Assembly (NCBI GenBank): GCA_030637515.1
Contig: DAOWGM010000158.1
Location: forward strand, 1 to 40,287
Direction: 5' to 3'
DNA length: 40,287 nucleotides
DNA from: Bacteroidales bacterium
GTDB taxonomy: Bacteria; Bacteroidota; Bacteroidia; Bacteroidales; UBA12077
Numbering within the stretch: position 1 is the stretch's first letter; the number at the start of each line of letters is the position of its first letter. The notes beneath the pieces are model-generated. The model was not told the origin of the DNA. It made no database searches and saw only the letters and a program-made list of their open reading frames with translations. This document shows positions 1-40,287 of this stretch, piece after piece. A program made the position numbers and the translations under genes.

Positions 1-522
1 AGAGTAAAATCTTTCTGAGATATTTAATAATGTACTTATGTATGATAAGACTATCAGAATTGAAAAATCATCTTTCTTATTATTTAATTCATTCCATGCC
101 TCATTCATTAAAAAACTTACGGTATTTTCTTCTTCTTCGGTTAAGAGCAATGATTCATTTACATCATAAGAAAAGAAGTTATAAGTATTTATATTTTTTT
201 CTGATAAATGGTTCTTATAGATATCAGGATGCACAAGTATTTGATAACCTTCCCAAGGTTCCGTTGATGTGCAAGAATATTGTTGACCGGGTTCTACAAA
301 ATACAAAACTCCATTTGCGCCTTTGAATTTTGTTTTCCCATACTCCATATATCCGTTAAAATTCTTTACAAGTGAAATTTTATAAAAGTTAAATACGGTT
401 GGCTCACTTTTCAAAGGTATTAAGGGAATAATATCCGAGTACTTTCGAATATCAATTAAAGGATGTTTTGAATCAACATTATAATATTCATTTAAATCAT
501 TTATATTTTCAAAGTATTTCAT
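1..522 (-). CDS. AraC-family transcriptional regulator, N-terminal part (cut by window edge)
   Basis: An open frame of 174 codons starts at the ATG at 522-520 and runs off the left edge without a stop, so the C-terminal part is missing. The visible part fits the cupin-like ligand-sensing N-terminus common in Bacteroidota AraC regulators: a strand rich in FNFYKISLVK (about residues 45-54) and then GVLYFVEPGQQY (about residues 71-82), a typical sensor-domain signature. The paired AraC helix-turn-helix motifs would lie beyond the edge and cannot be seen. What it senses is unknown. No SD sequence precedes the start, as usual for the phylum. The family call is fairly secure from the N-terminal motif; the target genes are not inferable. 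Confidence 0.75.
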   Translation of the reverse strand, partial: MKYFENINDLNEYYNVDSKHPLIDIRKYSDIIPLIPLKSEPTVFNFYKISLVKNFNGYMEYGKTKFKGANGVLYFVEPGQQYSCTSTEPWEGYQILVHPDIYKNHLSEKNINTYNFFSYDVNESLLLTEEEENTVSFLMNEAWNELNNKKDDFSILIVLSYISTLLNISERFYS

Positions 523-597
523 TGTAAATTAGGTTTGTTTTAACCTTATCAATAAATAAAGTTTAATCTTTCCCATTCCTAACCAAAAATAACTAAA

Positions 598-645
598 AGA
601 CGAATATTCAAGAAACAATTGCTTACATTTCTTAAATATTCGTCT
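598..645. terminator. Long AT-rich inverted repeat (terminator or operator)
   Basis: Two 18-base arms (598-615 and 628-645) match at 17 of 18 positions around a 12-base loop. On the minus strand the stem is followed by a T-rich stretch, so it could terminate the hydrolase gene ending at 754. It also lies upstream of the AraC-type gene starting at 522, so an operator role is possible. The rest of 523-753 shows nothing recognisable. Confidence 0.5.
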
Positions 646-753
646 GCAAAAATATAAATTATAATAAGTACTAACTTGTTATGTATAATACAGCATCTGA
701 ATTTTCTAATAAACTATTTTACTTAAAATTACACACTATAATAATATAATCCA

Positions 754-1380
754 CTACACAAAAAATTTCCATTGATGATAGTAAAAGTTGTTATTTTTTT
801 CATCTTTTATCGTACTGCCGGGTCCATGTGCAGGATGAATTATAACATCATCATTTTGACTATCGATTAAATTAACTACTGTTTTTCTGAGTGTATTTAA
901 ATCGCCTGTGGGAAAATCCCATCTTCCCACAGAACCATTAAAAAGTGTATCTCCTGTATATAAATCATTGTCAAATTTATAACAAACACCACCAACAGTA
1001 TGACCTGGTGTATGTATCACTTCAATTTTTTTATCATCAATTTGAAGAACAACTGACGAATCAATTTTTATAAAATTTAGTTCATCAAGAGAATAAGGTT
1101 TTTCTTTTCCATAATAATCAAACCCATTTTTATAATTATCTATTATTATTTCATATTCTTCTTTGTGTAAATATATAGGAACATCAAAACAATCTATTGC
1201 GCCAATATGATCTATGTGTCCATGTGTTAATAATATACCTAATACTTCTAAATTATTATCACTTATATATTTAATAACTTTTTCTTTTTCATAACCCGGA
1301 TCAACTATATAACATTTATTATTATGTTCAATAAAGAAACAATTAACATCTATATCTCCAAGCAGCAATATTTCTCTCAT
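754..1380 (-). CDS. Metallo-beta-lactamase-fold hydrolase (glyoxalase II-like)
   Basis: This 208-aa protein has the metal-binding signature THGHIDH (about residues 52-58), a later HTPGHT strand, GDTLF and a C-terminal PAHGPGST. Together these are the ordered metal ligands of the glyoxalase II-like branch of the metallo-beta-lactamase fold. It has no signal peptide and is probably a cytoplasmic thioester or related hydrolase; the substrate cannot be told. The start is supported by a GGAGAGAG purine run just upstream of the ATG, unusual among the SD-poor genes here. It follows the second hydrolase gene by about 65 bases on the same strand, so the two may be cotranscribed. Codon use is strongly A/T-ending, and transfer from a Bacillota-like donor is possible but unproven. 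Confidence 0.85.
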   Translation of the reverse strand: MREILLLGDIDVNCFFIEHNNKCYIVDPGYEKEKVIKYISDNNLEVLGILLTHGHIDHIGAIDCFDVPIYLHKEEYEIIIDNYKNGFDYYGKEKPYSLDELNFIKIDSSVVLQIDDKKIEVIHTPGHTVGGVCYKFDNDLYTGDTLFNGSVGRWDFPTGDLNTLRKTVVNLIDSQNDDVIIHPAHGPGSTIKDEKNNNFYYHQWKFFV

Positions 1381-1445
1381 GATTCTCTCTCCATTTTTTT
1401 ATAAAACCTCTTTAAGATGCTATCCGTTGCACGTTGCTTTAGATA

Positions 1446-2366
1446 CTATCTGAAAGATAATATATCTCCTTCATTTGGCACATAAATACTATTTGTCAAT
1501 TTTTCTTTATCTATAAATTTTCTTAGTTCGTCTCTTGTTAATTTACAATGATTTATTGCGTCCATATGAGTTGCTACTATTCTTGTATCGGGCAATAATT
1601 GTGTAATGCTTTTTAAGGCATCAGATGTCAATGTTATTGGCTTACCTATAATAAATTGAGCTGCACCTGCATTAGCAATTATTAAGTTTGGTTGTGTTTC
1701 TTTTAAACTATTTTCTAACAGTTCATCCAAAATTGCATCGCCGGTAATAAATAACGATTCTTTTTTTGTTTGTATATAATAAGAAGAGGATTTACCCATT
1801 GGTTCCTGCCACATACCTTCACCATGATTTACAGAAAATCTCTTGATTGATATTTCCCCCAACTCACCTTCACTGTCAATCACCTGTACATTTGTAAATC
1901 CCTTTTCTTTTAACATTTCATCATCACCGGGTTGGCAAAATATCAACATATCTTTTGGCAATGTATTTTCTGCTTCCATGTCAAAGTGGTCAGGATGATA
2001 ATGAGTAAGTAATACTGCATCAATATCTTTAAGCAAACTGTTTTTTTCTACGGGTAACGAAATCAAAGGATTTTTGATTCGATTTGATGTTAAGGGATAA
2101 GGCGACTCAGTTCCAATATCACCGAGCATTGGATCTACAAGTATTTTTTTATTTTCTATACTAATAACTACTGTTGCATGTCTTATTAATTGTATTTTCA
2201 TTACCGTATCCTCACTACTTTCAACCACAGGAATATTTTTGAACGCAGTTAATTTGGGATTACCGGCAAATAAATCCGTTGCGAAATAAGTAACTACGGC
2301 AACCAGAATAACAATAACAGTTAATACTGTTAACAGTATTGGTTTTAACATTTTTTTAATTTTCAT
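1446..2366 (-). CDS. Membrane-anchored metallo-beta-lactamase-fold hydrolase (UlaG-like)
   Basis: The 306-aa protein starts with a Lys-rich stretch and a hydrophobic segment (about residues 10-30), probably an inner-membrane anchor or uncleaved signal, followed by a UlaG-like metallo-hydrolase domain. Visible motifs are IRHATVVI and ILVDPMLG early on, the metal-binding THYHPDHFD, a GMWQEP segment, ITGDAI, and a late ATHMDAINHC. This layout matches the RHATxxI/DP hydrolases related to L-ascorbate-6-phosphate lactonase and NAPE-PLD. I chose the second ATG (2366) over the one at 2384 because AAAGGAG lies just before it. The substrate is unknown. It sits between another metallo-hydrolase and a Crp/Fnr regulator, all on one strand, suggesting a small regulated unit. 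Confidence 0.8.
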   Translation of the reverse strand: MKIKKMLKPILLTVLTVIVILVAVVTYFATDLFAGNPKLTAFKNIPVVESSEDTVMKIQLIRHATVVISIENKKILVDPMLGDIGTESPYPLTSNRIKNPLISLPVEKNSLLKDIDAVLLTHYHPDHFDMEAENTLPKDMLIFCQPGDDEMLKEKGFTNVQVIDSEGELGEISIKRFSVNHGEGMWQEPMGKSSSYYIQTKKESLFITGDAILDELLENSLKETQPNLIIANAGAAQFIIGKPITLTSDALKSITQLLPDTRIVATHMDAINHCKLTRDELRKFIDKEKLTNSIYVPNEGDILSFR

Positions 2367-2463
2367 GATTTTCTCCTTTTGCATTATTAATTATTTAATG
2401 ATGCAAAACTATGAAGAGTTTGATTTATAAACCTGTGATATTTAGCACAAGTACAAAAAATAA

Positions 2464-3087
2464 TTAACGGATCACCTGAACTGATTTCTGTCCAAGGTTA
2501 ATCAAGCCTTCGTTTTCCAGCTTTTTTAAGAGTCTGGAAACTACTTCTCTTGTGGTGCCAAACTCATTGGCTATTTGTTGGTGAGACATCTGCAAAGTGC
2601 AATGATTTTGCAAGTTAGCTTCTTCCAGCAGATATTCTAACAAGCGTTCTTTTAAGGGTTTAAAAGCTAATTTGACGTAACGATCCATGAGCTCATTATA
2701 ATTTAGCCTAAAAGTATTAATGGTAAAATCATTCCAAGATTTGTACTTAAAAGCCCAATCTTTTATAAAACGAACAGGAATGTTAAGAATAGTAGAATCT
2801 TCTTCAGCTATTGCGTTTACAGTACTTAGATAATCGCCGAAAGTTTCAGAAAGTGAGAGTATACAAGCTTCCATTTCACTTATATAGTAAATTAAAATTT
2901 CTCTGTCTTCAGTCTCCAGGAAGACTCGCACCTTTCCTTTTAAAACAATCTTTAAAACTTTAATGTACTCTTCTGTCTTAATTAGATAATCTCCTTTTTT
3001 ATAAGTCGAAATAAAAGAATGTTGTTTAATTTCTTCCTTTAATTCCTTTTCGTAAACATTAAGTTGTTTAAAAAATGTTTCTATCAT
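2464..3087 (-). CDS. Crp/Fnr-family transcriptional regulator
   Basis: The 207-aa protein has an N-terminal cyclic-nucleotide-binding-type barrel (about residues 10-125, with KGDYLI, LKGKVRVF and ISEMEACIL) and a C-terminal winged helix. In the latter, MSHQQIANEFGTTREVVSRL (about residues 168-187) is the recognition helix-turn-helix. The FNR cysteines are not arranged as an Fe-S site, so it is not a classic oxygen-sensing FNR. Such proteins in Bacteroidota often answer to redox or other small-molecule signals. It lies about 80 bases upstream of the two metallo-hydrolase genes on the same strand and is the obvious candidate to control them. No SD precedes its start. Confidence 0.88.
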   Translation of the reverse strand: MIETFFKQLNVYEKELKEEIKQHSFISTYKKGDYLIKTEEYIKVLKIVLKGKVRVFLETEDREILIYYISEMEACILSLSETFGDYLSTVNAIAEEDSTILNIPVRFIKDWAFKYKSWNDFTINTFRLNYNELMDRYVKLAFKPLKERLLEYLLEEANLQNHCTLQMSHQQIANEFGTTREVVSRLLKKLENEGLINLGQKSVQVIR

Positions 3088-3158
3088 AATTTCAAATCAT
3101 TTGTAATGGTCTCGCATGAGCAGCATGTTGTATGATGCTGTGATTTACTTCGTGCTTT

Positions 3159-3488
3159 TTAATCGGCTTTATATTTCTTACCCCAATCATTCATTTGTTG
3201 CATTATGGGTAAAATTTTCTCTCCTTCTTTTGTCAATGAATATTCAACTTTAGGTGGAATTGTATTATATGATTTTCTATTCACTACGCCATGCTCAACA
3301 AGATCTTTTAATGACTGTGAAAGCATTTTATCATTAATTGTTACCAATGTTCGTTTCAGTTCATTAAATCTCTTTGATTGTTCTTTTAGATTCCAAATTA
3401 TTAATCCTTTCCATCTGCCACCAATCACACTTAAAGTTAAATCAACAGGACAGTAAAAAAAAGTTCCATTCAAATTGTATCGTTCCAT
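3159..3488 (-). CDS. HxlR-family winged-helix transcriptional regulator
   Basis: A 109-aa protein with the full HxlR layout: the conserved cysteine in YCPVDLTLSVIGGRWK (Cys13), FNELKRTL, the NDKMLSQSLKDL recognition helix, VEYSLTKEGE as the wing, and a final dimer helix with MNDWGKKY. Members are often redox- or electrophile-responsive repressors acting through the N-terminal cysteine. It is transcribed divergently from the lipoprotein gene at 3620. The shared intergenic region holds a strong inverted repeat (3527-3562) that is its probable operator, so it likely controls itself and that neighbour. Length is normal for the family. Confidence 0.92.
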   Translation of the reverse strand: MERYNLNGTFFYCPVDLTLSVIGGRWKGLIIWNLKEQSKRFNELKRTLVTINDKMLSQSLKDLVEHGVVNRKSYNTIPPKVEYSLTKEGEKILPIMQQMNDWGKKYKAD

Positions 3489-3526
3489 ATTTAAAATGTT
3501 TTCTCAAAAGTACTATTATTTACATT

Positions 3527-3562
3527 ACTAACCAAAATGATAGTGCTTTCATATTGGTAAGT
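3527..3562. promoter_or_regulatory. Inverted-repeat operator between hxlR-type gene and lipoprotein gene
   Basis: The left arm ACTAACCAAAATGA (3527-3540) pairs with the right arm TCATATTGGTAAGT (3549-3562) at 12 of 14 positions around an 8-base spacer. It sits in the divergent intergenic region of an HxlR regulator, where such repressors usually bind. Binding itself is inferred. Confidence 0.6.
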
Positions 3563-3588
3563 ATGTGCAATATGTAAAGTATTGTTTC

Positions 3589-3596
3589 TATTTTTG
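3589..3596 (+). promoter_or_regulatory. Candidate Bacteroidota -7 element (TATTTTTG)
   Basis: The octamer fits TAnnTTTG and ends 23 bases before the ATG at 3620. A clear -33 TTTG partner is not visible, so this is only a weak promoter call; the putative HxlR operator lies just upstream. Confidence 0.35.
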
Positions 3597-3619
3597 TATC
3601 GAATTAAAAATATAAAATC

Positions 3620-4132
3620 ATGAAAAGATTAAGTTTAGTAATTATTATGGCGGTAACAATAATGAGTTGTTCTGCACAAAACGAAGAGTTTAACAATTTA
3701 AAAAATCAAGTAGAAATGGAAAAAACACAATTAGAAAAGAACAAAGAAATTGCTTTGAATTTATCTAAAGCAATTATGAACGGAGAATGGAATAAGGTTG
3801 ATGAGCTAATTGCTGAAGATTTTACATACGAAGCAGATGGAAGACCAGCAATTGGTAAACAAGAATATATTGGATTTATGAAAAATGTTCTTAGTAATGC
3901 ATTTTCAGATATGGATATGAAGTTTCTTCGCGTTATTGCAGAAGAGAATTTAGTCGCAATTGATTACACAAATGAGATGACAAATACCGGGGATTTTATG
4001 GGAATGCCTGCAACGAACAAACGAGTATTGGCAACAGGACAATTCATCCGGGAGATAAAAGATGGTAAAATTACTGCTGAATGGCAAACTACTAATAGCG
4101 CAGGATTAATTCAACAGCTTACTGCTAAGTAA
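3620..4132 (+). CDS. NTF2/SnoaL-like lipoprotein
   Basis: The 170-aa protein begins with a lipoprotein signal peptide ending in the lipobox IMSC (Cys17), so it should be exported and lipid-anchored. A short Glu/Lys-rich coiled segment (about residues 25-45) follows, then a SnoaL/NTF2-like cone domain of about 120 residues (NGEWNKVDELIAEDFTYEAD, IGKQEYIGFMKN, AEENLVAIDYTNEMTNTGDFMGMPATNKR, ATGQFIREIKDGKITAEWQ). Such polyketide-cyclase-like folds bind or turn over small hydrophobic molecules, but no activity can be assigned. It is divergent from the HxlR regulator and probably controlled by it, which suggests a role in a small-molecule or electrophile response. A strong hairpin terminator follows. 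Confidence 0.8.
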   Translation: MKRLSLVIIMAVTIMSCSAQNEEFNNLKNQVEMEKTQLEKNKEIALNLSKAIMNGEWNKVDELIAEDFTYEADGRPAIGKQEYIGFMKNVLSNAFSDMDMKFLRVIAEENLVAIDYTNEMTNTGDFMGMPATNKRVLATGQFIREIKDGKITAEWQTTNSAGLIQQLTAK

Positions 4133-4170
4133 TTTCTTCAATTTCACATTAATCGTCCAAACCGCAAAAA

Positions 4171-4195
4171 GGGAAGCAATTAGCTTCCCTTTTTT
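4171..4195. terminator. Intrinsic terminator, usable in both directions
   Basis: GGGAAGC and GCTTCCC pair around AATTA and are followed by six Ts; the minus strand also has a T run on its other side. It ends the lipoprotein gene and could also stop transcripts from the right. Confidence 0.85.
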
Positions 4196-4213
4196 CATTT
4201 TATATATTTCAGC

Positions 4214-4380
4214 TTACTTTTTAAAAAGCACAAGCGAGAACACCTTTGTATTAAATTTTTTATAAACGGAGTAGTTAACTAAACTACGCCGAGCAGAAGA
4301 TTTTAATATTCTATGGAATTCTTCATCTGGAACTCCTGCATGTTTTTCAATCTCTCCAAATATTTACTTGGAGCATCACC
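4214..4380 (-). pseudogene. Decayed C-terminal tail of a GmrSD/DUF262-like gene
   Basis: Read on the minus strand, this stretch encodes GDAPSKYLERLK in one frame and then EKHAGVPDEEFHRILKS in the next, running to a stop at 4216-4214. The joined pattern (DAPSKYL...E..AGV....FH.IL.S) resembles the C-terminal tail of DUF262/GmrSD-type modification-dependent restriction proteins. There is a frameshift in the middle and no upstream body, so this is a remnant. It contains a degraded copy of the CACAAGCG repeat near 4229. It lies beside the Fic gene, consistent with a decayed defence locus. The family assignment rests on a short motif and is tentative. Confidence 0.4.
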
Positions 4381-4395
4381 ACTAACCAGTAATCA

Positions 4396-5964
4396 CTAAT
4401 CACTAATCATTATTTTTTTAAACTCTTTTTCTATATCTATAACTTCCTTATCAGTTAATGCATCAAATTCCTTTTCACTAGCCCTTTTAGATAAATTCCC
4501 GTTATTTTGCTCTAAGAATCTCACCAATAATGCGACTGTTTTATCCGGCATGTCAAATTCGTTTTCCAGATATCTTTTAAACTGATCGTAATTTGTAAGA
4601 TATTTTATTTCATCCGGAATAATTCTTTCAATCGTATCTTGTACACATTCATATAAAAACTCAGCTTGTTTTGTAGCATCAAAAAAGCGATAGTAATCCA
4701 AGGTTTTATTGAGCACTTCTACATTATGGTCTTTGGTTTCTTTCCATTCTATATAATCCAGTAATGGATGTGAATATGATTCCAAAATCTTTCGGTAATC
4801 GTCAATATGGTCTAGGATGGAAGCTGATACAGGAAATATAATTCCCTGTTGTGAAAATTGTTTTTTTGCCAAAACATGATGTATCAGGTAACGATGAATA
4901 CGACCATTTCCATCTTCAAAAGGATGAATAAAAACAAAGCCAAAAGCAATAATTGCAGCTGCAATAACAGCATCAGTTTCTGATTCAACCAGCAACTTGG
5001 AAGCAGCAATTAAACCACCAATAAGTTGGTCTAAATCCTTCCAGCTTGCCGAAATATGGTCTGGAATTGGCTCTCCTGTTGTGCGATCGTGTTCCCCTAC
5101 AAAACCGCCTTTTTGTCGAAATCCCATATCGACAAAACGACTATTAGCAATAACAATTTGTTGCAGTCGTAACAATTCTTCTTTGCTTAAATCATTCACG
5201 CCTGCTTGACCAATAGCTTGACCCCATCGTACCGCTCGTTGATTTTTTGGACTTTCCCCTTCAATACTAAAAGATGCTTTGGAATCTTTTAATAATAAAA
5301 AAGCCGATGCGCGTTGTAAAATATCTTTGTGGATTTCTTTCAGAAACGTGTTTTTTTGTTGTGCCAGATTTTCAGAAATATATTGTTCCAGTTTCGGTGT
5401 TTTTCGGATTAAAGGACAAAAATCAGGTGTGCCGGGTAAATTATTAATAATTAAATGGCGAGGTGATTTTATTCCTTTAACTACAAACTGAATCTTATCA
5501 TTCAATAAAGGCACATAACTTTTTTTTGATAAGTCCTTTTTACCAGGCAAAGGAGTTCCTGTTAACCATTCAATTAAAAACCAAATTCTACGGGAATATT
5601 GTCCGGTAGGTTCAATATCAACCAATTTGATTAATTGGTTGATGTTGTAATGTTTTATTAAGAATTTAAAAAATATAAGATTAATCCCTTCGTATTTAAG
5701 AGCAAATACTAAATGTTTATAAAGTGCTACTATTTCAGTATCCTTTATATTATCTTCCGGTAGATAAGTTTTTGGCAATACTTGCCAATCATCGTTTTGG
5801 TGTTTTTTGTTTTGGTTGCAAACTAAGGAAATTGGTTTTGGAATTGGCATCTGCAAATCCAAACTTTGAATAACTGCTGCATAACCAACAATAAATCCTT
5901 CTTCTGGTGTTTTTAATCCATTAAAAACAGGTGTATTCTGAGAAAAATAAGTGCTTTTTGCCAT
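4396..5964 (-). CDS. Fic-family protein adenylyltransferase, class II, self-inhibited
   Basis: The 522-aa protein carries the Fic core motif HPFEDGNGR (residues 347-355), the catalytic signature of enzymes that transfer AMP (or another nucleotide) from NTPs to a target hydroxyl. An inhibitory motif of the (S/T)xxxE(G/N) type, SFSIEG, sits N-terminal to the core at residues 231-236, which places it in class II. The glutamate there should block ATP until released. The first 200 residues form an unassigned N-terminal domain, and the last 130 or so include a conserved region probably used for target choice or DNA binding. No antitoxin gene flanks it. It is a single-gene unit with no SD site. The target protein is unknown. 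Confidence 0.9.
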   Translation of the reverse strand: MAKSTYFSQNTPVFNGLKTPEEGFIVGYAAVIQSLDLQMPIPKPISLVCNQNKKHQNDDWQVLPKTYLPEDNIKDTEIVALYKHLVFALKYEGINLIFFKFLIKHYNINQLIKLVDIEPTGQYSRRIWFLIEWLTGTPLPGKKDLSKKSYVPLLNDKIQFVVKGIKSPRHLIINNLPGTPDFCPLIRKTPKLEQYISENLAQQKNTFLKEIHKDILQRASAFLLLKDSKASFSIEGESPKNQRAVRWGQAIGQAGVNDLSKEELLRLQQIVIANSRFVDMGFRQKGGFVGEHDRTTGEPIPDHISASWKDLDQLIGGLIAASKLLVESETDAVIAAAIIAFGFVFIHPFEDGNGRIHRYLIHHVLAKKQFSQQGIIFPVSASILDHIDDYRKILESYSHPLLDYIEWKETKDHNVEVLNKTLDYYRFFDATKQAEFLYECVQDTIERIIPDEIKYLTNYDQFKRYLENEFDMPDKTVALLVRFLEQNNGNLSKRASEKEFDALTDKEVIDIEKEFKKIMISD

Positions 5965-6083
5965 AATTTAAAAAATATAAGCGCAAGATACGCTAAAAAC
6001 AGGTGCGATGCAATAAAAATGAGCGCAAAAAAATAATCTTTTTGAAAAACAAGCGCTTTAAAAAGAGAAAAAGTTTATCTGAT

Positions 6084-8393
6084 TTAACTCCTGATTATTT
6101 CTAAAACGAGTTCTTTGGTAAGTGCTCGTCCATTCGCTTTTAATTTAATATCATCGAACGAGAATCTAAAATCGCAGCCCGACTCCCATCGACTGCAGCC
6201 ATAAGCGGTTTTTCCCTTGAGAATTGTTCCTATACCACATTTTGGACAAGATGGCATGCTGTTTTCCTTCTTAGGATTTGTTTTTGTGGTGCTTTCAAAT
6301 TCTATTTCAAAGGATGAATTTAAGTTCAAAATTCCATCTGTTTTTTCACCCTCAAAGATAAATCCCTTAATCACAGGAGTTTTACCCTTTTCAACAAGAC
6401 TTTGTATTTGCTTATCTGTTAGTTTTTTATCCATAAATGTAAATGGAAGCCTTAGATCACATCCTGATTTCCACTGATCACAACCATAACTGCTCTTGCC
6501 TTTTACGATTTTCCCATTTGAACATTTTGGACATTTCGTACCATCATTTGCTGTTTTAATTTTCTGGGAAGCTGCTTTTTTAGGTTTTAAATCGGATGCG
6601 CTGCTTAATCTTGCCTTGCCAGTTTCGTTGCGAACTTCATGTACCAATTCATTTACCATTTTCTTCATGTTATAGATAAATTCCTTAGCACCAAATTCGC
6701 CCTGTTCTATTTCTTTAAGTTGTTTTTCCCACTGACCTGTTAGTTCCGCAGATTTGAGTAAGATATTTTGTATCGTATTAATAAGCTGAATCCCCATTTC
6801 AGTAGGAATTACCTGTTTTTTTCTTCTTTGAGTGTATTTCCTTTTAAAAAGCGTTTCAATAATATTGGCTCTGGTTGATGGTCTTCCAATACCATTGGCT
6901 TTCATCAGGTCACGCAGTTCTTCATCATCGACTTGTTTACCGGCTGTTTCCATAGCACGAAGAAGAGATGCTTCGGTGTAATAATTTGGTGGCTTGGTTG
7001 TTTTTTCCAGAAAAGAAGGTTCGTGCGCACCTTGTTCTCCTTTTTCAAACGATGGAAGAATATTTTCTTCTCTATCATATCTATTTTCTTTTTCATCGTC
7101 GTCCTTTTTCTCTTTATTGAAAATTATGCGCCAGCCTTCTTCCAGGATTTCTTTTCCCGTAGCAACAAACTTTACTTCATCAACCTTAGCATTAACCTGT
7201 GTTTTGGCTACTTTACAATCGGGATAAAAAACAGCAATAAATCTTCTGACAATAATATCACACACCTTTTTCTCGTCTGAGCCTAAAGACTTTTGCTCTC
7301 CGGTTGGGATAATTGCATGGTGATCTGTAACCTTTTTATCATTAAATACTTTCGTTGATTTTCGAATCGTATCTTTCAGAATCGGTTCAGTGAAAGAAGC
7401 ATAGTTTGAAAGTCCTTTAAGAATACCCGGAACTTTAGGATACATATCGTTCGGTAAAAAGCTAGTATCAACTCTCGGATAAGAAACTACTTTCATCTCA
7501 TAAAGTCGCTGTACCAATTTCAAGCTTGCTTCGGCTGTGAAACCAAATTTATTGTTACAATACACCTGAATACTTGTAAGATCGAATAGTTTGGGAGCAT
7601 ATTCCTTTCCATCCTTCTTTTCAATATCGGTAATAACAAGATCTTTTCCTCGAACCTGATTTAACAGCTTTTCGCCATCTTCTTTTGTAAAAAACTTTCC
7701 TGATGTATTATTGAATATGGTTTCGCGATATTTTGTCTGAAGTTCCCAATATGGTTTGGCCTGAAAATTTTCTATTTCGTAATGCCTGTTCACCAACATG
7801 GCTAATGTTGGTGTTTGAACCCTTCCTATTGATAAAACTTGCTTAAATCCACCATATTTTAAAGTATACAGCCTTGTGGCATTCATACCTAACAGCCAGT
7901 CTCCTATTGCACGCGAACTGCCGGCATAATACAGATTATCAAACTCTTCTGCTGGTTTAAGATTCTGAAAACCTACTCTGATAGCTTCTGTTGTTAAGGA
8001 CGAAATCCAAAGTCTCTGTACCTGACCGGTATAATTCGCCTGTTTAATAACCCATCGTTGAATTAGCTCGCCTTCCTGACCAGCATCTCCACAATTAATT
8101 ACGAGACTTGCTTTGCTAAAAAGGGTTTTGATTATTTTAAACTGTTTCCGTACACCACCATTGCTCATAACCTTAGTTTCGAAGCGATCGGGAAGCATAG
8201 GAAGCATATTGAGATTCCATTTTTTCCATTGTGGATTATAATCTTCGGGAGGTAAAAGCGTACAAAAATGTCCAAAAGTCCATGTAACCTGATATCCATT
8301 TCCTTCGAAATATCCTTCTTTACGTATATTAGCACCAATTACATGTGCTATTTCTTTGGCTACACTGGGTTTTTCTGCAATACAAACTTTCAT
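6084..8393 (-). CDS. topB: DNA topoisomerase III (type IA)
   Basis: The 769-aa protein has the N-terminal Toprim domain (VCIAEKPSVAKEIAHVIG; the acidic cluster CGDAGQEGELIQRW at residues 101-114), the SIGRVQTPTLAML motif (residues 188-200) and the catalytic tyrosine in VVSYPRVDT (Tyr305). The NGIGRPSTRANIIETL motif follows. Two C-terminal zinc ribbons each show CPKC...YGC...GCD. This is the full order for a bacterial topoisomerase III that relaxes and decatenates DNA through a 5'-phosphotyrosine link. It lies three bases downstream of the YchJ-like gene, so the two are probably cotranscribed. Chromosomal and plasmid versions are similar, and two or more type IA enzymes are common in Bacteroidota, so this may be an accessory copy. 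Confidence 0.93.
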   Translation of the reverse strand: MKVCIAEKPSVAKEIAHVIGANIRKEGYFEGNGYQVTWTFGHFCTLLPPEDYNPQWKKWNLNMLPMLPDRFETKVMSNGGVRKQFKIIKTLFSKASLVINCGDAGQEGELIQRWVIKQANYTGQVQRLWISSLTTEAIRVGFQNLKPAEEFDNLYYAGSSRAIGDWLLGMNATRLYTLKYGGFKQVLSIGRVQTPTLAMLVNRHYEIENFQAKPYWELQTKYRETIFNNTSGKFFTKEDGEKLLNQVRGKDLVITDIEKKDGKEYAPKLFDLTSIQVYCNNKFGFTAEASLKLVQRLYEMKVVSYPRVDTSFLPNDMYPKVPGILKGLSNYASFTEPILKDTIRKSTKVFNDKKVTDHHAIIPTGEQKSLGSDEKKVCDIIVRRFIAVFYPDCKVAKTQVNAKVDEVKFVATGKEILEEGWRIIFNKEKKDDDEKENRYDREENILPSFEKGEQGAHEPSFLEKTTKPPNYYTEASLLRAMETAGKQVDDEELRDLMKANGIGRPSTRANIIETLFKRKYTQRRKKQVIPTEMGIQLINTIQNILLKSAELTGQWEKQLKEIEQGEFGAKEFIYNMKKMVNELVHEVRNETGKARLSSASDLKPKKAASQKIKTANDGTKCPKCSNGKIVKGKSSYGCDQWKSGCDLRLPFTFMDKKLTDKQIQSLVEKGKTPVIKGFIFEGEKTDGILNLNSSFEIEFESTTKTNPKKENSMPSCPKCGIGTILKGKTAYGCSRWESGCDFRFSFDDIKLKANGRALTKELVLEIIRS

Positions 8394-8396
8394 AGA

Positions 8397-8885
8397 TTAA
8401 TTGCTTTTTCCGCAACAATTTTTTTGTTTCTTACCACTTCCACATGGACAAGGATCATTTCTTAAAACCTTTTTCATTAAGTTTATTCGGGGTGGATTAT
8501 TAATTCCATCGAGGTAAAACCACTGCTTATTTTCTTTTAAAAAAGTGGATCGTTCATGAAGCATTTGCTCATTTCTGTGTTTATCCTGATAATAGGCTTT
8601 GAATTCTACAATGCCCTTTGTATCATTTACATTACCATGCTCAAGGCTAATAATTTTCAGTTTTATCCAGGTATTTTCTTTAGACCATTCTTTTATTTCG
8701 TTGTGCTCGTATTCGCCTCTTGTTTTGGGATGCGTTGTTTTGTACAGGTATTCTGCATCTTCGTTTTTATAAGCAGTATATCTCGATCGCATAAGGCTTA
8801 AGGCCGTTGGAGCCGATTCGTTTTTTATGATAGCTTCGCAACATTCACTATAGCTTTTTCCTGAACAGCAAGGACAATCGGACAT
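8397..8885 (-). CDS. YchJ-like SEC-C metal-binding protein (UPF0225)
   Basis: This 162-aa protein has the UPF0225 layout: an N-terminal zinc-ribbon-like CPCCSGKSYSECC (residues 4-16), ALSLMRSRYTAY (residues 28-39), an NTF2-like middle with WIKLKI and GIVEFKAYY, and a C-terminal SEC-C motif, DPCPCGSGKKQKNCCG. SEC-C binds zinc and in SecA contacts SecB and the ribosome; in YchJ-type proteins the role is unknown. It abuts topB. The first 39 codons and the upstream DNA are duplicated about 2.2 kb away at 10984-11227, on the far side of the AbiE module. This copy is the complete one. Confidence 0.85.
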   Translation of the reverse strand: MSDCPCCSGKSYSECCEAIIKNESAPTALSLMRSRYTAYKNEDAEYLYKTTHPKTRGEYEHNEIKEWSKENTWIKLKIISLEHGNVNDTKGIVEFKAYYQDKHRNEQMLHERSTFLKENKQWFYLDGINNPPRINLMKKVLRNDPCPCGSGKKQKNCCGKSN

Positions 8886-9020
8886 AAGAATAATTTCTTA
8901 AGATTTTTGTATGAAACACAAATATAAGCATTAGGGAGTGAAATAAAATAACTCAAAGAACTACTTGCCGATACAGAAAGTAATTTAATTTTGTATACAA
9001 CTATATTTTAACCGTTTACG
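8773..9020. repeat. Direct repeat, copy 1 (5' end and upstream DNA of ychJ-like gene)
   Basis: This stretch matches 10984-11227 in the same orientation, offset by 2211 bases. The first 175 bases or so differ at only about five positions; beyond 8950 the match weakens but stays alignable to the GTATAC-containing end. It brackets the AbiE genes on the left. Confidence 0.9.
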
Positions 9021-9072
9021 TAATTTAAGATTTTGTAAAAGTGTAAAATAGTTGTAAAAAATATACGCTATT

Positions 9073-10035
9073 TTAGTCTTTCTTTATTATTTCAATAACA
9101 TTCTCAAATGATTTCTTTACATCTTTTTCTTCCGGAATAATCTCATAGGATAATGCTGTCAATTCACTAGTGTATTTTGATTTGACATTATCCCAGATCT
9201 TATTAAACTCATTAATTAATGGAGAATCATCAATATCTTTTTCTTTCCAACCTTCAGGTTCATCAAATGCTAATTTATCATGAAGCACTAGTTCTTTGAA
9301 ATCTTCTTTAAATTTATCAGACTGAATGTATTTTGCACATTCTTCATTTGTTAGAAGAAAATGAATATCATAAAAATGTCTTATTTTACTTGCAATACTC
9401 TCGTTGACATTTTCATCAAAAGAGAAACGTATTAATGAAACTATTTTTTCAAGCAAGGTTTGCTTTTTATCCAACACATTTAAAGTAAATGATTCCAAGT
9501 CATATTTCTTGATGAGATCTTTTGAATCTGTTAGCTCCAAAAATTCAGTAATGAAACTTTTTATTTCTAGTTTATGATAAGGAAATGGATTTGCAAAGGA
9601 ATTAACTTCAATTATCAATTTATCCGATATTCCTGCACTAAATTTGAAGTTTCCAGTGAGTGGGTACGTAAATACACTTTTCCTAAATTTAGAAAACTTA
9701 CTCGTTACGCCTGAAACTTCAATTTCTGTTAAATCTTTAGAAATATCTTTTTCGACATTTCTTATTAATGTTTTAACTTGATTGCCTGACATCAATGAAG
9801 CGTTTAAAACAGCGATATCAACATCTTCCGAAAAACGTTGTATTAATTTATATGCTTTGGTTAAAGATGTTCCACCTTTGAATACAATTTCATTTGCATA
9901 TTTACTCTTCGACAAATCCTTTAAGACTCTTGTTATCCAATAATCCTTTTCAATGAAAACAGGGGGTATATTAAAGTGATCACTTGCTGCTTGAATAGCT
10001 TCTGTAAATTCTCTTTTGTTTTCGTGTAATATCAT
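9073..10035 (-). CDS. AbiEii-type nucleotidyltransferase toxin
   Basis: The 320-aa protein has the nucleotidyltransferase core of the AbiEii/AbiGii (DUF1814) toxins: FKGGTSLTKAY (residues 52-62), then EDVDIAV with the paired aspartates Asp71 and Asp73, and later helical segments with LLEKIVSLIRF and KIRHFYDIHFLL. Related toxins use NTPs to modify RNA or protein and cause reversible growth arrest; some give phage abortive infection. Its start overlaps the end of the upstream antitoxin-like gene by four bases (10032-10035), the usual translational coupling of AbiE pairs. It is probably repressed through the operator upstream of the antitoxin. The motif set is intact, so it should be active. Confidence 0.9.
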   Translation of the reverse strand: MILHENKREFTEAIQAASDHFNIPPVFIEKDYWITRVLKDLSKSKYANEIVFKGGTSLTKAYKLIQRFSEDVDIAVLNASLMSGNQVKTLIRNVEKDISKDLTEIEVSGVTSKFSKFRKSVFTYPLTGNFKFSAGISDKLIIEVNSFANPFPYHKLEIKSFITEFLELTDSKDLIKKYDLESFTLNVLDKKQTLLEKIVSLIRFSFDENVNESIASKIRHFYDIHFLLTNEECAKYIQSDKFKEDFKELVLHDKLAFDEPEGWKEKDIDDSPLINEFNKIWDNVKSKYTSELTALSYEIIPEEKDVKKSFENVIEIIKKD

Positions 10036-10757
10036 TTAATAAACCATTTTTGCTTGTTAGGTAATGTTTTTTCTGTGATTTTAAAGCTGTAGCTGGTAGC
10101 CAGATTTAATGTTTTATAAATAATTTCTGTATCTAATTCACTATTTACATTTTCAATTATAGCTCCAACTAATGTTTTAGTTGCCGGATTATATTTTAGT
10201 GCTAGTTTCATTAATAATTCCTGGTCACTTTTTTCTAAATCATTAATTATAGCTTTTAACCTAATACATGTTTTTTCGACTGTTGTGTCAGGAATTTTTT
10301 TAATATTTCGTATACTATCTAAAATTCTTAATAATGGAATGCTTTCTTTAGTAATTGTATTGGGCTGTTTTATAAATTTAATCTTATACATTCCCCTTTT
10401 TGTTGCTTTTTTCTCACGCTTAACACCAATTTGAATAGTATTATAGATTTGTGTAGTTAAACCCAATTTAGAATATATGGAATAACCGGTAATATATCCA
10501 ATAAGCTTACCATCCTTTTCTAATAAATCCTTTACAACTTGATAAACATCTGGTTTTAACTCGCCAAACTGCGATTTTTTTGGTTTATAAAATTTCCCTT
10601 TTGAAAGCTTCCTGATTTTACCTGACTTAACCATTCTATTCAATGCTTTCATCACAGCATCGGTATTATTCACTGGCAGATTAAAATCAGTATAGGTAAA
10701 AACATACCCTACTTGAAATCTATTCACCTTATCCAATACATATTCAGATACTTTCAT
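10032..10757 (-). CDS. AbiEi-like antitoxin / DUF6088-type winged-helix protein
   Basis: The 241-aa protein opens with a winged-helix segment (VFTYTDF, then DAVMKALNRMVKSGKIRKLSKGKFYKP, about residues 19-59) typical of AbiEi/DUF6088 antitoxins, followed by a larger mixed domain (GYITGYSIYSKLGLT, then CIRLKAIIND). In AbiE systems this protein represses its own promoter and neutralises the nucleotidyltransferase; the neutralisation does not need a stable complex. It is first in the two-gene unit and its stop overlaps the toxin start. A perfect 9+9 inverted repeat and a TATATTTG -7 element lie just upstream, as expected for autorepression. Confidence 0.83.
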   Translation of the reverse strand: MKVSEYVLDKVNRFQVGYVFTYTDFNLPVNNTDAVMKALNRMVKSGKIRKLSKGKFYKPKKSQFGELKPDVYQVVKDLLEKDGKLIGYITGYSIYSKLGLTTQIYNTIQIGVKREKKATKRGMYKIKFIKQPNTITKESIPLLRILDSIRNIKKIPDTTVEKTCIRLKAIINDLEKSDQELLMKLALKYNPATKTLVGAIIENVNSELDTEIIYKTLNLATSYSFKITEKTLPNKQKWFIK

Positions 10758-10774
10758 TGTAATAAATTTTGATA

Positions 10775-10782
10775 CAAATATA
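10775..10782 (-). promoter_or_regulatory. Bacteroidota-type -7 element of the AbiE operon
   Basis: Read on the minus strand this is TATATTTG, a match to TAnnTTTG, 17 bases before the antitoxin ATG at 10757. The inverted repeat at 10789-10818 covers where the -33 element would be. Confidence 0.6.
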
Positions 10783-10788
10783 GTAATT

Positions 10789-10818
10789 TGTCTGGTTTAT
10801 TCCAGTAATAACCAGACA
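10789..10818. promoter_or_regulatory. Operator of the AbiE module
   Basis: The arms TGTCTGGTT (10789-10797) and AACCAGACA (10810-10818) form a perfect 9-base inverted repeat around a 12-base spacer, directly upstream of the -7 element. AbiEi-type antitoxins bind inverted repeats in their own promoter, so this is the likely autoregulatory site. Confidence 0.7.
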
Positions 10819-10884
10819 TTTTTCAATATATATACCTAATCTATTTATCCGAAACTTACCATTTTTAGTTAAATATGCCTTATT

Positions 10885-10905
10885 ATAGGTAGCTATACTA
10901 CCTAT
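10885..10905. repeat. Short hairpin ATAGGTAG/CTACCTAT
   Basis: A perfect 8-base inverted repeat around CTATA, lying between the AbiE operator and the truncated ychJ copy, without a T run. It may mark the edge of the AbiE module; the remaining bases 10819-10946 show nothing else. Confidence 0.4.
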
Positions 10906-10946
10906 TTAACGCTAATTTTAACGATAAATCATCTCAATTATTCCTT

Positions 10947-11096
10947 CTATGCTGCAAAAGCGAGGTTTTTAAGTACATTATATGCAGTATATCTCGATCG
11001 CATAAGGCTTAAAGCCGTTGGAGCCGATTCATTTTTTATGATAGCTTCGCAACATTCACTATAGTTTTTTACTGAACAGCAAGGACAATCGGACAT
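10947..11096 (-). pseudogene. Truncated 5' duplicate of the ychJ-like gene
   Basis: From an ATG at 11096-11094 this frame reads the first 39 residues of the YchJ-like protein (MSDCPCC..., ALSLMRSRYTAY), with three changes (Gly9Val, Ser11Asn and the end of the match). It then switches to ten unrelated residues before a TAG at 10949-10947. The zinc-ribbon head is kept but the rest, including the SEC-C motif, is lost. It is part of the direct repeat flanking the AbiE module and is almost certainly non-functional. Confidence 0.85.
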
Positions 11097-11227
11097 AAGA
11101 ATAATTTCTTAAGATTTTTGTATGAAACACAAATATAAGCATTAGAGAGTGAAATAAAATAACTCAGGGAACTATTCGCCTGTACAAAATATTTTTTATT
11201 GTATACTTAAAATTTAAACGCTTACAC
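10984..11227. repeat. Direct repeat, copy 2 (flanks AbiE module on the right)
   Basis: This is the second copy of 8773-9020 in the same orientation. It begins in the coding part of the ychJ-like gene and continues through its upstream region. The sharp left edge at 10984 lies exactly where the truncated gene loses similarity. Confidence 0.9.
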
Positions 11228-11270
11228 AAAAGTATAGGTTTACTTTTGCTACAAGTCAGGCTTATTATTT

Positions 11271-11684
11271 TTACTTATTTAAATTCAGATATTTGTTATG
11301 TCTTGAAATTTTTACAATTAATATAATTCCGAGAATAAGCGACAAAAGACCTATGGGTAAGAATATTATGAATAATGTTGGAAATATTACAGAGCTATAA
11401 TTATATGGAGCATTAGCAAAAAAATCACCCAATAAAAAAGCAATTATGGCGACACCAACAGGATTAAATTTTATTAAAGGCCATATTCCGACAAAGTATC
11501 TTCTTCTTATTGTGTTTTTGTTTAGTGTAAAATAAGCAGGAAAAATGGTTATTAAACCGGGCATAATTGCAAGAATATTATGCGTAATAAACACAAAATA
11601 AAAAACTTCAATTATTCCGGTTACAATAAAAAACCAACATAGTTTTCTTATGCTTTTTGAATTTTTCTCTTGTTCGTTAATCAT
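11271..11684 (-). CDS. Small four-helix integral membrane protein, unknown
   Basis: This 137-aa protein has about four hydrophobic segments (near residues 15-37, 38-52, 70-90 and 100-127) separated by short loops, a basic NTIRRRYF loop after the second, and a basic C-terminus. No family signature is recognised. It stands alone between the duplicated ychJ fragment and the restriction-modification operon, which runs the other way. No SD is seen. It could belong to the ychJ/AbiE neighbourhood or mark the original chromosome beside the restriction-modification insertion. Coding status is supported by length, membrane pattern and normal composition, but the function is unknown. Confidence 0.65.
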   Translation of the reverse strand: MINEQEKNSKSIRKLCWFFIVTGIIEVFYFVFITHNILAIMPGLITIFPAYFTLNKNTIRRRYFVGIWPLIKFNPVGVAIIAFLLGDFFANAPYNYSSVIFPTLFIIFLPIGLLSLILGIILIVKISRHNKYLNLNK

Positions 11685-11725
11685 TTATTCAAGTTTAGAT
11701 TTTTTTCTGCATTTAATTAACCACA

Positions 11726-11740
11726 CGGACAGTATGTCCG
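11726..11740. repeat. GC-rich palindrome near the left edge of the restriction-modification operon
   Basis: CGGACA and TGTCCG pair around GTA, followed by a short GC-rich stretch (to about 11758) that stands out from the AT-rich surroundings. It lies between divergent genes and may be an intergenic repeat, an operator, or an insertion-junction mark. Confidence 0.4.
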
Positions 11741-11866
11741 CGCGAGCGGGGCTACGCTTATCTGGAAATATAACTTATCAAAAATAACGAATATATTCAA
11801 ATGATTAAATGATAGTATAGATTAACATAAAAGCTTAAATTTACTTATTCTATAATGTAAAGCTAA

Positions 11867-12286
11867 ATGACTGATACGCACGACAAAGAGACTCGCAGTT
11901 ATAATATGTCTAGAATAAAAAGTAGAAATACAAAACCTGAACTAATAATCAGGAAATTTCTGCATGCAAATGGATTTCGTTATCGACTAAATGCAAAAAA
12001 TCTACCTGGGAAACCTGATATCGTTTTACCAAAATATAAAACTGTTATATTCATAAATGGCTGCTTTTGGCATGGTCATGAAAATTGCAAGTACTTTGTA
12101 GTTCCAAAAACCAGAACTGAATGGTGGCTAGAAAAAATTAACAGAACAAAACTCCGCGATAAAAATGCAATAAAACTTCTGATACAGCTTGATTGGCAAG
12201 TTATTACAATTTGGGAATGTGAAATAAAGCATAATTGTGAACATAAACTAAATAAAATATTTGATTTGATTAAATCAATTGTCTAA
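11867..12286 (+). CDS. vsr: Very short patch repair endonuclease (Vsr)
   Basis: The 139-aa protein aligns with Vsr endonucleases along its length. It has MSRIKSRNTKPE near the N-terminus, PGKPDIVLPKYK with the catalytic Asp51, and GCFWHGHENC with His69 and the zinc-site residues Cys66, His71 and Cys74, and a late IWECEIK that would supply the last zinc ligand. Vsr nicks 5' of the T in T:G mismatches created when 5-methylcytosine deaminates, so it protects sequences methylated by C5 methyltransferases. It opens an operon with two such methyltransferases. Fifteen bases separate it from the controller gene. No SD is seen. The call is very secure. Confidence 0.95.
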   Translation: MTDTHDKETRSYNMSRIKSRNTKPELIIRKFLHANGFRYRLNAKNLPGKPDIVLPKYKTVIFINGCFWHGHENCKYFVVPKTRTEWWLEKINRTKLRDKNAIKLLIQLDWQVITIWECEIKHNCEHKLNKIFDLIKSIV

Positions 12287-12307
12287 ATTTGTCCAAAAGG
12301 ATTGTTC

Positions 12308-12643
12308 ATGATGGAATATTTTGGTGAGAAAATAAGAGACTTACGTATTGAACGGGATCTCCCTCTAAGAAAGGTTGCAGCTTATTTAGATATTGATACA
12401 TCAATTCTAAGTAAAATTGAAAGAGGTGAACGAGATGCTAATAGAGAACTGGTTATTAAAGCAGCCAATTTTTTCAATATAGAAGAAAAAGATTTTCTGA
12501 CAAATTTTTATAGCGATCAAGTTGCAAAAATTTTATATCAAGAGAATAATTGCGAGACTATATTAAAAGTTGCAGAAGAAAAAATAAAATATATAAAAGA
12601 AAACTCCTTAATACAAGGAAAATTAGGATTTGAAAATGAATAA
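12308..12643 (+). CDS. XRE-family controller protein of the restriction-modification operon
   Basis: A 111-aa protein with an N-terminal lambda-repressor-like helix-turn-helix (FGEKIRDLRIERDLPLRKVA, then LDIDTSILSKIERGERDANRE, about residues 4-51) and a C-terminal helical tail of about 55 residues. Classic C proteins of type II systems are only slightly smaller and have this HTH. They delay restriction while methylation is established, so a similar role is likely. I start at the ATG at 12308; a second ATG follows at once at 12311. Its stop overlaps the first methyltransferase start by eight bases, so the two are translationally coupled. Confidence 0.82.
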   Translation: MMEYFGEKIRDLRIERDLPLRKVAAYLDIDTSILSKIERGERDANRELVIKAANFFNIEEKDFLTNFYSDQVAKILYQENNCETILKVAEEKIKYIKENSLIQGKLGFENE

Positions 12644-13700
12644 GAAATTAACAGCTATAGATTTATTTTCAGGATGTGGAGGATTTTCATATGGCTTTCA
12701 ACAAGCTGGCTTCCATGTTCTATTAGGTGTAGATAATACAGAAATAGCCTTAAAAACATTTGCTAGAAACCATGATAATTCGAAGACACTAAATCTTGAC
12801 TTACACAATGATGAGGCAATTAATAAAATTGTGGAATCAACAGCAGGAAATGAAATTGATGTAATAATTGGAGGACCTCCTTGTCAAGGATTTTCATTGA
12901 CCGGAACAAGAAATGAAAATGATGAACGGAACACTCTTTTTAATGCAATGTTTCGATTAGCAAAAAGAGTTAATCCCAAAGCTATCATTATTGAAAATGT
13001 TCCCGGTTTATTAAAACTATACAATGGAAAAGCAAAAAAAGAGATAATAGAGCTTTGTGAAGAACATGGATATTCTTGTAATCCTCAATTATTATTTGCT
13101 CCTGATTATGGTGTTCCCCAAATTAGAAAAAGAGTATTTTTTGTAGCATTAAGAAAAGACTTAGGAGTATTCGAATTCCCTGAAAAACAATTTACTTCTG
13201 AAACTTACATCGGATGTAAAGCCGCGATTGACGATTTACCAGATCTAGAAAATGATTTAGGAGCTAATGAATTAAATTACGACAAGAAGCCATTAAGTAA
13301 TTATCAAAAAATGATGAGAAATGGCAACAAAGTTATTTTCAATCATGTTGGAACAAAACATACTAACCATGTAATTAATGTTATTTCCCAAGTACCTGAA
13401 GGGGGAAATCATAAGGATTTACCTCCAGGTGTTGGCGATTCAAGAAAATTTAATGAAGCTTGGACGCGATATCATAGTGAAAGACCTTCTAAAACAATAG
13501 ATACAGGGCACAGAAATCATTTTCACTATAAATGGAATAGGGTTCCTTCAGTAAGAGAAAATGCAAGACTTCAATCTTTTCCTGATGATTTTGTCTTTTT
13601 AGGTAGCAAAACAGAACAAAATAGGCAAGTTGGAAATGCAGTTCCTCCTCTCTTAGGAAAGGTTTTAGCTGAACAACTTAAAAAATATTTAATAAAATGA
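12636..13700 (+). CDS. DNA (cytosine-5-)-methyltransferase, first of two
   Basis: The 354-aa protein has the ordered C5-methyltransferase motifs: DLFSGCGGFSYGF (motif I, residues 9-21), GGPPCQGFS with the catalytic Cys83 (motif IV), IIIENVPGLL (motif VI), PQIRKRVFFVAL (motif VIII), RPSKTIDTG (motif IX) and QVGNAVPPLL (motif X). The target-recognition region lies between motifs VIII and IX and sets the site, which cannot be read from sequence. The enzyme transfers a methyl group from S-adenosylmethionine to cytosine C5. It is chained by overlaps to the controller gene before and the second methyltransferase after (ATGA at 13697-13700). I use the ATG at 12636, not the TTG at 12630. Confidence 0.96.
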   Translation: MNKKLTAIDLFSGCGGFSYGFQQAGFHVLLGVDNTEIALKTFARNHDNSKTLNLDLHNDEAINKIVESTAGNEIDVIIGGPPCQGFSLTGTRNENDERNTLFNAMFRLAKRVNPKAIIIENVPGLLKLYNGKAKKEIIELCEEHGYSCNPQLLFAPDYGVPQIRKRVFFVALRKDLGVFEFPEKQFTSETYIGCKAAIDDLPDLENDLGANELNYDKKPLSNYQKMMRNGNKVIFNHVGTKHTNHVINVISQVPEGGNHKDLPPGVGDSRKFNEAWTRYHSERPSKTIDTGHRNHFHYKWNRVPSVRENARLQSFPDDFVFLGSKTEQNRQVGNAVPPLLGKVLAEQLKKYLIK

Positions 13701-14944
13701 AGATTAATGTAATTGACTTATTTGCTGGTTGTGGAGGATTAACAGATGGCTTCCTTAAAACAAGAAAGTATAATACTTTAGCGGCTGTTGATTGGGAATT
13801 TCCGACGGTCAATACATTAAAGAATCGATTAGCAAGAAAATGGGGATATGATATGTCTAAAAACAACATTCTTCATTTTGATATTCAAAGAACAGAAGAA
13901 CTTCTTTATGGTTATAAGGATTCCAAATTCGGAATCAGCGAAGGGTTGGTAAATGTAATTAATAATTCGAAAGTTGATATTATTGTCGGAGGACCTCCTT
14001 GTCAGGCATATTCAATTGCTGGAAGAGTACGAGATAAAAATGGAATGCAAGATGATTATCGAAATTTTCTGTTTGAAAGCTACGTAAAAATGGTTAACCA
14101 TTTTAAACCACAAGCTTTCGTATTTGAAAATGTAGAAGGTATTTTAAGTGCGAAACCTGGAGGAATTTCAATAATAGACAGAGTTAGAAAAGCCTTTATA
14201 GAGATCGATTATGAAATAACTGATAATTTAAGATCCAATGCACTATTTGATACATCATATTTTGGAGTTCCTCAAAAGCGAAAAAGGGTAATTATTTATG
14301 GTGTAAAAAAAAGTAACACTAGTTCTCAAGAAATTAAAACCTTCTATTCTTTAATGAGAAGTAAAAAACAACCTTATCCAACTAATGCTAAAACTGCTTT
14401 TGAAAATTTACCAAAAATTTATCCGGTGATTAAAGAAAATGAAATAAAAAAATCTCATACTGTACGTTTGAATGGTAATCCATTACCCAAAAATCATGAG
14501 CCAAGATTTCATAGTAAACGAGATGTTAAGATTTTTGAAATACTTGCTAATGATATCCAGTGCGGAGCTAATAAATATACAAGTACTCAAGCTCTTATTC
14601 AGTTATACAAAGAACATACCGGAAAAGACTCTAAATTTCATAAATACCATGTAATTAGAGAAGATAGACCAAGCAATACCATTCCTGCTCATTTGTACAA
14701 AGATGGATTACGTCACATTCATCCAGACCCAAAACAAGCTCGTTCGATTACAGTTAGAGAAGCTGCCAGAATTCAAACTTTTGATGATGATTTTGAATTT
14801 TTAGGTTCAAGAGGAGACCAATATAAAATGATTGGTAATGCTGTACCTCCAGTATTCTCAGAACAAATAGCTTCAATTGTTTATGAATTATTTTCAAATT
14901 ATAACATAAAAAAAGAAGAATTATGCCAGACATCACACTCTTAG
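13697..14944 (+). CDS. DNA (cytosine-5-)-methyltransferase, second of two
   Basis: This 415-aa protein has its own full motif set: VIDLFAGCGGLTDGF (motif I), GGPPCQAYS with catalytic Cys102 (motif IV), FVFENVEGIL (motif VI), PQKRKRVIIYG (motif VIII), RPSNTIPAH (motif IX) and MIGNAVPPV (motif X). It differs clearly from the first enzyme, with extra sequence between motifs I and IV and a longer recognition region, so it is not a recent copy. Two C5 enzymes in one operon usually mean an asymmetric site with each enzyme methylating one strand, or two specificities. Its 3' end overlaps the next gene by 22 bases. Confidence 0.96.
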   Translation: MKINVIDLFAGCGGLTDGFLKTRKYNTLAAVDWEFPTVNTLKNRLARKWGYDMSKNNILHFDIQRTEELLYGYKDSKFGISEGLVNVINNSKVDIIVGGPPCQAYSIAGRVRDKNGMQDDYRNFLFESYVKMVNHFKPQAFVFENVEGILSAKPGGISIIDRVRKAFIEIDYEITDNLRSNALFDTSYFGVPQKRKRVIIYGVKKSNTSSQEIKTFYSLMRSKKQPYPTNAKTAFENLPKIYPVIKENEIKKSHTVRLNGNPLPKNHEPRFHSKRDVKIFEILANDIQCGANKYTSTQALIQLYKEHTGKDSKFHKYHVIREDRPSNTIPAHLYKDGLRHIHPDPKQARSITVREAARIQTFDDDFEFLGSRGDQYKMIGNAVPPVFSEQIASIVYELFSNYNIKKEELCQTSHS

Positions 14945-15345
14945 ACGCAAACGGAAATGTCCATGAAATTGCAGGATTAAATTGGGGGTCAAACCTTCAA
15001 AATCATACTACACCTATTGATGCATACATTCCAATTCATATAGAAACAATACGCAGAAATCCTGGTCTTTTTGACAAAAAAGGCCCACAACAGACTATTA
15101 TTACTCTTCATTGGGATGACAGGACTGAAATGCAAGTTTTATTTGAAGGTAACGGGACAGATGATTATCCAAAACAAATATCTTCACATCCATATAAAAA
15201 TACAATGGGAGCATATTTGAGACAAAGAATTGGTGTTGCAAATAATGAAATAATCACTATGGATCACTTAAATAATTATGGAAGAACAACTGTTACAATT
15301 CAAAGAATTGATGCTACAAATTACAACATAGACTTTCATGTTTAA
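14923..15345 (+). CDS. Stand-alone B3-like (NgoFVII C-terminal type) DNA-binding protein
   Basis: A 140-aa protein. From about residue 57 it carries a pattern I associate with the C-terminal B3-type DNA-binding domain of NgoFVII/PLD restriction enzymes: ITLHWDDRTEMQVLFEG, YPKQISSHPYKNTMGAYLR, QRIGV, MDHLNNYGRTTVTI and a final YNIDFHV strand. No nuclease motif (HxK, PD-ExK or HNH) is visible, so alone it should bind rather than cut DNA. It overlaps the second methyltransferase gene and sits nine bases before the HNH gene, so it is probably the recognition subunit of the restriction enzyme. The family match is from memory of motifs, not a search; an unrelated fold cannot be excluded. Confidence 0.6.
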   Translation: MPDITLLDANGNVHEIAGLNWGSNLQNHTTPIDAYIPIHIETIRRNPGLFDKKGPQQTIITLHWDDRTEMQVLFEGNGTDDYPKQISSHPYKNTMGAYLRQRIGVANNEIITMDHLNNYGRTTVTIQRIDATNYNIDFHV

Positions 15346-15354
15346 AACAATTAT

Positions 15355-16365
15355 ATGAGTAAATATTATATTAAAAAACTTGGGTTTCAAGAACTAGGTA
15401 GCCCAAAATCAGATGGAAGTATCTCTAGAGGGAGATATATGCTTATTTCTAAGAAGTCTGAAGATTTCTTTCCTCATTTAAGTGAAACTGAATTGAATGA
15501 CACAATAATATTACCCATTATATCGCCTGAAAATCATGAGAAAATTTATTGTTCATATGTTTTTCATAATGACAAATTCCATGGCAGTTTAGCTAAAAGT
15601 CCAAGAAACGAATATCGACTATATTTAAATTCTAAGATTGATCCTAATCGTTCTTATTTTAAACCTGATGATATAGTTGTTTTTTCTAAATATGAAGGAG
15701 AAGAAAGTATATCAACTTATCAAATGATTTTAATAAGAAAAGATCAGAGAAATTATAACGTATTAAATACAATTATTAATATTTCCCCATTAGAAGGAGG
15801 ACATGCATTATATAATGAAGAACTTGCCTTTATAGAAACAATAGCTAATAATGTTGAGTCTATTACTTCTATCGTAATTCCAGAAGAGGTAAAAAAAGAT
15901 GTTAAGAAAAAACAAGAAGAGATTAAAGAAGAGATATCAACTGATATTGAAGGCACGAAAGGTGCTAACTTATTTAATTCTGTGAGTTTCAGAGATTTCG
16001 TATTGCTTGGTTATCAAAATAAATGTGCCATTACAAATGAAGCAATATTTTATGATAAATTAATAAATCTTGAAGCAGCACATATAAGGCCTAAAGCTCA
16101 TTCTGGCTCATTTCTTCCATGCAATGGCATTGCAATGTCAAGAGATATGCATTGGGCTTTTGACAGAGGTATGTTTGCAATAAATGAAGATTATACAATT
16201 GATGTACATAAGGATGTTAAAAATTCTCTTTTGAATAGATTTGATAAACAAAAGATCAATTTACCTATCGAAGATTTCTTTAAACCAGAACCAACCTTTT
16301 TAAAATATCACAGGGAAAATATTTTTGGATTGTTTAAACATGCTGGCGTAATCAGAGCTTTGTAA
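15355..16365 (+). CDS. HNH restriction endonuclease subunit
   Basis: The 336-aa protein has an HNH_2-type nuclease domain near residues 200-290: KCAIT (Cys224), LEAAHIRP (His243), CNGIAMSRDMHWAFDRG (Asn257, His266, Asp270) and FAINEDYTI. These would form the beta-beta-alpha-metal active site that cuts DNA. Residues 1-150 are a separate unassigned module with YMLISKK, RLYLNSK and YFKPDDIVVFSK, which looks like a DNA-binding barrel (possibly B3-like). A Lys/Glu-rich linker (about residues 178-198) joins the two. It is the last gene of the operon, matching the usual methyltransferase-first order. It is most likely the cutting subunit of the restriction enzyme. Confidence 0.8.
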   Translation: MSKYYIKKLGFQELGSPKSDGSISRGRYMLISKKSEDFFPHLSETELNDTIILPIISPENHEKIYCSYVFHNDKFHGSLAKSPRNEYRLYLNSKIDPNRSYFKPDDIVVFSKYEGEESISTYQMILIRKDQRNYNVLNTIINISPLEGGHALYNEELAFIETIANNVESITSIVIPEEVKKDVKKKQEEIKEEISTDIEGTKGANLFNSVSFRDFVLLGYQNKCAITNEAIFYDKLINLEAAHIRPKAHSGSFLPCNGIAMSRDMHWAFDRGMFAINEDYTIDVHKDVKNSLLNRFDKQKINLPIEDFFKPEPTFLKYHRENIFGLFKHAGVIRAL

Positions 16366-16692
16366 TGTCAAATACCTAAACAAACTATATGAAATAACCT
16401 ACGTAAACACCGCATCCCATCTTTAAAATGCGAGTTTTGGAATAGTTTGATTATTTTTCATTTTCAAATTTTTCTATTTAAAATATTACTGCATATATGC
16501 TGAGGTTTTCTTAAAAGGTACTGTAAACATTTAGTATCAAATAAGCAATACGTTCAGCTCTGCACCTCCCACGCTCTTGACACACCTTTTAAAAGTGTCT
16601 TATGTTTTGTCTTTAATTGTATTGTAATAATTTAAAAGTAATGTAGAACATGTGCCCGAATTAACACCAAATAATCTCCTTAAATTTATGCT
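16366..16692. other. Intergenic stretch after the restriction-modification operon
   Basis: About 330 bases with no convincing gene in any frame and no clear terminator; only a weak hairpin is visible around 16579-16599. The restriction-modification operon appears to end here. Confidence 0.5.
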
Positions 16693-16693
16693 A

Positions 16694-16724
16694 TTGACCT
16701 TCAGGTATATATATTGTAAATTTG
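16694..16724 (+). promoter_or_regulatory. Bacteroidota-type promoter (TTG / TAAATTTG)
   Basis: TTG at 16694-16696 and TAAATTTG at 16717-16724 are separated by 20 bases, matching the -33/-7 layout of Bacteroidota promoters. They sit 21 bases upstream of the ATG at 16746. Confidence 0.6.
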
Positions 16725-16745
16725 TATAAACTAAATGAAACGATT

Positions 16746-17882
16746 ATGGGAATTAAAATAAATCCTACTAATTTCAAGTGGGGAGCTATTGTAATAATTG
16801 TCTTAATTTTTGTTGCATATTCACTTATTACTAAGAAGGGTATTAAAAAAGTTGAATTCAGTGAATTCAAAATTGAATTTGAAAATCAGGTAAGCGGTCC
16901 ATCAACAACTTATACGACCGAAGAATATGCCTCAACATCTGGTGGTTCAGAATATTACATTCAACCTCACGGTCAATCAGCCATAGCTTTAAGTACTATT
17001 GATGAATTTTTAATAGAATCAGGAAGCGATGATCCTATCAATAGGCACAAAGAATTTATTGCAAATATTCTCGAATCAAGAGATATGAATAATACATACC
17101 AAGAGTCAGATTCAGAAGGTACATTTCTAATGTGGATTACATCAGAAATTAGTTACAATTGCTATAATTACTCAACTTTACTAAAAAGAAACGATGGTAG
17201 TACTCAACTAGCATTTAGGCAAGCTTGCAAAGAAAATAATTTATGGAGTACCGAAATTTCTCCTGAATTAGTTGAAATGGTAAATTCAAGTGGGAATGGG
17301 AATTTAGGCGATCATAGTGAATCAATTATAGCAAGAACAAAAAGTTTAGAAGAAGTTATGTCATGTTTAGCAACTCATAGAGATGAAATAATTAGTGGAT
17401 CATATATACCTAGAGCTTTAATAAATTTGTGTTTTGTTGATGGAGAAATTACATCTGATGAATTTGATAGAGCAGAGCGAGGCGACCTGCTTCTAGGAAA
17501 ACAGTTAATGATGACATTTGCAGTATCTCGTTCTATAGCTGAGTTTGGATATGAGCTTTATTTACAAGAAGAATATATTGGTTCAAAACTATTTTTTGAA
17601 GCTTTGATACTACTTAATCCTTACGATTCATATTTTCACAATGCAGTAGGATCATCTCTAATGTCATTAAATAGAAATGAGGAAGCTTTACTACGTTTTA
17701 ATATGTCTATTCAAAATGAGGAACATTACGTTCATGCATTACTTAACAGAGCTGAATGTTTAATATTATTAAACCGCAAAAATGAAGCTATTGACGACTT
17801 AAATAATGTAATAGAATATGATCAGGAAGATGAGACCCCTTCAGCCATAAGAGCTCAATGGATACTTAATACATATTATTAA
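16746..17882 (+). CDS. Membrane-anchored protein with C-terminal TPR repeats
   Basis: The 378-aa protein has one N-terminal transmembrane segment (about residues 12-30, WGAIVIIVLIFVAYSL) and a Ser/Thr-rich segment (about residues 50-85). A long region without recognised motifs follows, then at least two TPR-like helical hairpins near the C-terminus (YFHNAVGSSLMSLNRNEEAL, then ALLNRAECLILLNRKNEAI). TPRs bind partner proteins, so it may be a scaffold. I start at the ATG at 16746 because the frame upstream offers only a TTG. It has its own promoter and is not overlapped with the restriction-modification operon, so any link to defence is positional only. The function is unknown. Confidence 0.65.
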   Translation: MGIKINPTNFKWGAIVIIVLIFVAYSLITKKGIKKVEFSEFKIEFENQVSGPSTTYTTEEYASTSGGSEYYIQPHGQSAIALSTIDEFLIESGSDDPINRHKEFIANILESRDMNNTYQESDSEGTFLMWITSEISYNCYNYSTLLKRNDGSTQLAFRQACKENNLWSTEISPELVEMVNSSGNGNLGDHSESIIARTKSLEEVMSCLATHRDEIISGSYIPRALINLCFVDGEITSDEFDRAERGDLLLGKQLMMTFAVSRSIAEFGYELYLQEEYIGSKLFFEALILLNPYDSYFHNAVGSSLMSLNRNEEALLRFNMSIQNEEHYVHALLNRAECLILLNRKNEAIDDLNNVIEYDQEDETPSAIRAQWILNTYY

Positions 17883-18048
17883 AATCAATACTCGGTATAC
17901 GTATGGCCATACTCTAATAAAAATACGCAATAATTATCACTGTTAGCTTTACAAACGATCTTGAATTACTCTTTAACATATAGATTAAAAATCGGTATAT
18001 CTACGGTTAAAGTAAAACCAAACCGGTATGCATTTTAATACTAAAAAC

Positions 18049-19890
18049 TTACTTAGAAAGCTTTACTCCTCCTAAATTATAACTAATACCAAAAAACAAA
18101 TTATAGTCCATTTTTTGTTTTGTAGGTGGTGTATTATTATCGGCAGAATAAACATCGCCTACCTCGAAACCGTCGGAAAGCACTGTACGTTCTCCGCAAA
18201 TAACACCACCAGATATTACCCAGCGCTTTTCACTCCCTAACAAAAGACTAGCACCCGCAAGAAAACGAAAGTCGGATTGTAAATTAGTTGTAAATCCTGT
18301 AGTTAATCCAATATTAACGCGGGTTCCGGTTCTAAAATACAAATGCGACATTACCGAAAAAGCATAGTTAAAATCGCCTGAAGGATCATTTTTTATAACA
18401 TTTTGGTGTACTTCGGTAACCGTGATTGTATCGTTCGGACGCACGCTGTAAATATTGGCTTCATTATCTCTAAAGTGAACCGAATCTTTTAATAAGTAAT
18501 TTTCATCGATAAGCCCATGAACAACAAAACCTGTACTAAAATCTATTTTTAAACCTCCGCTGGTAAATAGCTCCAGTTCGTGTGCACTTTTCTTTCTTTT
18601 ATTGCTATAATACTCGAAATTAAGTTTAACTATATCGTTGTTTTTTATTTGCAACCAATTATACAATGGAGGATTGTAATTATACACCTGTTTATAAGCC
18701 TCTAAAAACTTCTTTTTAAAATTTAAATTATCGCCTTTGTATAATTTTAAAATATCAGTATCAACCGATTTCATGGAGATATTTAAATTTTTACATATTT
18801 CTGATAAATTCGATTGTTTTTCATCGACAGCTCCTGTTTCTATTTGTATTCGCGTGTGAAAAGCATTTAAACTATCGATACTTTCGGAAAGTTTTTTACG
18901 GTTTAGTTTTTCGAGTATTGAAAATAATGTATCCGACTGTCCTTCAGTTAAATCCTTGCAAGTCTTAATATAATTAGTTAAACTATCAATATTGTTAAAT
19001 ACACCCTTATTTATAAAAAGTATTAGCTCCTTTTCTATTTTCTCAACTTTTTTATCTGACACGTCATCTTTCAAATATTCCAGAAGACTCGGACAATTAA
19101 AAATAACAGGGATTACCCTTTTACCTTCCGCATCAACTCCCTCTACACCTGCAACTGTACCTGCAACATCTTCAAGCTCGTCTTCATCAGGTTTTTCCAA
19201 ACCCTCTTTTATGATATTTGCAAAAAGCTCTTCGTCTTCGAGGTTTCGATCAATAAATTCGGCTTTAAGTGTTATGCTATCGCTTAGCGAATTGTAATTT
19301 ATATAAGTAAATCTTAAAATGGAATTTACATATGGGTTTATTCTTTTTTTGTATATACCATTTTTGTAATACGAAATTTGGTCATTACCAATGTCGTAAA
19401 GAATATTGTATTTTGGCACACAATTTTGCGCTGGTATTATAGTGTTATAACATTGGGAGTTTACCAAAAGCTTTTGCGCAATGTTATTGGGTTCAATTTT
19501 AAAATGTTTATTAGTATCATTTTTTTGGGGATAACAGATTATAAAATCAATGTGATCAACAGTAAATTTAAATTTTTCCTTTCTCCAGTTCTTTATTGGT
19601 ACTTTTTTATTTTGAATAGTATTTCCTTCGTTCTCTGTAAAAACTTTATTATAGTGGTTGGTATACAAAATTTTATCTCCTGTTTTGTTTCTAATAATTA
19701 TTATGTTTCTCCTTATTTTTTTTGTTTTTGCAAAATACACGGGAGACTCTTTCAATATTTCATACTTCACGCCTTTGTATTTTTGCGCATTTGAATAATT
19801 ACTTGTTGCGAGACTAACAATTAGAAGAAGCAACAACGATTTTACAACAAAAAAATGCTTTTTTTTAAGTTGAGTAGTTCTCTTTTTCAT
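18049..19890 (-). CDS. Exported protein of unknown function with beta-barrel-like C-terminus
   Basis: The 613-aa protein has a basic, hydrophobic signal peptide with a likely cleavage after NYSNA (about residue 35). The middle is polar, with an acidic Asp/Glu-rich patch (about residues 225-245) and Leu/Lys-rich helices that could be coiled (about residues 270-370). The last 130 residues alternate small and aromatic residues (FNYAFSVMSHLYFR, VNIGLTTGFTT, FLAGASLLLG, YNLFFGISYNLGG) as in short outer-membrane beta-barrels. No family is recognised. It lies 33 bases downstream of a 59-aa exported-protein gene on the same strand, probably in one transcript. An outer-membrane location is inferred. 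Confidence 0.6.
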   Translation of the reverse strand: MKKRTTQLKKKHFFVVKSLLLLLIVSLATSNYSNAQKYKGVKYEILKESPVYFAKTKKIRRNIIIIRNKTGDKILYTNHYNKVFTENEGNTIQNKKVPIKNWRKEKFKFTVDHIDFIICYPQKNDTNKHFKIEPNNIAQKLLVNSQCYNTIIPAQNCVPKYNILYDIGNDQISYYKNGIYKKRINPYVNSILRFTYINYNSLSDSITLKAEFIDRNLEDEELFANIIKEGLEKPDEDELEDVAGTVAGVEGVDAEGKRVIPVIFNCPSLLEYLKDDVSDKKVEKIEKELILFINKGVFNNIDSLTNYIKTCKDLTEGQSDTLFSILEKLNRKKLSESIDSLNAFHTRIQIETGAVDEKQSNLSEICKNLNISMKSVDTDILKLYKGDNLNFKKKFLEAYKQVYNYNPPLYNWLQIKNNDIVKLNFEYYSNKRKKSAHELELFTSGGLKIDFSTGFVVHGLIDENYLLKDSVHFRDNEANIYSVRPNDTITVTEVHQNVIKNDPSGDFNYAFSVMSHLYFRTGTRVNIGLTTGFTTNLQSDFRFLAGASLLLGSEKRWVISGGVICGERTVLSDGFEVGDVYSADNNTPPTKQKMDYNLFFGISYNLGGVKLSK

Positions 19891-19923
19891 ACTTTTTGCT
19901 TTATTATTAATTAAATGGGTTTT

Positions 19924-20103
19924 TTAAAAATTCTTAAGACCTTCACGGTCAGAAATTAGAATACAATGCTTTTGAAGTTCAGCAATATCCATTTCGAGGT
20001 TGAACTTATTTTCCACAATTTCAATTGCATCATAATATGCATTTTGAGAAAAACAAAAAATGGAGGTAATCGACAATAAAGATAAAATAACAAGTTTTTT
20101 CAT
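19924..20103 (-). CDS. Tiny exported protein (59 aa), unknown
   Basis: A 59-aa frame reads MKKLVILSLLSITSIFCFSQ and then a polar mature part (YYDAIEIVENKFNLEMDIAE, ending REGLKNF). The N-terminus is a clean signal peptide with cleavage expected after the FCFSQ region, leaving about 40 residues, mostly helical. It precedes the 613-aa exported-protein gene by 33 bases and may be its partner. It has no SD. Its ATG region and upstream leader recur at 27132-27166 beside the SiaC genes. A gene this short could be chance, but the signal peptide and position support it. Confidence 0.5.
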   Translation of the reverse strand: MKKLVILSLLSITSIFCFSQNAYYDAIEIVENKFNLEMDIAELQKHCILISDREGLKNF

Positions 20104-20125
20104 GACATATTTGTTTTAGTATGAA
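20090..20125. repeat. Leader repeat, copy 1
   Basis: The start codon region and upstream leader of the 59-aa gene match 27132-27167 (ACAAGTTTTTTCAT, then ACAT, TTTTAGTATGAA) with only a few differences. Confidence 0.6.
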
Positions 20126-20338
20126 ACATTTGCTCCATTTAACTATTCAAATATGTCCGTTCTTATCCCGTTTAAATATAACAGGAGGAAAGTGTTAAAA
20201 GTGAAATTAGTAATAAAATTTGAAACTACAAAACTCTCATAATAAATAAATTAAAACTTTTTTATCTTTAATTATACTATAAATGGAATTCTTCATTTTT
20301 CGTGTCTACACTTCGACATCCTTCGACTCCCTTCGACT

Positions 20339-20354
20339 CCCGATAGCTATCGGG
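20339..20354. repeat. Perfect 16-base palindrome CCCGATAGCTATCGGG
   Basis: It sits inside a run of CTTCGACT-type repeats at the start of the repeat-rich spacer 20280-20705. A related Bacteroidota intergenic motif, CCTATCGGCAGG, occurs at 32371-32383. Confidence 0.6.
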
Positions 20355-20371
20355 ACAGTGTGACAATAAAA

Positions 20372-20394
20372 GCACAAGCGAAGACGCTTGCGCT
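20372..20394. repeat. Palindromic CACAAGCG repeat, copy in spacer 20280-20705
   Basis: The arms AAGCG and CGCTT face each other around AAGA, flanked by GCAC and GCGCT. Further copies lie at 20447-20468, 20586-20607, 20640-20662 and, as a diverged perfect 9+9 hairpin, 20678-20701. Confidence 0.75.
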
Positions 20395-20414
20395 AAATTG
20401 GTAATTGGGGTGTT

Positions 20415-20440
20415 CATACTTCGACAGGCTCAGCATGACA
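20415..20440. repeat. CTTCGACAGGCTCAGCATGAC repeat, isolated copy
   Basis: This matches the copies at 29623-29649, 29670-29696 and, inverted, 29713-29740. It lies among the palindromic repeats of the spacer. Confidence 0.75.
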
Positions 20441-20446
20441 CTAAGG

Positions 20447-20701
20447 TACAAGCGAGGACGCTTGCGCTAAATTGGGCTTGCAATAAATGAGAACAACAAT
20501 ATAGATTCTTCGCTATGCTCAGAACTCTCTCATAGCTTGCCCCGATTTTATCGGGGAGCGAAGCGAGTAATGACTAAAAAGAAGGAACAAGCGAATACGC
20601 TTGCGCTATAGGGGACATTGCTCAGTGTGACAAGAAAAAGCACAAGCGAGGTGGCTTGCACTATAGGGTGAAAAAAAGGCGCAAGTAAAATCACTTGCGC
20701 C
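20447..20701. repeat. Cluster of four further palindromic repeat copies
   Basis: Four copies of the CACAAGCG...CGCTTG family lie here. The last (20678-20701) is the perfect pair GGCGCAAGT/ACTTGCGCC around AAAATC. The arrangement looks like repeated local copying rather than a coding remnant. From 20702 to 20897 there is no supported gene. Confidence 0.7.
20540..20556. repeat. Hairpin CCCCGAT/ATCGGGG
   Basis: A perfect 7-base stem around TTT, followed by AGCGAAGCGAGTAATGAC. A decayed version of the flanking sequence occurs at 25809-25845, so the unit is part of a composite intergenic repeat. Confidence 0.6.
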
Positions 20702-20897
20702 AATATGAGATTTAGAAACTACTAAAATCTATGTAGAACCCATTGATTAAGAAATTTTAAAAGAATCACAAGAAATTGCTATTAATGCAATAAAATAATT
20801 TCAAAAACCTACTTACCTTCTTACCTAAACTGCATTTTTTATACTCAAAAGAGCCCTTTTAATCTTAAACCAATTATTGAATATCGATCCTCAAAAA

Positions 20898-21194
20898 TTA
20901 ATTTGGTTCAAGTTCTTCCGGAATTTTCATCAGTTTATCACTTTCAACATATCTAAAAGTCTTAGATTCTTTTAACTTATCTTTATTGATATCCATATCA
21001 GTCATATAGTACACCGAATCTTTCCTTACCATAAGAAACTCATCAAGTGGAATTTTTTCACCTCTCAAATCCTGTACTTCAATGTATTCTCCTGATGGAT
21101 CATTATCAATTTCCATTAAGCTTTTCGTGCCATCTCTTTTAGTACACGAAAACAAGCTTAACATTATTATCATTATTATTATGTTTCGATTCAT
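20898..21194 (-). CDS. Small lipoprotein, unknown
   Basis: The 98-aa protein starts with a lipoprotein signal peptide whose lipobox is LFSC (Cys17). The mature part is polar and acidic (DNDPSGEYIEVQDL, DEFLMVRKDSVYYMTDMDI), with no recognised domain. It lies 16 bases downstream of the 145-aa exported-protein gene on the same strand, so the two are probably cotranscribed as the tail of the 735-aa cluster. It should be anchored in the inner or outer membrane. No SD is seen. The function is unknown. Confidence 0.65.
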   Translation of the reverse strand: MNRNIIIMIIMLSLFSCTKRDGTKSLMEIDNDPSGEYIEVQDLRGEKIPLDEFLMVRKDSVYYMTDMDINKDKLKESKTFRYVESDKLMKIPEELEPN

Positions 21195-21210
21195 AATATT
21201 TTGAGCTTAG

Positions 21211-21648
21211 TTATTTACGAAACCATTGCTGCATTGAATAATCCTCTCTATTCGGATCAGTAAAATCTGTATACATATACATCCAAAGTGTATTTGGTCG
21301 ATATTTAGACTTTTTTATGTAAACATATCTTTTTGCAAATCCCTGATCATAAGTTGCATAAACAAATTCACCGGCTTGCTGGGCACCTACCTCACCCCAG
21401 TCGCAATCTGTTGGATGACATTTACCATAAATATGTATATAAAAAGGCGGTCCCGGAGGATATAGTTGTCCATTAAGAATCTGATCTTGACATATAAACC
21501 TGACATTTACTCTTGTAATTCCTCGAGTATCAGGATCAATATTAGACCAATTCCCTTCCTCAAAAGGAGTAAGACAGAGTCCTAAGCTTATTACTACTAC
21601 AATAATAAGAGCTGAAATCTTGAAGATTAATTTTGAAAATCTTTTCAT
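21211..21648 (-). CDS. Exported protein with GKCHPTDCDWG motif, unknown
   Basis: The 145-aa protein has an N-terminal basic stretch and hydrophobic signal segment (about residues 8-27). A compact domain follows with GITRVNVRF (about residues 43-51), IHIYGKCHPTDCDWGEV (about residues 72-88, with two cysteines that could bind metal or form a disulfide) and RYVYIKK. The GKCHPTDCDWG signature recurs, as far as I recall, in uncharacterised bacterial proteins, but I cannot name a family with confidence. It sits between the 735-aa gene (108 bases upstream) and the small lipoprotein gene. An exported or surface role is inferred from the signal. Confidence 0.6.
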   Translation of the reverse strand: MKRFSKLIFKISALIIVVVISLGLCLTPFEEGNWSNIDPDTRGITRVNVRFICQDQILNGQLYPPGPPFYIHIYGKCHPTDCDWGEVGAQQAGEFVYATYDQGFAKRYVYIKKSKYRPNTLWMYMYTDFTDPNREDYSMQQWFRK

Positions 21649-21756
21649 TTGTTGACTAATTTTATTTAGTTATTATTTCTTTTCTAAATAATTTACTTGT
21701 GAGAGCTTAAGTATGGATTACAATACAAGAAATACGTTTCTTTTTTTCTTTACCTT

Positions 21757-23964
21757 TTATGTGATCTCCAATGCAAACGATGCAGTTTCTCTGTAGTCGT
21801 AGCTTTGAATTCGTGAAATGCCTGTAAAGTGCTTCGCATGCACGCGCAGTGTAACGCTAAAAGTGCATTTCGATAGTACCTCACCTGTAGCAGTATTTGT
21901 TAACATGTTCTCAAAAGTCTCGCTACCGGAGGTTACTGCTTCTCCTGTTTCGCCCACATCAGTGTGGTAGGTATCTCCAGTTGGTGGCGAAAGCGCTCCT
22001 ACAGCACCGTTCAAACCACGCTGCCATTTTATGCTGTATTGCCACATGAAAGAATTGTTGTCGCCATTGCCGTCATGTTCAACCCCATTTTCATGAAAGG
22101 CACGGAAGCCTATTGCAAATTTATGATTCCTATTACCGGTCATAAACTGACATTCTTCATCATTTGAAGAATTGTTTTTACGCAAATCAACAATATCTCC
22201 GGCCACGGGTGTATTATCAATCCAAAAAATATGAGCCATATCAGCAAAAGGTACCGGATCAGTATCTACGGCTGAAACCCATCGACGGAACTGGAAATTT
22301 TGCTCTGTTTCTGATCCTGTTGCACCATTCGGCATTATGCGATTTCCTGCTGAATTAAAGACCTCGATAACCAACATATATTTCCCATCAGTAAACTGTG
22401 GATGTGTTGTGTCCCATATTTGATGGCACTGTCCACTCATGTAACGATGGTTTGGTGAACTCCAGTATGGAACTTTAAATAAATTATTCTGAGCACCAAC
22501 GGATACTGGCCCGAGTGTCTCAGGAACGCGAATCAAGTCGCCCGGAATGTCCTTAAGCTTGTCCCATGTAACCGTATTATTTAATAAAACTGGTAGACCA
22601 ACAGGTGAACCTGCTTCATTAACTGCAAAGACCTTTAACCTATAATAATGTACAATATCCTTTAATTCAGGGGAGAACCATAAGCGTAATCTCAATGCAC
22701 CACCCCAAGGGCAGTCGGGTGCATCATTTGTCGTGTATGTACCATCATTTGGATCTAATGTTTCAACTTGAGTTTCTCCATTTTGATTTGGAAAATTAAA
22801 ATGGAATGTGCCATGTTTACCTATGTGCTCTAGCATAACAAACGAATTACCCTCATTTGGAGGCGGATCACCCGGGCCATCAGCGCACACTATAGCTAGT
22901 GGGTTGTAAGTTTTGATATCTGCTGATCCACAAGCTGAGAAATACTCATGCGCTGCCAGACCATCATAAACTGTAGTTAAAACTCCATTGATCAATTGTT
23001 TAACCTTGTAAGCATAGGTAGTAAAACAGTGTCCATAATGCAAGGGATAATGGGGATAATAATGTATGTGCCTATAACAGAAATCAAATTTACCACCAGG
23101 TTTAATCGGAGTTTGACCGACTTTGCGCACCGTACAGTGACAAATTATTGTACGCAAATAAGGACGTTCGAGTATGTACAAGCGAGCTGCATCGGCACTC
23201 ATGGTCCTTAATGTAAGGTAATCATTAAAGAGGTTCTCTGATGGGATCGCAGCAAAATCGAGAGGTACTTTACGTCGCTGTATATCACGCACTTTGGCAC
23301 GCATCAATAGTGGTGTGAAAGGTTCAGGATCGGGTCCCGGGATTGGATCCCAAGGTGGATCAGGTATAGGAATCGGCAGAACTTCTAAGAGTTCTCGCAA
23401 TCGATCAAGTAATGTTTGAATATGAATGTGATGACAGCAGCATTCGCGTTCATATATCTCAATAATTCCATCACACATTGGCAAACATTTATAGGGAAAT
23501 CCAATATGAGGCTGCATTTCTGCTGAAATTGGCATGATACGCGCCACTTGTGCCAGCTCATACATAGGCGCGAATCTATTATCACCTATCAGTTCCCAGT
23601 ACCATGGGCGGCACTTACGTACAGTTCCATTAACACAGACATAATGATAATAAAAACAATCCCAAATATTGCGTGGTAACACAATTCCTTGTTTCCGCCA
23701 AAGTTCGATGTTTTGCTCTACCCGATAACTTGCCAGACTCTTCTTGGGAAGCGTTTTGAAATCGTCAATATCAGGTCCGAATGCAATCAATTTGACATTG
23801 CTAAAATCAATCTTTAATTTCTTGTCTTTGTAGCCACCAAGTTTCTTAACAGGATGTCCACCGACATCAAGCTGGTAGACCGCAATTTGCGGTGCTTTCT
23901 CATCGTCCTTTAGATCAACAAAAGTGACCTTAAGATCAATCATTTTTTCCTTAGGTTTTGCCAT
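21757..23964 (-). CDS. Large His/Cys/Pro-rich protein of unknown function
   Basis: The 735-aa protein has no signal peptide. Visible parts are a beta-rich N-terminal domain (residues 1-125, ending CFYYHYVCVNGTVRKCRPWYW), a Cys/His cluster ECCCHHIHI (residues 174-182), a Pro/Asp-rich linker (residues 196-217), and a second Cys/His segment ICHCTVRK...CYRHIHYYPHYPLHYGHC (residues 274-313). A long beta-rich C-terminal half follows, with repeated Trp/Asn/Gly strands. The clusters could bind metal. I recognise no family. A strong SD (AAGGAGGAAAT) precedes the ATG, and the gene is richer in G and C than its neighbours; both are unusual here and suggest transfer. It is the main gene of a 4-5 gene cluster. 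Confidence 0.6.
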   Translation of the reverse strand: MAKPKEKMIDLKVTFVDLKDDEKAPQIAVYQLDVGGHPVKKLGGYKDKKLKIDFSNVKLIAFGPDIDDFKTLPKKSLASYRVEQNIELWRKQGIVLPRNIWDCFYYHYVCVNGTVRKCRPWYWELIGDNRFAPMYELAQVARIMPISAEMQPHIGFPYKCLPMCDGIIEIYERECCCHHIHIQTLLDRLRELLEVLPIPIPDPPWDPIPGPDPEPFTPLLMRAKVRDIQRRKVPLDFAAIPSENLFNDYLTLRTMSADAARLYILERPYLRTIICHCTVRKVGQTPIKPGGKFDFCYRHIHYYPHYPLHYGHCFTTYAYKVKQLINGVLTTVYDGLAAHEYFSACGSADIKTYNPLAIVCADGPGDPPPNEGNSFVMLEHIGKHGTFHFNFPNQNGETQVETLDPNDGTYTTNDAPDCPWGGALRLRLWFSPELKDIVHYYRLKVFAVNEAGSPVGLPVLLNNTVTWDKLKDIPGDLIRVPETLGPVSVGAQNNLFKVPYWSSPNHRYMSGQCHQIWDTTHPQFTDGKYMLVIEVFNSAGNRIMPNGATGSETEQNFQFRRWVSAVDTDPVPFADMAHIFWIDNTPVAGDIVDLRKNNSSNDEECQFMTGNRNHKFAIGFRAFHENGVEHDGNGDNNSFMWQYSIKWQRGLNGAVGALSPPTGDTYHTDVGETGEAVTSGSETFENMLTNTATGEVLSKCTFSVTLRVHAKHFTGISRIQSYDYRETASFALEIT

Positions 23965-24066
23965 TTCAATTTCCTCCTTTATTTTATTGAATTTAATTGA
24001 TAATCTTTTCTTTTAAATAATATCCCTCCAATAAATGGAGAACCAAATTCCTTAAAACTGGAATTA

Positions 24067-24183
24067 TTAAGAAGTTATTTTGAGTGATACAGTAGTTTCA
24101 ATTGAATGCCTTTCACATTTGTCATAATAGGAGAAAGTTACGTTCAAAAGAATGTTTTCAATCCTGTTAGAAACGATTTTCAC
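24067..24183 (-). other. Possible 38-codon coding remnant or overlapping small ORF
   Basis: In the frame one base off from the 110-aa gene, a GTG at 24183-24181 opens a frame ending in VSLKITS, with beta-strand-like residues (NILLNVTFSYY). The end resembles the FALEIT end of the 735-aa protein. It overlaps the last 17 bases of the 110-aa gene. It may be the relic of a second copy of such a C-terminal domain, or chance. Confidence 0.3.
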
Positions 24184-24499
24184 CCACTCCTATGGGCTCA
24201 TTTTGCGTTTTTATTGCATGTAGACTAGGATCATTTTTATCGATCACTATATATACCGGTTTTTCGTTTCTTAAAATATCTAAATAATAAAAATATTCTG
24301 ATATTGGACGGAAAGCTGTGTTAAAGGGGTGTGAGACATTATTTGGAAGGGACTCCCCTTCAGCAATAAAGCCAATATCTAATAGTGCATGTTCACCGCT
24401 ACATCGAATACCAGCTACAATATTTACAATCTCATCATCAGCAAGAATTTTCAACTTCCCTAAATATACACTATACTTTGTTGCAAGATAAAAAGCCAT
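24167..24499 (-). CDS. Small protein with strong SD, unknown
   Basis: The 110-aa protein starts MAFYLATKYSVYLGKLKI and has a central GIRCSGEHALLDIGFIAEG and a C-terminal KPVYIVIDKNDP, ending PIGVGENRF. It has no signal peptide and looks like a single alpha/beta domain. I chose the ATG at 24499 because GGAGGAAAAAAC lies just before it; an in-frame ATG at 24517 is less likely. The next gene on the same strand, 735 aa, starts about 200 bases further on and also has a strong SD. The two probably travel together. The family is unrecognised. Confidence 0.6.
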   Translation of the reverse strand: MAFYLATKYSVYLGKLKILADDEIVNIVAGIRCSGEHALLDIGFIAEGESLPNNVSHPFNTAFRPISEYFYYLDILRNEKPVYIVIDKNDPSLHAIKTQNEPIGVGENRF

Positions 24500-24834
24500 G
24501 TTTTTTCCTCCATTCATTAAAATTAGTTAGTAAATCAAATTAACATAGAGACTTGTTTTTCGGCTCACTCCATTTCTGAATAGAGGTAAGTTTAAACAGG
24601 TCTGATCACTTCCGGTTTAATAGCCATTTTTCATGTATACCTAGGCCCTTCATCCTTTTTTCAGTAACTCCTCAATTGCTATTTTCTTTACACAGCTCCG
24701 CTCTGTCAGTCCCATCGATTTAGATGCTTAAGCTATCCACAAGAATATTACCTAAGTAAGTTCTAAAGACTTAAATTTAAATTCAATCATAATTTATGGG
24801 GATTTTACTGAAGTTTAGCGCTTTATTATATTCC
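24500..24834. other. Spacer between LuxR-type gene and the 110-aa gene
   Basis: About 335 bases with only very short frames (one of 21 codons on the minus strand around 24640-24720). The promoter of the 735-aa cluster probably lies here, but no clear -33/-7 pair is visible. Confidence 0.45.
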
Positions 24835-25575
24835 TCAAACTAACATAAGTTTCGTAGCTGTATTTATAAGCTCTGCTGTATTATGTACCTCAAATTTTGA
24901 TATGAGATTTTTTCGATGGCTGATTACTGTAGACAAACTGATATTTAGTTTTTTTGCTATTTCTTTAGCTATCATTCCTTCACTGATTAACTCCAATATT
25001 TCAGATTCGCGAGGAGTGATTATATTATTATATTTAATTAATTCTTGCGAATCTGAATTTATTTTAGATTTGGATTTACGTAATTGAATAGAGTCTTTAT
25101 CTTTGGAAATTAGCGGATAATAATGCTTTACATGTTCAACTGCAAATAAACCTATCCTGTCTGTAGAGTTTGTCTTAAGATTCCAGCAATCAACTGAGAA
25201 AATAATAAAATATTTCCAGTAGCCTTTAATATGTCTTGCCCTGCATTTTGTCCGATAAACATTGCAATAATTAGAAAAATGACTAAGATGAGAATCTGAA
25301 ACCGTGGTGATTTTCAAAGAATCTTTCAGATTTTGTTCATCATGCGGATGAATGATATTTGAGTAAAAATTATCATTGCAAAGAATATTATTCTGATGGT
25401 ATCCTAGAATTTTCTGAAAAGAACTGCTTACATGAGTAAATATATTTTCGGAGCAACTATAATAATATCCAATCAGAAAATCAGAATGATCAAAAAATGC
25501 AACAAATGATTCAGGTTTTTTATCACATTGAAGTAAAAGTAATCGTATAAACTCTTCAAAAAATGAAAATTTCAT
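24835..25575 (-). CDS. PAS-LuxR family transcriptional regulator
   Basis: The 246-aa protein has an N-terminal PAS-like sensor (about residues 25-110, with FTHVSSSFQKILGYHQNN and IIHPHDEQNLKDSL) and a C-terminal LuxR/FixJ helix-turn-helix (about residues 185-240, with TPRESEILELISEGMIAKEI, then KKLNISLSTVISHRKNL). There is no phosphorylatable receiver, so it should respond to a ligand or redox signal through PAS. It is the first gene upstream of the 735-aa cluster on the same strand (about 335 bases away), so control of that cluster is possible. No SD precedes its ATG. DNA-binding activity is secure; the signal and targets are unknown. Confidence 0.83.
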   Translation of the reverse strand: MKFSFFEEFIRLLLLQCDKKPESFVAFFDHSDFLIGYYYSCSENIFTHVSSSFQKILGYHQNNILCNDNFYSNIIHPHDEQNLKDSLKITTVSDSHLSHFSNYCNVYRTKCRARHIKGYWKYFIIFSVDCWNLKTNSTDRIGLFAVEHVKHYYPLISKDKDSIQLRKSKSKINSDSQELIKYNNIITPRESEILELISEGMIAKEIAKKLNISLSTVISHRKNLISKFEVHNTAELINTATKLMLV

Positions 25576-25761
25576 GGTGAGTTTAGTTTAAAACAAATTT
25601 TTACCAGAAATAAATCAAAGCATACTAATTATTCATAATATTTGATGAATATTTTAACAAGGAAATTAATATCCCTTCACCTATTTATTCCGAAAATTTA
25701 AAAAGGTGACCCCTTATTTCGAATTATTTGACAAACATTAAGTAATTTAACATTAAACAAA

Positions 25762-25926
25762 AGCACCAGCGTCCTTGCTTGTGCTATAAGGGGGCGATTT
25801 TTGCCAAGCTCAAAGTTTTCTCATGAGTGAAGCGTATAATGACTTAAAAAAAGCACATGCGAAGACGCTTTGAGAAATAAAGGATAAATGATATTACATT
25901 TAGCACAAGCGAAGACGCTTGCGCTA
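25762..25926. repeat. Palindromic repeats in spacer 25590-25965
   Basis: Copies of the CACAAGCG...CGCTTG family lie at 25762-25785 (inverted), 25851-25871 and 25902-25926. Between them, 25809-25845 is a decayed version of the CTCAG...AGCGAAGCGAGTAATGAC unit seen at 20515-20575. No gene is supported between 25576 and 26059. Confidence 0.7.
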
Positions 25927-25940
25927 TAAAAGGTAAAAAA

Positions 25941-25962
25941 GGGAGCAATTAGCTCCCTTTTG
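25941..25962. terminator. Intrinsic terminator, both directions
   Basis: GGGAGC and GCTCCC pair around AATTA with T runs on both sides. It lies about 100 bases downstream of the STAS gene on the minus strand, which it probably ends. Confidence 0.75.
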
Positions 25963-26020
25963 TATTATTGGTAATCCTTTAAATTTGTTTTTGGTAGTTT
26001 GCATCCTACTTAAACAAAGG

Positions 26021-26040
26021 CACAGGCTACAAGCTTGTGA
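26021..26040. repeat. Diverged copy of the CACA palindromic repeat
   Basis: CACAGGCT and AGCTTGTG pair imperfectly around ACA, just downstream of the STAS gene stop. It could fold as a weak hairpin in the 3' end of that transcript. Confidence 0.5.
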
Positions 26041-26059
26041 TATATAGAGTATATTAATC

Positions 26060-26428
26060 CTATGATGCTTTTTTAAAATCTTTGTGAATAAATTCTGACT
26101 TGCTTCTTATATCAAAAATATTGTCGAGATCTACCAGCCTAAATAAATCGAATATTTCTACATTTGAATTCACAATAATAAACTTAACATCTTTAAGTTT
26201 AGCGTCGATATGAACTGACAATAGTGCATGAAATCCTGAGCTGTCTATAAATTTCATATCAGAGAAATCAAATAAAATTGTTTTTTCTCCATGGTGCAAT
26301 AGTTGTAATAATTCACCTTCAACTTGCTCTGAATTTAAAACATTCAATCTATCGGAATGCCTTAATGTAACTGTAACTTTATTATCAAACTTCTTAAGCG
26401 ATAATATTTCTCTATCTATTGTTTTCAT
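26060..26428 (-). CDS. STAS-domain anti-sigma-factor antagonist-like protein
   Basis: The 122-aa protein is a single STAS domain: FDNKVTVTLR (first strand), ILFDFSDMKFIDSSGFHALL (about residues 51-70) with the phosphorylatable serine in DSSG (residues 62-65), and KFIIVNSN with VEIFDLFRLVDLDNIFDI at the end. Such proteins are switched by serine phosphorylation in partner-switching systems with an anti-sigma kinase and PP2C phosphatase. I start at the ATG at 26428; the frame runs 49 codons further upstream but that part has no conserved pattern. The SiaC-like genes lie just upstream on the same strand, consistent with a Sia-type switch, though no SiaB kinase or SpoIIE phosphatase is in the window. 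Confidence 0.82.
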   Translation of the reverse strand: MKTIDREILSLKKFDNKVTVTLRHSDRLNVLNSEQVEGELLQLLHHGEKTILFDFSDMKFIDSSGFHALLSVHIDAKLKDVKFIIVNSNVEIFDLFRLVDLDNIFDIRSKSEFIHKDFKKAS

Positions 26429-26647
26429 AATCTTGCATTTTAAATTCAACTTTTGCTTTCTCTTCTGTTCATATATAAGATTACTTTTTTTGTATAAACC
26501 CTGTTTAATAATTTTAAAAGCAATTATTTCATCTTTTATATAAAGACGTTCAAAATGCGTGCCCGGTTGCATCAAAAAGTGTTAAAATATCTTAAATGTT
26601 ATTATGTTATTGCAAAACCAATAAAACCAGTGTTACCAAAAACAAAA

Positions 26648-26676
26648 CACAGGCGTGTAAGCCTGTGCTATTTTTT
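26648..26676. terminator. CACAGGC/GCCTGTG hairpin with T run
   Basis: A perfect 7-base stem around GTGTAA followed by TTTTTT on the plus strand; the minus strand has TTTTGTTTTT. It lies between the first SiaC-like gene and the STAS gene and probably terminates the SiaC-like transcript. It belongs to the palindromic repeat family. Confidence 0.6.
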
Positions 26677-26713
26677 GTTTCATACAAGAAATTCTGTTGT
26701 AATTACGAATCTA

Positions 26714-27067
26714 TTATTCTATTATATTATCTTCTTCAAGAGGAATATATTGAAATGGCAAATCCAAAGCTTCAGACATAATTTGACCTTCTTCTAACTG
26801 GTCTTCGTCATCGGGATGATAATACCAGTTTATAATTATGTTGACACCCTGCTTTTGTATCTTTTTGAATCTAGCCAATAGCTCATAAATAATTTTGGCA
26901 GTAGCTGTGTTAAAATAGTCGAAATTATCAATAAATTCAAAAACAGGTCCGTAAAAATCAATAGCATTGGCTGGTTTAGAAACTTTTAGAAAGCTTAAGG
27001 TATTATTCGCAATATCGAAATTAATTTCGGGAGTAAAAGTTGTTGATTCAATTTTTAATGAATTCAT
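26714..27067 (-). CDS. SiaC-like (DUF1987) protein with 19-residue internal deletion
   Basis: The 117-aa protein matches its neighbour at 27209-27604 almost throughout (MNSLKIE.TTFTPEINFDI, TLSFLKVSKP, DYFNTATAKIIYEL, IINWYYHP) but lacks 19 residues present there between FIDNF and DYFNTA. The missing part is the strand-helix segment in the middle of the fold. SiaC-family proteins are phosphorylated on a Ser/Thr next to the YFNT motif and control a diguanylate cyclase in Pseudomonas; that site is kept here. I start at the ATG at 27067. The deletion likely changes or abolishes the fold, so this is a decaying or altered duplicate. Confidence 0.75.
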   Translation of the reverse strand: MNSLKIESTTFTPEINFDIANNTLSFLKVSKPANAIDFYGPVFEFIDNFDYFNTATAKIIYELLARFKKIQKQGVNIIINWYYHPDDEDQLEEGQIMSEALDLPFQYIPLEEDNIIE

Positions 27068-27131
27068 GAAAATAAATGTAAGTTCAGGTATTTCCCATAT
27101 ACGCAAAAGTTAGAAAATGTTTACAAAAACC

Positions 27132-27167
27132 ACAAGTTTTTTCATAACATGCTTATTTTAGTATGAA
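27132..27167. repeat. Leader repeat, copy 2
   Basis: This matches 20090-20125, including an ATG and the codons for MKKLV on the minus strand, but the frame stops after 11 codons. It lies between the two SiaC-like genes. Confidence 0.55.
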
Positions 27168-27208
27168 TGGTAGGTAATGAATAATAAATGATACGTTTCC
27201 AGGGCAAA

Positions 27209-27604
27209 TTATTCTTCCAGTATTTTATAATTAAAAGGCAAATCCAGAGATTCCGACATAATTTCGCCTTCTTCAAGCAAATCATCGTCTTCAGGATGAT
27301 AATACCAGTTTATGATTACATTAACTCCTTGCTCCTGAATATTTTTAAATTTCTCTAGTAATTCGTAAATAATTTTGGCTGTGGCTGTATTAAAATAGTC
27401 GAAGTTAAAATCGATAACCAGTTCTTTTGCAATTTTCGATTTTACTTTTGATTTTTCGAAATTATCAATAAATTCAAAAACTGGTTTGTAAAAATCAATG
27501 GCATTGCCAGGTTTGGAAACTTTTAAAAAGCTTAAAGTATTATTTGTAATATCGAAATTAATTTCGGGAGTAAAAGTTGTTGCTTCTATTTTTAATGAAT
27601 TCAT
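27209..27604 (-). CDS. SiaC-like (DUF1987) regulatory phosphoprotein
   Basis: The 131-aa protein has the full DUF1987 pattern: MNSLKIEATTFTPEINFD (strands 1-2), FLKVSKPGNAIDFYKPVFEF, FEKSKVKSKIAKELVIDFNF (the segment missing in the neighbour), DYFNTATAKIIYELL with the regulatory phosphorylation site, and NVIINWYYHPEDDDLLEEGE. In the Pseudomonas SiaABCD pathway, SiaC is phosphorylated by the SiaB kinase and dephosphorylated by SiaA, and controls SiaD; in Bacteroidota the partners differ. It is the ancestral-looking, complete copy, next to its shortened duplicate and a STAS gene. The duplication extends into the upstream DNA (27629-27690 resembles 27093-27150). Confidence 0.85.
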   Translation of the reverse strand: MNSLKIEATTFTPEINFDITNNTLSFLKVSKPGNAIDFYKPVFEFIDNFEKSKVKSKIAKELVIDFNFDYFNTATAKIIYELLEKFKNIQEQGVNVIINWYYHPEDDDLLEEGEIMSESLDLPFNYKILEE

Positions 27605-27676
27605 AAAATCGATATATAGATTATATATTTCCTATATACGTAAAAGTTAGAAAATGTTTGCGAAAATCACAAATTT

Positions 27677-28390
27677 TTATAAAAATTTTTTTTCCAGAAA
27701 ATCATGAAACTTATCTTTATACTGCTCACTAACTGGGATGTAGGCCTTTCCAAAAATTATACGACTACGCTCTATGGTTTGAACTTCGTCGAGATTTACA
27801 ATAAACGAACGATGAACACGCATAAAACGCTGCTGAGGTAATTTTTCTTCGAGCGATTTTAAGCTCATTAAACTCAATACCGGTTCTTCGTCTTTTAATA
27901 CAATTTTCACATACTCGCGCAGACCTTCGATATATTGAATATCGTTTAAGTTTATTCGTTTTATTTTGTATTCTGATTTAACAAATAAATAATCATCTTT
28001 TGAATCATTCTGAACTGTTGCTTTCTTAAGTAAATCGAAATGGGATAATGCTTTGTTAGCAGCTTTTAGGAATTCGTCGTAACCAAAAGGTTTTAGAATA
28101 TAATCCAAAGCATTAACCTTAAATCCTTCCAGTGCATATTCCTGATATGCTGTAGTAAATATAATTCGTTGTTCGTTATTTAATGATTTCACAAAATCAA
28201 TTCCTGTAAGGTCGGGCATTTGAATATCGACAAACATTAAATCAACTTTTTCTTTAGATAAAACATCCATTGCTTCAAATGCACTTTTGCATGATGCTAC
28301 TAATTCGAAATATGGAGTTTTCTCAACAAATCCTGAAATCTGTTTTAACGCTAGGGGTTCGTCGTCTATTGTAATGCATTTAATTATCAT
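27677..28390 (-). CDS. LytTR-family response regulator
   Basis: The 237-aa protein has a receiver domain (Asp9 and Asp10 in ITIDDEP, phosphoacceptor Asp55 in VDIQMPD, FTTAYQEYALEGF, DYILKPFGYDEF) and a C-terminal LytTR DNA-binding domain (about residues 130-237: YLFVKSEYKIKRINLNDI, RFMRVHRSFIVNLDEV). It is the partner of the upstream kinase: its ATG at 28390 lies inside the end of the kinase gene (11-base overlap). LytTR regulators bind direct repeats of roughly nine bases; targets are unknown. I start at 28390 because the upstream in-frame part lacks receiver features. Confidence 0.93.
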   Translation of the reverse strand: MIIKCITIDDEPLALKQISGFVEKTPYFELVASCKSAFEAMDVLSKEKVDLMFVDIQMPDLTGIDFVKSLNNEQRIIFTTAYQEYALEGFKVNALDYILKPFGYDEFLKAANKALSHFDLLKKATVQNDSKDDYLFVKSEYKIKRINLNDIQYIEGLREYVKIVLKDEEPVLSLMSLKSLEEKLPQQRFMRVHRSFIVNLDEVQTIERSRIIFGKAYIPVSEQYKDKFHDFLEKKFL

Positions 28391-29573
28391 AAGTTGGAAT
28401 TTTAAGATAAGCTTTAAACTCAGAATCCAACTCATTAATGTCGAGTTGATAATTGCTATTGTATAAAAGATTTAATCTTTTTTTAATGTTCTCCAGTCCT
28501 ACACCCGAATATGGATTAGTAATCTTATTTTGCACCGACAAACTATTCACACAACTGAATTCAATAAATTCTGAATTTTGCTTTAATTCAATTTTAATAA
28601 ATGATTGTTCGTTATAACTTATTCCATGTTTAAATGCGTTTTCGACAAAAGATATAAACAAGAAGGGATGCAATTTAATATCTTCATCAATAACTGAAAT
28701 TTCCAGATCGATATTAACACTTTCGTCAACTCTTAATTTCATTAGATCTACATAACTTTTTAAAAACTCAATTTCTTTTTTCAGACTTGTTTTACCTTGA
28801 TCTGATTCATACAATAAATAACGCATCATCTTCGAAAGTGTAACAATTGAGCCTTGTGCTTCTTTCGTATTAATATCAATCTGTGCATGAATATTATTTA
28901 ATGTATTCATAAAGAAATGAGGACTAATCTGATTTTGCAAAAATGCCAATTCCGATTTCAAATGTTCTTTTTCCAACTCACGCTTTTTCTGCTCATCGAC
29001 AAACCATTTATTGGTTACTTTAATTGCATCGTTAAACCCAACTACTAACCAAGCAATAACCATTTGATTAAAAATACTTAATACATGGCTTCGTTGTCCG
29101 GGAGGTTGCTGATTTGGGGGTTGTAATCTTTGCCCAGGACCAAGTGGTCGTTGACCAGAACGCATAGGTCTTTGACCTTCCGGAGGAAATCTCCTTTCAA
29201 TTATTTCTGCAGATTGATTTCCCTCAATAAAATCTTTTATTAGAGGAAAAACATATTCCCATATATACACTAAAAGCAAACTAATAATTACAACGGAAAG
29301 TAGATACATTGCAGTTTTCCCTTTAAATAATAATTCGGGAAGTAACCAGACGGTATTAATGATGAAAATAAGTACAAAAGGAACCATACGCGCCCAGCCA
29401 ATAAAAATTTGCTTATCGAACCGACCGGTGTTTGAAGTGGATACCAATACTGGAATAATGAACATTACTAACCAAACAATAAGGTAAATTGCAGTTTCGG
29501 GAACCTTCTGTGACGTTTTAAGTTGCATCCTAATATTCAGTATATGCTTTATTTTGTTATAAAGATAAGCCAT
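28380..29573 (-). CDS. LytS/YehU-type sensor histidine kinase
   Basis: The 397-aa protein has four transmembrane segments (about residues 28-46, 60-83, 88-112 and 164-182). A HisKA-like His_kinase domain follows with the phosphoacceptor in QISPHFFMNTLNNIH (His219), and then an HATPase region (VENAFKHGI, GVGLENIKKRL). With the N-terminus inside, the loop between segments three and four (residues 113-163) would be periplasmic; it is a QRP/PP-rich tract (GQRPMRSGQRPLGPGQRL). The next upstream gene product, a Spy-like protein, has a similar QRP tail. A second ATG at 29528 is an alternative start. It is followed by, and overlaps, its response regulator gene. Confidence 0.9.
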   Translation of the reverse strand: MAYLYNKIKHILNIRMQLKTSQKVPETAIYLIVWLVMFIIPVLVSTSNTGRFDKQIFIGWARMVPFVLIFIINTVWLLPELLFKGKTAMYLLSVVIISLLLVYIWEYVFPLIKDFIEGNQSAEIIERRFPPEGQRPMRSGQRPLGPGQRLQPPNQQPPGQRSHVLSIFNQMVIAWLVVGFNDAIKVTNKWFVDEQKKRELEKEHLKSELAFLQNQISPHFFMNTLNNIHAQIDINTKEAQGSIVTLSKMMRYLLYESDQGKTSLKKEIEFLKSYVDLMKLRVDESVNIDLEISVIDEDIKLHPFLFISFVENAFKHGISYNEQSFIKIELKQNSEFIEFSCVNSLSVQNKITNPYSGVGLENIKKRLNLLYNSNYQLDINELDSEFKAYLKIPTYDN

Positions 29574-29622
29574 TTATCCTGAATTATTTTTTATTGATTT
29601 TTAAGCTTTTTTGTAAATTTAT

Positions 29623-29649
29623 CATACTTCGACAAGCTCAGCATGACAA
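29623..29649. repeat. CTTCGACAAGCTCAGCATGAC repeat
   Basis: One of three copies in the kinase/Spy-like gene spacer; the others are at 29670-29696 (same orientation) and 29713-29740 (inverted). The second and third can pair into a stem. Confidence 0.75.
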
Positions 29650-29669
29650 ATTATCTTAAATCTGACCTT

Positions 29670-29740
29670 CATACTTCGACAGGCTCAGTATGACAAGTTA
29701 AGTTAATTTCGTTTGTCATGCTGAGCTTGTCAAAGCGTGT
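29670..29740. repeat. Inverted pair of CTTCGACAGGCTCAG repeats
   Basis: The copy at 29670-29696 and the inverted copy at 29713-29740 can fold back on each other, giving a long stem just after the Spy-like gene on the minus strand. It may terminate that transcript. Confidence 0.6.
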
Positions 29741-29753
29741 CATTTTATTAGTA

Positions 29754-30143
29754 CTAATAACTCTGTTTCAGAGGTCTTTGACCTTGCTGTTGAGGACGTG
29801 GACGTAACTGACAACTTATTTTTAGATAAGCTTCATATTTTTCCTGCGATAATACTTGTTTTACATTATCATCACGTTCTTTTTCCAAACCTTCCATTAC
29901 AGTTTTATCTGGTCGTTCACCTTTATTTCTTTCATTCTCTGCCTTCGTAAAAAATACTGTAAAAGCATCATTAATAGCAGCTTTCTGAGATTCATTGATT
30001 TCAATTTTCTTTTCAATTTTTATAATCACATTCGCTACTCTTTTTTCAATTGTAGGTGGGTTTCTATTTCCTTGCTGTGCAAAAGCACTTGTTGTTATTA
30101 GCATAACTATTATTACTAATAAACTTTTCATTTGTGTTTTCAT
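29754..30143 (-). CDS. Spy-like periplasmic protein with QRP-rich tail
   Basis: The 129-aa protein has a signal peptide with cleavage after SAFA (residues 19-22 region). A mature helical domain with KIEKKIEINESQKAAINDAF (about residues 44-63) and VLSQEKYEAYLKI follows, the layout of small Spy/CpxP-like helical envelope proteins. The tail QLRPRPQQQGQRPLKQ is unusual and echoes the QRP loop of the kinase encoded next. It is upstream of the kinase on the same strand, separated by about 180 bases of repeats. The family has stress-chaperone or sensor-modulating members; a role as modulator of the kinase is inferred only. Confidence 0.7.
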   Translation of the reverse strand: MKTQMKSLLVIIVMLITTSAFAQQGNRNPPTIEKRVANVIIKIEKKIEINESQKAAINDAFTVFFTKAENERNKGERPDKTVMEGLEKERDDNVKQVLSQEKYEAYLKISCQLRPRPQQQGQRPLKQSY

Positions 30144-30165
30144 GTCTTATTCTATTTAATGATTT

Positions 30166-31629
30166 TTATTTTGATAAATAGTTTATTACTGCATCATGTC
30201 GTTCTTCAACATGGATGTTCAGGTCGTCCAGTGAGTTAGTAAATTCCGATGATGATTTTAAAAATGTATATCCTTCTTGTTCGGCTTCCGAACCAATTAC
30301 ATAATCGGAGATTAAATTATGATAATATGCATATATTTCTTTTATATAAGATGGTTCAAATGCATCATCTATTACACTTTGCATATAACTTTCATACAAA
30401 TCTTCATATTCAGAAATATCTATTAAATATCTAATTAATGGCCAGTCGTTTCCAACCTCATCCATAGAAAATGATAATGGTTCTCTTTTTCCTTCATAAA
30501 GAGCTTCGTTGTTATCCCAAGGAATCCAAACAATTTTGTTTGTATATGGATTTGTGTATATATAGTAATTATGATTCATCACTCCATATGTATCCCAATT
30601 TTGAATTACTGTATTTACGGCCAGCCAATGCATAAAATTGTCAACATCAAATACCGCTTCCAGTTCCGTTTTCCATTGTTCTGTATCAGTTGTTCTTAAA
30701 CTTGAGTGTAAATTATTATATAGGGCTTCCACATCGCTATAATCCGCAATATCTTCATTTGTTTTTAAATCAAAATCGGCGGTATTAAATGTTCCATAAG
30801 CAAATGTTGCTGCTTCGTTTTCAGGTTTATAACAATTGCCCGCATTACTACCAAATTGATCGTCGAGCATTGCATCTTCAACAATTTCGGTAGCTGTGTA
30901 TAATCCAAAGTAAATTGGACCATCGCCATAATCAACGAAAATCTGATAATATGCTGTTTTAGGAGCTTTTATTCCTGCATCTCGAAAAATATCAGCTGCT
31001 ACTTTTTCGTGTAAAAACGATTGATCGTCATAGTTATTCGAAAATGCTATTTTTTGAAATCCATAAAATCGCTGATCATCTATTTCCGGATATTCGTCTT
31101 CGAACTCATCAAAATCGAAACGAAAAGCTAGTTTCATACACCCATTTTGCCAAGTTGTTCGCAAACTTGAGTTTCCCTTGAAACGAACTCCTACATTATA
31201 CCATTCTATTCCATTAAAGAAAACTGAAGACTCGGAAAATACAGGTGTAAAATCATCTCCTCCTCCTGACGGTGGTCCCGGAGGAAAATCACCTTCAAAA
31301 GAAGCAAACATTGGAGCTGGCATGCTACTACCCGTACCAAATTCACCAATATTATCGTTTAAATCCTGAAGCATTATATCCCAATTTTCAGACGAAATAA
31401 CCAAATCAATTCGGTTTACCTTATCTTGTGGATAAACAATATCGTAATCAGGAATTGCATCATCGGAATGTGTTGCCAAGGTCCAATCGGCTAATCCTTC
31501 ACCAGCTGTTACACTACTTGTGGTTTCATCATCTGTAACAACTACTTGTTCGTAACACGAAGTATTCACTAATAGCATTAGCATTGTTAAAAAAAGTGCG
31601 TTCATAGTTTTATTTCTTGTCGTGATCAT
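30166..31629 (-). CDS. CotH-family protein, putative lipoprotein
   Basis: The 487-aa protein has a lipoprotein-like signal (lipobox NTSC). After a short spacer the CotH kinase-like domain begins at VNRIDLVISSENWD (about residues 70-83), with VGVRFKGNSSLR, LAFRFDFDEFEDEY, FHEK-like SFLHEKVAADIFRDAGI, YYQIFVDYG, WDTYGVMNHNYYIYTNP and IVWIPWDNNEAL with the metal-binding asparagine/aspartate. CotH proteins are atypical kinases that phosphorylate spore-coat or surface proteins in other bacteria. In Bacteroidota they often sit beside VTC and DUF4956 genes, as here. The substrate is unknown. A start at 31605 is also possible. Confidence 0.85.
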   Translation of the reverse strand: MITTRNKTMNALFLTMLMLLVNTSCYEQVVVTDDETTSSVTAGEGLADWTLATHSDDAIPDYDIVYPQDKVNRIDLVISSENWDIMLQDLNDNIGEFGTGSSMPAPMFASFEGDFPPGPPSGGGDDFTPVFSESSVFFNGIEWYNVGVRFKGNSSLRTTWQNGCMKLAFRFDFDEFEDEYPEIDDQRFYGFQKIAFSNNYDDQSFLHEKVAADIFRDAGIKAPKTAYYQIFVDYGDGPIYFGLYTATEIVEDAMLDDQFGSNAGNCYKPENEAATFAYGTFNTADFDLKTNEDIADYSDVEALYNNLHSSLRTTDTEQWKTELEAVFDVDNFMHWLAVNTVIQNWDTYGVMNHNYYIYTNPYTNKIVWIPWDNNEALYEGKREPLSFSMDEVGNDWPLIRYLIDISEYEDLYESYMQSVIDDAFEPSYIKEIYAYYHNLISDYVIGSEAEQEGYTFLKSSSEFTNSLDDLNIHVEERHDAVINYLSK

Positions 31630-31647
31630 ATCTGTTAATTTTAAACA

Positions 31648-32340
31648 TTAAAACGAAAATTTATAACCGAGTCCAATTATATACGTATCTTTATTATAAG
31701 ATTGATTTAGCTCATTATCAATTCTATAAAATAATTCCACATCGCCAAACTTCTTCAAAGAATATTCAAGTCCCAATGTCCATCGAAGCTTACTTAATTC
31801 AGTTGTATTAACACCTTCTATTTGACGATATAACTCTACATTGAAGAATGGATCGAACTTGAACTTTTTAATATTATAATCGACTGAGAATTTGTTGCGT
31901 AGATTGTATAAATTATTACTTGATTCACTGGTAAAGAAATCTTCATCTTTATTCTGGAATCGGATTCTGTAAGCTAATGTAAATCGATTCACCTTTTGTT
32001 TATACTGAAAATCAGTATTCCATCTGTGTTGTGATTCAAAATTCAATTCTTTATTTTTATTTTGATAAAAACGGTAATTGGCACCTACAGCAAAATGTTT
32101 ATTTATCTTATAATCAACACCTAAATCAGTAAAGTAAGTGTCAAATTGTGAAATATCATTTGAGAACCGAAATTCCTGATCTAAAGATATTTTCCAGTGA
32201 TCGTTTATCTTTTTTGAGATTCCGATACTTGTCCATTGCTCCAAATCCGAAATTACTTTGGTTTCCTGAGCCTTTACTGTTACAATTAAGCCTGTAAATA
32301 TTAATGAAGCTAATATTATATATTTTGTTTTTCTTTTCAT
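31648..32340 (-). CDS. DUF2490-family outer-membrane beta-barrel protein
   Basis: The 230-aa protein has a signal peptide ending in VKA-Q (about residues 21-24) and then a repeated strand pattern: WTSIGISKKINDHWKISLDQ, FRFSNDISQFDTYFTDLGVD, FAVGANYRFYQN, FTLAYRIRFQNKD, WTLGLEYSLKKFGDVELFYR and the terminal YIIGLGYKFSF. The last strand ends in Phe, as outer-membrane barrels often do. This is the DUF2490 layout. It is in the CotH/DUF4956/VTC unit and may serve as its surface outlet. No transport role is shown. Confidence 0.82.
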   Translation of the reverse strand: MKRKTKYIILASLIFTGLIVTVKAQETKVISDLEQWTSIGISKKINDHWKISLDQEFRFSNDISQFDTYFTDLGVDYKINKHFAVGANYRFYQNKNKELNFESQHRWNTDFQYKQKVNRFTLAYRIRFQNKDEDFFTSESSNNLYNLRNKFSVDYNIKKFKFDPFFNVELYRQIEGVNTTELSKLRWTLGLEYSLKKFGDVELFYRIDNELNQSYNKDTYIIGLGYKFSF

Positions 32341-32353
32341 TGTTAATCGTTTT

Positions 32354-32401
32354 TTGCTTTTAGCTATCCTGCCTATCGGCAGGCAAGTTGCTTTTAGCTA
32401 T
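32354..32401. repeat. Palindrome flanked by 14-base direct repeats
   Basis: CCTGCC and GGCAGG pair around TATC (32368-32383). The palindrome is flanked by TTGCTTTTAGCTAT at 32354-32367 and again at 32388-32401, suggesting insertion with target duplication or slippage. Confidence 0.6.
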
Positions 32402-32413
32402 TAGAATTAATAA

Positions 32414-33115
32414 TTATATCATATCCTGATTAACAGAAAATTCATCTTCTTCATAAACTTGTGTTCCATTGAAATAATAGATTTTTACCTCAGCTGTATC
32501 ACGCAGGAAATTAATTTTACCCACTTCTGCCCTATTAATTTCTAAACCTGTTCGTTCTTTGAGATCTTCTAATAACAAACTATAATTTTCAGGTTTGATT
32601 AAATCAATCTTTTCATAAACAATGGTTTTCCTGATTTCATTCTTTAATAGCCAAATACGCTCTAAACCGTAAACAACGGCTACTATAGCAAGATTTGTAA
32701 AAACCAGCTCGGCATAACTCACCTTTTTATTGGCTAAAGCATTCATAACCGATAAGCCAATTATGATAAAAAGATATGTCATCTCTTTAATGGGAATAGT
32801 TGTTGTTCTATAGCGAATTATTCCAAAAATGGCAAAAAGACCCAAAGCAAAACCTAATTCGAGTTTTACATTTTCGAGTAAGAAACATAAAAGAAAAACA
32901 ACGATGCTAATCAGAAAATAAGTAAACAAATAATCTTTTCTTCGCCTTGTATTGTAATACAATACCTTAATTATAATAAAACTAACTATAAAATTAAATA
33001 AAAAACGAACTACCAATTCGCTAAAATCTTCTATATCGACTAAATCAATATTAAAAAATTTCAGTCCACTAATTCCACTCTCAACAGTTGTTGATATTAA
33101 AGTAAGTAATTCCAT
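32414..33115 (-). CDS. DUF4956-family membrane protein
   Basis: The 233-aa protein has about four hydrophobic segments (near residues 36-52, 65-80, 87-101 and 113-128) with the DUF4956 core ALGLFAIFGIIRYRTTTIPI (about residues 88-107) and MTYLFIIIGLSVMNAL. The C-terminal 90 residues are a soluble domain. Members are regularly encoded next to VTC-domain proteins, as here, four bases from the VTC gene. They are thought to work in polyphosphate or surface metabolism with the VTC enzyme, but no activity is proved. Confidence 0.85.
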   Translation of the reverse strand: MELLTLISTTVESGISGLKFFNIDLVDIEDFSELVVRFLFNFIVSFIIIKVLYYNTRRRKDYLFTYFLISIVVFLLCFLLENVKLELGFALGLFAIFGIIRYRTTTIPIKEMTYLFIIIGLSVMNALANKKVSYAELVFTNLAIVAVVYGLERIWLLKNEIRKTIVYEKIDLIKPENYSLLLEDLKERTGLEINRAEVGKINFLRDTAEVKIYYFNGTQVYEEDEFSVNQDMI

Positions 33116-33119
33116 ATTC

Positions 33120-33866
33120 TTATGCTGTTAATTTATTGATTAATAAAAATTTAGATTTAAAATTGTTTGACTTTAACTTTGGATATATCATTGCTGTTCC
33201 GATGCAATATTTACTGAAGCTACAAGGTCTTACCCGATATTTCTTTAAGACTTTTACCACTTCTGAATTGATTGAATATTTATCTTGTTTAACTTCTATA
33301 ATTGCCAATAAGGGTAATAAGCCAACACTACCACTATCATTTTCAAATTTTAACTTGAAGTCGATTGTTACTCTTTCTGTTGTATTGCTTAGAGTAATTC
33401 TTTGAAATGAATTATATAATTTCACTTCTAACTCTTGGGAAGAAAATGGTGATTTATAATCCAGAAAATCAATTTCTTTATTGGAAAAACAAGCATTACT
33501 TTCTGGTTTTACAATTCTTGATTTTAATGTTCTGCTTTTATTACTCTTAAATTTAATTTCTAAGAAGCTTAAATCTGAGTTTACATATTCTCTTTCACGA
33601 ACTTTGTATCTGTTAAGCTTCCCGTTCTGATGTTCATGAAACATTTTAAATTCTGATGTGTCATAATATTTTGTGCGATACGACATAATACGCTGATCGT
33701 TAATCTCAAGAACCTTATAGGATTCTATGAGATCTTTCAAGATTTCGGTCAACTTAAAAACGGAGCAAACAAATTTTGTATCAACTCGATTTAAAAGCTT
33801 AACATTATCCATCTCCTTAAGTGAAGTTGGATAAAACTGATTGATTATTTTTTCGAGTGCTTTCAT
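33120..33866 (-). CDS. VTC-domain polyphosphate polymerase-like protein
   Basis: The 248-aa protein has the VTC catalytic-domain motifs: LLNRVDTKFVCS (residues 24-35), RTKYYDT (about residues 64-70), NRYKVREREY (about residues 85-94) and LEIKFKSNKSRTLKSR (about residues 102-117), with a final IEVKQDKYS and LKKYRVRPCSFSKY. Conserved Arg, Lys and Glu residues bind ATP and phosphate in yeast Vtc4. The bacterial relatives are single-domain proteins like this one, without the SPX domain. It is followed at once by the DUF4956 membrane partner, supporting a membrane complex. Confidence 0.85.
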   Translation of the reverse strand: MKALEKIINQFYPTSLKEMDNVKLLNRVDTKFVCSVFKLTEILKDLIESYKVLEINDQRIMSYRTKYYDTSEFKMFHEHQNGKLNRYKVREREYVNSDLSFLEIKFKSNKSRTLKSRIVKPESNACFSNKEIDFLDYKSPFSSQELEVKLYNSFQRITLSNTTERVTIDFKLKFENDSGSVGLLPLLAIIEVKQDKYSINSEVVKVLKKYRVRPCSFSKYCIGTAMIYPKLKSNNFKSKFLLINKLTA

Positions 33867-33975
33867 ATCTTAAACTATTGCTTCTTGGGAACAATAATAA
33901 GGTCAGAACATGCAGAATGAAAATCAAATCAATGTTTGGGGAGATTTATATGCTGGAAAGGGGAATTTTATCAAT

Positions 33976-34004
33976 GAAAAAGCCGGGACAAATTTGCCCC
34001 GGCT
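33976..34004 (-). terminator. Intrinsic terminator after the DUF6515 gene
   Basis: On the minus strand AGCCGGG and CCCGGCT pair around a 10-base loop, followed by a T run (33976-33980). It lies about 45 bases after the stop at 34049. Confidence 0.85.
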
Positions 34005-34048
34005 TAATGAATGAAACTATGTAGTTTACATTAAATACATTATTATAG

Positions 34049-34621
34049 CTACTTTTCTACTACTACTTCGTACCACTCTTCATTATTCTCATTCGTTATG
34101 GCTTTGTAATATGTTCCTTCGAATTCGTAAAATTCATCTCCGTTCATTTCTACATTTTTATAACCTTCAGGTAATGCATCAACTTTTGCCCCTTTTGGTG
34201 GATTTACAGTAACAAATTCGGTATCATCATCCGATTTAACATAATAGGTTCCATAGTAATAAAAATATTTTTTACCATGAATAATACATCGAATCTTTTC
34301 TTTTGGTAAAGTACGAACTCTTATTCCAATTGGTGCTTTTGCAATCTTATAATTTGCTCCTGCTGACTTGTAGAAAATACCAGAATGATAATGGTATTTA
34401 TTACCCGAATGTTTAATTATAAAAGCATTTTTAGGAGCTGTTTTATATGAATATCCCCAACGTGGTAGTTTTGAATAACGGTAATGCGGAGCATGTCGTT
34501 TTGTCTTCTGATGTTTCTGTCGTTGAGCTTGTTTATGTTTGTTTCGTTGCGCATTAACTGATGTAAATGAAATGCAGAGAATGCTTATAAAGATAATTGT
34601 AATAAGATTTTTTGTTTTCAT
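34049..34621 (-). CDS. DUF6515-family exported protein
   Basis: The 190-aa protein has a signal peptide cleaved near SVNA-Q (about residues 20-23), then a very basic Lys/His/Arg/Gln-rich stretch (residues 24-45), then three similar beta units: YHYHSGIFYKSAGANYKI, YFYYYGTYYVKSDD and FYEFEGTYYKAITNE, each with FxxxGxYY and then PxGxxVxxLP. This repeat pattern marks the DUF6515 family, of unknown function, found in Bacteroidota envelopes. I start at the ATG at 34621. A clear terminator follows. It stands alone. Confidence 0.78.
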   Translation of the reverse strand: MKTKNLITIIFISILCISFTSVNAQRNKHKQAQRQKHQKTKRHAPHYRYSKLPRWGYSYKTAPKNAFIIKHSGNKYHYHSGIFYKSAGANYKIAKAPIGIRVRTLPKEKIRCIIHGKKYFYYYGTYYVKSDDDTEFVTVNPPKGAKVDALPEGYKNVEMNGDEFYEFEGTYYKAITNENNEEWYEVVVEK

Positions 34622-34783
34622 AATGTTTTGATTTGTATTTCTACAAAATAAAGAATCTAACATGAAGCGAAAATGAATTTTTATTCTGAAATAGAAATTT
34701 GATCAACGAAATATTCCCTAATTTAATTTGGTAATGACGTACCTTTTTCCTTGTTTTGTCAATCGCAATATTTTCAAATTTTA

Positions 34784-36328
34784 ATGAGAACAAAAAAAAG
34801 TAAAATCAAGAGATTAAAGAAATATCATAAATGGCCTGGATTAATTTTATCATTTATATTAATTTATTATGCAGTTTCAGGTATTTTAATGAATCATCGA
34901 AATTTAATTTCAGGTATTGATGTAAATAGAAATTCATTACCAAATGATTATCAATATAAAAACTGGAATTTAGCCGCATTAAAAGGAAATCAAACCATAT
35001 CAAGTGATAGTATATTAGTTTATGGAAATATTGGAGTTTGGTTAACAGATTCAACATTTCAGGAATTTAAAGATTTCAATACAGGCTTCCCTAAAGGAAC
35101 GGATAACAGAAAAACATTTGATCTTCATTTATCATCAAATAAGAACTTATATGCTGCTACATTGTTTGGATTGTTCAATTATAACTTTGAAATATCACAA
35201 TGGCAGAAAATACCTCTTGACACTAAAATTGAACGTTTCGTTTCGGTTATAAGTAAAGGTGATACCATACTCGCCATGAACCGGTCTTATATTTTTATGG
35301 GAATTGATAAAGGATTGAATACAGAATTCACAAAAATTCAACTAAAAGCACCAGAATTTTATGAAAACAATGTGAGTTTGTTTGAAGCTATTTGGCAAAT
35401 ACATTCCGGTGAAGTATTTGGTTTACCAGGCAAGCTTATCGTTGATTTAATGGGTTTATTAATCATTGTGCTTTCTATTACTGGTAATATCTATTTCTTT
35501 TTTCCAAAATTGATAAAAAGGAGAAAGCGAAAAGAAAAATCTACATCAAAATTAGTAGCATCAAATAAGGTATCTTTAAAATGGCACAATAAAATCGGAG
35601 CCTGGTTTATTATTGTACTTGTTATAATTACTTTAACCGGGATGTTTTTACGTCCTCCTCTCCTTTTAACTATAGCAAGAGCAGATATTCCTGTAATTAA
35701 ATTTACACACCTTGATCAACCAAATCCCTGGTACGATGACTTAAGAGATCTTCATTATGACAAAGAAAGAGATGCTTTTATATTGGCAGGATACAACGGT
35801 TTGTATGAACTGAAAACTTTAAATAGCACTCCAAAACTATATAATTCGCAACCACCTGTTAGTGTTATGGGAATTAATGTTTTTGAGAAATTCGATAACA
35901 ATTCATTTCTAATTGGTTCATTTAGTGGATTGTTTTTATGGAATCCTGATCTCAATGTAATTTTTGATTTTATTTCAGGCAAGCCATATCAAGGAAGTTC
36001 ATCAGGTCGACCTTTTGGATCTTATGCTATAAGTGGATTAATTAAGGATAACAGTGGTAATTTACATATTGTAGACTATAGTAATGGAATTTTATCAAGA
36101 AATAAAACAATGAACTTTCCTGAAATGCCTGAAAACATTTTATCAAATTCGCATATGTCTTTATGGAATTTATGTTTGGAAATACATACTGGGCGAATTT
36201 TTAGCTTCTTATTTAGTGATTTTTACATCTTGATTGTTCCCATAACGGGAATTATATCATTGATAGTAATTATGAGTGGATATTTACTTTATCGAAGAAA
36301 AAAGAAACGTTCTAATAAAACAAATTAG
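34784..36328 (+). CDS. PepSY-type membrane protein
   Basis: The 514-aa protein has a basic N-terminus, a first transmembrane segment (YHKWPGLILSFILIYYAVSG), a large periplasmic part, two further segments near residues 215-240 and 265-285 (WHNKIGAWFIIVLVIITLTGM), a second soluble part with repeated SGLFLWNPD-type strands, and a last segment near the C-terminus. The HKWPG and WHNKIGAW histidine motifs are like PepSY-associated membrane proteins, which include iron reductases and siderophore-linked proteins. No redox cofactor is certain. I start at the ATG at 34784. Its stop overlaps the convergent kinase gene by four bases. Confidence 0.72.
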   Translation: MRTKKSKIKRLKKYHKWPGLILSFILIYYAVSGILMNHRNLISGIDVNRNSLPNDYQYKNWNLAALKGNQTISSDSILVYGNIGVWLTDSTFQEFKDFNTGFPKGTDNRKTFDLHLSSNKNLYAATLFGLFNYNFEISQWQKIPLDTKIERFVSVISKGDTILAMNRSYIFMGIDKGLNTEFTKIQLKAPEFYENNVSLFEAIWQIHSGEVFGLPGKLIVDLMGLLIIVLSITGNIYFFFPKLIKRRKRKEKSTSKLVASNKVSLKWHNKIGAWFIIVLVIITLTGMFLRPPLLLTIARADIPVIKFTHLDQPNPWYDDLRDLHYDKERDAFILAGYNGLYELKTLNSTPKLYNSQPPVSVMGINVFEKFDNNSFLIGSFSGLFLWNPDLNVIFDFISGKPYQGSSSGRPFGSYAISGLIKDNSGNLHIVDYSNGILSRNKTMNFPEMPENILSNSHMSLWNLCLEIHTGRIFSFLFSDFYILIVPITGIISLIVIMSGYLLYRRKKKRSNKTN

Positions 36329-37674
36329 AACGTTAGATTTACTTTTGTTTGTATATTAGGTTCCGATTCAATATTAATTGATCCCTTATGTAGTTTCATG
36401 ATTTGTCGAGAAAGAGGTAACCCAACTCCTGAACCATTTTCTTTTGTAGTATAGAAGGGAATAAAAACATTATCAATAACATCCTTGCTAATACCTTTAC
36501 CGTTATCAATTATCTGGATCTTTATCCTTTGATTTTTCTCGATAAGTGCGTTCAACTCAATTTGTGGAGTTGAAATATTATTAAGAGCTTCAATAGAATT
36601 TTTTATTAAGTTAATAATTACTTGCTCAATCATGCCTCTATCAGCTAATAACGAAAGATTCTTTGTCTTCACATTAATAATTACTGTAATTTTCTTTTCT
36701 TTAATTTCATTATCAAATAATTGAACAACTTTATGTAAAAACTTCCCCGTTTCGAATGTTTCAAATTTAGGTTTAGGAAGCTTTGAAATTGTACGATAGT
36801 TATCAATAAACCCAAGTAATCCTCTGCCTCTGTTCTCTATAATGTCTGCATTTTCAACAATATCAGAAATTAATTCATTACTAATCTCTGCTTGATCTAA
36901 TAATTTATCATTATTTTTCAAATACCGCTTAATAGCATGTGCCAGTGATGTAATTGGAGTAATTGAATTCATCATCTCGTGTGTTAAAACACTGGTGAGC
37001 TTTTGCCATGATTCTATTTCATTAGTTTCAATTTCCTGCTTAACATCATGAATGGTGAATAACTTTACTTTTTTATTATCAATTTTAAATTCAGATGAAG
37101 AAAAAGCCAGATAATATAAATTATCATTAATTGTCTTTTTTATTATTGTAGATTCAGAAGACTTTATTTTATGAAGAACTTTAACAAATTCATCTTCTAA
37201 ATCATTAACATTTAATAATCTGAGGTTTTCTTTATTCAAAAACGTTTTAGCTTGATTATTTACAAACTCAATATCACCAGATTCGGTAAAAGCTAATAAT
37301 CCGGTCTTTATATTGTCAATTACATATTTTAGGTAATGTTCTTTTTGCTCTTTTTCAGCTTTAATCTGTTTTACATCTGTATTAATTTTATCGAAACTAT
37401 TTCTTAAGCCTTTAAATGTTTTTTCTATATTTTCTTTGTTAAATAATAAAGATGTATCGCCCTGTTGAAGGTGTGTCAGAAACTCAGCCAGTTCTCTGTT
37501 TGTTCTATTTACGTATTTAATTAAATAAGCTATTTGTACTAAACCCAAAAATACGATAAATACTGAAGTCAGCATATTATCATCTTTTTCAATAAAATAC
37601 ACAAATAAGAAGCAGGTTAATACTATAATAATTATCCTTGAAAAGATGCTTATATAAAACTTATTGTATGTCAT
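36325..37674 (-). CDS. NtrB-like sensor histidine kinase
   Basis: The 449-aa protein has two N-terminal membrane segments (about residues 7-26 and 33-50). A PAS domain (about residues 105-200, LKYVIDNIKTGLLAFTESGD) and a HisKA region follow, with the phosphoacceptor in LTSVLTHEMMNSITPI. The HATPase part has MIEQVIINLIKNSIEAL, DNGKGIS and GSGVGLPLSRQ. This is the layout of kinases that feed sigma-54 activators. Its start overlaps the end of the activator gene by 14 bases, and the pair is transcribed as a unit. The signal is unknown. Confidence 0.92.
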   Translation of the reverse strand: MTYNKFYISIFSRIIIIVLTCFLFVYFIEKDDNMLTSVFIVFLGLVQIAYLIKYVNRTNRELAEFLTHLQQGDTSLLFNKENIEKTFKGLRNSFDKINTDVKQIKAEKEQKEHYLKYVIDNIKTGLLAFTESGDIEFVNNQAKTFLNKENLRLLNVNDLEDEFVKVLHKIKSSESTIIKKTINDNLYYLAFSSSEFKIDNKKVKLFTIHDVKQEIETNEIESWQKLTSVLTHEMMNSITPITSLAHAIKRYLKNNDKLLDQAEISNELISDIVENADIIENRGRGLLGFIDNYRTISKLPKPKFETFETGKFLHKVVQLFDNEIKEKKITVIINVKTKNLSLLADRGMIEQVIINLIKNSIEALNNISTPQIELNALIEKNQRIKIQIIDNGKGISKDVIDNVFIPFYTTKENGSGVGLPLSRQIMKLHKGSINIESEPNIQTKVNLTF

Positions 37675-39028
37675 ATTTTTTCAACTTTAAATATAAGGTT
37701 GTTCGTGAAATATCAAGTTCTTTGGCTGTCTTTGTTAAATTACCTTTATGCTTTTCTAAAACCTTTTGAATTGTGCTTTTCTCAACATCCTCAAGCTTAT
37801 TCGACTTATTTTCTATCACTTGTGCAGATTTCAAGTAAAAATCATCAGCGCTTAATTCTGGCTTTTCACATAAAATAACAGTTTTTTCCATAGTATGTAT
37901 TAATTCACGTACATTTCCTTTCCATGGATAATTCATTAATTCCAATTCTGCCCCTTTAGAAATTCTTACATCACCTTTTTTATATTTCTCGGTATATTTA
38001 TTCAAATAAAATTTTGCAAGTTCAATAACATCAGCTCCTCTTTCTTTCAGTGAAGGAGAATGAATCTGAATTGTATTAATTCTATAAAAAAGATCTTCCC
38101 GAAATTGTCCTTGTTCTATTAAGTCTTCAATATTATTATTCGTTGCACAAATTAATCGAACATCAATTGGAATTTCTTTTGTGCTTCCTACTCTATATAT
38201 TTTTCTATTCTGTAAAACTGTTAAGAGCTTGGCTTGAATTGCTTGTGAAAGATTACCTATCTCATCTAAAAACAATGTTCCTCCTGAAGCCGACTCCAAA
38301 CGTCCAATTCGATCTTCCTTCGCATCAGTAAATGCTCCTTTCACATAACCAAAAAGTTCACTTTCTATTAAAGTATCACTAATGGAAGCTATATCCACAG
38401 TCATAAATATTTCATTAGCTTTATCTGATCTTTTATGGATTTCTCTGGCAATTAATTCTTTTCCAGTTCCATTTTCACCCAAAATCAAAATATTTGCATC
38501 GGTTTTTGATACTTTTTCGATAAGGGAAAATACTTCTTTCATTTTATCCGATGATCCAATAAAATCTTCAAAAGGTTTATTAATATCTTGATTTAATTGT
38601 CCTTGACGAGTTTCGAGTATTTCATTTTTACGTTTGGATTGGCTTAATTTTATTGTATTCAAAATAGTTGTGATAAACTTTTCAGCATCCCAGGGTTTAG
38701 AAATAAAATCTGTAGCTCCTTTTTTTATGGCTTTTACGGCTAATTCAATATCACCATACGCAGTTATCATTATTACCGGAGTGTTTGTGTCAAGCTTTAA
38801 TATTTCTTCTAACCAAAACAGTCCTTCATTTCCAGTATTTATTCCAGCCTTAAAATTCATATCTAACAATATAACATCAAAGCTTTCTTTTGATAATATG
38901 GAATGTATTTGATTCGGATTTTTAATTGTAGTTACAGATTCACATTCATATTTAAGTAACTGTTTTACAGTTTTTAGTACAAAATCATTATCATCAATAA
39001 CTAAAATCTTTCCTGATTTAGTTTTCAT
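37661..39028 (-). CDS. NtrC-family sigma-54-dependent response regulator
   Basis: The 455-aa protein has a receiver (Asp12, Asp13 and phosphoacceptor Asp56 in LLDMNFK), a sigma-54 AAA+ domain with Walker A GENGTGKE, the GAFTGA loop in the form GAFTDA, LFLDEIGNL and RVGSTKEIPIDVRLI, and a Fis-type HTH at the C-terminus (KTAKELDISRTTLYLKLKKY). It should remodel RNA polymerase with sigma-54. I start at the ATG at 39028; the in-frame stretch back to 39091 has no receiver pattern. It is divergent from the FtsX-like permease gene, whose upstream region has a sigma-54 site and palindrome, making that gene its likely target. Confidence 0.93.
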   Translation of the reverse strand: MKTKSGKILVIDDNDFVLKTVKQLLKYECESVTTIKNPNQIHSILSKESFDVILLDMNFKAGINTGNEGLFWLEEILKLDTNTPVIMITAYGDIELAVKAIKKGATDFISKPWDAEKFITTILNTIKLSQSKRKNEILETRQGQLNQDINKPFEDFIGSSDKMKEVFSLIEKVSKTDANILILGENGTGKELIAREIHKRSDKANEIFMTVDIASISDTLIESELFGYVKGAFTDAKEDRIGRLESASGGTLFLDEIGNLSQAIQAKLLTVLQNRKIYRVGSTKEIPIDVRLICATNNNIEDLIEQGQFREDLFYRINTIQIHSPSLKERGADVIELAKFYLNKYTEKYKKGDVRISKGAELELMNYPWKGNVRELIHTMEKTVILCEKPELSADDFYLKSAQVIENKSNKLEDVEKSTIQKVLEKHKGNLTKTAKELDISRTTLYLKLKKYDIQ

Positions 39029-39070
39029 TTTGTATGATTTAAATGTTATTTTAGATAAAAATACATGTAA

Positions 39071-39108
39071 TTGTTCAGTTATTAAAAACAAACGTTCAGT
39101 TTCTGAAC
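39071..39108. promoter_or_regulatory. Probable activator binding site (palindrome plus half-site)
   Basis: GTTCAG and CTGAAC form a perfect 6-base palindrome around TTT (39094-39108). A further TTGTTCAGTT half-site lies at 39071-39080. It is about 70-100 bases upstream of the sigma-54-like promoter, where NtrC-type activators bind. Confidence 0.6.
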
Positions 39109-39175
39109 AATTTATTATAATTACTAATAAGTATAAAACTACTACTTACATAATTGACAGAGACTTAGCAGGTAA

Positions 39176-39191
39176 TGGCACATACATTGGT
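39176..39191 (+). promoter_or_regulatory. Sigma-54-type -24/-12 promoter
   Basis: TGGCAC, five bases, then TTGGT. This matches TGGCAC-N5-TTGC except for the last base of the -12 element. It lies 32 bases upstream of the permease ATG and next to a divergent sigma-54 activator gene. Confidence 0.65.
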
Positions 39192-39222
39192 TTGATAAGA
39201 ACAAATCAAAAAATAAAAAGAT

Positions 39223-40287
39223 ATGTTACTACAAAATATCAAATCATCAATAAAAAGACTTACACAAAATAAGTTATATTCTATTATTAATATTGGAGGC
39301 TTAGCTTTAAGTTTTGCTGTGGCTATTCTTATCCTACTATTCGTTCACAATGAACTTAATGTAGATAAGTATCATAAAAATTTAGACAACTTATACAGAT
39401 TAGTAGATAATAAGTATAATCATGCTTATACTGCACCTACATATGGAGGCTATGCAATTAATAAATACCCTGAAGTAAAATATGTGGCACAATATTATGT
39501 CGAATATGATCGTATATTTCAATATGGAAACAATAAATCAATAAAAATTGAAAATCTTGCCTATGCAGATTCATCCTTTTTAAAGATGTTTTCAATTAAT
39601 ATATTAAAAAGCAATACAAATAATTTATTATGTACAAATCAATCTATTATCATATCGCAAAAAACGGCACAGAAGCTTTTTGGAGATTCAGATCCTCTGG
39701 GTCAAACTATGAGAATTGAAAACGCACATGACTATATTGTAGAAGGAGTATTTGAAGATTACCCGTCGAATTCAAGTTTTAAACATGATGTAATCGCAAA
39801 TTTCCCTTCAGTAAAGTTCTTAATGGGATATCCGGAAAATGATGTCACAAAGTCAGACCGAAATAATATGTTCACAACATTCATAATGTTGAACGAAAAT
39901 GTAAATAAAAAGGATTTAAATGAAAGAATAACAAAAGACTTCAGTGAAAGATTCTGGAAAGGATCAGAATTCTATCTTCAGGAATTTTCGGATATCTATT
40001 TTAATAATGATATTCACGATGATTATGTAAAACACGGTAATAAGCAAATTGCACTTCTATTTTTAAGTATTGCTTTAATCATCATAGTTATTGCAATGAT
40101 TAATTATATAAACCTCTCAACATCAATATCAGCTAAAAGAGCATTAAGTATAGGTATATATAAAACCTTAGGTGCTCATCGAAAGAATTTGATAATGCAA
40201 TTCATGATTGAGACAATAAGCATTTGTATGTTAGCATTAATAATAGGTTTTATTCTTGCTGAATTATTTATACCAGTTTTTAATAAT
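39223..40287 (+). CDS. FtsX/MacB-type ABC transporter permease, 5' part (cut by window edge)
   Basis: An open frame of 355 codons starts at the ATG at 39223 and runs off the right edge. It has an N-terminal membrane segment (LYSIINIGGLALSFAVAILI, about residues 19-38), a MacB-type periplasmic domain (FVHNELNVDKYHKNLDNLYRL, then IISQKTAQKLFGDSDPLGQTM and VEGVFEDYPSNSSF), and the first of the FtsX-type helices (LLFLSIALIIIVIAMINYIN, then ISAKRALSIGIYKTLGAHRK). Such permeases pair with an ATPase and export peptides, lipoproteins or drugs. No ATPase gene is in view, so it may follow. The sigma-54-like promoter and the divergent activator suggest control by the NtrC-type regulator. Confidence 0.88.
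   Translation, partial: MLLQNIKSSIKRLTQNKLYSIINIGGLALSFAVAILILLFVHNELNVDKYHKNLDNLYRLVDNKYNHAYTAPTYGGYAINKYPEVKYVAQYYVEYDRIFQYGNNKSIKIENLAYADSSFLKMFSINILKSNTNNLLCTNQSIIISQKTAQKLFGDSDPLGQTMRIENAHDYIVEGVFEDYPSNSSFKHDVIANFPSVKFLMGYPENDVTKSDRNNMFTTFIMLNENVNKKDLNERITKDFSERFWKGSEFYLQEFSDIYFNNDIHDDYVKHGNKQIALLFLSIALIIIVIAMINYINLSTSISAKRALSIGIYKTLGAHRKNLIMQFMIETISICMLALIIGFILAELFIPVFNN

Follow-up and report, generated by a model that had tools for sequence, protein, structure and literature searches.

A putative B3-HNH restriction-modification operon of a Bacteroidales bacterium with a stand-alone B3 protein as probable accessory DNA reader

A contig of 40,287 nts from a Bacteroidales bacterium (DAOWGM010000158.1; the whole stretch is called the window below) carries an operon in which two C5 cytosine methyltransferase genes, M1 and M2, are followed by genes for a 140-aa protein and an HNH protein. 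This arrangement raises the question of which protein reads the target of the nuclease and what a small, separate DNA reader would contribute. The original prediction cast the 140-aa protein as the recognition part of a nuclease made of two proteins, one reading and one cutting. This claim was not supported: the HNH protein has a predicted B3 domain of its own, and 13 of 15 related loci lack the gene for the 140-aa protein.

Genes of the operon and candidate target site

The six same-strand genes proposed from the sequence are real, as all are open and intact frames (Table 1), and domain calls bear out the Vsr, XRE and two C5 methyltransferase assignments. The Vsr protein passed the curated cut-off of its family (TIGR00632, cut-off 97.85 bits). 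The expected overlaps between neighbouring genes were found for XRE and M1 (14 nts, or 8 nts with the ATG at 12636 as the M1 start), M1 and M2 (4 nts) and M2 and the 140-aa gene (22 nts). The XRE and M1 frames start with TTG and have ATGs a few codons inside, at ~12308/12311 and 12636, respectively. XRE relatives occupy the equivalent position in loci L002 (28%) and L003 (44%).

Table 1. Genes of the operon, with positions in the window
Feature	Position	Strand	Evidence
Vsr mismatch/nicking endonuclease, 139 aa	11867..12286	+	PF03852 2e-35; TIGR00632 144.9 bits, above cut-off
XRE-family HTH regulator, 113 aa from TTG, putative controller	12302..12643	+	HTH_3 2.9e-10
M1, C5 cytosine methyltransferase, 356 aa from TTG	12630..13700	+	PF00145 DNA_methylase 4.7e-72
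M2, C5 cytosine methyltransferase, 415 aa	13697..14944	+	PF00145 DNA_methylase 8.3e-56
Stand-alone B3 (NgoFVII_C type), 140 aa, probable accessory DNA reader	14923..15345	+	PF20731 6.1e-25
Putative restriction endonuclease, B3-HNH, 336 aa	15355..16365	+	HNH_2 7.8e-10; AF2 model; Foldseek

The reading as a restriction-modification operon was upheld by the presence of M1, M2 and a B3-HNH gene in one operon. Methyltransferases and nuclease are encoded together, as in Type II systems, and the nuclease would be site-specific. The locus is probably a complete Type II restriction-modification operon whose target would be an asymmetric, C-containing site. GACGC, the LlaJI/HgaI sequence, was considered as the site and dropped. 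The two methyltransferases of MhoVI, an HgaI-type pair, are described as proteins of 362 and 358 aa in the available part of PMC12376442, compared to 415 aa for M2 of the window. Loci L170 and L171 encode two M1-like enzymes each, the recognition regions of which are only 35-38% identical to that of the window M1. No site is put forward because of these enzyme sizes and identities. A Clostridium cellulovorans system with two methyltransferases and two nucleases is also on record (PMC11779793, PMC12287153); the accessible portions of these reports do not give its motif.

Domain architecture of the HNH protein

The HNH protein comprises a predicted B3 domain (~residues 1-155) and an HNH domain (~204-330), the HNH_2 match covering residues 224-277. 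HNH_2 was the sole Pfam domain found, and the EcoRII-C nuclease domain was absent. The AF2 model (pLDDT 79, pTM 0.53) was compared with known structures by Foldseek. Its N-terminal part matched BfiI-C (1.1e-6), LlaJI.R1-N (9.1e-6), EcoRII-N (1.1e-5) and UbaLAI (2.5e-5), with B3-type matches ranging from 1e-6 to 4e-5, and its C-terminal part matched VcaM4I (8.1e-6) and TagI (1.2e-4). Together with the HNH_2 match, the latter two sustain the proposal that this protein is the likely cutting module. The B3 assignment depends mainly on the predicted fold: the EcoRII-N Pfam family matched 1 of 15 HNH-family members (8.7e-4), and a profile search of PDB sequences with the N-terminal profile gave zero matches. 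When HNH relatives were scanned against Pfam, BfiI_DBD came up at 0.11, below unrelated families, and was discounted.

On the Foldseek evidence, the protein would resemble EcoRII, UbaLAI and BfiI in carrying a B3 domain on the same chain as the nuclease; EcoRII-N, the UbaLAI B3 and BfiI-C were among the top fold matches. The nuclease domain sets it apart, being of the HNH type whereas that of EcoRII is PD-(D/E)XK and that of BfiI is PLD. The HNH half is shared with VcaM4I, TagI and the NF045808 family of phosphorothioated-DNA restriction, from which the enzyme differs by its predicted B3 reader. The NF045808 match (1e-20, residues 162-324) reached 74 bits, under the family cut-off of 180. As the operon has its own methyltransferases, the enzyme should cut unmodified DNA, unlike the NF045808 group.

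We also considered whether the N-terminal B3 is a copy of the 140-aa B3. This was rejected, as no sequence similarity between the two was detectable by profile comparison, a comparison of low power given that the profile of the 140-aa protein holds three sequences. The HNH profile matched 78 of 296 genomes of the phylum, but the whole profile was spanned only in the window's own match, most of the others being confined to the HNH half. One of these matches, in genome G203 (E 4.3e-5), covered the N-terminal part only, in a 146-aa frame. No plasmid or phage matched the HNH protein at 80% cover. In locus L006, M2 and the HNH protein lie in one frame.

The stand-alone B3 protein and its distribution

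The 140-aa protein matched PF20731 (RE_NgoFVII_C) over residues 4-130 with 88.2 bits, well above the gathering score of 23.8, and this was its only domain in the search: the PLD nuclease domain PF09565 was not found. Its AF2 model was poor (pLDDT 59.5), and Foldseek returned nothing at E<=0.001, plant B3 domains being among the weak, non-significant matches. The predicted B3-type identity is consequently borne out by Pfam, the structure model being too weak to confirm the fold. A profile search of PDB sequences found R.NgoAVII (spelled R.NgoVII in the entry) at an E of only 0.093.

R.CglI and R.NgoAVII provide a known setting for this kind of B3. Their R protein is described as a PLD-B3 protein whose isolated B3 domains bind the site and are monomers (PMC4267653, from the accessible text). 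The window shares with them the PF20731 domain, the search for which also matches Corynebacterium glutamicum, and a C5 methyltransferase. It differs in that the B3 is a separate 140-aa protein not fused to PLD, the cutter is an HNH protein and there are two methyltransferases instead of one. The helicase-like N protein of these systems was not found in the operon (six proteins) or in a scan of ten further proteins of the window.

A split enzyme, in which the 140-aa protein recognises the site and the HNH protein cuts it, would fit the adjacency of the two genes and the 22-nt overlap of the 140-aa gene with M2, found in the window and L002. LlaJI (GACGC) moreover sets a precedent for a separate reader and cutter, R1 binding the site and R2 carrying the catalytic motif in the part of PMC1459862 available. 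However, the HNH relatives come from 19 genomic loci, mostly in draft assemblies, of which 15 have M1 and M2 next to the HNH gene and only 2 the 140-aa gene; 13 of the 15 with M1, M2 and the HNH gene lack it, and PF20731 was unmatched in 16 of the 19 genomes, again as drafts. M1 was found as long-frame orthologs beside 16 of the 19 HNH loci and in pieces at a 17th, and M2 orthologs in 15. In addition, 16 residues of the N-terminal domain are invariant in 12 aligned HNH relatives without the 140-aa gene and all 16 are kept in the three with it. Presence of the 140-aa gene thus brings no relaxation of the predicted B3 domain of the HNH protein, and a split enzyme is accordingly improbable. By analogy with LlaJI, the 140-aa protein may still assist the HNH enzyme as an accessory or under certain conditions.

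Intact stand-alone copies numbered only three (window, L002, L003), which makes the record of their conservation thin. They are 54-62% identical with 65 invariant positions, and dN/dS was ~0.33 for window-L002 and 0.14 for window-L003, where dS is saturated. These values are signs, at the sequence level, of purifying selection on the gene. The rarity of such a protein, also predicted originally, held within the data searched, and a direct scan of viral contigs did not find relatives.

These values bear on whether the gene is instead a functionless fossil of a displaced PLD-B3 nuclease. Apart from the other stand-alone copies, it is closest to the reader halves of PLD-B3 nucleases encoded beside M1-M2 relatives, decayed PF20731 pieces lie at L239 and L241, and the gene is absent in the close relative L005. 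Against this stand the three intact and similar copies, the low dN/dS and the M2 overlap, which is common to the window and L002 though not L003. We regard a fossil as unlikely. A third option, that the 140-aa protein senses methylation and regulates the operon by binding unmethylated sites in or near the promoter, much as plant transcription-factor B3 domains bind DNA, would fit the weak plant matches above and the reported control of LlaJI expression through LlaJI sites within the promoter (PMC11779793, accessible text). The operon already has an XRE regulator, and we rate this option the least probable of those considered here.

The M1-M2 pair, its nucleases and the proposed system

Relatives of M1-M2 accompany three unrelated nucleases, an association newly seen here: B3-HNH, PLD-B3 and the AAA+/LlaJI type. 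PLD-B3 occurs with them on the Lactococcus plasmid p275D and in L079, PLD-B3 plus AAA+ in L076 and L078, and the AAA+/LlaJI type in other loci, including LlaJI-type pairing in viral contigs. A BpuJI_N-type nuclease (PF11564) also occurs with M1 relatives. Five nuclease changes were counted on a 26-tip tree with weak nodes (44-74). The LlaJI system resembles the window in its two C5 methyltransferases and in the N-terminal structure of R1 (6c5d), which matches the HNH-protein B3 by fold, but LlaJI cuts with an McrC-like protein partnered by an AAA+/GTPase. The AAA+ R1 and PF09563 R2 of this type are absent from the six operon proteins. The M2 profile passed 1e-90 in 2 of 395 phylum genomes (its own and one weaker) and 1e-80 in 1 of 398 genomes around L013 (that of L013). 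Weaker methyltransferase matches in Neisseria gonorrhoeae and Campylobacter led to nothing further.

The complete Type II system of L. lactis plasmid p275D (NZ_CP016702; PMC6458302, its motif not being given in the part available) has relatives of M1 (62%) and M2 (54%), an XRE-type gene and a B3 36% identical to the 140-aa protein. Its nuclease is a single-chain PLD-B3 on the opposite strand, and no HNH gene is among 14 features around it. Between the window and p275D the recognition region of M1 is 79% identical; that of M2, in contrast to M1, shows no higher conservation than the remaining sequence (0.56 vs 0.53). The stand-alone B3 proteins have a mean identity of 37% to four M1-M2-associated PLD-B3 readers compared to 24% to ten others, the four associated readers rank first for each of the three stand-alone proteins, and shared WDD-T-M and YPKQ motifs were seen. 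In the unrooted B3 tree, one split sets apart those ten PLD-B3 proteins (UFBoot 90) and another divides the three stand-alone copies from every PLD-B3 protein (97).

We favour, as the likely reading, a complete B3-HNH restriction-modification system accompanied by a dispensable accessory reader. This reader would probably recognise the same site, is related to a PLD-B3 cassette and would be retained to tune restriction. The computed basis of this reading is the gene content, the B3-like fold, the absence of the 140-aa gene from most loci, the nuclease exchange and the signs of purifying selection. M1 and M2 would each methylate one strand of the site, Vsr would repair T:G mismatches arising from 5mC deamination, and the XRE protein would probably time expression. 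The HNH protein alone would be the restriction enzyme, its N-terminal B3 reading the unmethylated site and its C-terminal HNH cutting. The 140-aa protein would be a dispensable second reader of a different B3 lineage, either derived from the reader portion of a PLD-B3 nuclease serving M1-M2 relatives or of common origin with it. We infer that it most likely reads the same site, binding in trans, and may tune cutting as an allosteric helper or competitor.

A wider model is tentative: M1-M2 would form a shared passport for one sequence, for which B3-HNH, PLD-B3 and AAA+/LlaJI nucleases are exchanged or stacked, and a reader uncoupled in this lineage from its PLD cutter would act in trans, as a stand-alone protein, on a second, unrelated B3-guided nuclease, so that one site has two independent readers. 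Neither a B3-HNH enzyme nor a stand-alone NgoFVII_C protein was named in the titles or abstract openings of the literature searched, which does not prove absence, and the best Pfam, NCBIfam and PADLOC matches of the enzyme cover its HNH half only. The exchange of nucleases around M1-M2 makes available a set of enzymes with a possibly common cutting site, and the stand-alone reader allows a clean test of trans regulation of a restriction enzyme by a specificity domain.

Gene content of the operon and its HNH protein

In the window, open reading frames delimit six intact co-directional genes, three adjacent pairs of which overlap. Their products were assigned by Pfam, NCBIfam and PADLOC to Vsr, an XRE HTH regulator, two C5 methyltransferases (M1 and M2), an NgoFVII_C B3 protein of 140 aa and an HNH_2 protein, which confirms the content given in the original prediction. 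The 140-aa protein consists almost entirely of one NgoFVII_C B3-like domain (PF20731, 88.2 bits vs a cut-off of 23.8). By gene content the operon is a Type II system. It is not a member of NgoAVII/CglI (PLD is absent and no helicase was found), of EcoRII (its sole nuclease domain is HNH) or of LlaJI (AAA+ R1 and PF09563 are both absent); by analogy, it would function like a B3-guided restriction enzyme.

From modelling, the HNH protein is probably an enzyme of B3-HNH architecture. A conserved N-terminal domain precedes the HNH half in an alignment of 15 members, one of which matched Pfam EcoRII-N (8.7e-4). With an AF2 model of mean pLDDT 79 and pTM 0.53, whose domain arrangement is therefore not reliable, Foldseek retrieved the B3 domains of BfiI (1.1e-6), H. 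pylori LlaJI.R1 (9.1e-6), EcoRII (1.1e-5) and UbaLAI (2.5e-5) and the HNH enzymes VcaM4I (8.1e-6) and TagI (1.2e-4). The B3 assignment is mainly fold-based because a search of PDB sequences with the N-terminal profile gave zero matches. Profile comparison, which has low power here, found no sequence similarity between the B3 domain of the HNH protein and that of the 140-aa protein. The 146-aa frame of G203, one of the phylum genomes, is possibly a further stand-alone reader from the lineage of the HNH protein's B3.

The AbiE-like pair adjoining the operon was recognized from AbiEii (PF08843, 1.2e-29) and from DUF6088 with a weak AbiEi_4 match; its position suggests a small defence cluster. G+C is 0.41 at 22000-24000 vs 0.25-0.36 in the remaining 2-kb steps of the window, in which neither tRNA (ARAGORN) nor Rfam families at gathering score were found.

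Coordinates of the operon and of additional features in the window and in related loci
Sequence	Positions	Strand	Feature
Window	11867-16365		Restriction-modification operon
Window	9073-10035; 10032-10757	-; -	AbiE-like type IV toxin-antitoxin pair
Window	4396-5964	-	Fic/DOC family protein, 522 aa (PF02661, 4.9e-13)
Window	21757-23964	-	735-aa protein without Pfam match, in higher-G+C stretch
Window	26714-27106; 27209-27604	-; -	Tandem SiaC-family paralogs (PF09345), very similar in sequence
L006 (Rikenellaceae draft genome)	655-2025		456-aa frame comprising M1 and an XRE-like segment
L006 (Rikenellaceae draft genome)	1877-4312		M2 in one frame with B3-HNH enzyme (811 aa)
G203, contig C75	21664-21927	-	146-aa frame matching the HNH-protein profile solely in its N-terminal (B3) part (E 4.3e-5)
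L076 (viral contig)	1-8380		Stacked nucleases: PLD-B3 plus an AAA+/LlaJI-type gene pair surrounding a single M1-M2 pair
L078 (viral contig)	3457-11809		As L076
L065	3523-6053		M1 relative (52%) near BpuJI_N protein (PF11564)
L066	4992-8379		M1 relative (47%) near BpuJI_N protein (PF11564)

Distribution of the 140-aa gene

Genome contigs were scanned with the HNH protein, giving 19 loci whose neighbours were identified by BLAST on locus frames. A long M1 frame adjoins the HNH gene in 16 of them, a 17th (L019) having M1 pieces, and both M1 and M2 lie beside it in 15; the contig of L012 ends before M2, L007, L018 and L019 hold partial or broken pieces only, and L020 has a split HNH frame. Only 2/19 loci, L002 and L003, contain the 140-aa gene, and a profile of the three stand-alone B3 proteins detected no further copy in the 19. 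PF20731 occurs in three of the 19 genomes: the two with these copies and that of L010, where it lies in a 381-aa frame outside the locus. In L005, a close relative of the window (HNH 70%), M2 directly overlaps the HNH gene. The 140-aa gene is thus not needed by most relatives. The proposal that the 140-aa protein is the recognition subunit of a split nuclease, with the HNH protein as its cutting part, was not upheld, given these counts and the HNH protein's own predicted B3. The M2-HNH frame of L006 would be a natural methyltransferase-nuclease fusion if it is not an assembly error, which is possible in one draft genome.

The N-terminal domain of the HNH protein has 16 columns that do not vary among the 12 aligned relatives lacking the 140-aa gene, and the window, L002 and L003 retain every one of them. 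Over this domain, L002, which has the gene, matches the window at 102/153 positions vs 97/153 for L005, which lacks it, and L003 (with) at 72/152 vs 75/152 for L004 and L015 (without). By these alignments, the HNH protein's own B3 domain is not relaxed in loci that carry the 140-aa gene. The 140-aa gene itself shows signs of purifying selection in codon comparisons (window-L002, dN 0.31 and dS 0.93; window-L003, dN 0.43 and a saturated dS of 3.2; L002-L003 not computable).

PF20731 was found in 11 of 296 phylum genomes, and the 10 matches besides the window's own sit in open frames of 330-449 aa (PLD domain PF09565 in 4/5 scanned proteins), in agreement with the earlier remark that a stand-alone NgoFVII-type B3 is unusual. 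Two additional genome sets (289 and 295 genomes), which overlap in part, gave 3 and 7 matches (own included, two being broken pieces) and no intact stand-alone copy besides the window's. A single match to the 140-aa protein turned up in 72,556 plasmid records, the PLD domain protein of Lactococcus lactis p275D, whose reader is 36% identical (5e-22, four-sequence comparison); this 349-aa PLD-B3 gene is convergent to relatives of M1 (62.5%) and M2 (54.1%) and an XRE-type gene.

Reader lineage and probable shared target

B3 domains were compared over 142 trimmed columns (3 stand-alone, 4 M1-M2-associated PLD-B3 and 10 other PLD-B3 readers). Mean identity of the stand-alone proteins is 37% (33-41%) to the M1-M2-associated readers vs 24% (18-34%) to the others, and the top four PLD-B3 readers for each stand-alone protein are the four M1-M2-associated ones. 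WDD-T-M and YPKQ motifs are common to both groups and absent in other PLD-B3 proteins, whose inspected upstream neighbours include, where seen, one C5 methyltransferase just 24-36% identical to M1. The stand-alone B3 therefore most likely reads the M1-M2 site, as far as sequence relationships indicate. In the unrooted tree, the ten other PLD-B3 proteins split off (UFBoot 90) and the three stand-alone copies split from all PLD-B3 proteins (97); the midpoint root joins stand-alone with M1-M2-associated readers.

Window and p275D share 79% identity in the M1 recognition region (residues 210-306, limits chosen by eye) vs 55% in the remainder, and of 26 loci the window has the M1 recognition region nearest to that of p275D. 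Since M2 identity between the two is no higher in its recognition region (236-350, 56%) than in the remainder (53%), the shared-target evidence comes from M1. For L013 and L016 (HNH), the nearest M1 region is that of L077 (AAA+; 82% and 84%). These regions diverged in L082 (45%) and L085 (49%), with which L080 groups, and the three may not share the target. Combined, the shared-site argument is slightly weakened by the M2 result and the 97 split, and strengthened by the pairwise reader identities and the non-circular N-domain conservation test.

Nuclease exchange and proposed mechanism

Viral contigs were scanned with M2 (best 80 of 90 loci, 19 of these examined) and M1 (80 of at least 551 loci, 21 examined, plus L071). 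Among the top 13 M2 matches (L073-L085, all at E 2e-104 or better), B3-HNH is seen in two (L073, whose length and coordinates suggest that it is the contig of L013, and L074), PLD-B3 in three (L076, L078 and L079, the last with Vsr too) and a large AAA+-like gene after M2 in eight (L075-L078, L080-L082 and L085); L083 and L084 hold nothing beyond a weakly similar second methyltransferase. Pfam AAA_5 was found in 6/6 large genes tested, by similarity to which those of L076 and L081 were classed, and RE_LlaJI in 2/2 following genes tested. When the labels HNH, PLD, AAA and PLD+AAA are placed on a tree built from concatenated M1 and M2 of 26 loci, several nodes of which are weak (44-74), they require 5 parsimony changes vs a mean of 8.6 and a minimum of 6 in 1000 shuffles: nucleases are clustered yet exchanged. 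BpuJI_N is a further nuclease kind near M1's methyltransferase family (L065, L066).

We consider it fairly likely that the operon encodes a self-sufficient B3-HNH restriction enzyme and, as a dispensable accessory, a second reader that modulates cleavage by binding the same site in trans. Against this stand the existence of only three stand-alone copies and a weak structure model of the 140-aa protein. The B3-HNH protein would restrict on its own, and the 140-aa protein, binding the same site, might act in trans as the EcoRII effector domain is described to act in cis (PMC4081073), or might compete with the B3-HNH enzyme, softening it during establishment.
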